Assembly: GCA_009746045.1 (NCBI GenBank)
Contig: RPFO01000176.1
Span: 128,501 to 192,500 of the forward strand
DNA from: Mesostigma viride
Lineage: Eukaryota; Streptophyta; Mesostigmatophyceae; Mesostigmatales; Mesostigmataceae
Direction of reading: 5' to 3'
Length of the DNA stretch: 64,000 nucleotides
Part shown: one piece after another, positions 1 through 64,000 of the stretch
How positions within the stretch are numbered: position 1 is the first letter of the stretch
How the letters are laid out: each line of letters starts with the position of its first letter
Program-made: the position numbers and the translations under genes
The notes under the pieces: generated by a model
Seen by the model: the letters and a program-made list of their open reading frames with translations, nothing else
The model's database searches: none
Told to the model about the DNA's origin: nothing

Positions 1-342
1 CCCACCCACCCACCCACCCACCCACCCACCCACCACCCACCCACCCACCCACCCACCCACCCACCCACCACCCACCCACCCACCCACCCACCCACCCACC
101 CACCCACCCACCCACCCACCCACCCACCCACCCACCCACCCACCCACCCACCCACCCACCCACCCACCCACCCACCCACCCACCCACCCACCCACCCACC
201 CACCCACCCACCCACCCACCCACCCACCCACCACCCACCCACCCACCCACCCACCCACCCACCCACCCACCCACCCACCCACCCACCCACCCACCCACCC
301 ACCCACCCACCCACCCACCCACCCACCCACCCACCCACCCTT
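1..342. repeat. (CCCA)n microsatellite, cut by the left window edge
   Basis: About 340 bp of CCCA units with two single-base slips (CCA units near 33, 69 and 231). It ends at a CCCTTGCTGC boundary also found, slightly changed, after the array at 18454-18802. It therefore belongs to the W repeat family and is not a telomere. Confidence 0.97.
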
Positions 343-1560
343 GCTGCTGTTAGGGAACAAGATTGGACCAAGAGGGCATGTACTGGGCCCCAGCATGGTG
401 AACTGGCCAAACTCGAGAATGACTTGTAGGATGCTTTTGAGGGTGCAACATTGTATCTCAAGCCAACCTCCTTTCAGGGTCCCCAAACCACCTGACAGGG
501 TCCTAAAATAATAATATTTACCCCCTGAGAAGGCTTTCTCACTACCTGAGGGAGACCCGGTCAAACCCCCGGCTCAGGCCCTAAGAAACCAGACCCCACC
601 CTGGTTCTTTGCTAGGGGGTGGGGATATATTTTCACCCCCCCTCCTGGGTCCCCCCATACCCCGCAGACGGCCACATGTCACCCCCTCATTGGCTGGCTA
701 CTAGGCCTGATATAACTCGGCTCCACTAAGTGAAGTGTGCACATACTTATTGCAATAAACTTGTTACTCTGGCACTCCAATGGACCTTAGCTTCAGCACC
801 TATTCAAACTCAAGGCACAAATCATCATCAAGGTTTCTTGGTCACCATGCTGGGGCCCATATGCAACCTTGAGTTTTTTCTCCAGCTGCGAGGGTGGGTG
901 GGAGGGTGGGAGGGTGGGAGATGCAAAGAAAAGAGACCACCCTAGTCACCGGCACCACCGTAAGTACCCTTGTCACTCCAACAGACGCACCGCGCGAGAA
1001 GGTGCATGCACAGTTACGGGTCGCTACAAATTTTCGACACTATAGCACTACAGCGAGGGTTGCAATCTCAGGTTATGGATCCAAGAGCTGCTAGTTGGCA
1101 CTACCTTCCGGCATGCTCCACATGAGGTCGTTGCAGTACCCAGGTGACAGGTGTTAGAGCCAGCTGCGCTACCTACGGCAGGTTGGTCCTCTTTGAGCCC
1201 GTATCGCTTTTAACTATAAAACGAGCAAATGCTCATCGAATTCACATTCTCCCCCGCGCCGTACCTTCCATTGGGGAGATTATTTTCAAAACTTTTCTTC
1301 AAGACTTTGTAAGGATGGCGCTACAAAAAGCTTTCTCGCAATTGGGCTGCAGCAGTGCAGCTTCACGGGAAGCATTCGAAACATATGCACCTGCAGTCGT
1401 GTAATTATGCCAGAGATCCCGCGTTCGATTCTCTAGTAGCACCCCATGTAGCCATGGAGTGGTGCACAACGGTGTCGGTGGTAGCCACCTGTGTGCTAGC
1501 ATGGCCAAGTCTGTACAGGGAGCTTCTTGCATACTCACAGTTGCCATCGCTTATCTAGTT
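343..1560. repeat. W-family repeat copy 1 (head-to-head B segments, short GGGT run, A segment, tRNA-like tail)
   Basis: 343-450 is the reverse-oriented flank of the CCCA array. About 720-892 is a forward flank ending in a short GGGT run (893-920). 921-1240 is the A segment, starting GCAAAGAAAAGAGACC and ending near TATAAAA. 1240-1560 carries a GCGTTCGATTCTC box-B-like motif at about 1420. The same order recurs at 18803-19790, with the tail at 11880-12260 and 50900-51290. Positions 450-715 are extra relative to the copy at 18.8 kb. No coding capacity is recognised. Confidence 0.7.
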
Positions 1561-3081
1561 CCAACTCCTTGCCATTTGTTATCGTGTTTTTATTCCTAGT
1601 CAACAGTGTCGCATCAGCAACGGCCGCTGGCGACGTTGCTGCAATTAAGCCGTAACGATATGGTGTTGACGATGAGCTACCTGGTGCTCTCGTCAGATTC
1701 TGATTTGACTCGGTATTTTGTGAGATGTTTCCTGTCCATTGCATTGGCAATATTTTCTGTGAGAAACGCCACTACTTCTTTCTGGCTGTGACGCACGTGG
1801 CTGTTAGACTACGTTGCTGGCACCTACGACGACGGATTAACTTCATTTCCTGAGATTCGAGCTAAGGTTTCGCGCGTACTGTAGCGCTTTCGTATTTGCA
1901 GGCCACTCATTCTCGGATGTGGGCTTCAATGCAATCCTGTTGCATTTTTTGTGTGCCCATTGGCACATATTATGGACAGCACTATCGCCAGATCAGCAAT
2001 CCTTACTGTGATTGGCTGGCGTGGAATGTGTTCCATAGTGCATGGGGAATTGCGTAAGTAGCGTAATCTTTCTGACTGCCAGTACATACAGTGAACCTTG
2101 GCCTGCACACCTGTCAGGATGACCTTACCTGTGTCGTCCCATACCCCATCCTTGGCGCTAGGGTATATTCCAGGTCAACCCTGTTATTCAAGTAGTAACA
2201 TGACATTGTCTCAAGCACTATCAGAAGAATCATCTCCCCTCCTTCTGCATTATCATCATCCCTGCAATCCAGGCCAACGGTAGATGGTTTTTGGTCGTGC
2301 CTACCAGTGGCACTTTGCCAAACGGGGACCTGGGCCAAGGGGAGTACAGCCGGAGGGAAGAGGCCGGCAGGGGACAATGTCCTCACCCCACGTCATTACA
2401 CGAGGGCTCGTCATGTACCCTGAATCTGAACTTAGGGCGGCATCCACGGTGCCTACGCCTGGTGGCCGCGAGGTAGCATGGCCCAGGTGCATAAGTATAA
2501 AGGTCAGGGCATCGGTGGGCTGCGCTCTAGTGGGCATGCTAGGGCTAGAGTTCAATCGGCATCCAGGTCCTTTGGCAAATCTGGAGCATCCATGATTGCT
2601 ATCAGGCACCATGATGGCGCGCCACACCTCCGCCACGAACCGCTCTTCCACTTGGCGTGAGCAGAATGGACCAAAATGGTACTATTCAGGTCTCAACAGC
2701 AATGTGGCACTCCGCTATTAGATCCGAAGTGTGCCCGCTGTTGCTTAACCTTAAGATGTGGCATGACATGGGGCGTGTGGGCTGCGTCGATGGTCTCGCA
2801 TCGGTGTGGCCACTGAGGTCCTTCGGGCGATGCGAGCGTCTGGCGTCCCAGCACAATGGGTGATATAATTAAGACTTTGTTTAATGGCAGTGAAAGTGTG
2901 CAAAACGTTTTCCGCATATTCTAGACCTTTCCCCTGTGGAAACTTTTCCCTGAGGGAATAACCCTTCAGGTTTATTGCAATAAATGTTGGAGGTCTTGTA
3001 AATGGTTAGAATTGATATCAACCCATTCCTTGTCACCGCTCGCGTTGTCAATGTGAATGCCTTGCTGCTGCCTTTCCACAG
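1560..3081. repeat. X-block intron sequence, copy 1
   Basis: Non-coding sequence repeated at about 12270-13172, 20140-21328 and 51680-53573. Landmarks are GCCACTCATTCT (about 1902), GGTAGATGGTTTTTGG (about 2279), GGTGCATAAGTATAAAGG (about 2486) and the run up to the CCACAG splice acceptor at 3081. It is the intron upstream of the exon at 3082. It encodes a 60-residue open frame repeated in all copies that I do not accept as a gene. Confidence 0.75.
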
Positions 3082-3153
3082 CTACCTGGATTATAACCAG
3101 CTGAGTGGCGTCATCCCAGCCGAGCTGGGATCTTCGGTTTCCGTCCGTTACCT
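3082..3153 (+). CDS. LRR exon 1 (72 bp, one repeat)
   Basis: Acceptor TTTCCACAG ends at 3081 and donor GTAAGCC starts at 3154. Reading from the second base, the exon gives YLDY, then NQLSGVIPAELGSS, then VSVRY plus a split Leu codon. It is one 24-residue plant-type LRR. VIPAELGS differs from the common TIPPELGS and is shared in part with the exon at 21329, its 8-kb-spaced paralogue. It is the first LRR exon visible in the window. Confidence 0.85.
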
Positions 3154-3428
3154 GTAAGCCTCCTTGAGTGTTGCTCTTGTCAGCCCCTTGCATGCATGCC
3201 AAGCATGCACCAGCAGAGGTCTCACGACAAACCTCCTTTGGCATGCTGTACTCTGCGGATGCTCCTGTCGGCATGCAGCTGGAGGCCCGCATGAGCTGGC
3301 ATTGAGTGGGTTGTATACCGTACATTTGCAGTGTCCGCCATGTACTACTGTAATATGAATATCAGCAGTCCTCAGCTGGCAGGCTGCCAGGAAAGGTGCC
3401 TGCCATTCACTTCACCCTTTGGAGAAAA

Positions 3429-5406
3429 TCGGGGTTCTTTGAACGGAGTTTCTTCTATACGTGAATGCGGGAACAAGAGGCCGCTGATTGAGCGGTTAAT
3501 AGGTCGTAGTGTTTTCTCGTAGCTTTCTGGCTAAAGCTTTTGTGATTAGTAGATGCAGTATAGTGCATGGTTGGAAAATGAATTAAATATAAATGTGCGT
3601 TCCGCGCTTGGGTTGATTATACCCGGGTGGAACGGGGTGTTAGGTGCAGTGCCCCTGAAGAGAACAACCTACGCATTAGTTAATACTAGCCGTTCAGATT
3701 CAGGATATTCTACCCCCGGTCTGTACGGTTAGCGTCTTACTAGCATCACTGAACGTAAGGGTCTAATGACGTCAGTCAGCTAGCGATAAGGGAGGTTTTG
3801 CGACTAAAAGCCGCTCAGGCTGGTTTTGTCGGCCTCTTTCTTCGCTCGTTGTCGTTGCGGCGGCAACCGCAGCTATGGGGGCTGCGGAGCAAAATCCCAA
3901 AAGCACTGGTTGCACTGGCCACTTGGCCGGTGGTGAGACTTCCAGTTGTTAAGGGGCCAGGCGTAGTTCCTCGCCCGGTGAACAAAAAGAAAAGAAAATG
4001 ATTACCTCTAGTCCGCGCCATTTCCCCAGCTTGGGGTCTTTGGTGGGCCGGGTGCCGTGACAGGTGCTCACTTGTCGCTCGGTCGGCCCAGTGCGCGAGC
4101 TGGTGCTCCGTACCTGGGGATGCTTGCACCCTGGGTTGGAGCCGGATGGCTGGCACTGGCGACCCGTGTCTCGGTCCGCGGCCTGCGGCATTTTCTTCGG
4201 AAATTGCTGCTGGCCAGCAAACTTTGCAACTGCCCTCTGCCGAGGGGGTGGTGGTTGGGGCTGGGGACGGCGATGGGGAAAGCGCCTAAGCTAGAAAATT
4301 TTTCCCCACGCATAGAAACCTCGGGGGGGAATGCGGTCTTGGCTGAACGGACTCTCGTTCAGCCAGGTGCCTGGGGCTGTGGCCTCAGGCATCCGGGCTG
4401 GCGGGGCCTGGGCTAGGTCCACGTTTCTTCTCGAAGCACCCCGGGTCTATGGGGAGACGGCCATAGCGGTACCGACCGGGGGCCCCGAGAGGGGTCATGA
4501 TAGGCTGGCCGTGTGCAATCGCAGTGCAAATGCGCTGGGCCTTTTGGGGCCTCAGGCCATGCATCCACAGCCGCCGGGCACACGCTTCCCGATGTGGGGG
4601 GGCTCCCGTTTTGCGGCAGGGCGGTCACTTGTGACAACGAGCAAGGTGGAGTGCGGCTTCAAGGGAAAGCCAGGGCGGGGGTGATTGGGCAACGAACTTC
4701 ATGAAGGGCCTTGAACGGCGTGCCTCTGGGCATGCCAATAGTGTCACATTTCTGCTTCCACTTATTGTTTTAATGAATATGCTGGTTTTTGTGGGAGCTA
4801 CATGGGACATGAATCGGGGTTCTTTGAACGGAGTTTCTTCTATACGTGAATGCGGGAACAAGAGGCCGCTGATTGAGCGGCTTATAGGTCGTTTTGTTTT
4901 CTCGTAGTTTTTTGGCTAGAGCTTTTGTGATTAGTAGATGCAGTATAGTGCATGGTTGGAAAATGAATTAAATAAAAATGTGCGTTCCGCACTTGGGTTG
5001 ATTATACCCGGGCGGAACGGGGCGTGAGGTGCAGTGCCCCTGAGAAGAACAACCTACGCATTATTTAATACTAGCCGTTCAGATTCGGGATATTCTACGA
5101 AACGATTGTCGGTACGGTTAGCGTCTTACTAGCATCACTGAACATAAAGGTTTAATGTCGTCAGTTAGCTAGGGATGAGGGAGGTTTTGCGACTAAAAGC
5201 CGCTCAGGCTGGTTTTGTCGGCCTCTTTCTTTGCTCCCCACCCACCCACCCACCCACCCTTGTCTTGGTTGCCTCTAGGGCAAACGTACTTCATGAAGGG
5301 CCTTGAACGGCGTGCCTCCGGGCATGCCAATAGTTGTCACATTTCTGCTTCCACTTATTGTTTCAATGAAGATGCTGGTTTTTGTGGTAGCTACATGGGA
5401 CATGAA
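3429..5406 (+). mobile_element. Z1: non-autonomous element with split direct repeats (PAT/Ngaro-like DIRS architecture)
   Basis: Seen: A1 3429-3847, internal 3848-4688, B1 4689-4813, A2 4814-5236, a CCCA run 5237-5260, B2 about 5280-5406. A1/A2 and B1/B2 are near-identical direct repeats, and B1 abuts A2. The left flank ends GGAGAAAA and the right flank begins CATTGGTTTG. The unoccupied paralogous sites (near 13512 and 53902) read GAGAAAACATT without interruption, so no target duplication was made beyond a shared AA. Known: PAT- and Ngaro-type DIRS elements carry A1-ORFs-B1A2-B2 repeats and integrate by tyrosine recombinase without duplication. Inferred: a non-autonomous member. No long open frame is convincing inside. 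Confidence 0.75.
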
Positions 5407-7162
5407 CATTGGTTTGTACATCGAACCCCTTGGCGACCACAGCAGTTGCATCTGCTGGCCGATTCACCGTAGTGGAATCATGCAGAGGGATCACTACATA
5501 CATGGCTTCTAGGCACGGTATGTACGTCCTTTGGGACCCGCTTGCATTCCATTACTAGCTCAGTCAGACATTACTACATACTACTATAGCATGCTAACAG
5601 CTGACTCATTTCATGATATCCGCCTCAGGCCCTACTATTTGCATCGTGCATACCCTACAATTTTGCAAAATACTAATCTAGTTCCTTCACTTATTGACAA
5701 CCTAGCTACATGGCCCGAGTGCTTTTCTGATTTGAAATCTTGTTATTTTTTTCTCAGCACACTAGTACGAGAGAGATGACCAGAGGCGGCTGAGATGGCT
5801 GACGGCTGGAAGTCCCGCCGACTGCACAGAAGGCAGGCTTTGATCACTTTCAGATCATGTATCAGAGATCTGTGAGCTGGCCATTTGTGGCCGCACACTA
5901 CTACTTTTAGGTGTAAAGTAAGCCTGTGGCCAAGGACAGCGGGCCTGTAACAGAATGTACTTAACTATTTTGAGGTGTGAAGTAAGCCTTTGGCCAAGGA
6001 CACCGGGCCTGTCACGGAATATACTTAACTATTTTGAGCTGTGAAGTAAGCATGTGGCCAAGGACACCGGGCCTGTAACGGAATGTTCCTCATTGCTAAA
6101 ACTCTAGTGCCATGTCCTATCTATTCAAAAAGGTTCAGACCTCCTTACCTTCGTTCGCACCTCCTGACCTGGCCTCCAGGCCGCTACCCGTTGCGCAACG
6201 ACTCACCAAGTCCACTGGGCCTGCCTGCACGGGTTCTGGCGGCCACCCCCCTGTTCCGGGAACCCATGCAGCCACTAGTAGGGTCTCCATTTGGAGCTGG
6301 CGGACTACAGGGGTAGGCAATGGTCCCCATTATTTCGAGGTTTCCCTCGGGGTTCCCCCTGGGGCAACTCAACCCAGCGAGGCTGGTCTCGTGTGGCCTT
6401 AACCCATGGCCTACTCCTGGCTCACCAGCACCTCGGACCTCATGACAGCGACTGCCCGTTGATGCATCCCCCCTCTGCAACACGCTGGTAGCCTGCCAGA
6501 CGTTGGCCCTTTTGCGTACTCGGTTTGTACAGGAAAACCTGGGCTTTACTGCCGGGGTCGGCCTCCCAGGTTTTATGCTCAACCACAGCATCCCCGCACC
6601 TCTTCTCATCCCCAAAGGGCATCATGAGGCTACCTCCAGCTTGCACTTGAGGGTCTGCATGGGCACCCACGGTGTGCCATCCCTCCTCCATTCCGCCAGC
6701 ATGCCCCGACCCACAGCAATCGCTGCCCGTTGGTGCGCCCAACTCCGCCTATGATTCGTTACCACCTCAGTGTTGTCCTAAGCGCCATACTGGCACTTGT
6801 TTCAGGGCACTCAAATACTGGAGACGGCCTTTCTCATCGTGTGAGTTCTGAAATGAAGCCTGATCAGGCTTTCAAAATGAAGCCTGGGTCGCCTGGTGGC
6901 AGTGGGGGAAGCGCCCATGACCAGCACTGAAAATATTCGTCAATATTTCGTTGAAAGCGGCTTGCTAGCCGCGAATCCCCATTACATGGCTTATAACCAG
7001 ATTTACTCCAGGACTCCCCATGGCCGGGTAGGCCTGTAGCACCGAGTTGTTTCAGGCGTAGCCGCCATACTGGCCGGCCCACCTTTCCTGGACGTTGGAA
7101 AGTTACGAAGGTGCATTTGAAGAGGAATGCCAACTTGCTGACACGAAAGCAAGTACACAGGC
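5407..7162. repeat. X-block, part after the LRR exon, copy 1
   Basis: Intron sequence repeated at about 13520-14760, 21680-24620 (interrupted) and 53905-55440. It includes a block starting CAGCACACT(A/G)GTA(C/T)GAGAG and a block with CACCTCCTGACCTGGCCTCC. No gene is seen; the open frames are shared by copying only. Confidence 0.7.
5900..6090. repeat. Three tandem copies of a 64-bp unit
   Basis: The motif GAAGTAAGC..GTGGCCAAGGAC recurs at about 5915, 5979 and 6043, each followed by CGGGCCTGT.ACGGAAT. Other X-block copies have one or two units, so this is local expansion. Confidence 0.85.
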
Positions 7163-7346
7163 TAGTTAGTTTGTATAATCACTTGCTGGTATCCTTTTGG
7201 TATCCTTTTGCGGCTCGGCTGAAAAGTTCCGGTCCAATATTTACCCAGCGATGACAACTCGCCGGTGACCTAAGTTCACGCGTCCGGAACCTCTGAGCCG
7301 AACGACGAAAGGATTCCGATACCTGGCCAATATTTACGGTAACTAA
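7163..7346. mobile_element. Small fold-back element (MITE-like), family M1
   Basis: The left arm contains GGTATCCTTTTGCGGCTCGG and the right arm contains its imperfect complement (CCGAACGACGAAAGGATTCC). The ends read TAGTTA and TAACTA. A copy at the equivalent position of the duplicated block (24625-24799) shows it predates that duplication. Confidence 0.6.
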
Positions 7347-7439
7347 AACCTAGTCTCATGGGGGGCTCAGAACACCCGCAGTGTTTTTGCTAACGGTCCG
7401 AATCTGGAGATTGTGTCCGAATGTCTGGAGGCCGTGCTG

Positions 7440-7834
7440 CAATCCGGACATGTCTGGTAGGTGTCCGGGGGGCCCCGCCACCGGCTAGGCCGAGATTGGC
7501 AGCGAGCCGGCAGCAAGCTGGGCCGCTGGCTGCCACCTCGCGGCACGGCGCCGGGCCTACGCACCGGATTCTAAGCAAGATTCCGTGTTGTGCCGCTTGA
7601 TACCTATGTTTGTCCCGTAACGAATGGGTGAATACTTGGTACATTCCTTTTCTGGGGTACAAGTGCGTAGGCACACTTGTAATGTTTGTCAGGAGGCCCT
7701 CGGCAGCCTTACAAATGTCATGGCGGCTTTCCCCCTTCACGAAAAAAGAGGCTCCAAAAATTGCAGCAACGCAGCCATACCAAGTCTGATTAAGGTAGTG
7801 TATTGTGCTACAATAGCGCTAGAGAGCGGATAAA
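7440..7834. repeat. Dispersed repeat also present at 42980-43375
   Basis: Sequence around GCCGCCACCGGCTAGGCCGAG through GGGTACAAGTGCGTAGGCACAC is shared with 42995-43210. It is non-coding as far as can be seen. Confidence 0.7.
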
Positions 7835-10021
7835 CAATGTTGGGATGTGCAGGCTTCTGCAAGCATTGTTGTCAGAAGGCTTTTGGCGAGGTACCCCTAT
7901 TAGAGCTGGGGAAGACAGGCGACGCCAGGCCACGAAAAAAACTTAACCGAACTGCGGACCTTTGAGGAAAAGCGAGCACCTAACTTCATGCTTGCTAACT
8001 GAATGCCGCCGATGTAAAGCACCGAAAATCTCTGCCAGCATGGTAATCAGAGAAAGAAAAGGAGGTTGTTCGAAGTGATATTAAAGCTGTCGATTCCTCC
8101 CCAGCTGTCAGTCCGAGAAGTATTTTATGATTCCACGGATAAGGAGGAACGGGGGCAAGGGGTGGGGGGGTAGGGGGTGCGGCGCTGCGGCTTACGAAAA
8201 CACCATGGAGCCGCTGTTTTCGGAAGGAGGATTGCTCAGTTGTCTTTGGAAAAAGGGACGCACGCACAATGCAGGGGGTGAAATTATAGGAAAAAGCCAG
8301 TGGCCGTAGGAATGCGCTGGGCGAGTGGGCTAATGGCCAGGGGTTGTGGTTTCAAAAGGCTTTTACAAGTAAATTCAGTGGTTTCAAGCAGTTGTATCTT
8401 ATCGGAGACTGCGAAGCTGTGTCATGAGTTTGAAGAATCGGTCGCTTTGCTTTGCTTTATACCCCAACTAAATTTGCCTCGACTAAATTTGCCTCAACCA
8501 TACTTGCCTCAACTAGTTTGCCTAAGTTACTAAGTTATGTAATGGATGTACAGCTTGGCACTGCCCACATTTTACAGTCAGATAGCCCGTTATTTTCCTC
8601 ATTTGGTCTTGGTTGGTGCCTGGTAGCTTGGCTGCAACTAAATGCATTCTGCATAAATGTGTTTTTTCGGTACGTTTAGGCTAAGGCTTAAATGCCTAGG
8701 GCCATTAGCTACCCTTGTTGCCTGGGTTTTGTCACAAGAGGCGCTGACCCAGTTTTGTAAGAATGCTAAAGGAAGCATCAAAACCATGATAGAAATCCTA
8801 TTGCCATTTTGTTTTGCCCAGAAACGATTCGCCTGCGTGTAGGGGGGGGGGGCAAGATGTATATCGCGCAATGTAGTTTGTCGTGTAGGCAGTTTCTTTC
8901 ACCCGCCCGCCCACCTCTTTCATGTGATCTTGTTGATTTGGGGCATGCACTACGGGCCAAAATGTTGTCTTATTGACGGTTTCCACTTGCCACTCATTAG
9001 TGATGGCCAGGTACACCGATTGCTTCAATCTAGACTCTTATTCATGATGGCCCAGTCCGCTACTTGTTCCAATATAGACTGGTGAATCTTGCCTGGGAAT
9101 GAACAGGTGTAACAGTTGATCTGCATTCTCCTGGCCTTTTCGCATGTGGGATGTAACGTTGACCCTTGAGCTTGATTGTGATCAATAGGTATTAACCGCT
9201 GGAGGTATTTTCAATTGTTGGAGTTGATGTTAGCCAATTCCTTATTGCCACGCGCGCTGTAACATTGAATGTCTTGCTGTCTGTCCACAGTGCCCTGAGC
9301 GCTAACCGGCTGAGCGGCACCATCCCACCTGAGCTGGGGTCTTTGGTCTCCGTCCTAGACTTGTAAGCCTCCTTGAGCATTCCTCTTGTCAGCCCCTTGC
9401 ATCCACTCCAAGCATGCGCGGGCCCAGATATCGTGAGAAGCCTTGTGATACACTCTCGTGCTGCATGGGTGACCCACAGCGTGAAGGGCATGCCGCACTG
9501 TGTGGCCCTCTGGCATGTCACTTCAGTAACTTGTTTAGCGACCCAACGCATGTCTCGTTACACCAGTCAGCCATTGTTGAGCTGTGCTGACATTTTCTAC
9601 CGCAATGTGACCTGAGCTTGAATTGCTTTGCGGTATACCATGGGAAATGCTGGGGGTTATTATCTATGGGCCATTGGAGTACCAAACACTAGAATGAGAA
9701 ACAATGTCATGGCAATATTTTTGTGTGTGGCTTTATAGTGGAGCCTTGGCCACACAATTTCTGAGCTATCTGCTCATTTTGTAGCTATGTTGCGGCGGGC
9801 TCAAACGGGGCTGATCTACCGCTTGTAGCGTAGTTTTACCGTACGTCACCTACACCATGCGAGATGCTTGTGTGACATAGGACTAGAGTAGGAGGGGACC
9901 GGCGTTGCGACGGTACTAGTGCCTACTGTCAACTGTGCCCCTTTTTGAGGGAAGTGTGGCGCCTTGAGAGCATGTGCTCTGACATGCATGTGCACACGTA
10001 CTTTGAGTGGTGTGGTGACGA
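7835..10021. repeat. Y-block copy 1 of a long duplication (partner 16294-18453)
   Basis: About 2.19 kb nearly identical to 16294-18453 (8459 bp apart at the left end, 8433 at the exon, 8432 at the right end). It carries the LRR exon at 9291. It ends at CGACCCACCC, where the CCCA array starts, and its last 290 bp are a reverse-oriented W-family A segment. Apart from the exon it has no recognised gene. Confidence 0.92.
9291..9362 (+). CDS. LRR exon 2 (72 bp)
   Basis: Acceptor CTGTCCACAG ends at 9290 and donor GTAAGCC starts at 9363. It encodes ALSA, NRLSGTIPPELGSL, VSVLD plus a split Leu. The scaffold matches the other exons while the ends (ALSA, VLDL) are distinctive. The exon at 17724 is its identical copy in the partner Y block. 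Confidence 0.85.
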
Positions 10022-10747
10022 CCCACCCACCCACCCACCCGCCCGCCCACCCACCCACCCACCCACCCACCCGCCCGCCCGCCCGCCCGCCCGCCCGCCC
10101 GCCCGCACCCACCCACCCACCCACCCACCCACCCACCCACCCACCCACCCACCCACCCACCCACCCACCCACCCACCCACCCACCCACCCACCCACCCAC
10201 CCACCCACCCACCCACCCACCACCCACCCACCCACCCACCCACCCACCCACCCACCCACCCACCCACCCACCCACCCACCCACCCACCCACCCACCCACC
10301 CACCCACCCACCAACCCGCCCACCCACCCACCCACCCACCCACCCACCCACCCACCCACCCACCCACCCACCCACCCACCCACCCACCCACCCACCCACC
10401 CACCCACCCACCCACCCACCCACCCACCCACCCACCCACCCACCCACCCACCCACCCACCCACCCACCCACCCACCCACCCACCCACCCACCCACCCACC
10501 CACCCACCCACCCCCACCCACCCACCCACCCACCCACCCACCACCCACCCACCCACCCACCCACCACCCACCCACCCACCCACCCACCCACCCACCCACC
10601 CACCCACCCACCCACCCACCCACCCACCCACCCACCCACCCACCCACCCACCCACCCACCCACCCACCCACCCACCCACCCACCCACCCACCCACCCACC
10701 CACCCACCCACCCACCCACCCACCCACCCACCCACCCACCCGCCCGC
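10022..10747. repeat. (CCCA)n microsatellite, 726 bp
   Basis: CCCA units with CCCG variants at 10040-10108 and a few one-base slips (near 10221, 10513, 10542, 10565). On the left it abuts a reverse W-family A segment. On the right it joins X-block sequence at ATGCCCTCACCCCGCG, found uninterrupted at about 12750. All six reading frames stay open here, giving proline/threonine/histidine or valine/glycine/tryptophan products that are artefacts. Confidence 0.97.
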
Positions 10748-11453
10748 ATGCCCTCACCCCGCGTCATTACCCTGAGTGTAAACGTAGAGCGACATCCACG
10801 GTGCCTACGCCTGGTGGCCGCCAGGTGGCATGGCCCAGGTGCATAAGTATAAAGGTCAGGGCATCGGTGGGCTGCGCTCTAGTGGGCATGCTAGGGCTAG
10901 AGTTCCACCGGCATCCAGGTCCTTTGCCAAATCTGGGGCATCCATCATGGCTATCAGGCACCATGATGGTGCGCCACACCCCCGCCATCAACCATTCTTC
11001 CCCTTGGCGTGAGCAGCATGGACAGAAGTGGTGCTATTCAGGTCTCAACAGCAACGTGGCACTCCGCTATTAGATCCGAAGTGTGCCCGAGGGTTCAGTG
11101 GCACTGCCGCTTAAGATGTGGCATGACATGGGGCATGTGGGCTGCGTCGATGGTCTCACATTGGTGCGGCCACTGAGGCCTTTTGGGCGATGCGAGCGTC
11201 AGGCGTCCCAGCACAACGGGTGATATAATTAAGACTTTGTTTTATTGGCAGTGAAAGCGTGCAAAACGTTTCCTGCATATTCTAGACCTTTCCCCTGTAG
11301 AAACGTTTCCCTGAGAGATTAACCCTTCCGTTCAATTGCAATAAAGGGGTTGTAAATGTTGGAGGTATTGTAAATGGTTACAATTGATATCAACCCATTC
11401 CCTGTCACTGCTCGTGTTGTCAATGTAAATGCCTTGCTGCTGCCTGCCCACAG
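10748..11453. repeat. Partial X-block intron sequence, copy 2a
   Basis: It begins mid-block relative to 12750 and 20630 and continues to the splice acceptor of the exon at 11454. No separate gene is seen. Confidence 0.75.
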
Positions 11454-11525
11454 TTACCTGGACAATAACCAGCTGAGCGGCACCATCCCACCTGAGCTGG
11501 GGTCTTTGAACTCCATGCAAGACCT
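11454..11525 (+). CDS. LRR exon 3 (72 bp)
   Basis: Acceptor CTGCCCACAG precedes 11454 and donor GTAAGCC follows 11525. It encodes YLDN, NQLSGTIPPELGSL, NSMQD plus a split Leu. NSM in place of VSV is shared only with the exon at 13173. Confidence 0.85.
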
Positions 11526-11695
11526 GTAAGCCTCCTTGAGAATTCTTCTTGTCAGCCCCTTGCATGTATGCCAAGAATGCACAAGCAGAGGTCTCACGAC
11601 AAACCTCCTTTGGCATGCTCTACTCTGCGGATGCTCCTGTCGGCATGCAGCTGGAGGCCCGCATGAGCTGGCATTAAGTGGGTTGTATACCATGA

Positions 11696-12270
11696 GTGAA
11701 CGATCCGCCAAGACCCTAGTCAGGACCTACAGGCACCGGGCTGGCCACCGGGCTGGCCCTGCAAAAGTTCTGAAGTCCAGTTTGTGTACTGTCAAAAAGA
11801 TGCGTTTTTTTTTTTTTGGGTCGCGGCGTTTGGTAGCGTATTCCCGTATTTTTGCGGCTCAGTACGGCGTATTCGCCAACCCGGACTACGCTACCTACGG
11901 CAGGTTGGTCCCCTTTGAGCCCGTATCGCTTTTCACTATAAAATGAGGAAAAGATCATCAAATTCACATTCTCCCCCGCGCCGTACCTTCCATTGGGGAG
12001 ATTATTTTCAAAACTTTTCTTCAAGACTTTGTAAGGATGGCGCTACAAAAAGCTTTCTCGCAGCAGTGCAGCTTCATGGGCAGCGTTCGAAACAGATTCC
12101 CCTTCAGTCGTGTAATTATGCCAGAAATCCCGCGTTCGATTCTCTAGTAGCACCCCATGCACCCATGTAGTGGTGCACAACGGTGTCGGTGGTAGCCACC
12201 TGTGTGCTAGCATGGCCAAGTCTGTACAGGGAGCTTCTTGCATACTTACAGTTGTCATTGCTTATCTTAT
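11696..12270. repeat. W-family A segment and tRNA-like tail, copy 2
   Basis: Starting near ATGAGTGAACGATCC the sequence leaves the X block. From about 11880 it matches 1160-1560, including the GCGTTCGATTCTC motif near 12133. A T10-plus run lies at 11807-11817. Confidence 0.65.
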
Positions 12271-13172
12271 TTGCAGGCCACTCATTCTTGGACGAGGGCT
12301 TCAGTGCTATCCTGTTGCATTTTTTGTGTGCCCATTGGCACATATTATGGACAGCACTATCGCCAGATCAGCAATCCTTACTGTGATTGGCTGGCGTGGA
12401 ATGTGTTCCATAGTGCATGGGGAATTGCGTAAGTAGCGTAATCTTTCTGACTGCCAGTACATACAGTGAACCTTGGCCTGCACACCTGTCAGGATGACCT
12501 TACCTGTGTCGTCCCATACCCCATCCTTGGCGCTAGGGTATATTCCAGGTCAACCCTATTATTCAAGTAGTAACATGACATTGTCTCAAGCACTATCAGA
12601 AGAGTCATCTCCCTCCTTCTGCATTATCATCATCCCTGCAATCCAGGCCAACGGTAGATGGTTTTTGGTCGTGCCTACCAGTGGCACTTTGCCAAACGGG
12701 GACCTGGGCAAAGGGGAGTACAACCGGAGGGAAGAGGCCGGCAGGGGACAATGCCCTCACCCCGCGTCATTACCCTGAGTGTAAACGTAGAGCGACATCC
12801 ACGGTGCCTACGCCTGGTGGCCGCGAGGTGGCATGGCCCAGGTGCATAAGTATAAAGGTCAGGGCATCGGTGGGCTGCGCTCTAGTGGGCATGCTAGGGC
12901 TAGAGTTCCACCGGCATCCAGGTCCTTTGCCAAATCTGGGGCATCCATCATGGCTATCAGGCACCATGATGGCGCGCCACACCTCCGTTATCAAACATTC
13001 TTCCCCTTGGCGTGAGCAGAATGGACAGAAGTGGGAATAAACCCTTCAGGTTAATTGCATGAATTGGGTGGTAAATGTTGGGGGTATTGTAAATGGTTAG
13101 AATTGATATCAACCCATTCCTTGTCACCGCTCGCGTTGTCAATGTAAATGCCTTGCTGCTGCCTGTCCACAG

Positions 13173-13244
13173 CTACCTGCTTCTCAACCAGCTGAGCGGC
13201 ACCATCCCACCCGAGCTGGGGTCTTTGAACTCCATGAAAGAGTT
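13173..13244 (+). CDS. LRR exon 4 (72 bp)
   Basis: Acceptor CTGTCCACAG precedes 13173 and donor GTAAGCC follows 13244. It encodes YLLL, NQLSGTIPPELGSL, NSMKE plus a split Leu. The hydrophobic YLLL start is unusual, since other exons have Asp, Ser, Gly or Asn at the third residue. Confidence 0.84.
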
Positions 13245-14760
13245 GTAAGCCTCCTCGAGTGTTGCTCTTGCCAGCCGCTTGCATGCATGCCAAGCGGGCA
13301 CGAGCAGAGGTCTCACGACAAACCTCCTTTGGCATGCTGTACTCTGCGGATGCTCCTGTCGGCATGCAGCTGGAGGCCCGCATGAGCTGGCATTGAGTGG
13401 GTTGTATACCGTACACTTGCGTGTCCACCATGTACTACTGTAGCGTGAATATCAGCAGGCCTCAGCTGGCAGGCTGCCAGGAAAGGTGCCTGCCATTCAG
13501 TTCACTTTTTGGAGAAAACATTTGCTTGTTCATTGAACCCCTTGGCGACCACAGCAATGGCTTCTGCTGACCGATACACCGTAGTGGAATCATGCAGAGG
13601 GGTCACTACATACGTGTCTTCTAGGCACGTCCTTAGGGACCCGCTTGCATTCCGTTCCTCGCTCAGCTATTGGCATGCTAACAGCTGACTCATTTCATGA
13701 TATCCGCCTCAGTAAGGCCCTAAAATTTGCATCAAACTTACATCCCCTACTATTTTTGCAAAAAAGTAATCTGGTCCCTTCACTTATTGACAACCTAGCT
13801 GCATGGCCCGAGTGCTTTTCTGATATGAAATCTTGTTTTTTTTTTTTTCAGCACACTGGTATGAGAGCGACGATCAGAGGCGGCTGAGACGGCGGATGGC
13901 TGGAAGTCCCGCCGACTGCACAGATGGCAGGCTTTGATCACTCACCAATGAATTAAGTATGGGCACTTTGTGAGCTGGCCATTTGTGGCTGCACGCGGCT
14001 ATGTTGAGCTGTGCAGTAAGCCTGTGGCCAAGGACACCGGGCCTGTAACGAAATGTACCACATTGCTAAAAAGCTGGTGCCAGGGGCTGTCCTATTCAAT
14101 AACATTCACACATCCTAGCCTTCATTCGCACCTCCTGACCTGGCCTCCAGGCCGCTACCCGTTGCACAGCGACTCACCAAGTTCAGTGGGCCTGCCTGCA
14201 CGGGTTCTGGCTGCTACCCCCCTGTTTTGGGAACCCATGCAGCCACTATAGTAGGGGCTCCATTTGGAGCTGGCGGACTACAGGGGTAGGCAATGGTCCC
14301 CATTATTTCGAGGTTTCCCTCGGGCCTTCCCTGGGGCAACTCAACCCAGCTATGTAGGGCAGTCTCGTGCGGCTTTAAAGAAGGTCTTGCCCCTTGCGCT
14401 GGTTTCCCAACGCTTTATGCACACAAATTCACCCCCAAATCCACCGATTTTGCCCATGTGCAGGCAAAACACCGCATGCCTACCACCGTATAAAGACAAC
14501 ACCATTAGGCTCTTTTTTTAAGAACCGCAGAAGTCAGTCGCAAGGCAATAATTTCTGGGTCTGGCCCCACGGCCTACTCCTGGCTCACCAGCACCTCGGA
14601 CCTGATGACAGCGACTGCTCGTTGATGCATCCCCCCTCTGCAACACCAGTGTTTCTGCTAAGGGTTTTTGGGCTGCGGTCGCGTGTGACCACGGCTCCCA
14701 AAATCCTGCGGTCAATGTGACCTCAGCCACCAAAATCCCGCGGTCGCACCTTTCAACATA
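13245..14760. repeat. X-block, part after the LRR exon, copy 2b
   Basis: Intron sequence matching 5410-6500 and 21401-24050 in pieces. It lacks the Z1 element, so it shows the empty integration site near 13512. No gene is seen. Confidence 0.7.
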
Positions 14761-15099
14761 GCTTTGTTGCAAGCAAGATGTGTTATACACTCCATTGAGT
14801 GCTTAGCCTAGGTCGGCTTTGTATTGGGGAATGGGGGGGGGGTTGCTATACCATTATATAGGCATTGTTAGGTGGGACGTGGATTAATAATGGCAGGCAC
14901 TGTTAAGGCAATTATGCCTCACCGGCTTACGGCCTTACAGCCCTTACTACTATAGTTACAGCCTTCACTCCCTTCAGTCCAAAACAGCTCTAGTGTCACA
15001 TCGCAGGCTTGCCACCTTGCGATGGGGCGTGGGACGTGGCCTGGACTCTAAAGGTCACGTACCAGGTTCCTGTCAGCGACGGCCTTTTGTTTCATAATT

Positions 15100-16293
15100 T
15101 TTTTTTGTGGCGGCAGGTCCGTTGTTCAGTTGCCCCTGCCGAGGAGGGGTAGTTGGGGACAATATGAGCCGTGCGAGGGTTGCGCTCCGAAGCAAAAAAT
15201 TATTCCCTATTGCGAGACTCGAGTCGGGGAGGGCGTCTTAGGGAGGCGAGGCAACGCCAGACCTTTGTCGTTCTTTTTCGTCTCAGCACCTGCTGCGTGG
15301 CTCAGTCTATTATGGTATCGTAAAACCTTTTTCCCTTTTGGACATTTGCGGAATTGCGAAATGCTGGCTTTTTTGGGGAGCTTGCTTTTGGGGTGGTCAC
15401 CGACTTGTGTCGCATTCAACCAGCAGGCCCCTGCGGGGGTTAATATAGCCTAGCGCGGGCTGAGTCGCCATTTAAGATGTTGCGACACGCTCTTTCGCGC
15501 ACGGTGGTCATGAGATTAATCGGCGCAATGGTTGGCGCCAGGGGGGGGTACTTGGGTGGAGGCTTCTTGCTTCCGTGTGCGGATTGAGAAACCTTAAGGC
15601 CACTGTTAACTGCTGCATTTGTGGCAGGGCTCCACTTATTGTATTCAATCAAATGCTGGTCTTCTTGGGAGCTTAGTGATCTTAATCGGTTTTATCTGAA
15701 TATAGCTTAATTAACGCATGCGGGAAAGATAGGGCTGCTATGCTTTGGCCTGCATGTGGAAGGCTGTCTGCGACATGGGCTGACTAATTCGATCTGTACA
15801 AAGGGTTTCATGTTCGCCTGAATTCTCCTTGGATGACCCGGTTGTTTGTAAGGGTCGGTGGCTATTAATTAGAGGTCCGAGAAAATTAATTGTAGGTTTT
15901 ATACGACTTGCTTGCAAAGATTCGTACTTGGGTGCACCAGCTGAGATTATATGGGGACCTGTAGGGTCGGCTGGTTGCTTAACGAATCTTTGACTGATTT
16001 GGGTTCTTTAGTGAGTTGTGATTAATTATTGTATGGTGGATTCGGTCCGGCCCAAGGGGTTGATGGGCGAGTTTTATGTTTGTCAGTCTTGGGAACCTTG
16101 TACAACTACCTGTACGCGTAACGCACTAGCCCGGGGGTGCGTGGGCACGTTGTTTGTAGTGGCGTTTTCAGCACTGTACAGGCCGGCGTGTGACGCATGC
16201 CGTTGTTACTTAATTTAGGATGATGTCGGCTTGTGTGTCGGCGGACGATGCCTTAAGCAAGCTAGGCAGGCAATGATCCGCAATTGTTTCTTT
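15100..16293 (+). mobile_element. Z2: truncated split-repeat element (internal, B1, A2)
   Basis: About 15110-15260 resembles the Z1 interior near 4230-4350 (CTGCCGAGG.GGGGTAGTTGGGG). 15560-15686 is a B segment (GGAGGCTTCTTGCTTCCGTG through GGAGCTTAGTGATCTT). 15687-16293 is an A segment. As in Z1, B abuts A directly across an AA. A1 and B2 are missing; the right end is cut at the start of the Y block. 14760-15100 holds nothing I recognise. Confidence 0.6.
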
Positions 16294-18453
16294 CAATGTT
16301 GGGATGTGCAGGCTTCTGCAAGCATTGTCATCAGAAGGCTTTTGGCGAGGTACCCCTATTAGAGCTGGGGAAGACAGGCGACGCCAGGCCACGAAAAAAA
16401 TTTAACCGAACTGCGGACCTTTGAGGAAAAGCGAGCACCTAACTTCATGCTTGCTAACTGAATGCCGCCGATGTAAAGCACCGAAAATCTCTGCCAGCAT
16501 GGTAATGCAGAGAAAGAAAAGGAGGTTGTTCGAAGCGATGTTAAAGCTGTCGATTCCTCCCCAGCTGTCAGTCCGAGAAGTATTTTATGATTCCACGGAT
16601 AAGGAGGAACGGGGGGAAGGGGGAGGGGGGTGGGGGAAGTCCGGCGCTGCCGCTTACGAAAACACCATGGAGCCGCTGTTTTCGGAAGGAGGATTGCTCA
16701 GTTGTCTTTGGAAAAAGGGACGCACACACAGTGCAGGGGGTGAAATTATAAGGAAAAGCCAGGGCTGATGGCCAGGGGTAAGTGGCTTCGAAAGGCTTTT
16801 ACAAGTAAATTCAGTGGTTTCAAGCAGTTGTATCTTATCGGAGATTGCGAAGCTGTGTCATGAGTTTGAAGAATCGGTCGCTTTGCTTTGCTTTATACCC
16901 CAACTAAATTTGCCTCGACTAAATTTGCCTCAACCATACTTGCCTCAACTAGTTTGCCTAAGTTACTAAGTTATGTAATGGATGTACAGCTTGGCACTGC
17001 CCACATTCTACAGTCAGATAGCCCGTTATTTTCCTCATTTGGTCTTGGTGCCTGGTAGCTTGGCTGCAACTAAATGCATTCTGCATAAATGTGTTTTTTC
17101 GGTACGTTTAGGCTAAGGCTTAAATGCCTAGGGCCATTAGCTACCCTTGTTGCCTGGGTTTTGTCACAAGAGGCGCTGACCCAGTTTTGTAAGAATGCTA
17201 AAGGAAGCATCAAAACCATGATAGAAATCCTATTGCCATTTTGTTTTGCCCAGAAACGATTCGCCTGCGTGTAGGGGGGGGGGGGCAAGATGTATATCGC
17301 GCAATGTAGTTTGTCGTGTAGGCAGTTTCTTTCACCCGCCCGCCCACCTCTTTCATGTGATCTTGTTGATTTGGGGCATGCACTACGGGCCAAAATGTTG
17401 TCTTATTGACGGTTTCCACTTGCCACTCATTAGTGATGGCCAGGTACACCGATTGCTTCAATCTAGACTCTTATTCATGATGGCCCAGTCCGCTACTTGT
17501 TCCAATATAGACTGGTGAATCTTGCCTGGGAATGAACAGGTGTAACAGTTGATCTGCATTCTCCTGGCCTTTTCGCATGTGGGATGTAACGTTGACCCTT
17601 GAGCTTGATTGTGATCAATAGGTATTAACCGCTGGAGGTATTTTCAATTGTTGGAGTTGATGTTAGCCAATTCCTTATTGCCACGCGCGCTGTAACATTG
17701 AATGTCTTGCTGTCTGTCCACAGTGCCCTGAGCGCTAACCGGCTGAGCGGCACCATCCCACCTGAGCTGGGGTCTTTGGTCTCCGTCCTAGACTTGTAAG
17801 CCTCCTTGAGCATTCCTCTTGTCAGCCCCTTGCATCCACTCCAAGCATGCGCGGGCCCAGATATCGTGAGAAGCCTCGAGACACACTCTCGTGCTGCATG
17901 GGTGACCCACAGCGTGAAGGGCATGCCGCACTGTGTGGCCCTCTGGCATGTCACTTCAGTAACTTGTTTAGCGACCCAACGCATGTCTCGTTACACCAGT
18001 CAGCCATTGTTGAGCTGTGCTGACATTTTCTACCGCAATGTGACCTGAGCTTGAATTGCTTTGCGGTATACCATGGGAAATGCTGTGGGTTGTTATCTAT
18101 GGGCCATTGGAGTACCGAACCCTACAATGAGAAACAATGTTATGGCAATATTTTTGTGCGTGGCTTTATAGTGGAGCCTTGGCCACACAATTTCTGAGCT
18201 ATCTGCTCATTTTGTAGCTATGTTGCGGCGGGCTCAAACGGGGCTGATATACCGCTTGTAGCGTAGTTTTACCGTACGTCACCTACACCATGCGAGATGC
18301 TTGTGTGACATAGGACTAGAGTAGGAGGGGACCGGCGTTGCGACGGTACTAGTGCCTACTGTCAACTGTGCCCCTTTTTGAGGGAAGTGTGGCGCCTTGA
18401 GAGCATGTGCTCTGACATGCATGTGCACACGTACTTTGAGTGGTGTGGTGACG
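16294..18453. repeat. Y-block copy 2 (partner 7835-10021)
   Basis: Near-identical to 7835-10021 with a few small indels (for example in the purine-rich stretch at 16609-16640 and a shorter segment at 16760-16790). It carries the LRR exon at 17724 and ends where the next CCCA array begins. Confidence 0.92.
17724..17795 (+). CDS. LRR exon 5 (72 bp), duplicate of exon at 9291
   Basis: Acceptor CTGTCCACAG and donor GTAAGCC as usual. It encodes the same ALSA ... VLDL repeat as 9291-9362 without a difference. The copy rode on the Y-block duplication. Confidence 0.85.
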
Positions 18454-18802
18454 ACCCACCCACCCACCCACCCGCCCGCCCACCCACCCACCCACCCACC
18501 CACCCGCCCGCCGCCCGCCCGCCCGCCCGCCCGCCCGCCCACCCACCCACCCACCCACCCACCCACCCACCCACCCACCCACCCACCCACCCACCCACCC
18601 ACCCACCCACCCACCCACCCACCCACCCACCCACCCACCCACCCACCCACCCACCCACCCACCCACCCACCCACCCACCCACCCACCCACCCACCCACAC
18701 CCACCCACCCACCCACCCACCCACCCACCCACCCACCCACCCACCCACCCACCCACCCACCCACCCACCCACCCACCCACCCACCCACCCATCCATCCAC
18801 CT
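18454..18802. repeat. (CCCA)n microsatellite, 349 bp
   Basis: CCCA units with CCCG variants near 18473-18540 and a few CCAT/CCTA variants at the right end. The left edge abuts a reverse W-family A segment (as at 10022) and the right edge abuts a reverse W-family B segment. Confidence 0.97.
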
Positions 18803-19800
18803 ACCCTCGCTGCGGTTGGCAGACAAGATTGGACCAAGGGTGCATGCGCTGGGCCCCAGCATGGGGAACTGGCCCAACTCGACCATGACTTGTATATGAC
18901 ACTGTAGGATGATTTTGGGTGTGGCTCGTCTCCACTTTAAGTGAATCGTGCACACAATAATTGTAACAAACTTGTTTCTCTGGTAGGAAGGCACTACAAT
19001 GGACTTTAGCTTCAGCACTTATTCAAACCTAATGCACAAATCATCATCAAGTTGCCTTGTCACCATGCCGGGGCCCATGTATAATCTTGAGCTTCTCCCG
19101 CACCAGCGAGGGTGGGTGGGTGGGTGGGAGCTGCAAAGAAAAGAGACCTCCCTAGTCACCGGCACCACTCTAAGTACACTTGTCACAGCGCCGACAGACG
19201 CGCCGCGCCTGAACATTGTTGCATTACGGGTTGCTAGGAATTGTCGGCACTACAGCACCACCGTGAGTTGCAAACTAAAAGAAAAAAAAAAAAAAAAAAC
19301 CCACTCAGGAGCCAGTAGTCGGCACAGCATTCCGGCACCACATGAGGTCGGTGCAGTACCCAGGTGATGGGTGCTAGAGCTAGCTACGCAGCCTACGCTA
19401 CCTACGGCAGGTTGGTCCCCTTTGAGCCCATATCGCATGAAAACCAACCATAAAATGAGCAAAAGGTCGTCAATTATCATTCCCCCCCGCCCCCCCGCAG
19501 GGTACGTTTGATTGGGGAGGCATTTGTAAAAAAAATGTAGTCTTTGTATGGCGCTACAAAAAGCTCTCTTACAGTTGGGCTGCAGCAGTGCAGCTTCATG
19601 GGCAGCGTTCGAAACGAATTCCCCTTCAGTCGCGTAATTATGCCAGAGATTCCGCGTTCGATTCGAGTCTAGTAGCACCCCATGCAACCATATAGTAGTG
19701 CACAACGGTGTCGGTGGTAGCCACCTGTGTGCTAGCATGGCCAAATCTGTACAGGGAGCTTCTTGCATACTTACAGCTGTCATAGCTTACCTTATTCCAA
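18803..19800. repeat. W-family repeat copy 3 (head-to-head B, GGGT run, A, tRNA-like tail)
   Basis: It starts ACCCTCGCTGCGGTTGG. A forward B segment ends CAGCGAGGG at about 19112, followed by four GGGT units and the A segment GAGCTGCAAAGAAAAGAGACC. The tail (about 19390-19800) includes CCGCGTTCGATTCG. An 18-A run lies at 19282-19299. Confidence 0.7.
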
Positions 19801-20099
19801 GTCCCAGCCGTTTTGTATCGTGGTTTAATTCCTAGTCAACAGTGTCCGTGTCACATCAGCAACGGCCGCTGGCGACGTTGCTGCAATTAAGCCGTAACGA
19901 TATGGTGTTGACAATGAGCTACCTGTTGCTCTTGTCAGAGTCTGATTTGACTCGGTATTTTGTGAGATGTTTCCTGTCCATTGCATTGGCGATGGTTTCT
20001 GAGAGAAAGGCCACTATTTCTTTCTTGCTGTGACGTACATGGCTGTTAGACTACGTTGCTGGCACTTACCACGACGGATTAACTTTATTTCCTGAGATT

Positions 20100-21328
20100 C
20101 GAGAAGGTTTTGCGCGTACTGTAGCGCATTCTTATTTGCAGGCCACTCATTCTCGGATGTCTCAGAGGGCTTCAATGCAATCCTGTTGCATTTTTTGTGT
20201 GCGTAGTGCCACAAATTATGGACAGCACTATCGCCAGATCAGCGATCCTTACTGTGATTGGCTGGCGTGGAATGTGTTCCATAGTTTATGGGGATTTTCA
20301 TAAGAAGCGTAATCTTTCTGACTGCCAGTACATACAGTGAACCTTGGCCTGCACACCTGTCAGGTCGACCTCACCTTTATCGTCCCATACCCCATCCTTG
20401 GTGCTAGGGTATATTCCAGGTCAACCCTGTTATTCAAGTAGTAACATGACATTGTCTCAAGCACTATCAGAAGAGTCATCTCCCTCCTTCTACATTATCA
20501 TCATCCCTGCAATCCAGGCCAACGGTAGATGGTTTTTGGTTGTGCCTACCAGTGGCACTTTGCCAAACGGGGACCTGGGCCAAGGGGAGTACAACCAGAG
20601 GGAAGAGGCCGGCAGGGGACAATGTCCTCACCCCGCGTCATTACCCTGAGTGTAAAGCTTAGGGTGGCATCCACGATGCCTACACCTGGTGGCCGCGAGG
20701 TAGCATGGCCCAGGTGCATAAGTATAAAGGTCAGGGCATCGGTGGGCTGCGCTCTAGTGGGCATGCTAGGGCTAGAGTTCCACCGGCATCCAGGTCCTTT
20801 GCCAAATCTGGGGCATCCATCATAGCTATCAGGCACCATGATGGCGCGCCACACCTCCGTTATCAAACATTCTTCCCCTTGGCGTGAGCAGAATGGACAG
20901 AAGTGGTGCTATTCAGGTCTCAACAGCAACGTGGCACTCCGCTATTAGATCCGAAGTGTGCCCGAGGGTTCAGTGGCACTGCCGCTTAAGATGTGGCATA
21001 ACATGGGGCATGTGGGCTGCGTCGATGGTCTCGCATCGGTGTGGCCACTGAGGCCTTTTGGGCGATGCGAGCGTCAGGCGTCCCAGCACAACGGGTGATA
21101 TAATTAAGACTTTGTTTTATTGGCAGTGAAAGCGTGCAAAACGTTTCCTGCATATTCTAGACCTTTCCCCTGTAGAAACGTTTCCCTGAGAGATTAACCC
21201 TTCTGTTCAGTTGCAATAAAGGGGTGGTAAATGTTGGAGGTCTTGTAAATTGTTAGAATTGATATCAACCCATTCCTTGTCACCGCTCGCGTTGTCAATA
21301 TAAATGCCTTGCTGCTGCCTGTCCACAG
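20100..21328. repeat. X-block intron sequence, copy 3
   Basis: It matches 1880-3081 and 12260-13172. It is the intron before the exon at 21329 and has no independent gene. Confidence 0.75.
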
Positions 21329-21400
21329 CTACCTGGACCATAACCAGCTGAGCGGCATCATCCCAGCCGAGCTGGGATCTTTGGTTTCCGTCCGTTACCT
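21329..21400 (+). CDS. LRR exon 6 (72 bp)
   Basis: Acceptor CTGTCCACAG precedes 21329 and donor GTAAGCC follows 21400. It encodes YLDH, NQLSGIIPAELGSL, VSVRY plus a split Leu. It is the closest relative of the exon at 3082 (shared IPAELGS and VRYL). Confidence 0.85.
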
Positions 21401-22204
21401 GTAAGCCTCGATCCTTGAGTGTTGCTCTTGTCAGCGCCTTGCATGTATGCCAAGCACACGCAAGCAGAGATCTCACAGCAAACCTCCTTTGGCATGCTGT
21501 ACTCTGCGGATGCTCCTGTCGGCATGCAGCTGGAGGCCCGCATGAGCTGGCATTGAGTGGGTTGTATACCGTACATTTGCGTGTCCACCATGTACTACTG
21601 TAGTGTGAATATCAGCAGGCTGCCAAGAAAGGTGCCTGCCATTCAGTTCACTTTTTGGAGAAAACATTTGCTTGTTCATTGAACCCCTTGGCGACCACAG
21701 CAATGGCTTCTGCTGACCGATACACCGTAGTGGAATCATGCAGAGGGGTCACTACATATGTGTCTTCTAGGCACGTCCTTAGGGACCCGCTTGCATTCCG
21801 TTCCTCGCTCAGCTATTGGCATGCTAACAGCTGACTCATTTTGTGATATCCGCCTCAGTAAGGCCCTAAAATTTGCATCGTACTTACATCCCCTACTATT
21901 TTTGCAAAAAAGTAATCTGGTCCCTTCACTTATTGACAACCTAGCTGCACGGCCCGAGTGCTTTTCTGACTTGAAACTTTGTTTTTTTTTTCCTCAGCAC
22001 ACTGGTATGAGAGAGACGACAACAGGCCGCTGAGATGGCTGACGGCTGGAAGTCCCGCCGACTGCACAGAAGGCAGGCTTTGATCACTTTCAGATCATGT
22101 ATCAGAGATTTGTGGGCTGGCCATTTGTGGCCTCACACTACTACTTTCAGGTGTAAAGTAAGCCTGTGGCCAAGGACAGCGGGCCTGTAACAGAATGTAC
22201 TTAA

Positions 22205-23576
22205 CCCAGTCCGCTGACCCATTTTTGGCGCTTTCATACCCCTGAAAATGAAAAAAGTCATAACTCACAGGCCACAACTTTAAATTGTCGTCAGAAACAA
22301 CTTTAAATACCCCCACTCAAGATGCTAGGAGTATCTACACTTCAAGGGCTTTCAGAGTATGCAATCATACCACGGGATTATCAAAGAATTTGGATGATAC
22401 AGTAGCTCCAGTCAAACTTGGTAAAAAGACAATCTTTTTTCCCCAAGGAAAAGCGTACCCCCCCCTAACTTCCCAGGGAGGGTATGGAACCTCAACACCA
22501 ACAGTGGACAACTTAGTTGGATAGTCCAATGGTGCTTTCCTTGGGTCAGACCACCCGGATAACCCATTACCCCTATATAACGTGCTCATACATGTGTGTG
22601 GGTTACGTTTGTGTAAACAGTTATCTATGACATGCAACATGTTAATGCATTATAACAAGCTATCAAAGGCTGCCAAAAGTGCTGGAATACAAACACGTTG
22701 CCTACCTGCACTGACGGAGTGGTATACTCCAAAGAAATGCCATATACTGGGCACTTTCAGGGCTAATACCACTCTTTACAACAGGCATGGAAGCTTGCTA
22801 AAATATGCATGCATAAAATCGTCATTGATAATGCATGGGATACGTATTCCGCTGCAAACAGCACACAAATACGCTGTCGTACCTGGCTCATTCATGCCCT
22901 ACCCGGATTCCGCTGGCCGGGACCCTCATATCTCACACATACTGATGCTCTACAGGCAACGGCCGCCATAGCCGCATACTTCATGATCCGCATGACTATC
23001 AGGTTAATGTTCCGTGCAAAGATGGCCACTAAACTAGTCCGCATTCTCAGCAAACGCTGCAGCTGACGTCCCTTACGCAAGCTGGATGCCCGGGCTGGCG
23101 CAGATTGCCCGGCCATAGGGAGAAAATCGACCTATGATAAGCTATAACTCATCCGGAACTGACGACCAAGAAAGTTTTATTTTCCTACCTGTATTTTCCC
23201 AACCCAATAAATATGGCGGTGCCTGACCTACGAAAATCATGCATTGTCATTCTGAGCAACATTCTGAACCGTTTCAAGCCGCGAGACGCAAAAATTTCGT
23301 GACAGCGGCACGTTGGCAGCCATATCTCATTACGCGCGCGCGAGAGCGATAATTTCCCGCCAAAGTCACGTGATACATTCTGAATGCACGTTGTAATTAC
23401 CAGGCTATGGCGAATATTACCCCCAAACCTATGCATCACCTTCGTCCCTAAGTGTTCCCGGACCCACCGGACCACTGACATCCGTCACAAGTGGCGCGGC
23501 GCTCGCGGCGCCGCCGGCGCGAAATTCGACCGTTAGTCAAACTACCCGACAGGTCGGGTGGTTAACGGACTATGGG
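22205..23576. mobile_element. piggyBac-like non-autonomous element (TTAA target, CCC...GGG ends)
   Basis: Seen: X-block sequence is interrupted at CTTAA. TTAA occurs at 22201-22204 and again at 23577-23580, and the copy at about 5950-5980 has a single TTAA there. The ends are CCCAGTCCGCTGACCCA and, reverse-complemented, CCCATAGTCCGTTAACC, an imperfect terminal inverted repeat. Known: piggyBac-superfamily elements target TTAA and typically begin CCC. The 1372-bp interior has no transposase I recognise; the longest frame (about 22582-22971) shows no clear DDD motif. Confidence 0.75.
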
Positions 23577-24624
23577 TTAACTATTTTGAGCTGTGAAGTA
23601 AGCCTATAGCCAGTGACACTGGGCCTGTAACGGAATGAACCTCATTGCTAAAAAGCTGGTGCCATGTCCTATTCAATAAGGTTCACACCTCCTTACCTTC
23701 ATTCGCACCTCCTGACCTGGCCTCCAGGCCGCTACCCGTTGCGCAGCCACTCATCAAGTCCACTGGGCCTGCCAGCACGGGCTCTGGCGGCCACCCCCGG
23801 GTTCTGTGAACCCATGCAGCCACTTGTAGGGTCTCCATTTGGAGCTGGCGGACTACAGGGGTAGGCAATGGTCCCCATTATTTTGAGGTTTCCCTCGGGG
23901 TTCCCCCTGGGGCAACTCAACCCAGCGAGGCTGGTCTCGTGTGGCCTTAACCCATGGCCTACTCCTGGCTCACCAGCACCTCGGACCTCATGACAGCGAC
24001 TGCCCGTTGATGCATCCCCCCTCTGCAACACGCTGGTAGCCTGCCAGCCGTTGGCCCTTTTGCGTACTCGGTTTGTACAGGAAAACCTGGGCTTTACTGC
24101 CGGGGTCGGCCTCCCAGGTTTTATGCTCAACCACAGCATCCCCGCACCTCTTCTCATCCCCAAAGGGCATCATGAGGCTACCTCCAGCTTGCACTTGAGA
24201 GTCTGCATGGGCACCCACGGTGTGCCATCCCTCCTCCATTCCGCCAGCATGCCCCGACCCACAGCAATCACTGCCCATTGGTGCGCCCAACTCTGCCTAT
24301 GATTCTATACCACATCAGCCTTGTCCTAAGAGCCACACTGGCACTTGTTTCAGGGCACTCAAATACTGGAGACGGCTTTTCTCATCGTGGGAGTTCTAAA
24401 ATGATTCGTCATTATTTCTTTGAAAGCAGCTTGCCAGCCGCTAATCCCATGACATGGCTTATAACCAGATTTACTCCGGGCTCCCCATTATCCGTGGAGG
24501 CCTGTAGCACCGAGTTGTTTCAGGCGTAGCCGCCATAGCGGCCGGCCCACCTTTCCTCAACGTTGGAAAGTTAGGAAGGTGCAAAGAGGGCTGCCAACTT
24601 GCTGACATGAAAGCAAGTACACAG
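23577..24624. repeat. X-block continuation, copy 3
   Basis: It resumes after the TTAA insertion and matches 5975-7160 closely (for example around GGCAATGGTCCCCATTATTT). Non-coding. Confidence 0.72.
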
Positions 24625-24799
24625 GGCAATGAATTGGTGTAATCACGTGCTGGTATCCTTTTGTGGCTCGGCTGAAAAGTTCCGGACCAATATTTACCCA
24701 GCGATGACAACTCGCTGGTGACCTAAGTGCATGTGTCTGGAACCTCTGAGCTGAGCGGCAAAAGGATTCTGATACCTGGCCAATATTTACGGTAACTAA
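24625..24799. mobile_element. M1 fold-back element, copy 2
   Basis: It is homologous to 7163-7346, with both arms (GGTATCCTTTTGTGGCTCGG and its imperfect complement) and the same GGTAACTAAAACCTAG right end. The left end is degraded. Confidence 0.55.
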
Positions 24800-24849
24800 A
24801 ACCTAGTCTCATGGGGCGAGGACGAATGTCTAGGCTCGGAACACCCACA

Positions 24850-24985
24850 AATGTAATCTGAATATGTGATACAAATCTGAGCGCAAATCTGGGCGCAGCG
24901 GGTGCCGAATCAGAACGTAATAGAATGCCTCCGAGTGGATTCGAACCCGTGCCCCAGAGAGTCGTAGGTCTTATATAGTTAGTCC
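24850..24985 (-). repeat. tRNA-derived (SINE-like) repeat
   Basis: On the minus strand a GGGTTCGAATCC box-B motif is followed by ACTCGGAGG, which can pair with an upstream CCTCCGG like an acceptor stem, but the T stem is mismatched. The flank TGTAATCTGAATATGTGATACAAATCTG recurs at about 48925-48955 with a similar box-B region. Best read as a SINE or tRNA pseudogene family, not a working tRNA. Confidence 0.5.
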
Positions 24986-25430
24986 GGAGGAGCCCATTTT
25001 CGGAAGAACCAAAGGTTCGAAGAAAAGGCCAAGCCAATTTATTTGGAGAGGTGCGTGAAGAGCGGATGCGCTGAGACGATTTCCATTGGCGTCTACTAAT
25101 TGGACGACGGATCTTGGCGCAAAACTCCTGACTCTGCGGCCAAGATGGTACGACAAAAACAGATTGAAGGATTTCGGGGAAAGCGCATTTCAAACTGTAA
25201 CCCATCCATCCACCGACTTTGTTCTATTTCGCAAGCATAACTCCTGGCGCTTGCGTTGAGCGTGCGGTGAACTGGTGCTCGCCTGACTCAGGAGTTTTGC
25301 GCCAAGATCCATCGTCCAAGTAGTAGACGCCTTTGGAAATCGTTGAGGTGCGCCCGCACTTCACGTACCTCTCCAATAATTGGCTTCGCTCTTTCTTCAA
25401 ACCTTGGTTCTTCCGAAAATGGGCTCCGCC
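24986..25430. mobile_element. FB1: fold-back element with about 150-bp arms
   Basis: The left arm begins GGAGGAGCCCATTTTCGGAA and runs to about 25136. The right arm (about 25283-25430) is its complement ending TTCCGAAAATGGGCTCCGCC. Conserved inner pieces include GATCTTGGCGCAAAACTCCT. The terminus is shared with FB2 at 29217-30008. Confidence 0.7.
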
Positions 25431-25505
25431 GAAGACCGCGTTAACGTGTAAGTTAGCACGTTACTTGATATATATATTGGCAGCCAAGTAGGGAGGCTGA
25501 GCCTG

Positions 25506-25905
25506 CTAATAGGAATGCAAATCTGATGCTCCTCTCAAGTCATCCTCCCCAGCACGCGTGGGCAGATCGCACATCACGCCAAGGTGTGGTAAAAATGCGG
25601 GCATAGGATCTGCTAGTGGCATGTTGCCACGTCGATTGTTCACAAACAGCTGTACAAGGCTGTCGGGCTTTCTGAACCCAAAAGTGCCATTCACCACAGG
25701 CGGCTCCTCGAAAAAATCCAGCCAAGATCCCCCGCTCCACGCACACCTTGCAAACATGGGCGAACTCCTCCATGCTACAGCCCCACGAGATCCGCATCGA
25801 CTTCTGCAAGATATGCTCTTCCGGCTGAAATATAGGCCCAGCGTTCGCACCATAATTACTAGTCCCTTCGCACCATGACTAGTGCAAATAAACCGATATA
25901 TCCCT
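25506..25905 (-). pseudogene. DIRS reverse-transcriptase fragment
   Basis: On the minus strand the translation (with frame breaks) contains SCGSRGAVAWRSSPMFARC..., FEEPPVVNGTFGF.KPDS, then NNRRGNMPLADPMPAFLPHL and ...LPTRAGEDDLRGASDL. This matches the N-terminal reverse-transcriptase region of the DIRS copy at 45690-46010 (FYEEPPMVNSIIGVGKPDA, DKRRGNMPLPDPMSAFLPHL). Only about 400 bp survives. The segment is not part of the LRR gene. Confidence 0.75.
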
Positions 25906-25997
25906 CGAAGCACGCCGACAAGGTATTGCTGTCAACGTTTGCATCGAGTGGACAGTCTGGCCTGATCACAGTTTTCACCAGCAAGAAACCTGCCGAC

Positions 25998-26222
25998 ACC
26001 TATCAAAAGCAAGCACACACGACAAGGCAAGCAAGCGCACACGGCAAGTCAAAGCAAGCTCACACGACAAGTCAAGCAAGCGCACATGACAAGGCAAGCA
26101 AGCGCACACGACAAGGTAAACAAGCTCACACGACAAGGTAAACAAGTGCACGCGGCAAGGCAAACAAGTGCACACGGCAAGGCAAGCAAGAGCAGACGAC
26201 AAGGCAAGCAAGCGCACACAAA
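25998..26222. repeat. Minisatellite, about 22-bp unit, ten copies
   Basis: Imperfect repeats of GCACACGACAAGGCAAGCAA with CGGCAAGT and TAAACAAG variants. All frames stay open for about 240 bp, giving spurious Lys/Gln/Ala- or Leu/Cys-rich products. Confidence 0.9.
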
Positions 26223-26251
26223 TGCGCTAGGTACAGAAGGTAGATTGTAAA

Positions 26252-26830
26252 ATCCAATCATTGCTTTAGCCCATTGGAGTGAGGGGCTGCCAGAAAGAAA
26301 CAGTTTTTTTACATATGAGTGATAAGCCCCCGTCAAGGCCGTAGCCAATCTGAGAATCTACATAGTCTAGCTAGGCCACCCGACAGCTAGGGGGCTAGGA
26401 CATCACATCACCAGGGCACTTCACCTGGGCCAGTCACGAGGACCTGGACTTGTAACACCCCTCAAGGAGCTAGGGAGGGCGGGTTGGAGCTGCACAGAGG
26501 CCTGGTTGTGGTGCTGCCACAACCCTTAGTAGCCGGACCACACTGGGGTGGCGCGCGCCAGCCCACTGACCAAAAGGCCAGTGGTACCGTGGCGTGCGCC
26601 ATCCCACTGACCAAAGGGCCAGTGGGGCCGTGGCGCGCGCCATCCCACTGACCAAAGGGCCAGTGGGGCCGTGGCGCGCGCCAGCCCACGGGCCAAAAGC
26701 TCAGTGGCACCGCGCCAGCCCCGGTCCACACTACCCCCCCTCTCACTTCTAGTCGGGCTGTCTACTGCGGCCGCCCCTCCCCCTTTGAGACTTCCGCAAG
26801 TCATAGATAATACGAGCGTGAGCTCACAAA
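26252..26830 (-). mobile_element. Z-prime family, solo A-B copy
   Basis: On + it reads core ATCC, a B segment (from AATCATTGCTTTAG to about 26460), a short GGAGGGCGGG spacer, and an A segment ending GAGCGTGAGCTCACAAA. This is a diverged, single B-A unit of the element at 55480-57488, lacking the internal region. An embedded 41-bp tandem repeat (CCATCCCACTGACCAAAGGG unit, about 3.5 copies) lies at 26556-26700. Confidence 0.6.
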
Positions 26831-27259
26831 GTACTGTGAATGTTTCTGCACCAAAGAATTAGCGCATGTGCCATCCCCTGAAACTCACACTATGCACTAG
26901 GGTGCATTACATACAATGTAACTCTAGGTTGACATCAGGCGTGACCATGGCTGGGATGAGCTACTCATGAAGACTCTGCACCCCTGTCTTTGTCAAGAAC
27001 ATCTAAATGTTATTTAGCATCCTGGCTAAACGCTGCAGGCAAAGTACTATGTAAACGTGTTGTTTAAGCAACCAATGTGCTGCCCACATGCTGCTATCAA
27101 AGGCAGGCAGTATGCTGTGCATAGGGCGTCTGTTACTCTTTAGGTTGTATGTTATAGTTTTGACGATGCCTGTAAAATACGGCTGAGCTCTATCTAACAC
27201 GTGCCCCCTTTACATGTTTATATTTGCGATGTTCATGCTGGTCCTGGCATTTTGCACAG

Positions 27260-27331
27260 AGTTCTAGGCAACAACAAGCTGGATGGCACTATCCCATCAG
27301 AGCTGGGATCGCTGAACGACCTTAACCTGTT
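27260..27331 (+). CDS. LRR exon 7 (72 bp), divergent
   Basis: Acceptor TTTGCACAG precedes 27260 and donor GTAAGTTC follows 27331, unlike the GTAAGCCTCC of the duplicated exons. It encodes VLGN, NKLDGTIPSELGSL, NDLNL plus a split Leu. The flanking introns are not copies of the X, Y or tandem units. This looks like an older, unamplified exon, probably the last LRR before the cap. Confidence 0.85.
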
Positions 27332-28586
27332 GTAAGTTCATGATTTGTTCCATCTTGATGCATGTACATGGATAAAATTTTCTTTCAAAATATAGAGGTA
27401 GGAGAGAGACCGCCGCAGGCGGCTGGGACAGCCGCCTGCTTCATATCCTGCCGGCCACGCGGATGGCAGGCGTTAGACGAGTCATAAAGTAAAGTGGGGA
27501 AATTGTAGGCTCACTGCCCGTGGTCAGTCTGCGCGCCACTATTTTCGCCGGGCAGAAGGGGCCTGCTCGCCGGAGCACCTGGCTCGCCTTCCGCTCTCTC
27601 CAAGCCGCCAGCACGCCCCGACCCACAGCACCCGCTGCCATTGGCGCACCCTTCTCCACCTCTGGTTTCCTTTGACCCCACTCTGTCTGAAAATTGCCCT
27701 CCTGTCTGCCCCTCGTGCACCCCACTACGGAGAAGAAATCCCCGGCGGACACTATACTCGAGGGCAAAAGTAGCGCTTCGTTCAGGGATCTTCGCCTCGC
27801 GCTGTCCTTTCGCAGGGCCCTCTGCCAAAAAACGCCTTTCCTAAAAACTCCCTCCCTTTTTCATGACTTCTGAGATTAAAGTCACTACGGGCACCCCAGC
27901 GCCATTGGGGAGCACCCCAGGACCAGCGCTACAACGCTTCACCAGTATTTTGAAAAACAGCGGGTCCCCTCCCCGTAAATAGGGGGGCCGGCAGCGTCAA
28001 CTTACACTGGGCGCAACTACCACAAGGGCCGCGAAGCGGTCCCCATAGCGGCCAGCCCAGTGAGCCCACCCCTTCTCACATTGAAAAGTTGCAAGCTGCA
28101 AAGAGGCCTCCCTACGTTCACCACACCACTCCAGTACATGTGCATTTGCACGACAGATCACATGGCATCAGGCGCCGCGCCCCCGTCAAAAGGGCGGGCA
28201 CGGTTGACAGTAGGCACTAGTACCCTCACAACGCCGGTCCCCTTCTACTCTAGTCCTGTGTCTACTCTCGTCCCTTCTACTCTAGTCCCGTGGTGTAGGT
28301 GACGTACGGTAGAGCTACGCTACAGGCGGCAGATCGGCCCCCTTTGAGCCCGCCACAACATAACTATAAAATGAGCAGATAGCTCAGAAAATGCAAGGAA
28401 TATGTAGCATCGCATCTGTGTATGGGGGTTGTTGCGCTCAAAGCGACCACCAGTTCCTTTCATACTGCTATGATGAGCTGATGCGCATTGGCAATGTGTG
28501 TTTGCATTCCGACATGGCCACTTAGATCCCCAGGCCCCAGATCCTCCCCTCGCCGGGCTGCCTGTGTTCTGTGCCTTTTTCTGCAG
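27332..28586. other. Intron between last LRR and C-cap exon
   Basis: 27390-27690 is a diverged relative of the X-block segment around 5760-5830 and 6690-6740 (GCATGCCCCGACCCACAGCA versus GCACGCCCCGACCCACAGCA). 28084-28400 is a diverged W-family A segment (GCAAGCTGCAAAGAGG to AACTATAAAATGAGCAG). No gene is seen. Confidence 0.6.
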
Positions 28587-28696
28587 GGATGTGGCCTACA
28601 ACCCATGGATTTGTGGACCAGACCCTGCTGTCCCGGAGTCAGATCAACAGCCGCCAATCGTGGAAAGGACCGGCACATTTGGACTTATTTGCCCTG
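28587..28696 (+). CDS. LRR C-terminal cap exon (110 bp)
   Basis: Acceptor CTTTTTCTGCAG precedes 28587 and donor GTAAGTTG follows 28696. The frame continues from the LRR exons (one base completes the split codon). It reads DVAYNPWICGPDPAVPES, then DQQPPIVERTGTFGLICP and one base of the next codon. NPWICG followed about 25 residues later by a second Cys is the usual end of a plant LRR domain. The exon changes the reading phase from 2 to 1, so an ordinary LRR exon cannot follow it. Confidence 0.75.
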
Positions 28697-29313
28697 GTAA
28701 GTTGACGACTTGCACACTGATGTTACTGTGGAATGTGCCAGAAATATCAGGTCTCCCTTTGGCAAGGTTGGACAGCTGCGAGATATTTGCAACCTTGGCC
28801 TCGGATACGCATACCAAGGGAATGTTACAAGGAGGCCCCCGCTTCGTGTCGTTGGCCACTTACAAGAAAGCGGTTCTTATCAACTTTGCATGTAGTAGTA
28901 TTGCATCTGTAGTTCAAATAGACCATGCCATGCGCTGTTGCAATATTGGTGTTGAAAATTGGGAAGGCATGGTTGGGCCACTCGAGAGGCCTTTTTCAGG
29001 CACGATGCTCACAACATCAGTCCACAGGCAGTTTGTCAATGTGCAGGACTGATAAGGGTTTTTGTGTACTAATAGGAACTTAGACTGGGGCTTGCTTATT
29101 CCACAAGGGGGGCGTCTGCAAAAGTCTATGCTTAGGTGTGCCTGGTGTGATAAGTTTCCTACTCCTCTGTGCTTGTCCCCCGATCGTACTCTACGTAGTG
29201 CTTTGCAACATTATCAGGCGGAGCCAATTTTCGGAAGAACCGTTAGGTTTGCCATTCTGGCGAAGCTTAAAAGGCCGTACACGTGAGAAAATACATAGGA
29301 ATAGGGGATAAAA

Positions 29314-29832
29314 TCCCTCCCTCCCTCCCTCCCTCCCTCCCTCCCTCCCTCCCTCCCTCCCTCCCTCCCTCCCTCCCTCCCTCCCTCCCTCCCTCCCTCC
29401 CTCCCTCCCTCCCTCCCTCCCTCCCTCCCTCCCTCCCTCCTCCCTCCCTCCCTCCTCTCCTCCCTCCCTCCCTCCCTCCCTCCCTCCCTCCCTCCTCCCT
29501 CCCTCCCTCCCTCCCTCCCTCCCTCCCTCCTCCCTCCCTCCCTCCCTCCCTCCCTCCCTCCCTCCCTCCCTCCCTCCCTCCCTCCCTCCCTCCCTCCCTC
29601 CTCCCTCCCTCCCTCCCTCCCTCCCTCCCTCCCTCCCTCCCTCCCTCCCTCCCTCCCTCCCTCCTCCCTCCCTCCCTCCCTCCCTCCCTCCCTCCCTCCC
29701 TCCCTCCCTCCCTCCCTCCCTCCCTCCCTCCCTCCCTCCCTCCTCCCTCCCTCCCTCCCTCCCTCCCTCCCTCCCTCCCTCCCTCCCTCCCTCCCTCCCT
29801 CCCTCCCTCCTCCCTCCCTCCCTCCCTCCCTC
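29314..29832. repeat. (CCCT)n microsatellite, about 519 bp
   Basis: CCCT units with about ten one-base slips (CCT units near 29439, 29454, 29492, 29530, 29601, 29662, 29742, 29810). It passes directly into CCAT units. Open frames across it are artefacts. Confidence 0.97.
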
Positions 29833-29946
29833 CATCCATCCATCCATCCATCCATCCATCCATCCATCCATCCATCCATCCATCCATCCATCCATCCATC
29901 CATCCATCCATCCATCCATCCATCCATCCATCCATCCATCCATCCA
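29833..29946. repeat. (CCAT)n microsatellite, about 114 bp
   Basis: Pure CCAT units directly continuing the CCCT array, suggesting a point mutation that then spread by slippage. Confidence 0.97.
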
Positions 29947-30061
29947 CCGAATTTGTCACGAATTTGCAAGCATACAAGGGTGAGGTTCTTCCGAAAATTG
30001 GCTCCGCCGTATAGTTTCAACTGGCAAGTTGCAAACACGCACATTACTTGATGATATCTAC

Positions 30062-30795
30062 AATTGGTTTTCTCTGAATATAGTTTATTTACGCATGTGG
30101 GAAAGATAGGGCAGCTATGCCTTTGCCTACATGTGGATATGGTTTGACTAATCCAATTTATGAAGGGTTCGAAACTTGCCTAATCTTCTTTGGAGGAACC
30201 AGTTGTTTATAAGGGTCGGTGGCTTTTGTTAATGGGTCCGAAAAAAAATAGTAGATTTCATACAACTTCCTGGTGGAGATTTGTAATTCTTTGTTTACTG
30301 AGCACCAGCTAATATGCTAGGGACCCATGGGTCGGCTGTTTGCCTAGCGAATCCGAATGACGGAGTGTTTTTAGTAAGTCGTGATTGATGATTAGATATG
30401 AGACTCGGGCCGACCCAACAGGTTGATGGGCGAGATTGGTAGCTGTCAGTTTTAAGGATTTTTTGTACTAGTACTGGTACGGCTAGCGTAGTGCCCTGGG
30501 GGTATCTGACTACGCTACTTTTAGTGGCGCTTTCAGCATTTATCAGGCCGGTGCGCGTTGCATGCTGGTTTATGATGATGTCAGCCTTTGTGTCAGCGGA
30601 CCATGCCTGAAGCAAGCTATGCAGGTAATGACCCGCAGTTGTTTTTCTTTCCCTCCCTCCCACCCTGGAGGCTTCTTGCTTCCGCGTGCGGACTGAGAAA
30701 CCTTAAGACCACTGTAACTGCTGCAATTGCGGCAGGGCTCCACTTATTGTTTCAATAAAAAAAAATGCTGGTCTTCTTGGGAGCTTAATGATATT
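30062..30795 (+). mobile_element. Z3: solo A-B copy of the Z family
   Basis: A segment 30062-30645 (GGTTTTCTCTGAATATAG..., ...GACCCGCAGTTGTTTTTC) resembles 15687-16290. A pyrimidine spacer TTTCCCTCCCTCCCACC follows, then B segment 30668-30795 (GGCTTCTTGCTTCCGCGTGC ... CTTCTTGGGAGCTTAATG). No internal region and no second A or B. Confidence 0.65.
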
Positions 30796-32702
30796 ATTGT
30801 ACTTTTTGTGTCAGGCTGGGCTTGAAAACGTGAGACGCTTACCATTTCTCACATACAGGAAGTCAAAGAGCCGTCACCCGGGCGGCTGCCACATTATGAA
30901 CCCCTACCAAAATCTAGAACGGGCAGGGGGCTGCAGCGAATGAAGGCCAAAGCATGCCTTTGGCGGCAGCATACCATCATGGTCATTTGTGTAAGACGCA
31001 CGACCAGGAGACTCCCCTCAAAAGAGGGATCTAATTAGGGTCTCCGTTTTTTACTGCTGTTACTAGCTCTCTGGGCAAAAATCCATGCCCAAGTCTACTA
31101 GAATTCTTCTAAGGTTGGCTTCTTACTTCTCACATGGGAAACCACTACATGTAGCCAAGTGAGTTCTAATCCCAGTTACCTAACCTTGTTACGTTTTATG
31201 CTGCGTGCCACATGGACTGCCTTATTGACCATTTTCCAACTTGCCACTCAGTCATGGGTTTCAGTCTACTCATAGTTTGCAATGTGTGGTAAATTTCCTT
31301 AACAGTGATCGGGCTCGTACGAAATCATGTAGATAGATGCTTGCTCCGAGTAGCTTGGAGGTATGTTGGCATGTGCATGTGCACCTCACATCACACTTTT
31401 GTGGCCTGGGAAGGTCCACCTTACATTATGCATTCTGCTAGCAATGGTCACCACTCAGACAATCACATGCACCAAGGTTTTCTTGCACACTGTTTGTGCT
31501 ATTCATGGTCGATTTGCCTGCAAATACGGAACATGATGCGCCATAGGTTGGGACTTTTATTGTGGTTACTCTTTTGTTTATTGTGAGAAAAGTAGCAAAA
31601 AATGGTGACGAATGCTGGCGTTTATCACCATTCTGGCCCCCTTAATCAGATGAGATTTTGCACATGGAGTGCCGTGACCATGTGTGTGTGTGTCGCAGAT
31701 GCTTGCATGATGGCAACAAGTTTTGTTTGCAACATGACATAAATTGGTTTTATTACTTGCCTACTTATTTTGACATTGCTGGCAAATGCCGTTAAAATTT
31801 TGCTAGCGTCATTCAGGGCCAGGGTGGAGGTCTGAACAACCATAGCTCATTGTGACTGCAAAGTCACAGCTTAATCGGGTATCATTGGCTCCACCCTTGC
31901 AGATGCAAAGGTTGTAAATGACTTATTTCGGCCTAGGATCTGGAGTTAATTTAGGCAGGTAATACCATGTAAACTTGACATTTTGCTCAACATCTCCACT
32001 GTCAGCCGGACATATCCTGGTGAGTAGTGGAACCCAATCCCAGGTCAATCTGACCATAAGATTGCCATCGGGCATAATTTAGATTTAATATGCCATTTCG
32101 ATGTGTTGTGTGGCCAACTGTCCCTCAACGGACCAGGTTGACACATCACATACGTAGGCTTGTACCAAGCCCACCTAGCCAGGGCGTTTTTCCCTCACAT
32201 GAACCACCCCTGGACGTGCGTGCCTCAGCCATTTCCCAGGGACCTTTTGAGGTAAGCTTAACAGGGGTATGTGCTATCGATCCTAAGGACAACGGGCTAG
32301 ACCGAAGTGCCTGGGGACCTTGGTTCATCATCCAACTGGGGGAAGATGATCCGCAAAGACTGCCAGCGGCGTAGGATGGTGTTCGCTACGACCTCAAGGT
32401 CAGCCAAGGCACTGCGTGTCATGCGGCATGCTTAACACAGCGATTTTGGCCCCCGCACTTGTACCACTTGATGGGTAGTTGGCTAGGAATTGCCATCCCA
32501 CCTCCACCTCACACATTTGCTTGCTGTAATTAACGTGATTTATTAAGATGCTTTACATCACTGCTTTATCTCACTTTTTATGTTATTTTTCTCCATCAAC
32601 TTGCACGTGAAGTAAGGCGTGTTCAGCCCTATCCGAAATTTCAAAGGTCCTCGCACATGCCGTCACGATCATTCTTGGGTGGGTCTGTGTGGTTGCTTCC
32701 AG
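30796..32702. other. Intron (or intergenic) sequence with no recognised feature
   Basis: No repeat copy of other parts of the window was recognised here. Short frames (for example 32090-32374) have no family features I recognise. If the C-cap and LRRNT exons belong to one gene this is intron; if not, it should contain the 3' end of one gene and the promoter of the next. Confidence 0.5.
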
Positions 32703-32878
32703 TTGCTAAGAACCTAACGAGCGATGTCCAGGCATTGCTGGCGCTGAAGGAGGCAATTACCAATGAGGGAACATATCTGGACAGCTGGACCGCTGAACGC
32801 GACCCTTGCACCGATGGATTTGTTGGCGTCCAGTGCAATTCTGGCAATACAAGAGTGGAGATTATCGACCTGAGCAGG
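32703..32878 (+). CDS. LRRNT-type N-terminal cap exon
   Basis: It encodes AKNLTSDVQALLALKEAI..., LDSWTAERDPCTDGFVGVQC and ...VEIIDLS. The pattern D.ALL.LK, SW...DPC, GV.C, V..IDLS is the plant LRRNT_2 domain that starts LRR ectodomains. The donor AG/GTAAGT at 32879 leaves phase 2, matching the next exon. Start choice: acceptor GGTTGCTTCCAG at 32702 gives phase 1, exactly what the C-cap exon at 28696 provides. Alternatively ATG 32657 in the same frame gives a short, moderately hydrophobic leader (FLGGSVWLLPVA) that could be a weak signal peptide. Confidence 0.8.
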
Positions 32879-34555
32879 TAAGTATAATGGCACTCTGAAC
32901 CTTATGTTACTCAGTGTGCAGTGAGATGCAAGAACAGTCACTGCCTCTAGCTTGACACAGGTGGATATCTTGATTCCAATGCCACCACAGCCTGACATGG
33001 ATGACTTGTACAGAGTCTGGCCCCTGTTTTACTTTCTCGGTCCTCTGGCCATGGCTCAATATCTAGTATGTAAGATGGAAGGGTAGTCGCTATAGCTAGG
33101 TTATAGGGTTGGTGTAACTAGGGTGGACGTGAACTTTGAGGCCACTGCAGCCTGAAACGGAACTGCCGTGGGAAGTATTCAGCCAGTTTTCTGGCCAGGT
33201 GTCTGAGAGCTGCGCTGCATACAATATCGCCACTGTCTAGGTTTCTTTTGAATGGCGTAGTGATTTCCTAGAACTGATATTTTTCTCCCACGCATTCTTT
33301 GACCTACTATGTATGAGCCCGGGCATTGCTACGTATGATGGGGGTAAATGGGACGCCAATTTGCGTCATTTGTCCAGGCACAAAAAGTGCTTTGCGAAAA
33401 ATGCCATCCAGGCCAAGGCCGCGTCCCACGAAAGGAAACTAAAGCCAACCCATCTAGCTAAGGTCGGCCTTTTTTCTTTCCCTGCTCACCCTCTTTGTGT
33501 TTTTGTCAGTGGCTAAGTCTAGCCTTTTGACAAGCAATGAGGTTCCCATGAGCACCAACTTTTACTAATGTGCGCCACTGTCAATGTTTTGTTTACTAAC
33601 CGAACTCGGGCCTCTCTATGCCCTCCTCAAGGTTGCCCTTAAGCTTAAGTATAGTATATACCATGCATTTCCGCTCTTTGTAAAGGCATGATCCAGAGAT
33701 GGGCGATGCCTCTTTGTTTACTAGCCAATGCAAACTTGTCCATCCTTGTTGTTCTGTTGCTGGTACTTTGTGCCTGCAGCAAGCAATTTTCCGGGACTCT
33801 CCCACCTCAGCTGGGTGACTTGGCAGCCCTGACGAAAATGTAAGTGTCTCCTGCTGACTGCTGAGAAAGATAACCAATCTCCGTCCATGGTTTCTTTGGT
33901 TACCGGACATCCAACATTTGGTATTTTTATTGTCAAAGGTAAACAAACTTTCACTTTGCACCCACATCTAAGCACAGACTGTTGCACAGTTTTGTGCCGT
34001 GCGATGTCAGCATATGTATGCGCTGGAATTAGATTTAGGCTTCAGCATCATCCGCTAAAAGAACGGTCATCTGTGCGCATTGACGTTTGTGCAAGGTAGT
34101 ACTCTGATATCCTATGTACGTGGTTAACAGATGCAACAAATGTTTGGTGCCAACACCACCACAACATAACACCATATTCGTGAGCTAGCGCTTGTAATAT
34201 CTTGCGGAATCGTGTAGTTGGGTCAGGATAGGTACCGTAGTGGTCAAAATCACTTTGCGACTGCAATACAAGGTGAAAGTTTATATTTGCGAGGCAAAAC
34301 TGTTTCCACAGGGTATTTGCGACGCGGTACTTTCTTAGCATATACTATGAAATTTGTACGTACAAAAGTGCAGTAGCATTTAAACTAGTGTTTGCGAGTC
34401 GGAATAAAACATAGTAATAGAGTTTGCGATGTCGATTCACAAAGTATTTTTTGCCAAGTGATTTGACCACTACGGCACATGCGTCTTGTCTTAGAAAGAA
34501 CTTGCAAAAGATCTTGCAAAAGTTATGCTTTATGCTAGTAACCCCCGTGGGTTTA
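32879..34555. other. Introns around the exon at 33780
   Basis: Apart from the 60-bp exon nothing is recognised in 32879-33779 or 33840-34555. The sequence is not copied elsewhere in the window. Confidence 0.5.
33780..33839 (+). CDS. First LRR exon after LRRNT (60 bp)
   Basis: Acceptor TGTGCCTGCAG precedes 33780 and donor GTAAGTG follows 33839. Joined to the previous exon it reads IIDLSS, then KQFSGTLPPQLGDL, AALTK and a split codon beginning AT. The shorter length (20 codons) is because the first beta-strand residues come from the LRRNT exon. Flanking introns are unique, so it is probably an original exon. Confidence 0.85.
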
Positions 34556-35060
34556 GGGTGTGGAAACCTGCCCAAGCGGCCCGGTGCGTGGCGGGGCTAC
34601 TCGCATTGGTGTGGCTGTGCAAGGCTACACCGCACAACCCCATGGGTTGGGCCAGCTGGCGACCGGTTCAGGTCGCAAGTGCTTGCTCCGGGATTCGACC
34701 GCCGACAGGGAAGTCGAGGCCAACCTGAGGCGGGGCCAGTTGTTGGAGGAGACCAATATTCCGCGCTCCACCCTGCCCCGCCGTGGTGCGCGGTGGTGGT
34801 GTTCCTGGACTGCCCCCCCCCCCCGGGGCCTCACGGCCCGGCAGCGGCGGAACACTTGTTTCACAAGTGGGTCTCGGCCGTGGACGAGAGCGGGAGGGGG
34901 CGGAGCTTCCTCAGCAGAGAAAGCAGGGTCTTAGTAGACTTCACCAATCTTTCATGGTCCGTGGACGAGAGCGGGAGGGGGCGGAGCTTTCTCAGCAGAG
35001 AAAGCAGGGTCGTAGTAGACTTCACCAATCTTTCATGGTCCGCATGCGCCAGTGAAGGCC
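34556..35060 (+). pseudogene. DIRS RNase H / linker fragment with 81-bp in-frame duplication
   Basis: The frames here align to the DIRS RNase H tail at 47290-47610: HWCGCARLHRTTPW against HWVWVATDHNPADK, LRRGQLLEETNIPRSTLP against RDLTLLEGTVNLVSTLP, and GPHGPAAAEHLFHKWVSAVD against GPVDPADAEIIFCEWISSVY. A perfect-phase 81-bp tandem duplication (34880-34960 and 34961-35041) repeats the segment starting VDESGRGRSFLS. The relic ends at a stop near 35092. Confidence 0.6.
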
Positions 35061-35249
35061 GACCAGATGCTGTGTTGATGGGGCTGGTTATGTAGTCCCG
35101 TGCCGAAAGAACCGGTTCCCTTGCCTTATACCGGGCGGCGCTGGTGTTGGTGGCGTTCCAACAGCAGTTACAGCACTGTTCCTGTGTGTCAGTGAGGCTT
35201 TGAAGCTGATGGTGGGCGGCGTAACCGCACGCATGCCTTCCAGATCCTG

Positions 35250-37000
35250 TTGAGATTCAAAGCAGCGGGGAGGCGCCAGCGGGGCAGCAGGAATCTGAGC
35301 GGGGCAGCAGGAAAATTCAGCCTGAGCCTGATTGTCCGTCCACCCTTGTCAGCATCCGCCACTCACACCAGTGCTGGCATGTTGATTCTCAGGCCGCCCC
35401 GCTGTTTTTCCAGAGCTTGCTTGGGGCTAAACCAGTACAAAACAGACCAATGGGGCACACTGGGCCACAGCGATGGCCAGCTTGTTGACCTTCAATGGCC
35501 CAGCACAACATCCATGGCTATACTTGGCGGCGCACTCCGCGCAGCCCCACGAGATCGAAGCACGCTGGCATCCATGCGCAGCACCGCCGCAGCTAAGTAG
35601 GCAGGTAAAGCCTATAACATATCGTAGTAAGAATCCAGATATATGATACCCTGCTAAAAACCTCCACCCAATGCGCAGGTCACCCAACACCCCGAGGTGC
35701 AACAGGAAGTCGGGGGGGGGGGGGGCAATCAGGAGGAAGTCGCAAGCGCGATTATCCGCATCAGCTGCTGATTGCCATCGGGCTTCCCTGCGGCAAAAGT
35801 GCCGTTGACCGTGGGTGGCTCAGATTATTTGCCCAATATTCCCCCCTCCAAACACACGTGGCAAAGACGAGCATACTCCTCCATGCTACACCTCTGTGCT
35901 TCGCGCACAGACTTTCGCAAGCTCAGTTGGACAAAACTCAGCATCTGTACAGTACCACATAACTCCCATCCCTCAAAATAGCTCCCCACAGTAGGGGCAG
36001 TGGCACCATAGTATCCACTTGGCAAACTTTCCCCGGAGCAGGCAAGGCCAAGCATGCAATTTGAAGCTGTATGTAAGGGGCTCCATTAAGATAAGCTCAT
36101 CCACTACGTTGCAATTACCATAAGCTCCATCAAGATAAGCACCCTCACCCACTACGTAAGAATGGTACCTTTGGCCCTACGGAATCACCGTTCCGGCGGA
36201 CAAGCAATCAGCAAAAATCATCGATGCCCCACAGGGCCGCCTGGTGCAGTGGCCCGGGCACACGGGCTGACTCTTCAGCAGGCAGGTCACGCACCGCCCC
36301 CCTCCTCCCTCCCCCCCCATCCAGCCTAGGGCCCCAACCGCTTTACAGGCAAGTGTGCGACTGTCTAACGCACGAGGCATAATTTCTAGCGCGTATACTG
36401 CCAAAGCGTACCTGCTTTCACCTGTCATGAGCGGGAGGCGGCGCCAGAAGAGGTAGTAAGAATTAAAGGCAACTCAATCTCATTCCTTGTTGGCCCCCGT
36501 GCCCCTAGTTGTGTGCCGGGGCCCTGCTCCAGCTGGTGTTGAGATTTCTCCATGCTCATCGTGGCGCGAACCGCCGGAGATGCCAGTATCAGTGCTCTCC
36601 CCTCCTAGAAAGGCATGTCTAATATAGTCCCCTTCCAGCTCGTTGACCCCACCTCCGCAAGCTGACATGCAGTGATCAGCTTCGCCATGCATGCAGGTAC
36701 TCTGGCGCTGCTAGCTTCAGAACTAATGCTGATCGTGGCATTGCCCAGTACCCGGCTCTTTGGCGAGAGTGTTGAGGACGCCAGCCATCTGCAGGTACAT
36801 GATGGAGCATTCGGCGCTCCCTGCCAGCCAGACCACCTTCACCGATCCAGCAGGTTGCTCAGCATGACTGGCACGGCAGACCCGCTTATTGAGCCACTCC
36901 CTTTTCGCATGCGAGCCTGCCAGCGCTGGCTGACGCTGCTGGGTTTGTGGTGGCCGCAGGACCGATCATTCCCAGGTCTAGCAGCCTGCAAAGAACAAGC
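35250..37000 (-). pseudogene. Decayed DIRS copy (ORF1 and N-terminal RT), antisense to the LRR locus
   Basis: Read on the minus strand the order is as in the better copy. 36700-36480 holds EADHCMSACGGG and DEHGEISTPAGAGPR (compare 44980-45165). 36350-36200 matches the G-rich joint and the following segment at 45340-45480 (CCGTGTGCCCGGGCC). 36055-35825 holds RCSMEEYARLCHVCLEGGIL (compare GCSMEEFARVCTVCVERGIL). 35600-35430 holds CCAGPLKVNKLA (compare 46110-46150). There are many stops and frame breaks. Together with 34556-35060 it may be one element broken by an inversion. Confidence 0.65.
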
Positions 37001-37084
37001 AGATGGCAAATGCGAATTAGATTGGCAACGCGAGCAAAGTGCGGAATACTCAGCTGCAATTGCTAGTCACGCAAGACACCCAAG

Positions 37085-37160
37085 TACTACCTATGTGATA
37101 GTAGCATATATCCATTGACCCAACTACTACTTATGTGATAGTACAATATATCCATTGAAA
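37085..37160. repeat. Two tandem 38-bp units
   Basis: ACTACCTATGTGATAGTA followed by CATATATCCATTGA, then ACTACTTATGTGATAGTA and AATATATCCATTGA. Confidence 0.85.
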
Positions 37161-37244
37161 TGATAAATTTCGCGAACTTGTCTGGCAACACAAGTAAAGC
37201 ACAAGACAGAACATGCAAAAGAATCATTACTACCCATGATACAG

Positions 37245-38237
37245 CAAACAACTACGGTGATATATATATTATTGGTGCGGCTGGCCGTGGATGGCCGCGA
37301 TGAGCGCATTCAGGCCGCCTTGCAGGCGCTCCTCCCCAGCCCCAGCCTGCCGGCTCACTCCATGTGCTTGGCCAACCTCCCCTGCCGCATGCGCGGGTCT
37401 GGGCTCATTTACGCCGCCCGCCTCGCCCCCGCCGCCTTTCTGGGCTCCATTGCTCAGGCCTGGGCCGAGACCCGTTTAGTCCCAAGCGCCGTCCGCACCA
37501 TTCCCGACTTGGTCACCGCATCCCCCTCTCCCTTCGTGCAGGCCGTGCAGGATTCTTACTTGGGATCCAGCAGGCCTGCGACCTCATCCGTCCCGCCCAG
37601 GCCGTCCACTGTAGCCTGCCCCAGGGCACGCCCGGCATGATCAATTTCGTCAGTCCCAGTGTCTTCCCTGCCTGCGTTAATGAAAAACAACAAAGACCTA
37701 CGCGGGTATACTACACTGTGCCGACTGGATGGGTCTGCATGCGAGCTTGAACGATCAGGGGAAGGCTTGGCTTCACTCCGTTTCCCTCGAGGGGAGCGTG
37801 GGGTCCGCATACCTCCGTGCCCTCCCCATGAACCCTTTGTTTAGGCTGGTTCTGGCCCATAATGCCCTTGCCATCTGCCACCAGCAGTCTGCCCCGCAAC
37901 CTGTCGTCAAGGCGGCCGCGCCCCGCGGCATCTGCGGGCTTACTCTCGATACTACTGGGACGCACTACATCGCGTGCACGGGTGGCCAGCAGAACCAGAA
38001 CTGGTTCCTCTATCTCCATCCGCTCTCATCCAGGAGTTGTGTGCCTTGGTTCGTGTGAGGACGCGGATGGCGCAGCCTTCTATTCACCCAATCACCGGCC
38101 CGACATTACTGTCCTCGTCTATGATGGGCAGGGTTGCCACCTGCGAGGCTCGGCCGCCCTCCGGTCGCCACATCCTCCGGGCGGCTGTGGATGCCGGCGC
38201 TGAGCACTACAATGCACTACTTGAGATGTTGGAATGA
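37245..38237 (+). pseudogene. Frameshifted retroelement-like relic (possible non-LTR restriction-like-endonuclease C-terminus)
   Basis: Four overlapping frames join into one protein-like sequence: RDERIQAALQALLPSPSLPA and RLAPAAFLGSIAQAWAETRL (to about 37550), then a second frame, then GSAYLRALPMNPLFRLVLAH and GICGLTLDTTGTHYIACTGG (37785-37990), then a last frame ending RHILRAAVDAGAEHYNALLE and a stop at 38235. The Cys..His..Cys cluster followed by a PD-containing stretch (about 38100) recalls the C-terminal region of non-LTR elements with restriction-like endonucleases. That assignment is tentative. At least three frameshifts make it inactive. Confidence 0.45.
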
Positions 38238-38239
38238 AT

Positions 38240-40235
<1,996 letters not shown>

Positions 40236-40319
40236 CGATAATTACGACGAACCGTCAGGAACATGATTGACTGCGCCAAATGCCTACCCTAGAGTGGACA
40301 ACCAATAAATTATTCCAGC

Positions 40320-41110
40320 CGCCAGCGCGGTACTTTGGCCCTTGCATCTGGCACGGCGCAACCACGCTGGGGGACTCCGCCGTGCGCCTGATGCCGTAAG
40401 TCCATCCACGCAAATAATTTCTGCTCCTGGGGTAAACGCCAGGGAAAGGAGTACTGCGCAGATCGGGACATAAATATTCGGGCGGGTTACGAATGGGTTA
40501 CACAGTTCATTTGCACGATGATCGTTTTTCTTGCGGGATGGAAATCTTAACCATTATATAACTAACTAACGCCGATATTGCGTACTAACTGTTGCAGGTA
40601 CTGCCTGTTGTCGGATCAAGTTGATGTTAATCCCTTCCTTGTTGCCACTCGCGCTGTCACATTGAATGCCTTGCCTTTTCCTGTCCACAGTCTTCTGGAT
40701 GGCAACAAGCTGAGCGGCACCATCCCACCCGAGCTAGGGTCTTTGGTCTCCATGCAATACATGTAAGCCTCCTTGAGGATTGCTCGAGAATGTCAGCCCA
40801 ATGCATCCACGCCAAGCACACGCGAGCACAGATATCGTGAGAAGCCTTGTGGTACACTCTCGCGCTGCATGGGTGACCCACAGTGCCTGAGGCACAGGAC
40901 ATGGCGTACTGCGTGGCACCCTTGCATGTCAGTTGAGTAAGTTGTTGAGCGACCCAACGCATGATGTCTCGCACCGCCAGGCAGCCATTGGCAAACTGTG
41001 CTACTATTTTTTGTCGCAATGTGACCTAGGCTGTGAAATCGCTTTGTGGCGTACCATGCGTAGTCCTACCCTCCATCTCCCGGTCGGGTACTTTCGGTTG
41101 GGGTTCCAAA
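40320..41110. repeat. Diverged single copy of the exon-intron unit amplified at 58.4-64 kb
   Basis: Before the exon it has a CATCTGGCACGGCGCAACCA block and CAGATCGGGACATAAA, comparable to units at 60240-60420 and 60980. After the exon it has GATATCGTGAGAAGCCTTGT and the following ACTTGTTGAGCGACCCAACG-like stretch. It is more diverged than the tandem copies and may resemble their ancestor. Confidence 0.6.
40691..40762 (+). CDS. LRR exon (72 bp)
   Basis: Acceptor CTGTCCACAG precedes 40691 and donor GTAAGCC follows 40762. It encodes LLDG, NKLSGTIPPELGSL, VSMQY plus a split AT. codon (Met or Ile). NKL is shared with the older exon at 27260. Confidence 0.85.
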
Positions 41111-41250
41111 ATGTTTTTTCGGCAATTTCAGATGTCTTGTTGCAAAGAAGGCGGATTCTTTAGAAATGGTTTAGTGGTAAAAGGTAGACTGCCACATGCA
41201 GCTGGGAAGCCGTCGGCTTTAAGTCCTGCCGGATGGCAGGCGTTATAAAA

Positions 41251-41455
41251 GGCATAAATTCAATAGGAGAACCTGTGGGCCGGCTGCCCTTGGTCAGGGG
41301 CTGCGCTGCCATCAGGTGTAGGCTATAGTATGGCATGTATGACATTGCTCAAAGTCCGGCGTCACATGCTAGTAGTCTGATGGTCGCCACTTGTCAGTGA
41401 CCATATTTTGTGACAAAAGCAATTATTTTGTGGGCAAGCCCTAGCGGGCTCTGGA
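41251..41455. repeat. Dispersed direct repeat, partner 42063-42263
   Basis: Both contain CTGTGGGCCGGCTGCCCTTGG and GCTAGTAGTCTGATGGTCGCC and end in GGGCTCTGGAAC. A more diverged third copy lies at 58200-58365. 41110-42060 otherwise holds no recognised gene. Confidence 0.8.
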
Positions 41456-42062
41456 ACTGGGAGTGGGAGTAGTTCAAGTCAAAGCTATTTGTGATTCATA
41501 GGGCATTGTGGCGCAAGTCTGGCGTTACACGGGAATTGAATGACAGTTGTCAATGGCTGTGCTTGGCAATCGGGAATATAGCCAGATGTAGTTTGCCGTT
41601 TAGAAAGGTTCTTTCACGAAAACCGGCACAGCATTCGGCAGGGTAGTTCCTTTCGGAGCTGTAACGAGCTAGCAATTGCTACCACTGTCATAGCGTCTCA
41701 GCAAGCAAGCTGGCGGAGCCTTGTACCTGGAGATGCTGCCCCCCCGGGTTCCAGTAGGAAGCTGCTGAGGCTTGAATTTTTAAAACGAATCCGCAACGGC
41801 TATCCCCGAGCGTAGTTGGGTGTCTCGCCAAGCACTGTGGCAGGCACCTAACTTGTCTTCTCAGCGCGCCCAGTCCGGCCGGATCTGCACTAAGCTGTGC
41901 TCACGACGGTGATCGCCCTCCGAGAGGGGGCGATTCAACGACCTCGCCCAGCCGTGCATGAAAAGGTGGCCCTTGCCAGGGTTCGTATGCATATGCTTGC
42001 GCAGGCACACTCGCCGCATTTTGGCGATGCGACAGGTCACACTCACCACCTTGCCACCAAGT

Positions 42063-42263
42063 TAATTCAATAGGGAAACCTGTGGGCCGGCTGCCCTTGG
42101 TCTGGCGCCGCGCCACCAGTTGTTAGGCTCTATTGCGGAATGTACGACATCACTGACTCAAAGTCCGGCATCACATGCTAGTAGTCTGATGGTCGCCACT
42201 TGTCAGTGACCATATTTTGTGACGAAAGCGATTCTTGTGGCAAGCCCTGGCGGGCTCTGGAAC
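42063..42263. repeat. Dispersed direct repeat, partner 41251-41455
   Basis: See the partner copy for the shared motifs. 42264-42980 holds no recognised gene. Confidence 0.8.
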
Positions 42264-42989
42264 CAGTAGGAATCGGTTAAAACTATTGTATCTCATCATA
42301 GGTGGGTTTAGTACCGGACACGCCCGGTAGGTGTCAGGGGTCGCGGGGCCGAGCGAGCTTGTAAACTCCTGGTCTTTCCGCTGCGTGTGATGAGCCAAGG
42401 TCACAAGTACAGCAATCTTTATCCCACGCACCAAGCGACGACCTCAGTGGTCACTTCCACGTCCAAGGTGGGCGCCCATGGTTCGTGCTTCAAGATGCTT
42501 GGCCATTCCCCGGCCATGACGAAGCTATACCCTTTCTCGTTGCTCCTCGATCCCCCTCTGGCACGACGATGCGCGCAGCAGGCTTGCAAGCAAATCCACG
42601 ACGTCCACTGGCATCTCTCATGCAAGTAACGGGCTGGATTTACCTAGCCACCTACAACCTAGGAAAGAACAGGACCTATCACAGGCCTGCAAGGTCAAGT
42701 ATCCTTGCAGTCCTGTGGACGGACACAGGACCTCCACCAGTAGCAGGATGCTGCTCCTCCTGGTCTACGTGGGCCACAGTCACGTGATTGACAGGCTAGG
42801 CCTTTGCAAGCTCGGCCTTTCTGTGTCCTTTCTGCTATATCCAAAGGTCTGCACCCCCACCGGCCGCCGGACGGTCAGGACTTCGAGACCTCATGACTTC
42901 TTCGTCCATTGTCTGTTTCAGGCGGTCAGCACGGCGTTGGAAAGGTCTCCCAAAGCTGCATCCACTTAGCATATTGGCTTCCCAAACTG

Positions 42990-43375
42990 CTGACTGGTGC
43001 CGCCACCGGCTAGGCCGAGTTTTTCAGGTGGCAGGGAGCAAGCTGGGCCACTTGCTCCTGCCGCGCAGCGTGGTGCCGGGCCTACGTACCGGATTCTAAG
43101 CAAGATTCCATATTGTGCGGCTGGATACCTATGTTTGTCCCGTAAAGAATGGGTGGATACTTGGTGCATTCCTTTTCTGGGGTACAAGTGCGTAGGCACA
43201 CAGTGTAATGGTTGTCAGGAGGCACTAGACAGCATTAAGAATGTCATGCCGGCTTTGCCCCTTCACGAAAAAAAGAGGCAGTGAAATTGGCAGCAATGCA
43301 GCTACACCAAGTTTAATTACGGTGATGTATTGGGCTACAGTAATATTGCGCTAAGAACGGATAATAAACATCGGG
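42990..43375. repeat. Dispersed repeat, partner 7460-7850
   Basis: It shares GCCGCCACCGGCTAGGCCGAG and TTTTCTGGGGTACAAGTGCG with the left part of the region before the Y block. It then continues with Y-block-like CTTCTGCAAGCATT and CCAGGCCGCCAAAAAAA. Confidence 0.7.
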
Positions 43376-43488
43376 ACGTGCATGCTTCTGCAAGCATTTT
43401 CACAAGCTTTTTAGCAACCGGAGGTTGTAGTTTTACTTATTAGAACTGGGGAAGGCAGGCAACACCAGGCCGCCAAAAAAATAACTGG

Positions 43489-43701
43489 AGTTGTTATATA
43501 TAGTGACGGAACCTTTTTGCCACTTGAGCAATTAGGTCTGTCACTATTTTACCCGGCGAGAACCACTCGCCGGTATCTATCTATTCCACGTGTAGTTCAT
43601 GTGAACTTCATGCGGAATAGATACCGGCGAGTGGTTCTCGCCGGGTAATAGTGAGGGACCTAATGCACAAGTGGCAAAAGGTTCCACGATTTATAATAAC
43701 T
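43489..43701. mobile_element. M2 fold-back MITE, copy 1
   Basis: The arms AGTTGTTATATATAGTGACG (left) and its imperfect complement (right, ending TTTATAATAACT) enclose a near-perfect hairpin with AGAACCACTCGCCGGTATCT at the core. It is related in layout to 60002-60207 (ATAGTG.CGGAACCTTTTGCC near both ends). Confidence 0.75.
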
Positions 43702-43728
43702 AAACCGTCGTAGTGTGGGGTTGATATC

Positions 43729-43925
43729 TATCTTACCGCTGGGGCCTACTGCAGTACCGAATCTCGCCTTAACGATATTCCAACCAGACATATTTTTCCC
43801 TTCTGGCGCTTTGCCATGGGGATTTGAACCCTTGACTTACGAGGTCTTAGTTATTATGTATAGTGACGAAACCTTTTTGCCACTTGGGCAATAAGGTCCA
43901 ACACTATTTACCGGTGAGAACGAAT
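43729..43925. repeat. tRNA-like fragment and partial M2 element
   Basis: GGGGATTTGAACCCTTGACTTACGAG (positions 43819-43844) is a reverse box-B/T-arm-like motif of the kind seen at 24935 and 49000. From about 43852 a left-arm-only copy of M2 follows (TAGTTATTATGTATAGTGAC ... CACTATTTACCGGTGAGAAC). Confidence 0.5.
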
Positions 43926-43938
43926 TTTTTGTTCTGGC

Positions 43939-43994
43939 ACCTGTACCCCAGCCACCCACGCAGGGGTTGGCTGGACAGGTGGTTGCTATAAAAG
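43939..43994 (+). promoter_or_regulatory. Hairpin and TATA box at the 5' end of the DIRS element
   Basis: CACCTGT/CCAGCC at 43939-43953 pairs with GGCTGG/ACAGGTG at 43969-43982. A TATAAAAG box follows at 43987-43994, about 112 bp before the first ATG (44106). Inferred promoter of the retroelement. Confidence 0.45.
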
Positions 43995-44105
43995 GTGGGC
44001 TTCCATTCGAGGGAAGCAGGTTGTTTCTTTTGCATGAGCACCTGATGTGACCACATCACAAAAAACAAAACGCAGGGCAATACACATCAAGCAATGTAAG
44101 CCGCC

Positions 44106-45394
44106 ATGACCACGACAGTAACAGCCCCAGAGCGCAATTTCATAGCGAGCAGCCAAGGTGGGATGCACCCCAAAGGAGGCCGCCACTGCGGTTCAGCAGA
44201 TCCTTGGGGCGGGGGGTTGGCTAGAGCGATCAAGAAGCTCAACGAGGGGCGTGCGGAGAACGTCATGGATTCATTGGAGGAAAGGGGTTATGTCAGCGAT
44301 TGGGATGGGGAGGAGGACCTGGTCGATGTGCTAGCAGCGCAGCTGGGGGAGGCTATTGCAGAGCCGGATCCTCCAGCGTCAACAGGTGCAGTGGGAACAG
44401 GGGTTGTTCCCCCTTCGGCAGGTGGGGGCGGAGGGGTGGGGCGTGGTGGAGCTGGCGGTTGGGAGGAGGATGGCGCCCCTGGGGCGACTGACCAGGACTT
44501 GGCGGACCTAGATCGAAACATAGGTCGGCTGCTGGGGACCGAAACAAGCTCTGCAACCCCAGCTGGTGGCCTTCCAACCAGGTCGGGCAATGCCCTCACT
44601 TGAGGAGATATTGGCGTCCTGATAGCGGCCATGTCGAAGCTGCTGGACCAGGCAAAGACTCCTGGCAACTGCATGCCCAGCAGCGGCGGCGACTGCTGGC
44701 AGGCTGGCCCGCACCAAGGGAGTGGCGCTGAGCGGGAATTCAGTGCCGGTCCTGCTGAGCAACCTGCTGGAGGCAGTGCTGCCGGGGATGTTGGACATGC
44801 GTGGGGGGAAAGTCCATCCGTGCGTCGATAATGCTGACGCTGCAGGGGGGCAGCACAGCCAGCGGGGAGAGGCGCATGTTGGTCCTGCAAATGGCTGGCA
44901 TCCTGGACACGATGGTCACGGCATTGGGTCACTGGGAAACGCCACGCTCCGAGGTGATTCTGGAGCTGGCAGCAGCCGAGTACCTAGCGAAGCTGATCAC
45001 GGCATGTCAGCTAGTGGATGTGGGTGGACAGGCTGGAAGGGCACTCCGTCGGCGATGCTGTCAATCCAGGAGTGTGGGCAATGCTGGCGTCTGCAGCAGT
45101 CCGGGCCGCGATGAGCATGGGGAAGCTTCAGCACAAGCTGGAGCAGGGCCCCGGCAAGAAGGGGTAGGGCTGCCCCTCCAACAGCAACGAGCAGTAAGGG
45201 AGCGGTGCCTCCTTTCGCTGCCTCTTCCAGCGCCGCTTCCAGTTCGTGACTGGTGGCAGCAGGTACGCTCAGGTCGTAGGCGCGATAGGATGAGTCGGGC
45301 TTTTAATGCTCGCACACAATCCTGTCAAGCGGTTAGGGCTTTAAAGTGGATGCGGGGGGGGGGGGGGGGGGGGGGCGAGACCCGCCTGCTGTAG
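44106..45394 (+). pseudogene. DIRS ORF1 (Gag-like), frameshifted
   Basis: It starts with ATG at 44106 (MTTTVTAPERNFIASSQGG); the first frame is open to a stop at 44601 and contains an acidic stretch and a Gly-rich linker. Similarity between frames suggests the protein originally ran on through PSLEEILAS...IAAMSKLLDQ, VPVLLSNLLEAVLPGMLDM (frame changes near 44625 and 44800) and SIRASIMLTLQGG... to about 45030, after which frames break again. A helical segment MLVLQMAGILDTMVTALGHW is visible. Structural protein role is inferred from position only. A related minus-strand relic lies at 36480-37000. Confidence 0.55.
45355..45375 (+). repeat. G21 homopolymer inside the DIRS element
   Basis: A run of 21 G at the ORF1/RT joint. 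The relic on the minus strand (36296-36320) has a broken C-rich run at the same place. Length errors here would change the reading frame, so frames around it should be treated with caution. Confidence 0.95.
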
Positions 45395-46823
45395 ACGCAG
45401 CCCGTGTGCCCGGGCCTCTGCAGCAGGCGACCCTAGATGGGATCGATGATGCTTGCAAGTCCTTTGTCCGCCGGAACGGTGGTTCCGTAGCGGCAATGTT
45501 AGGATCTGAGTGGATGGGGGTGAATATTCTGAAGGAGCCCCTTACGAACCGTTTGTAGCCGCACGCTTGGCCATGTCTGGTCCGGGGGAAGGCGGCCAAG
45601 TGGATGTGCTTAACTTGCTACCCCCCTTTTGGGGAGCAGTTTTGAATTATGAGAGTAAAATGGTACGGACGCCCAGCAGAACGGATCTCGCAGAATTCGA
45701 TGCGGGTCTCGCGGGGGTGTAGCATGGAGGAGTTCGCGCGGGTTTGCACGGTGTGTGTGGAGAGGGGAATTTTGGGTGGATTTTTTTACGAGGAGCCGCC
45801 TATGGTGAATAGTATTATTGGGGTCGGAAAGCCCGACGCCGTACTAAGCTGATTGTGGACGGCTGATTGTGGACAAGCGCCGTGGCAACATGCCACTACC
45901 AGATCCTATGTCCGCTTTTTTACCACACCTTGGCATGATTTGCAATTTGCTCACGCGCGCTGGGGAGGATGTTTTGGGGGGCGTATCAGATTTGGATTCC
46001 CACTACAACAGACTCCGCCTGCCCGTTTGGATGCGGCGGTACTGTGCCTGGATGCCGGTGTGGTCGGATCTTGTGGGCCTTAGTGGGCCGTGTCGGAAGG
46101 TGTGGCCGTGGATGTTGTGCTGGCCAATTGGAAACAAGCTGGTCGTCGCTGTGGCCCAGTGCGTGCACCAGTCTGTGCTGTACCACTGTGGCCCCAAGCC
46201 CCCGTTGGAGGCTAGTCGTGGCCTGAGCATCGAAATGTCAGCGCTCATTCAGGTGGCGGATGCTGATGAGGCGGGGCAGACCGTCCGGCTGAGGCTGGAG
46301 GAGGACCCTGCTGCGCCCTTGGCGCCCTCGCCGTGTCGAATCTCGGCAGGATCTGGAAGGTATGCATGTCGTGACGATCGATGACCTCCATTTCACCCAC
46401 CGTGCTTCGGTGGATGGAGTGAATCAGCAGCTAGATCGTGTTCAGGCTGCCTACGCCGCTGTTGTGCTGGTGCAGAAGTCTGACAAGGTGGTACGGTCGA
46501 CAGCAGAACAGGCTGGTGAGCAGCCGGTGGGTGTCATTCACCAGAGAGATGGTGACGTGGTGCCTGTTCCTGAGCGTGTGGTGGCAGTTATCGCTGCTAC
46601 TCATAGAATCTTGGATCGCGGATTTACATACTACCGCGAACTTAGTTCTGTGCTTGGGAAGTGGGTGTGGATGCATCTGCTGTGCCGCCCCATGCTCTCG
46701 GTGTGGCCTGAGACGTATCGGCTGCTAGCAGCCATGAACGCCTCCCTGCCTGGGCGCCGCTGGCGGCTCCCTAAGGGGGCCCGCCGGAAGCTTCGGGCGG
46801 CGATCGACCTGGCCCCCTTTTGA
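45395..46823 (+). pseudogene. DIRS reverse transcriptase, frameshifted
   Basis: Successive frames give DDACKSFVRRNGGSVAAML, GAPYEPFVAARLAMSGPGEG, GCSMEEFARVCTVCVERGIL, VNSIIGVGKPDAV, DKRRGNMPLPDPMSAFLPHL and then the catalytic region MHVVTIDDLHF with the Asp pair at 46380-46385. HRASVDGVNQQL and RLLAAMNAS follow, and the frame closes with a stop at 46821. Breaks occur near 45555, 45720, 45850 and 46370. The catalytic DD pair is intact but the chain is interrupted. This is the template for the relics at 25506-25905, 35250-36060 and 57489-57785. Confidence 0.8.
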
Positions 46824-47624
46824 AAGGCTGCCAGGGCCCGGCCCCTTTATGACGGGGTCGTTAGTAGTGACGCGAGCAGCTCCGGCGGTTGGGTGGTCTA
46901 CAGGGACCTTCCTAGGGCCCATTGTGCCCGGCTGGCAACCCGGCGCGAAGCGCGGGGATGGCGGACGACCGCCTTAACGTCTGGTGAGGACTGGGACCTG
47001 GGGCGCATAGAAGAGGGGGACTACAGCCTGCTGGGCGGTGGCGGCTGGATTGCGGCGCTGTCCTACAGGTGGCGGGGGCAGCCTAACCACATCAACGTCA
47101 AGGGGGCGATTGCTGTGACGCAGGGGGTCGAGTGGTCGTGCCGGACCAAAGCGTGTCGAGGTAAGCAAGTCGTCCGGCTCGTGGACTCTAGTGCTGTGGT
47201 GGGGGCGTTTGTCAGGGGGCGGTCGTCTTCCTACCGCCTCAACCAGATGGTTCAGCGCTACTGCGCACTGTCACTGGCTGCTGACATGCAGAGCCACTGG
47301 GTCTGGGTGGCTACCGACCACAACCCAGCTGACAAGGCCAGTCAGCGTGGCGCCTGGCTTCCTGACTTGACCCGGTGCGGTGACGTGCATCCCAGCCCTG
47401 GGCCGGAAGGGGCGCGACGCCCTCGGGACTTGACACTTTTGGAGGGCACAGTGAACCTTGTGTCTACCTTGCCAGCGTACCGGCGCGCGGCGGCTGTCTA
47501 CGTGGCGTGGGCGCCACCTGGCCCTGTCGACCCAGCTGACGCGGAAATCATTTTCTGTGAGTGGATTTCTAGTGTCTACCATGCCAGAGGTGGGCGGGGG
47601 CGTACACCCCCCACACACGTTTAA
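46824..47624 (+). pseudogene. DIRS RNase H domain
   Basis: It continues in the RT frame after the single stop at 46821. LYDGVVSSDASSSGGWVVY carries the first catalytic Asp (46869-46871). HINVKGAIAV sits where these domains usually have HIN.LE.. , so the catalytic Glu seems lost (GGG codon). VRLVDSSAVVGAFVRG and WVATDHNPADKASQRGAWLP supply the remaining Asp motifs. The frame ends GRGRTPPTHV at a stop (47622). Confidence 0.8.
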
Positions 47625-47776
47625 AATTCTCAGGTTTAAGATCATGAGACTCTGGATTTGACCTCTACTAGTAGTATAATTGTAGTAGAATGTAGTAGAA
47701 CTTGGTAGAATCGAATCAAAATAGTGAGATTCTTTAAGATCGTGAGCCCTGGATTGGTCGGACCCCAGTCTTAAAC
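47625..47776. other. AT-rich segment between RNase H and recombinase
   Basis: About 150 bp of much lower GC than its neighbours. An imperfect direct repeat (ATTCTCAGGTTTAAGATCATGAGACTCTGG and ATTCTTTAAGATCGTGAGCCCTGG, given in part) lies at its two ends. It may be an inserted small element or an old recombination scar. Confidence 0.5.
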
Positions 47777-48523
47777 GTGGCGGGAGGGGTTATGCCAGCA
47801 CGCCAAGGCCTGTCTGCACCTGTACTACCCCGACATTGTTCGGAATTGGGTGCTTGCGGACCGCCTGCTAGCAGGTTGGCAGCGGCTTGTTCCGGCTATC
47901 AGCCCTCCGCCTATGCCCTGGCGCCTTTGCTATTTCACTGCCCTGTTGCTAGTTTCACGCCGACAGGTGCGTTTGAGTGCGTTGATTATTATTGCTTTCC
48001 AGCAGTATTTATGGATTAGCGAGGCGCTAGGGCTACGGGTGCGGGATGTGGCCCATCCTGGCCACCCCCTTCTCGAGCCAGGGCCCACGGTCGGTGCCCT
48101 TGCGCTGCGCAACCCCAAGACTGCGCAGGGGGCGGCCCAGCACGTCCTCGTCCGGGATCCACTTTTTTTTGACTCCTGCGACGCCTGACGGCTGGCCAGC
48201 CCACAGCTGCACTTCTTTTTCGGGGTTTAACGTACAGCCAGGCTAGGTAGCAGTGGGAAGCTGCGCAGGCCCGCATGGGCATCCCGGGGATGTTTTCCTT
48301 TCACAGCCTCCGGCATGGAGGGGCGACGCACGACGCCATCGCTGGCGAGTCGCCGCAGGCCATTCAGCTGCGCGGCCGGTGGGCTTCGGCCCTCTCGGTC
48401 ACGCGCTACATTGGCCTCCACCGCAGCCTCCTGGGGCGAGACATCCCGCCCGCCCTCTGGGCTCAGGCCCTGGGTTTTGACCCAGCGGCTTTTCATCGCC
48501 ACTTCGGTGGCGTCGTGTTTTGA
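47777..48523 (+). pseudogene. DIRS tyrosine recombinase, interrupted
   Basis: First part: 47850-48188, with IIIAFQQYLWISEALGLRVR DV, the box-A region, ending in a stop at 48186. Second part: 48275-48523, with FHSLRHGGATHDAIAGESPQ, IQLRGRWASALSVTRYIGLH, containing the HxLRHGGAT box, GRW and the likely nucleophile Tyr of RYIGLH. Box A reads LWISE where these enzymes normally have LRxSE, so the catalytic Arg appears changed to Trp (TGG). The stop and frame break between the parts also inactivate it. Confidence 0.8.
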
Positions 48524-48561
48524 CGTCTTCCAGTTTTAATCCCTCGTCTTTTAGCTATCAG

Positions 48562-48589
48562 CTGACCTCACCCTTGTGTGGGAGGTCAG
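48562..48589 (+). terminator. Hairpin downstream of the recombinase
   Basis: CTGACCTC and GAGGTCAG flank a 12-nt loop-side segment, 39 bp after the recombinase stop. It could be a 3'-end or terminal structure of the element; function is inferred. Confidence 0.35.
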
Positions 48590-48914
48590 GGGGGAAATGG
48601 TTTAACTAACCCGAGGGTGAACCTGGGTTGGGACAAAGTAACCCCATAGCTAGGTCGTTAAGTTTTTTTTTTTTTGCATGTCCTACGTATTTTCGGCTGT
48701 TGACCATGTAAGGAGATGTGGATAAAGCAGGGGCACAGCTGCTGTGGGCTGGCCCTGCGAATTCACATAGTGTGCTCACCCTAGCATACAGATGGCCGCG
48801 TTGCCATTTGGTAGATAAGTCTGTGTTATTCCACCGTATAGAGCTAGCACACATATTGTAATAAATTTGATGTTTTGTGGTGATGCATGCAAAGCAAAGC
48901 AAAGCAAAACCAGA

Positions 48915-49045
48915 AATGGATACAAATGTAATCTGAATATATGATACAAATCTGGGCGTAGCGGGTGCCTAATCGGAACGAAATAGTTTGCCTACAAGTG
49001 AATTTGAACCTGCGCCCCAGAGAGGCTATCGTATTTTGTAGGGAT
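48915..49045 (-). repeat. tRNA-derived (SINE-like) repeat, copy 2
   Basis: It shares TGTAATCTGAATATATGATACAAATCTGGG and the GCGCCCCAGAGAG flank (each given in part) with 24850-24985. The box-B position reads GAATTTGAACCTG on +. T-stem pairing is poor. Confidence 0.45.
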
Positions 49046-49700
49046 TTGTGACGCAAGCGTGACGGTACACAGAAATCATATGATAGTTGTCGATGGCTAT
49101 CCTGTTTGGCCGTTGGAGTATATAGCCAAATGTCGTTTTTCGCCTTGGTAGTTTCTTTCACCCGCCCGCCCACCTATGATCTTGTCGACTTGGCATGCAC
49201 TACGCGCAGAATTGTTTTTTTATTGACGGGTTCACTAATTAATGATGGCCAGGTACACCAATTGCTTCGATATATACTCTTAATAATGATGGCCCAAAAC
49301 CTGTAAGCCTCCTTGAGAATTCATCTAGTCAGCCCCATGCATCCACGCCAAGAACACGCGAGCAGAGATATCGCGACGAGCCTTGTGATACACTCTCGTG
49401 CTGGATGGGTGACCCACAATGGCTGTGCTAGTAGGAAGCTGCTGAGGCTTCCATCCTAGACATGATTGCCAAAATTAATTCTCAACGGAGCAGAGATATC
49501 GTGATAGGCCTTGTGCTGCTTCAATCTAGACTCTTATTCATGATGGCCCAGTCCACTACTTGTTCCAATATAGACTGGTGATTCTTGCCTGGGGATGAAC
49601 AGGTGTAACAGTTTATCTGCATTCTCCTAGCCATTTCCCTTGTGGGATGTAACGTTGACCCTTGAGCTTGATTGTGATCAATGGGTATTAGCCGAGACTG
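49046..49700. repeat. Y-block fragments and an exon-less intron relic
   Basis: 49060-49285 resembles 8850-9030. At 49298-49302 only the last five bases of an LRR exon (AACCT) remain before GTAAGCCTCC, followed by about 140 bp of typical post-exon intron. 49515-49690 resembles 9030-9190. The segment is a mosaic of broken copies; the exon is gone. Confidence 0.65.
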
Positions 49701-49829
49701 AACAAGTCTCAAGTGGACACGTGTGTAGTGCTCCTACACACACAGATCTCGAATGATTTATCTAGTACCAAATCCGAAAGGCTTGCATCACTCCCCGGAA
49801 AGGAGAACTTTTGCGGATGACTGTAGGTG

Positions 49830-49925
49830 TCAGTTGGCGATGCCTTAGGATCAGGAGACGTCCGTCCTATAGTCAGCAAAAGTTGGTGCGAGAGGTCCCC
49901 AGTTCGATTCCGGCCTGGATTCATT
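49830..49925 (+). repeat. tRNA-like sequence (pseudogene or SINE head)
   Basis: TATAGTCAGCAAAAGTTGGTGC resembles a D arm and CCCCAGTTCGATTCCGG a T arm, but an anticodon arm of normal size does not fit between them. Not callable as a functional tRNA by eye. Confidence 0.35.
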
Positions 49926-50098
49926 TGCAGATCGCGTTTTCCGCGGACCGGCACTGAACGCAAATGGTTTTCACCTTTGCGGCGTGCCAAATCAGAAAAT
50001 TAACCGTTGGAGGTATTTTCAATTGTTGGAGTTGATGTTAGCCAATTCCTTATTGCCACGCACGCAGTCAATTCGACTGCCTTGCTATCTGTCCACAG

Positions 50099-50170
50099 TG
50101 CCCTGAGCAATAACCAGCTGAGCGGCACCATCCCACCCGAGCTGGGGTCTTTGGTCTACATCACAAACCT
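50099..50170 (+). CDS. LRR exon (72 bp)
   Basis: Acceptor CTGTCCACAG precedes 50099 and donor GTAAGCC follows 50170. It encodes ALSN, NQLSGTIPPELGSL, VYITN plus a split Leu. VY in place of VS is unique among the exons. Confidence 0.85.
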
Positions 50171-50496
50171 GTAAGCCTCCTTCCGTGTTGCTCTTGTCAC
50201 CCCCTCGCATCCACGCCAAGCACACGCAAGCACAGATATCGTGAGAAGCCTTGTGATACACTCTCGTGCTGCATGAGTGACCTACAGTGGCTGAGGCAAA
50301 GGACATGGCGTACTGCGTGGCCCTCTTGCATGTCACTTCAGTAACTTGTTGAGCGACCCAACGCATGTCTCGTTACACCCGTTAGCCATTGTTGAGCTGT
50401 GCACTATTTTCTGTCGCACTGCTACCTAGGCTTGAATATCTTTGTGGCGTACCATGGGAAATGCTGTGGGTTATTAGCTATGGGCCATTAGAGTAA

Positions 50497-51300
50497 CTTG
50501 AGCTTTTCCTGCAGCAGCGAGGGTAGGTGGGTGGGTGGGTGGGTGGGTGGGTGGGTGGGTGGGTGGGTGGGTGGGTGGGTGGGTGGGTGGGTGGGTGGGT
50601 GGGTGGTGGGTGGGTGGGTGGGTGGGTGGGTGGGTGGGTGGGTGGGTGGGTGGGTGCGTGGGAGCTGCAAAGAAAAGAGACCTCCCTAGTCACCGGCACC
50701 ACTCTAAGTACACTTGTCACAGCGCCGACAGACGCGCCACGCCTGTGGTTGCATTGCGGGCCGCTAGGGATTTTGGACACCACAGCACCACTGCGAGCTA
50801 CAAACTCAGGTGACGGATGCAAGAACCAGTAGTGGGCACAACATTCCGGCACCACATGAGGTCGGTGCAGTACCCAGGTGACGGGTTCTAGAGCTAGCTA
50901 TGCTACCTAAGGCAGGTTGGTCCCCTTTGAGCCTGTATCACATATCATTTTGAAATGAGGAAAAGATCATCAATTTCACATTCGCCCCCGCGCGGTACCT
51001 TCCATCGGGGAGGTATTTTTCAAAACTTTAAGACTTTGTATGTATGGCGCTACAAAAAGCTTTCTCGCAGTTGGGCTGCAGCAGTGCAGCTTCATGCGCA
51101 GCGTTCGAAACAGATTCACCTTCAGTCGTGTAATTATGCCAGAGATCCTGCGTTTGATTCGACTTTGGTAGCACCCCATGCAACCATGTAGTAGTGCACA
51201 ACGGTGTCGGTGGTAGCCACCTGTGTGCTAGCATGCCCAAATCTGTACAGGGAGCTCGTTGCATTGCTAAGAATTGTAATAGCTTATCCAATGCCAAGTC
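50497..51300 (+). repeat. W-family repeat copy 4, with (GGGT)n at 50525-50657
   Basis: A B segment ends GCAGCAGCGAGGG, then about 133 bp of GGGT units with one slip (near 50606), then the A segment GAGCTGCAAAGAAAAGAGACC and the tail with GCGTTTGATTCG (about 51150). Orientation is opposite to the arrays at 10022 and 18454. Confidence 0.75.
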
Positions 51301-51414
51301 CTAGCCTTATTTCTAGACGTCAGTGTCGCATCAGCAGGGCTGCTGCCAGCGGCCGTTGTACGTGTCACTATTGCTGCAATTAGGCGTAGTGATGTTGGCG
51401 ATGAGCTACCTGGT

Positions 51415-51460
51415 GCTCTTCAAGTCAAAATATGGCAAGAGCACCAGGTAGCTCATGGCC
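51415..51460. repeat. Short inverted repeat
   Basis: ATGAGCTACCTGGTGCTCTT at 51400-51419 is followed at 51435-51455 by its complement AAGAGCACCAGGTAGCTCAT-type sequence, forming a hairpin in the W/X junction of this copy only. Confidence 0.7.
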
Positions 51461-51679
51461 ACTCGGTATTTTGTGAGACGTTTCGTGCCCATTTCATTGG
51501 CGATGTGCCCTGTGAGATACGTCATTATTGCTTTCTTGCTGTGACGCACCTGGCTGTCATACGACCTTGCTGGCACTCAACAAAATGGATAAATAGCACA
51601 TCTAATATCATGAAATAAAGTTTATTTTCTGAGAGTCAAGCTAAGCATCTGCATGTACTGTAGTGCATTATTTGTTGCG

Positions 51680-53573
51680 AGCCACTCATTCTCGGATCAG
51701 GGATTCGGCGCAATCCTGTCACATTTTATGTGTGCGTAGTGCCACAAAGTAAGGACAGCACTATCGCCAGATCACCTATCCTTACTGTGATTGGCTGGCA
51801 TGGAATGTGTTCCATAGTGTGTGGGGAATTGCATAAGTAATGTACTCTTTCTGACCGCTAGTACAGTGAGGCTTGGCCGGCACACCTGTCAGGATGACCT
51901 TACCTTCGTCATCCCATACCCCATCCTTGGCGCCAGAGCTTGTTCCAGGCCAACAGTATTATTCTAAGATGACATTGTCTCAAGCATCTTCCTCTTCATC
52001 TTCCTCTTCATAATCATCCCTACAATCCAAGCAAACGGTAGATGGTTTTAAGATCACTAAGCTCCCAAGAGGACCAGCATTTAATCGAAACAATTTGTGG
52101 AGCCCTGCCACAAATGCAGCAATTACAGTGGCCTTAAGGTTTTTCAGTCCGCACGCGGAAGCAAGAAGCCTCCAGGGTTAGAGGGAACGAAACCATTCCA
52201 GATAACTGCCGGCCTAGCTTGCTCAAGGCATGGTCTGCCGACACACAGGCTGACATCATCCTAAGTTAATAAACACCAGCATGCGTCACGCGCCGGCTTG
52301 AACAGTGCTGAAAACGCCACTACAAACAACGTGGCCACGCACCCCCAGGCTAGTACGTTAACCGTACAGGAAGTCGTACAAGGTTCTTAAAACTGACAAG
52401 CATGAAACTCGCCCATCGAACCCTTGGGCCGGTCTGTGTCTACTATACAACACTTAATCACAAATCACTAAAACATTCAGCCATAGATTCATTAAGCAAC
52501 CAGCCAACCTTACAGGTCCCTAGCTTCACAACCGGTGCACTACTAACAAAAAATAATGAATCTTTGCCAGCAAGTCGCATAAAACCTACTCATAGTTTTT
52601 TGGACCACCAAATAAGAGCCACTGACCCTTACAAACAACCGGGTCTTTCTAGAGTTTTCAGGTGAGCACGAAACCCTTAGTAAGAAGCGGATTTGTGAGC
52701 CCATATCTCAGACAGCCTTCCACATCCCAGGCCAAGGCATACTGGCCCTATCTTTCCCTCATGCATTAATTAGACCACATGCAGAGAAAACGCATTTGGC
52801 CGTGCCTAACAGCAGCACTTTGCCAAACAGGGGCATGGGCAAAGGGGAGTACAACAGGAGGGAAGAGATCGGCAGGGAATAATGCCCTCTCACCTTCTCA
52901 TTACCATGCACTGAGGGTGGCATCCATTATGCCTATGCCTGGTGGTCGCGAGGTAGCATGGCCCAGGTGCATAAGTATAAAGGTCAGGGCATCGGTGGGC
53001 TGCGCTCTAGTGGGCATGCTAGGGCTAGAGTTCCAGCGGCATCTAGGTCCTTTGGCAAATCTGGGGCATCCATCATGGCTATCAGGCACCACGATGGTGC
53101 GCAACACGTCCGCCATCAACCATTCTTCCACTTGGCGTAAGCAGAATGTACAGAAGTGGTGCTATTCAGGTCTCAACAGCAACGTGGCACTCCACTATTA
53201 GATCCGAAGTGTGCCCGAGGGTTCAGTGGCACTGCCGCTAAAGATGTGGCATGACATCGAGCATGTGGGCTGTGTCGATGGTCTCACATTGGTGCGGCCA
53301 CTGAGGCCCTTCCAGCGATGTGAGGGTCTGGCGTCCCAGCACATTGAGTTGTATAATTATGACTGGGGATTATCTACCGTGAAAGTGTGCAAATATATAT
53401 TTTCACATTCTCGTCTTTTTTCATGTGAGCTATTCCCTGAAAGAATGACCCTTCAGGTTGATTGCACTCAATGGGTAGTGACTGTTGGATGCATTGTAAA
53501 TTGTTCGAACGCATGTCAACCCAGTCTTGTGAATGCTCACGTTGTCAATGTCGATGCTGCTTCCTGTCCACAG
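51680..53573. repeat. X-block intron sequence, copy 4, split by Z4
   Basis: 51680-52048 and 52796-53573 match 1900-3081. The two halves join at GGTAGATGGTTTT / TTTGGCCGTGCC, where the Z4 element is inserted. No gene is seen apart from the exon that follows. Confidence 0.75.
52049..52794 (-). mobile_element. Z4: solo A-B element, minus orientation
   Basis: On the minus strand it reads an A segment (GCGTTTTCTCTGCATGTGG..., GGATGATGTCAGCCTGTGTG), a CCCTCTAACCC spacer, and a B segment (GGCTTCTTGCTTCCGCGTGC to GGAGCTTAGTGATCTT). The unoccupied site in other copies has five consecutive A at this point (minus strand). Here three remain on one side and four on the other, which fits insertion at a shared AA with no further duplication, as in Z1. 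Confidence 0.7.
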
Positions 53574-53645
53574 CTACCTGGATTCTAACCAGCTGAGTGG
53601 CGTCATCCCACGCGAGCTGGGGTCTTTGGTCTCCGCCCGTGCCAT
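53574..53645 (+). CDS. LRR exon (72 bp)
   Basis: Acceptor CTGTCCACAG precedes 53574 and donor GTAAGCC follows 53645. It encodes YLDS, NQLSGVIPRELGSL, VSARA plus a split AT. codon. VIP links it to the X-block exon at 3082. Confidence 0.85.
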
Positions 53646-55445
53646 GTAAGCCTCGATCCTTGAGTGTTGCTCTTGTCAGCGCCTTGCATGTATGCCAAGC
53701 ACGCGCAAGCAGAGGTCTCCCGACAAACCTCCTTTGGCATGCTGTACGCTGTGGATGCTCCTGTCGGCATGCAGCTGGAGGCCCGCATGAGCTGGCATTA
53801 AGTGGGTTGTATACCGTACGTCTGTAGTGTCCAGCATGTATGAATATCAGGCCTCAGCTGGCTGGCTGGAAAGGTGCATAGCATTCAGTCCACCCTTTTT
53901 GAGAAAACATTGGTTTGTTCATTGAACCCCTTGGCGACCACAGCAGTTGCATCTGCTGGCCGATACACCGTAGTGGAATCATGGAGAGGGGTCACTACAT
54001 ACGTGTCTTCTAGGCACGGTATGTACGTCCTTTGGCACCCGCTTGCATTCCATTACTAGTAGCTCATCCCTTTGTATGCTAACAGCTGACTCATTTTGTG
54101 ATATCGGCCCCAGTAAGGCCCTACAATTTCGCACTGTGCATCCCCTACTATTTTCGCAAAAAAGTAATCTGGTCCCTTCACTTATTCACAACCTAGCTAC
54201 ATGGCCCGAGTGCTTTTCTGATTTGAAATCTTGTTATTTTTTTCTCAGCACACTCGTATGAGAGAGACGACCGCAGGCGGCTGCGATGGCTGCCAGCTTA
54301 AGTCCTGCCGACTCCACACATGGCAGCTTTGGTCACTTACCGATGAAGTATGGGACATCTGTGGGCTGGCCGTTTGTGGCCGCACGCTACTATTTGGAGC
54401 TGTGAAGTAAGCCTGTGGCCAAGGACACCGGGCCTTGTAACGGAATGTACTTACCTTGCTGAAAATCTGGCGCCGCGCCCTAGTCATTTGAGTTTACATA
54501 TCCTAACCTTCATTCACACCTCCTAACCTGGCCTCCAGGCCGCTACCCATTGCGCAGCGACCAAGTCCACTGGGCCTGCCAGCACGGGCTCTGGCGGCCA
54601 CCCCCGGGTTCTGTGAACCCATGCAGCCACTTGTAGGGTCTCCATTTGGAGCTGGCGGACTACAGGGGTAGGCAATGGTCCCCATCTTGCGGTTTCCCTC
54701 AGGCCTCTCCTGGGGCAACTCAACCCAGCCAGGGTGGTCTCGTGCGGCTTTAAAGAAGGTCTCGCCATTCGTGCTGGTTTCCCACCGCTGTATGCGCACA
54801 ATATATAAGCCCCCCAAATCAACCGATTTGGCCCATGCGGATAACGCATAGGGAGAACACTGCATGCCTGCCGCCGTATAAAGACAACAGCGCTAGGCTC
54901 TTATTTTAAGGGCCGAAAAAGTATTTCAAGGACGCAAGGCCTACTCCTGGCTCACCAGCACCTCGGACCTCATAAAGAAGGTCTCGCCATTCGTGCTGGT
55001 TTCCCACCGCTGTATGCGCAGAATATATAAGCCCCCCAAATCAACCGATTTCGCCCATGCTGATAACGCATAGGGAGAACACTGCATGCCTGCCACCGTA
55101 TAAAGACAACAGCGCTAGGCTCTTATTTAAGGGTCGAAAAAGTATTTCAAGGACGCAAGGCCTACTCCTGGCCCACCAGCACCTCGGACCTCATAACAGC
55201 TACTGCCCGTTGATGCATCCCCCCTCTGCAACACGCTGGTAGCCCGTCCCGAACTTAGTGGGGACCCCCCCCCTACATCCATCGCAGCAGACCAACACCG
55301 TCTCTCCAACAGGCACATACAGAGTGCCAGCCGTTGGCCCTTTTGCGTACTCGGTTTATACAGGAAGACCTGGGCTTTACTGCCGGGGTCGGCCTCCCAA
55401 GTTTTATGCTCAACCACAGCATCCCCGCACCTCTTCTCATCCCCA
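53646..55445. repeat. X-block, part after the LRR exon, copy 4
   Basis: It matches 3154-6620 without Z1. 54735-54960 and 54973-55180 are a local direct repeat (AAGAAGGTCTCGCCATTCGT, AATATATAAGCCCCCCAAAT in both). No gene is seen. Confidence 0.72.
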
Positions 55446-55479
55446 CAGGCGGCTCCTCGAAAAAATCCAGCCAAGATCC

Positions 55480-57488
55480 AATTGCTGCTTTAGTTCCATT
55501 GGAGTGAGGGGCTGCCAGAGAAACATGTTTATTACAAATGCGTGTTAGGCACACGTCCAAGCCATTAGCTAACCTAAGAATCTGCAGTTTCTAAGCTAAC
55601 TAGGCCACACAACAGGGGCCGAAACATCATACCAGTCATAAGGACCTGGGCCAGTCAAGAGGACCTGGGCTTTGTAACATCCTCATGGCAGCAAGGGTGG
55701 GTGGGTGGGAGCTGCAAAGAGGAGTGGTTGTTGCCCCGCCACAACCCTAAGTATCCACCGTCTACCTAGTCGTAGGTGGGGTGGCGGACGCCAGCCCACT
55801 GACCAACCGGCCAGTGGCGCCGCGCCGCCCCCGGTCCACAGGACTGCCCCCGGTCCACAAAACAAATTGGACCGGTCCGCAGTACCGTCCCCGGTACCCC
55901 CCCCCACATCACCGTACCCCCCCCCCTAGTACTGGCTACCAAGTCAGACCTGTCTACTGCGGCCTCCCCTCCCCCTTTGAGACTTCCGCAGGTCATAGAT
56001 AGAACGAGCGTGAGCTCACAAAATCCAATTGCTGCTTTAGTTCCATTGGAGTGAGGGGCTGCCAGAGAAACATGTTTATTACAAATGCGTGTTAGGCACA
56101 CGTCCAAGCCATTAGCTAACCTAAGAATCTGCAGTTTCTAAGCTAACTAGGCCACACAACAGGGGCCGAAACATCATACCAGTCATAAGGACCTGGGCCA
56201 GTCAAGAGGACCTGGGCTTTGTAACATCCCGCACCCACTACCTGGCCACTTGGCCGCAAGCTGTCGTATGGCCCAGACTTCTCGTCGCCCCCCTTGTCCC
56301 CTGCCGCTACCAGTGCTTCCATTAAACCAGGCGGCAATACAAGAGGGAAGCCAATCGTATCCCCGTAGGGACCCCCCACTATGGGGGGGTTCTCACCCAT
56401 GTGGGCACTGCCCTCGGCAGCCGCCCCTGCGGGTTCGGCGATTCTTTGTACACCTTTCTTCACAGGCATAGCACCCCCGGCACCCCAATGACGCAGCTGC
56501 GTCTGGGATCCGCTATCGCCCCGCCCTAACATCCTTCCCCTTCCCCGCTGTGCACCGCCAGTCCCAACAACTCGTCCCCGCTTAAATTACGCGGCAACGA
56601 CCCCGCCATTCCGCCCTGGCCGCCGGCCGCTGTCGCCTCACTTAATACGAAGAAATGTTAGGCTGTTTAGGATGCTGCCCCCCCTGGCGCTGGGGCTGCA
56701 GCCCTCCCGCTCCTGCACTGGCCTGGGGGCTCGATTCCCCCTTCTTCCCATGCTCGTATAGCGCGCTCATGCACTATTCTTGACGATATTCATTAGCCAG
56801 GCCCAGCGCACGTGATCCACAACGAAACTTGCCTGGGACGTAATTCCCCTCCGCCTGTAGCTGTTACCACCCGAGCACCACTATTGCCCCGCCTTAGCTG
56901 TCCGATCAAGAGTCACTCCCGCGTCTATCCAGACCCCTCCCGCGAGCTCGGGGTGGCGAGTACAACGGGCGGGCAAAAATAAAACAATCTGGCACTGGCA
57001 GCTACCGCCCGCACTTCGAATGGCAGTTTCTTGGGGTGCTGCCGACCCCCGTCGCGCAGCCGTCAAAACCTTAAATTATCCAGGCCCCCGAATGATAATT
57101 CGGAGGCCGGTAGCTGTGATTTACATTCGGCACCGCCATAGCAGTGCACACACGCCGTCAGTGGGCCGTCGACACAGCTGCAAAGAGGAGTGGTTGTTGC
57201 CCCGCCACAACCCTAAGTATCCACCGTCTACCTAGTCGTAGGTGGGGTGGCGGACGCCAGCCCACTGACCAACCGGCCAGTGGCGCCGCGCCGCCCCCGG
57301 TCCACAGGACTGCCCCCGGTCCACAAAACAAATTGGACCGGTCCGCAGTACCGTCCCCGGTACCCCCCCCCACATCACCGTACCCCCCCCCCTAGTACTG
57401 GCTACCAAGTCAGACCTGTCTACTGCGGCCTCCCCTCCCCCTTTGAGACTTCCGCAGGTCATAGATAGAACGAGCGTGAGCTCACAAA
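55480..57488 (-). mobile_element. Z-prime: complete split-direct-repeat element inserted in a DIRS relic
   Basis: Minus-strand order: A1 57488-57177, internal 57176-56229, B1 56228-56027, A2 56022-55710, a CCCA run (55709-55690), B2 55681-55480. The A copies and B copies are near-identical, and B1 meets A2 across a single ATCC. ATCC also occurs at both element ends (55476-55479, 57489-57492). The pre-insertion site, seen at about 25718-25735, reads CCAAGATCCCCCGCTCC with one ATCC. This is the same architecture as Z1. The interior has short open frames on minus (for example 56532-56143) with no family I recognise. Confidence 0.75.
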
Positions 57489-57785
57489 ATCCCCCGCTCC
57501 ACACACACCGTGCAAACACGCGCGAACTCCTCTATGCTACACCCCCGCGAGATTCACATCGACTTCTGCACGAGGCGCACCTGCGACTTAGAAAGATCCC
57601 AGTCTAGTGTGACCTACGCCTGAATGAAACTGGAATCCGCGATCCTCATCATCATTTAAAATGGCCCATGAGGGGGGCAGTAAGGTGAGCATGTCCACTT
57701 GGCCGCCTTCCCCCGGAGCAGGCAAAGCCAAGTGTGCGGCGATCATTGGTTCGTGGGGGGCTCCTTGTAAGGGGGGCATGGCTCA
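57489..57785 (-). pseudogene. DIRS reverse-transcriptase relic (right half; left scrap at 55446-55479)
   Basis: The minus-strand translation contains GAPHEPMIAAHLALPAPGEG and QVDMLTLLPPSWA, matching GAPYEPFVAARLAMSGPGEG and QVDVLNLLPPFWG of 45530-45640. The CCCGCTCCACACACACCGTG end continues from the scrap AGGCGGCTCCTCGAAAAAAT at 55447-55466. The two parts were separated by the Z-prime insertion. Confidence 0.7.
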
Positions 57786-58440
57786 ACCCTGGGTATGCCT
57801 CTAATAACCCTCAGGCCCCCTGAGAAGCCTTTATATGCTCCCAAACCCGCTTTGTGTCAGCCAACTTCTTGTTGTGTTGCACCCACAGTTATGCCTGCAC
57901 CATTATGCAGGGAGAGTCCTCTCTGACCTGCCCGCTTGAGGCAGTGAGAGAAGCTGGGGCGCCCTGGACCTCCTCATTGTGTTTAGGGTTTTGAAGGTTC
58001 CTCTATTGGCACCCACGTGATGCAGTCATGTGCTTTTAGTTTTAATTAAGTGGATCCTTCGGTATTCAACCCCATCCACTTCAGATCCTGCAAATGCCGC
58101 TACAGAACCACCGTTCCGGCGGACAAAGGACCTACAAGCATCATAGATTTTCATCTAGGGCCGCCTGCTGCAGAGGCCCGGGCGCCCTAGTTAACTGGAC
58201 CGCGTGCCACCAGTTTTAGGCTCTGGTACAGAATGTACAACATTGCTAAAAATCAGGCATCATTTGCTAGCTAGTGATGAGACGGTCCCACTTGTCAGTG
58301 GCCAAACTTTGTGACAAAAGCAATTTCCGTGGCAAGCGCTATATAGTGGGCTCTGAGACTATGAGGAGGAATAGGTCAAAACTGTTGTATTTTGTAGGGG
58401 GGTTGTGACGCAAGAAAGATGGTTACCCAGAATTTGAATG
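57786..58440. other. Intron sequence before the tandem exon array
   Basis: 58200-58365 is a diverged copy of the repeat at 41251 and 42063. The rest has no recognised feature. Confidence 0.55.
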
Positions 58441-58521
58441 ATGGTTGTCACAGATATTAACCCACTCCTCGTTGCCACTCGCGCTGTCACATGGAATGCC
58501 TTGCTGTCTCCTTGCCCACAG

Positions 58522-58593
58522 TGTCCTGGGCGCTAACCAGCTGAGCGGCACCATCCCACATGAGCTGGGGTCTTTGGTCTCCGTCCGAATGTT
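58522..58593 (+). CDS. LRR exon, tandem array unit 1 (72 bp)
   Basis: Acceptor TTGCCCACAG, donor GTAAGCC. It encodes VLGA, NQLSGTIPHELGSL, VSVRM plus a split Leu. The PHE variant and VRML end reappear in the chimeric exon at 62495. Confidence 0.86.
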
Positions 58594-59074
58594 GTAAGCC
58601 TCCATGAGCATTCCTCTTGTCTCCCCCGTGCATCTGCGCCAAGCACACGCGAGCACAGATATCGCGAGAAGCCTTGTGATACACTCTCGTGCTGCATGGG
58701 TGACCCACAGCGGCTGTGCTTGTAGGAAGCTGCTGAGGCTTCCATCCTAGACACGAATGCCAAAATTAATTCTCAACGGAGCAGAAACATCGTGAGGAGC
58801 CTTGTGCTGCTTCAATCTAGACTCTTATTCATGATGGCCCAGTCCACTACTAGTTCCAATATAGACTGGTGAATCATGCCTGGGAATGAGCAGGTGTAAC
58901 AGTTTATCTGCATTCTCCTAGCCATTTCGCATGTGGGATGTAACGCTTGACCCTTGAGCTTGATTGCGATCAATGGGTCTTAACCGTTGGATGTATTTTC
59001 AATTGTTGGAGTTGATGTTAGCCAATTCCTTATTGCCACGCGCGCTGTCACATTTAATGCCTTGCTGTCCACAG

Positions 59075-59146
59075 TGCCCTGAACAAAAACCAGCTGAGCG
59101 GCACCATCTCACCCGAGCTGGGGTCTTTGGTCTCCGTCCAATCCTT
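59075..59146 (+). CDS. LRR exon, tandem array unit 2 (72 bp)
   Basis: Acceptor CTGTCCACAG, donor GTAAGCC. It encodes ALNK, NQLSGTISPELGSL, VSVQS plus a split Leu. IS replaces the usual IP, a rare scaffold change. Confidence 0.85.
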
Positions 59147-59705
59147 GTAAGCCTACTTGACAATTCCTCTTGTCAGCCCCATGCATCCACGCCAAGCACA
59201 CGCTAGCACAGATATCGTGAGAAGCCTTGTGATACACTCTAGTGCTGCATGAGTGACGCAGTCAGTGACTGAGACATGGCGTACTGCGTGGCACTCTTGC
59301 ATGTCAGTTGAGTAACTTGTTGAGCGAGCCAACGCATGTCTCGTTACACCAGGGAGCTGCTGTTCAGCTGCAATTCGGCACGGCGCGACCACTGTGTCAT
59401 ATTCACCAGCATATGCCGGGTGCTGTAGGACCGAAATTCATCAACGCAAATACTTGCTTGTCTAGCAGCGGACGCAAGGCATGGCCAGTGCGTTAAATCC
59501 GGACAAAAACATTGCGGCCCACATCGAGTATCCTTCTCGTTTGCCTTGTGGGACCTAAGTGTTCAACATTGAGGGTAATTGCGATAAGTGGGTACTTACT
59601 GTTGCAGGTGTTGTCCGCTGTTGGATTGAGTTGCATGATGTTGACCCATTCCTTTGATGCCACTCGCGCTTTCACATTTAATGCCTTGCTGCTGCCTGTC
59701 CACAG

Positions 59706-59777
59706 TATCCTGGGCCCAAACCAGCTCAGCGGCACCATCCCACCCGAGCTGGGTTCTTTGGTCTCCTTACAACAACT
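59706..59777 (+). CDS. LRR exon, tandem array unit 3 (72 bp)
   Basis: Acceptor CTGTCCACAG, donor GTAAGCC. It encodes ILGP, NQLSGTIPPELGSL, VSLQQ plus a split Leu. The start matches the next unit but the end does not. Confidence 0.86.
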
Positions 59778-60001
59778 GTAAGCCTCCTTGAGCATTCCTC
59801 TTGTCGGACCCTTGCATCCACGCCAAGCACACGCAAGCACAGATATCGTGAGAAGCCTTGTGATACACTCTCGTGCTGCATGAGTGACCCAGTCAGTGGC
59901 TGAGGCAAAGGACATGGCGTACTGCGTGGCCCTCTTGCATGTGATTTGAGTAACTTGTTGAGCGAGCCAACGCATGTCTTGTTACACCAGGGAGCCGCTG
60001 T

Positions 60002-60207
60002 AGTTAGGTTAAATAGTGCCGGAACCTTTTGCCGCCTGAGGCAAATCGGTCTGTCACACTATTTTGCCCGGAAGAACTACTTCCGAGCACCCAAGTTCAT
60101 TCGGCCGAATTAACTTGGGTGCTCGGAAGTGGTTCTTCCGGGCAAAATAGTGTGACGGACCGATTTGCCTCAGGCGGCAAAAGGTTCCGGCACTATTTAA
60201 CCTAACT
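60002..60207. mobile_element. M2-type fold-back MITE with 5-bp target duplication
   Basis: A 206-bp near-perfect hairpin with ends AGTTAGGTTAAATAGTGCCG and its complement, flanked by GCTGT at 59997-60001 and 60208-60212. The other units have one GCTGT at this place. Only one of the tandem units carries it. Confidence 0.92.
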
Positions 60208-60558
60208 GCTGTTGCGCTGCAGTTCGGCACGGCGCGGCCACCGTGTCGTATTCGCCAGCATATGCCGGGTGCTGTAAGACCGAAATTCATCAACGCAACT
60301 ATTTTCTTGTCTCGCAGCGGACGCAAGGAATGGCCACTGCGTTAAATCCGGACAAAAACATTGCGGCCCACATCGAGGATCCTTCTCGTTTGCCTTGTGG
60401 GACTTAAGTGTTCAACATTGAGGGTAATGGCGATAAGTGGGTACTTACTGTTGCAGGTGTTGTCCACTGTTGGATTGAGTTGCATGATGTTGACCCATTC
60501 CGTTGATGCCACTCGCGCTGTCACATTGAATAATGAATGCCCTGCGATCTGTCCACAG

Positions 60559-60630
60559 TATCCTGGGCCCAAACCAGCTCAGCGGCACCATCCCACCCGA
60601 GCTGGGGTCTTTGGGCTTCGTCCAATACTT
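60559..60630 (+). CDS. LRR exon, tandem array unit 4 (72 bp)
   Basis: Acceptor CTGTCCACAG, donor GTAAGCC. It encodes ILGP, NQLSGTIPPELGSL, GFVQY plus a split Leu. GF replaces the usual VS. Confidence 0.86.
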
Positions 60631-61202
60631 GTAAGCCTCCTTGAGCATTCCTCTTGTCAGTCCCTTGCATCCACGCCAAGCACACGCGAGCACAGATATC
60701 GTGAGAAGCCTTGTGGTACACTCTCGTGCTGCATGGGTGACCCACAGCGGCTGAGGCAAAGGACATGGCGTACTGCGTGGCACCCTTGCATGTGATTTGA
60801 GTAACTTGTTGAGCAAGCTAACGCATGTCTCGTTACACCAGGGAGCTGCTGTTCAGCTGCAATTCGGCACAGCGCGACCACCTTGTCATATTCACCAGCA
60901 TATGCTGGGTGCTGTAAGACCGAAATTCATCAACGCAAATATTTGCTTGTCTAGCAGCAGACGCAAAGCAAAGGCCAAAATCGGGACATAAACATTGCGG
61001 CCCACATCGAGGATCCTTCTCGTTTGCCTTGTGGGATGTAAGTGTTCAACATTCAGGATAATGGCGGTAAGTGGGTACTTACTACTTACTGTTGCAGGTG
61101 TTGTCTTCTGTTGGATTGAGTTGCATGATGTTGACCCATTCCGTTGATGCCACTCGCGCTGTCACATTGAATAATGAATGCCTTGCTGCTGCCTGTCCAC
61201 AG

Positions 61203-61274
61203 GTACCTGAGTTCTAACCAGCTCAGCGGCACCATCCCATACGAGCTGGGGTCTTTGGTCTCCGACCTATCCTT
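61203..61274 (+). CDS. LRR exon, tandem array unit 5 (72 bp)
   Basis: Acceptor CTGTCCACAG, donor GTAAGCC. It encodes YLSS, NQLSGTIPYELGSL, VSDLS plus a split Leu. The last three codons differ strongly from the neighbouring unit although the flanking introns are almost identical. Confidence 0.86.
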
Positions 61275-61850
61275 GTAAGCCTCATCTCGTGTTGCTCTTG
61301 TCAGCCCCATGTATCCACGCCAAGCAAGCACACGCGAGCACAGATATCGTGAGAAGCCTTGTGATACACTCTCGTGCTGCATGGGTGACCCACAGTGGAT
61401 GAGGCAAAGGACATGGTGTACTGCGTGGCACTCTTGCATGTCAGTTGAGTAACTTGTTGAGCAAGCTAACACATGTCTCGTTACACCAGGGAGCTGCTGT
61501 TCAGCTGCAATTCGGCACAGCGCGACCACCGTGTCATATTCACCAGCATATGCCGGGTGCTGTAAGACCGAAATTCATCAACGCAAATATTTGCTTGTCT
61601 AGCAGCGGACGCAAAGCAAAGGCCACTGCGTTAAATCCGGACATAAACATTGCGGCCCACATCGAGGATCCTTCTCGTTTGCCTTGTGGGACGTAAGTGT
61701 TCAACATTGAGGGTAATGGCGATAAGTGGGTACTTACTGTTGCAGGTGTTGTCCGCTGTTGGATTGAGTTGCATGATGTTGACCCATTCCGTTGATGCCA
61801 CTCGCGCTGTCACATTGAATAATGAATGCCTTGCTGCTGCCTGTCCACAG

Positions 61851-61922
61851 GTACCTCAGTTCTAACCGGCTTAGCGGCAACATCCCACCCGAGCTGGGGT
61901 CTTTGGTCTCCGTCCGTTACTT
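61851..61922 (+). CDS. LRR exon, tandem array unit 6 (72 bp)
   Basis: Acceptor CTGTCCACAG, donor GTAAGCC. It encodes YLSS, NRLSGNIPPELGSL, VSVRY plus a split Leu. NRL with a CTT Leu codon marks it as the donor of the 5' half of the next exon. Confidence 0.86.
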
Positions 61923-62494
61923 GTAAGCCTCCTTGAGCATTCCTCTTGTCGGACCCTTGCATCCACGCCAAGCACACGCGAGCACAGATATCGTGAGAAG
62001 CCTTGTGGTACACTCTCGTGCTGCATGGGTGACCCACAGTGGCTGAGGCAAAGGACATGGTGTACTGCGTGGCACTCTTGCATGTCAGTTGAGTAACTTG
62101 TTGAGCAAGCTAACACATGTCTCGTTACACCAGGGAGCTGCTGTTCAGCTGCAATTCGGCACAGCGCGACCACCGTGTCATATTCACCAGCATATGCCGG
62201 GTGCTGTAAGACCGAAATTCATCAACGCAAATATTTGCTTGTCTAGCAGCGGACGCAAAGCAAAGGCCACTGCGTTAAATCCGGACATAAACATTGCGGC
62301 CCACATCGAGGATCCTTCTCGTTTGCCTTGTGGGACGTAAGTGTTCAACATTGAGGGTAATGGCGATAAGTGGGTACTTACTGTTGCAGGTGTTGTCCGC
62401 TGTTGGATTGAGTTGCATGATGTTGACCCATTCCGTTGATGCCACTCGCGCTGTCACATTGAATAATGAATGCCTTGCTGCTGCCTGTCCACAG

Positions 62495-62566
62495 GTACCT
62501 CAGTTCTAACCGGCTTAGCGGCACCATCCCACATGAGCTGGGGTCTTTGGTCTCCGTCCGAATGTT
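62495..62566 (+). CDS. LRR exon, tandem array unit 7 (72 bp), chimeric
   Basis: It encodes YLSS, NRLSGTIPHELGSL, VSVRM plus a split Leu. The 5' half and upstream intron are as in the unit at 61851. The 3' half and the first intron bases (GTAAGCCTCCATGAGCATTC) are as in the unit at 58522. A crossover or conversion within the exon made a new combination. Confidence 0.86.
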
Positions 62567-63133
62567 GTAAGCCTCCATGAGCATTCCTCTTTTCTCCCCC
62601 GTGCATCCACGCCAAGCACACGCGAGCACAGATATCGTGAGAAGCCTTGTGGTACACTCTCGCGCTGCATGGGTGACCCACAGTGCCTGAGGCAAAGGAC
62701 ATGGTGTACTGCGTGGCACCCTTGCATGTGATTTGAGTAACTTGTTGAGCGACCCAACGCATGTCTCGTTACACCAGGGGTTTGAGCGCTGCGATTCGGC
62801 ACGGCGCGACCACTGTGTCATATTCACCAGCATATGCCGGGTGCTGTAAGACCGAAAGTCATCAACGCAAATATTTGCTTGTCTAGCAGTGGACGCAAGG
62901 CATGGCCACTGCGTTAACTTGGGACATAAACATTGCGGCCCACATCGAGGATCCTTCTCGTTTGCCTTGCGGGACGTAAGTGTTCAACATTGAGGGTAAT
63001 TGCGATAAGTGGGTACTAACTGTTGCAGGTGTTGTCCGCTGTTGGATTGAGTTGCATGATGTTGACCCATTCCGTTGATGCCACTCGCGCTGTCACATTG
63101 AATAATGAATGCCTTGCTGCTGCCTGTCCACAG

Positions 63134-63205
63134 GTACCTGGATTCTAACCAGCTCAGCGGCACCATGCCGCACGAGCTGGGGTCTTTGGTCTCCGTCACA
63201 AACAT
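63134..63205 (+). CDS. LRR exon, tandem array unit 8 (72 bp)
   Basis: Acceptor CTGTCCACAG, donor GTAAGCC. It encodes YLDS, NQLSGTMPHELGSL, VSVTN plus a split AT. codon. MP replaces IP. Confidence 0.86.
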
Positions 63206-63769
63206 GTAAGCCTCCTCTCGTGTTGCTCTTGTCAGCCTCATGCATCCACGCCGAGCACACGCGAGCACAGATATCGTGAGAAGCCTTGTGATACACTCTC
63301 GTGCTGCATGGGTGACCCACAGCGCCTGAGGCAAAGGACACGGCGTACTGCGTGGCACTCTTGCATGTCAGTTGAGTAACTTGTTGAGCGACCCAACGCA
63401 TGTCTCGTTACACCAGGGAGCCGCTGTTGCGCTGCAATTCGGCACAGCGCGACCACCTTGTCATATTCGCCAGCATATGCCGGGTGCTGTAAGACCGAAA
63501 GTCATCAACGCAAATATTTGCTTGTCTAGCAGTGGACGCATGGCATGGCCACTGCGTTAACTTGGGACATAAACATTGCGGCCCACATCGAGGATCCTTC
63601 TCGTTTGCCTTGTGGGACGTAAGTGTTCAACATTGAGGGTAATGGCGATAAGTGGGTACTTACTGTTGCAGGTGTTGTCTTCTGTTGGATTGAGTTGCAT
63701 GATGTTGACCCATTCCGTTGTTGCCACTCGCACTGTCACATGGAATGCCTTGCTGTTTCCTGCCCACAG

Positions 63770-63841
63770 TAACCTGGATTCTAACCAGCTCAGGGGCACG
63801 ATCCCACCCGAGCTGGGGTCTTTGGTCTCCGTCCGTTACTT
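63770..63841 (+). CDS. LRR exon, tandem array unit 9 (72 bp), last in window
   Basis: Acceptor CTGCCCACAG, donor GTAAGCC. It encodes NLDS, NQLRGTIPPELGSL, VSVRY plus a split Leu. QLRG in place of QLSG is unique here. The intron continues past the window end, so more exons are expected downstream. Confidence 0.85.
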
Positions 63842-64000
63842 GTAAGCCTCCTTGAGCATTCCTCTTGTCGGACCCTTGCATCCACGCCAAGCACACGCGA
63901 GCACAGATATCGTGAGAAGCCTTGTGGTACACTCTCGTGCTGCATGGGTGACCCACAGTGGCTGAGGCAAAGGACATGGCGTACTGCGTGGCCCTCTTGC

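What the first reader, a model, noticed from the sequence alone, without database searches (positions are those of the whole stretch)
58522..63841. LRR exon cassette with invariant core and variable ends placed at splice junctions
Seen: across the exons the middle (N.LSGTIPPELGSL) hardly changes. The first residues (YLDS, ALSA, VLGA, ILGP, ALNK, YLSS, NLDS, YLLL) and the last ones (VRY, LDL, MQD, MKE, VRM, VQS, LQQ, VQY, DLS, VTN, ITN, ARA) vary. At 61203 versus 61851 most bases of the last three codons differ while surrounding introns are almost identical. Known: in plant LRRs the xxLxLxx residues form the exposed beta-strand face that binds ligand. The intron cuts inside that motif, so each splice junction would assemble one face from two exons. 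Because all exons are phase 2-2, any combination stays in frame. Inference: a repertoire-generating receptor, by germline rearrangement and possibly alternative splicing.
Basis: partly seen in the sequence, partly recalled or inferred. Interest (0 to 1): 0.9.

Follow-up and report, generated by a model that had tools for sequence, protein, structure and literature searches.

The report
Shuffled one-repeat exons of algal receptors
A green-lineage genome carries a row of giant receptor-like genes built from interchangeable 72-base exons, one leucine-rich repeat each, in which the residues predicted to touch a ligand vary most and the exons appear in a different order on a second contig; this looks like a green-lineage counterpart of the shuffled receptor exons known from brown algae.

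Summary
The window has 19 LRR exons, each exactly 72 bp and phase 2-2; the finding's nine (58522-63841) belong to the middle one of three tandem genes on a 298-kb contig (39 LRR exons over 205 kb, same strand, 37 of 39 exactly 72 bp). Each gene reads as N-cap exon, 60-bp half-repeat, 11-13 cassette exons, a divergent last repeat and a C-cap exon. Genes 1 and 2 join in one open frame; gene 3 only if one frame-breaking exon is left out. The five exposed positions of xxLxLxx (exon codons 1, 3, 4, 22, 23) are the most diverse five-codon set of 33,649, replicated in 13 exons of other loci. In recent duplicates these codons differ about eight times more than flanking introns. A second contig carries identical exons in another order. 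Germline shuffling plus diversifying selection is well supported; whether breakpoints fall in the exon itself is less clear. Splicing, alternative splicing, expression, ligand and immune role are untested; no kinase was found near. Closest known: brown-algal LRR-ROCO genes (72-bp phase-2 LRR exons, shuffling, selected concave face) and Tetrahymena 90-bp LRR exon arrays. New variant of a known kind.

The parts
58522..63841 (+). nine 72-bp LRR exons of gene 2: starts 58522, 59075, 59706, 60559, 61203, 61851, 62495, 63134, 63770 (each 72 bp)
53574..53645 (+). LRR exon of gene 2 (YLDSNQLSGVIPRELGSLVSARA)
50099..50170 (+). LRR exon of gene 2 (ALSNNQLSGTIPPELGSLVYITN)
40691..40762 (+). first full LRR cassette exon of gene 2 (LLDGNKLSGTIPPELGSLVSMQY)
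33780..33839 (+). 60-bp half-LRR exon of gene 2 (KQFSGTLPPQLGDLAALTK), phase 2-2, conserved in genes 1 and 3
32717..32877 (+). N-cap exon of gene 2 (LRRNT_2 match 32717-32839; exon start not fixed), ends in phase 2
28587..28696 (+). C-cap exon of gene 1 (DVAYNPWICGPDP...ICP)
27260..27331 (+). divergent last LRR exon of gene 1 (VLGNNKLDGTIPSELGSLNDLNL, donor GTAAGT)
3082..21400 (+). six LRR exons of gene 1: starts 3082, 9291, 11454, 13173, 17724, 21329 (each 72 bp)
7835..18806 (+). segmental duplication (7835-10377 and 16294-18806, 97.1%) that carries two identical exons (9291, 17724)

Best explanation
The exons belong to tandem genes for extracellular, plant-type LRR receptor-like proteins in a green-lineage organism. 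Each 72-bp exon is one LRR turn, with phase-2 introns placed inside the LxL strand. The split codon reads XT|N and so always gives a hydrophobic core residue (F, L, I or M with the bases seen), so any exon can follow any other without harming the fold. Over evolutionary time the germline reorders, duplicates and deletes these exons by recombination in and around them, moving exposed-face ends between copies and between genes, while diversifying selection keeps exposed residues different and purifying selection holds the scaffold. Shown: anatomy, open frame from N-cap to C-cap in genes 1 and 2, site-specific diversity, mosaic exons, reordered second contig. Inferred: that the exons are spliced together, that the protein is at the cell surface, and that it recognises varied ligands (microbes or self/non-self).
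For: Gene models: three LRRNT_2 N-caps on the contig, each followed by a 60-bp half repeat, 72-bp cassettes, a divergent last LRR and a C-cap exon; joined translations have no stop in genes 1 and 2 (gene 3 after leaving out its 71-bp exon). Joined gene 2: LRRNT_2 E 2.2e-8 and LRR matches; phmmer E 6e-202 to the plant receptor GSO1, one aligned stretch including the N-cap. Diversity: exposed set rank 1 of 33,649 and again in 13 exons from other loci (0.90 against 0.32; 13 of the 15 exons). All 595 pairs: exposed codons pN 0.61, core pN 0.097, core pS 0.18, introns 0.39 upstream and 0.26 downstream; 17 pairs with both introns under 10%: exposed pN 0.42 against introns 0.04-0.06. In 13 of 14 disjoint pairs exposed pN exceeds both introns; the 14th pair is identical in the exon. 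No stop in 35 exons although neutral change of the same amount gives 9.2 exons with a stop on average and none without a stop in 2000 runs. Splice sites conserved: diversity 0.10 at -10..-1 against 0.58 at -40..-11; 0.05 at +1..+8 against 0.36 at +9..+40. Mosaics: 13 of 595 pairs are identical or one base apart in one half of the exon; in 11 of them the other half differs by 5-10 bases; 3' ends such as VRM, VQS, LQQ, VRY recur in different genes. PHI test: p 0.002 for exon plus flanks. Second contig C435: 8 of 8 intact exons found in 16.5 kb identical to C269 exons, in another order, some lost or doubled; the N-cap upstream is gene-1 type, identical over the 160 bases compared.
Against: No RNA, so splicing and expression are not shown. 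Recombination inside the exon alone is weakly supported (PHI p 0.02; 0.14 after the 640-bp tandem family and a duplicate were removed), and similarity between copies rarely stops at an exon edge: of 558 pairs aligned through the exon, 1 stops within 20 bases on the left while running 150 or more on the right, and 0 the other way round; most breaks lie 50-300 bases out in the introns. In close pairs synonymous change at exposed codons is also high (pS 0.35), so selection on point mutations alone does not explain it; exchange of exon ends or homogenised introns is needed. C269 and C435 are short contigs, so part of the rearrangement could be assembly error; both are gap-free where read. About 30 kb of C435 between the stretches read was not seen, so that its N-cap and exons form one gene is inferred. 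Gene 3 has one frame-breaking exon. The 5' start (signal peptide) and the exons after the C-cap were not found.
Confidence: 0.75

Rival explanations
1. Intron homogenisation: tandem copies exchange intron sequence by gene conversion, making introns look young, while exon differences are old and simply kept. The excess at exposed codons then needs ordinary selection, not active transfer of exon ends.
For: In close pairs core pS (0.117) is also about twice the intron divergence and exposed pS is raised; recombination in the downstream flank is clear (PHI p 0.002); similarity breaks lie mostly in introns.
Against: Pairs such as 188207/226837 share the 3' half (1 base) and downstream intron (5%) but differ in the 5' half (8 bases) and upstream intron (41%): whole ends moved between genes. 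On C435 the exon VRY is followed by the intron that follows the VRM exon on C269, with the switch within intron bases 11-26.
Confidence: 0.35
2. Combinatorial splicing: one long pre-mRNA gives many proteins by skipping of symmetric exons, Dscam-like, so diversity is made in each individual.
For: All 19 window LRR exons are 72 bp and phase 2-2, so any skip keeps frame; brown-algal ROCO genes of the same design have alternative LRR transcripts (PMC11378527 section 11).
Against: No RNA tested; open frames from N-cap to C-cap including every cassette (genes 1 and 2) fit constitutive splicing equally well.
Confidence: 0.2
3. Decaying or reservoir array: exons are non-expressed cassettes, with expression only from genes elsewhere.
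For: Exon spacing up to 22 kb and a weak tyrosine-recombinase match in an intron of gene 1; one frame-breaking exon in gene 3; a half exon without its acceptor on C435.
Against: N- and C-caps in order for all three genes, no stops in the 72-bp exons, conserved splice sites, core pN/pS about 0.5.
Confidence: 0.1
4. The reordered second contig is an assembly artefact and there is no rearrangement between copies.
For: Both contigs are short (298 and 245 kb) in an assembly with contigs up to 14.3 Mb; the array is highly repetitive.
Against: C435 blocks differ from C269 by 0.5-4% and have their own junctions, including a switch just after an exon end and a join inside an exon.
Confidence: 0.15

Closest known systems
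Brown-algal LRR-ROCO genes (Ectocarpus, Saccharina; PMC11378527, building on Zambounis 2012)
   Same: 72-bp phase-2 exons, one LRR each, exon shuffling, diversifying selection on concave-face sites, LRR-only exon reservoirs (sections 11 and 15 read)
   Different: Green lineage; N-cap and C-cap extracellular LRR instead of LRR-ROC-COR; no Roc match on C269 or C435. By my reading of their site numbers (14, 16, 18, 19 of 23) their variable face lies inside one exon, here it is split over two.
Tetrahymena 90-bp LRR exon arrays (PMC6564038)
   Same: tandem exons of one fixed length, phase-2 introns, expansion by shuffling (abstract and passages)
   Different: 90 bp, ciliate, linked there to a LINE-like element. 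The passages seen had no test of exposed-face selection; the term 'positive selection' has 0 occurrences in the main text.
Land-plant LRR receptor ectodomains (GSO1, FLS2, ERECTA-like)
   Same: 24-residue plant-type LRR, LRRNT_2 cap, closest solved structures; 72-bp LRR exons with an intron at the same L are recalled for SERK/ERECTA genes, not checked
   Different: Here dozens of near-identical cassettes, long introns, recent shuffling; no kinase found nearby.
Lamprey VLR and arthropod Dscam (recalled; Dscam also named in PMC11378527)
   Same: modular repertoire logic
   Different: No evidence here for somatic assembly or alternative splicing; neither was testable.

Membership tests
Plant-type extracellular LRR receptor-like protein | LRRNT_2 N-cap followed by 24-residue LxxLxxLxxLxLxxNxLxGxIPxx repeats | tested here: met
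Plant-type extracellular LRR receptor-like protein | C-terminal LRR cap with cysteines | tested here: met
   ICGPxP...CP exon in all three genes
Plant-type extracellular LRR receptor-like protein | signal peptide and membrane anchor | tested here: inconclusive
   5' exon and exons after the C-cap not identified
LRR receptor-like kinase | kinase domain in the same gene | tested here: not met
   no HRD-type motif in 249,650 bases of C269; 0 of 147 kinase matches on C269 or C435 (only best candidates are scored)
Brown-algal LRR-ROCO | 72-bp phase-2 exon per LRR with selection on the concave face | tested here: met
   definition
Brown-algal LRR-ROCO | ROC-COR domains | tested here: not met
   0 of 22 Roc matches on C269 or C435
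Repertoire system by alternative splicing (Dscam-like) | multiple exon combinations in transcripts | not testable with these tools
   no RNA data held

The most novel reading that the evidence does not exclude
A green-lineage anticipatory recognition system: individuals differ in exon order and number (fast germline shuffling with exon-end exchange), and perhaps splice combinatorially, so each junction assembles a new binding strand from two half-faces.
Probability: 0.25. Interest if true: 0.85.

Novelty: new variant of a known kind. Interest (0 to 1): 0.62.

Why it matters
It would show that the brown-algal exon-cassette strategy also arose in the green lineage, on a plant-type extracellular LRR scaffold, and with the splice junction inside the binding strand. 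That makes the evolution of receptor repertoires in the green lineage directly testable by reading haplotypes and transcripts of one locus.

Tried and rejected
Rejected: random repeat or pseudogene (no stops in the 72-bp exons, conserved splice sites, caps present). Rejected: ROCO membership (no Roc match on the contigs). Rejected: receptor kinase. Led nowhere: looking for an intronless copy of these spliced exons; the best intronless hit (C1690, 819 aa, L041) is a different LRR protein. Led nowhere: an exon-edge concentration of breakpoints (speaks against it). Organism: two RbcS matches on nuclear-size contigs; in the PDB the best matches score 157-154 bits and the chains I recall as Chlamydomonas 126 bits (organisms are not named in that listing), so green lineage, species not determined; the 18S search did not complete.

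Literature: the listings of eight searches (with 10 of 16 rows shown, 68) show no paper on such arrays in a green alga in the held library; absence elsewhere is not shown. Zambounis 2012 was not read, only as cited.
Full report
What is there. The window is G000:C269:128501-192500 of a 440-Mb assembly. It holds 19 LRR exons on the + strand, each 72 bp, CAG acceptor, GTAAG-type donor, one leftover base in front and two behind. I read 249,650 bases of the 298,150-base contig (the first 48,500 bases were not read): 37 exons found with a core consensus, two more divergent ones with a general finder, 39 in all over 205 kb, spacing 553 to 22,303 bases. 37 of 39 are 72 bp, one 75, one 71. The general finder also gave one weak minus-strand match over the last exon, taken as chance; one shuffle of the contig part gave none.

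Genes. A search for LRRNT_2 gave 66 matches in the genome, three on C269, same strand (71378, 161217, 223387). Each N-cap exon ends in phase 2 and is followed by a conserved 60-bp half-repeat exon (79030, 162280, 224467), then 13, 12 and 11 cassettes, then a divergent last LRR exon (155761, 203763, 293923) and a C-cap exon with ICGPxP...CP. Joined, genes 1 and 2 give an uninterrupted ectodomain. Gene 3 does so only if its 71-bp exon is left out, so 10 of its 11 cassettes were joined. The finding's exons are the last nine of gene 2's twelve cassettes. The joined gene 2 matches LRRNT_2 and LRR families and aligns with the plant receptor GSO1, one stretch including the N-cap. No kinase motif was seen in the contig part read, and none of 147 kinase matches in the genome lies on C269 or C435 (best candidates only), so it looks like a receptor-like protein, not a receptor kinase. 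The signal-peptide exon and what follows the C-cap are open.

Where it varies. In the repeat LGSLVSVRYLYLDSNQLSGTIPPE the intron lies in the codon of the leucine before the x of LxL. The exposed positions of xxLxLxx are codons 22 and 23 of one exon and 1, 3 and 4 of the next. Across the 35 exons of 72 bp (of 37) these five have mean residue diversity 0.834 against 0.186 for the rest, and no other set of five codons of 33,649 reaches it. In 13 exons of other loci the same set again ranks first, 0.90 against 0.32. Both sets were found by their conserved core, which flatters the contrast; among the positions that the finder does not use, the exposed five are still the highest. Codon 13 is also variable (0.68). 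The split codon has T in second place in all 35, so every junction gives a hydrophobic residue.

Selection against introns. Over 595 pairs exposed codons have pN 0.61 and pS 0.42, core codons pN 0.097 and pS 0.18, introns 0.39 (upstream) and 0.26 (downstream). In the 17 pairs with both introns under 10%, introns average 0.041 and 0.058 while exposed codons have pN 0.42 and pS 0.35. These 17 pairs overlap heavily in a 640-bp tandem family, so I also took disjoint pairs: exposed pN exceeds both introns in 4 of 5, 10 of 11 and 13 of 14 pairs at three thresholds (in one of the first five only just, 0.09 against 0.085); the exception each time is a recent duplication with identical exons. High pS at exposed codons shows that more than accumulated point changes is involved: ends are exchanged, or introns are homogenised.

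Exchange of ends. Thirteen of 595 pairs are identical or one base apart in one half of the exon; in 11 the other half differs by 5 to 10 bases. Cases such as 188207/226837 (genes 2 and 3) share the 3' half and downstream intron (5%) but not the 5' half or upstream intron (41%). The 35 exons have 31 different 5' ends (codons 1-4), 22 different 3' ends (codons 21-23) and 34 combinations; 3' ends recur across genes. The PHI test is significant for exon plus flanks (0.002) and the downstream flank (0.002), weak for the exon alone (0.02) and not significant in a reduced set of 27 (0.14). Against a hot spot at the exon edge: of 558 pairs aligned through the exon, only 1 loses similarity within 20 bases upstream while keeping 150 or more downstream, 0 the reverse, 7 lose it on both sides, and 126 keep 150 or more on both. 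So most breaks lie in the introns, and exon-internal ones are a minority seen in single cases.

A reordered copy. Contig C435 (244,793 bases) was read over 16.5 kb plus two 500-base pieces. The eight intact exons found in the 16.5 kb are each identical to a C269 exon, in the order 178600, 182075, 169192, 189704, 190352, 191635, 277484, 277484; blocks matching C269 at 96-99.5% cover 89% of it. The unit of exon 190996 is missing, and the exon before the gap carries that unit's intron from within bases 11-26 on (3 of 250 differences against 21 of 246). One junction falls inside an exon and leaves a half exon without its acceptor. A further identical copy of exon 169192 lies at 201 kb, and the N-cap at 222.8 kb is gene-1 type: 160 of the 160 bases compared, against 143 and 139 for genes 2 and 3 (which prints 161 as total but compared 160). 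So this is a chimera of parts of genes 1, 2 and 3, or an allele of the region; the stretches between were not read. Exons show 0 of 576 differences; flanks show 23 in 3,847 (my sum, leaving out three flanks that cross a junction: 23 of 296, 24 of 219, 36 of 213), so short-term exon conservation is suggestive only (about 3.4 expected).

Genome-wide. Exons of the same design occur on other contigs, and arrays have an LRRNT_2 match upstream on the same strand in the cases I checked: C1524 (368999 before 379859), C1690 (6653369 before 6655790), C1713 (1272892 before 1278069).

Known or new. Brown-algal ROCO genes have 72-bp phase-2 LRR exons, shuffling, alternative splicing and selected concave sites (PMC11378527: outline with abstract, sections 11 and 15, and passages). 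Tetrahymena has 90-bp phase-2 LRR exon arrays (PMC6564038: passages including the abstract). The present case shares the principle, but differs in lineage, in scaffold (capped extracellular LRR, no ROC-COR) and, as I read their site numbers, in splitting the binding strand between two exons. That intron position itself is recalled for land-plant SERK/ERECTA genes and was not checked. I therefore call it a new variant of a known kind.

Noticed in passing
window about 60003-60206: Near-perfect inverted repeat of about 200 bases in the intron after exon 59706, not seen in the sister introns (read by eye): looks like a short inverted-repeat transposon insertion.
   Followed up: no
window 1-340, 10021-10745, 18454-18806, 29314-29945, 50521-50662: Long tetranucleotide arrays (CCCA, ACCC, TCCC, GGGT units), mostly in introns of these genes; also a (GCA)292 array at 39357-40233.
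   Followed up: no
L011:6365-7156 and L027:3086-4282: A weak tyrosine-recombinase-like match (below the Pfam cut-off) in an intron of gene 1, and a reverse transcriptase upstream of gene 1.
   Followed up: partly
L041 (C1690:9,087,401-9,090,600): Intronless 819-aa LRR protein with related repeats and a weak Root_cap match near its C-terminus.
   Followed up: partly
G000:C1107:651917-1310236: Tandem array of 22 listed kinase matches on one strand, mostly in frames of about 1150-1260 aa.
   Followed up: no
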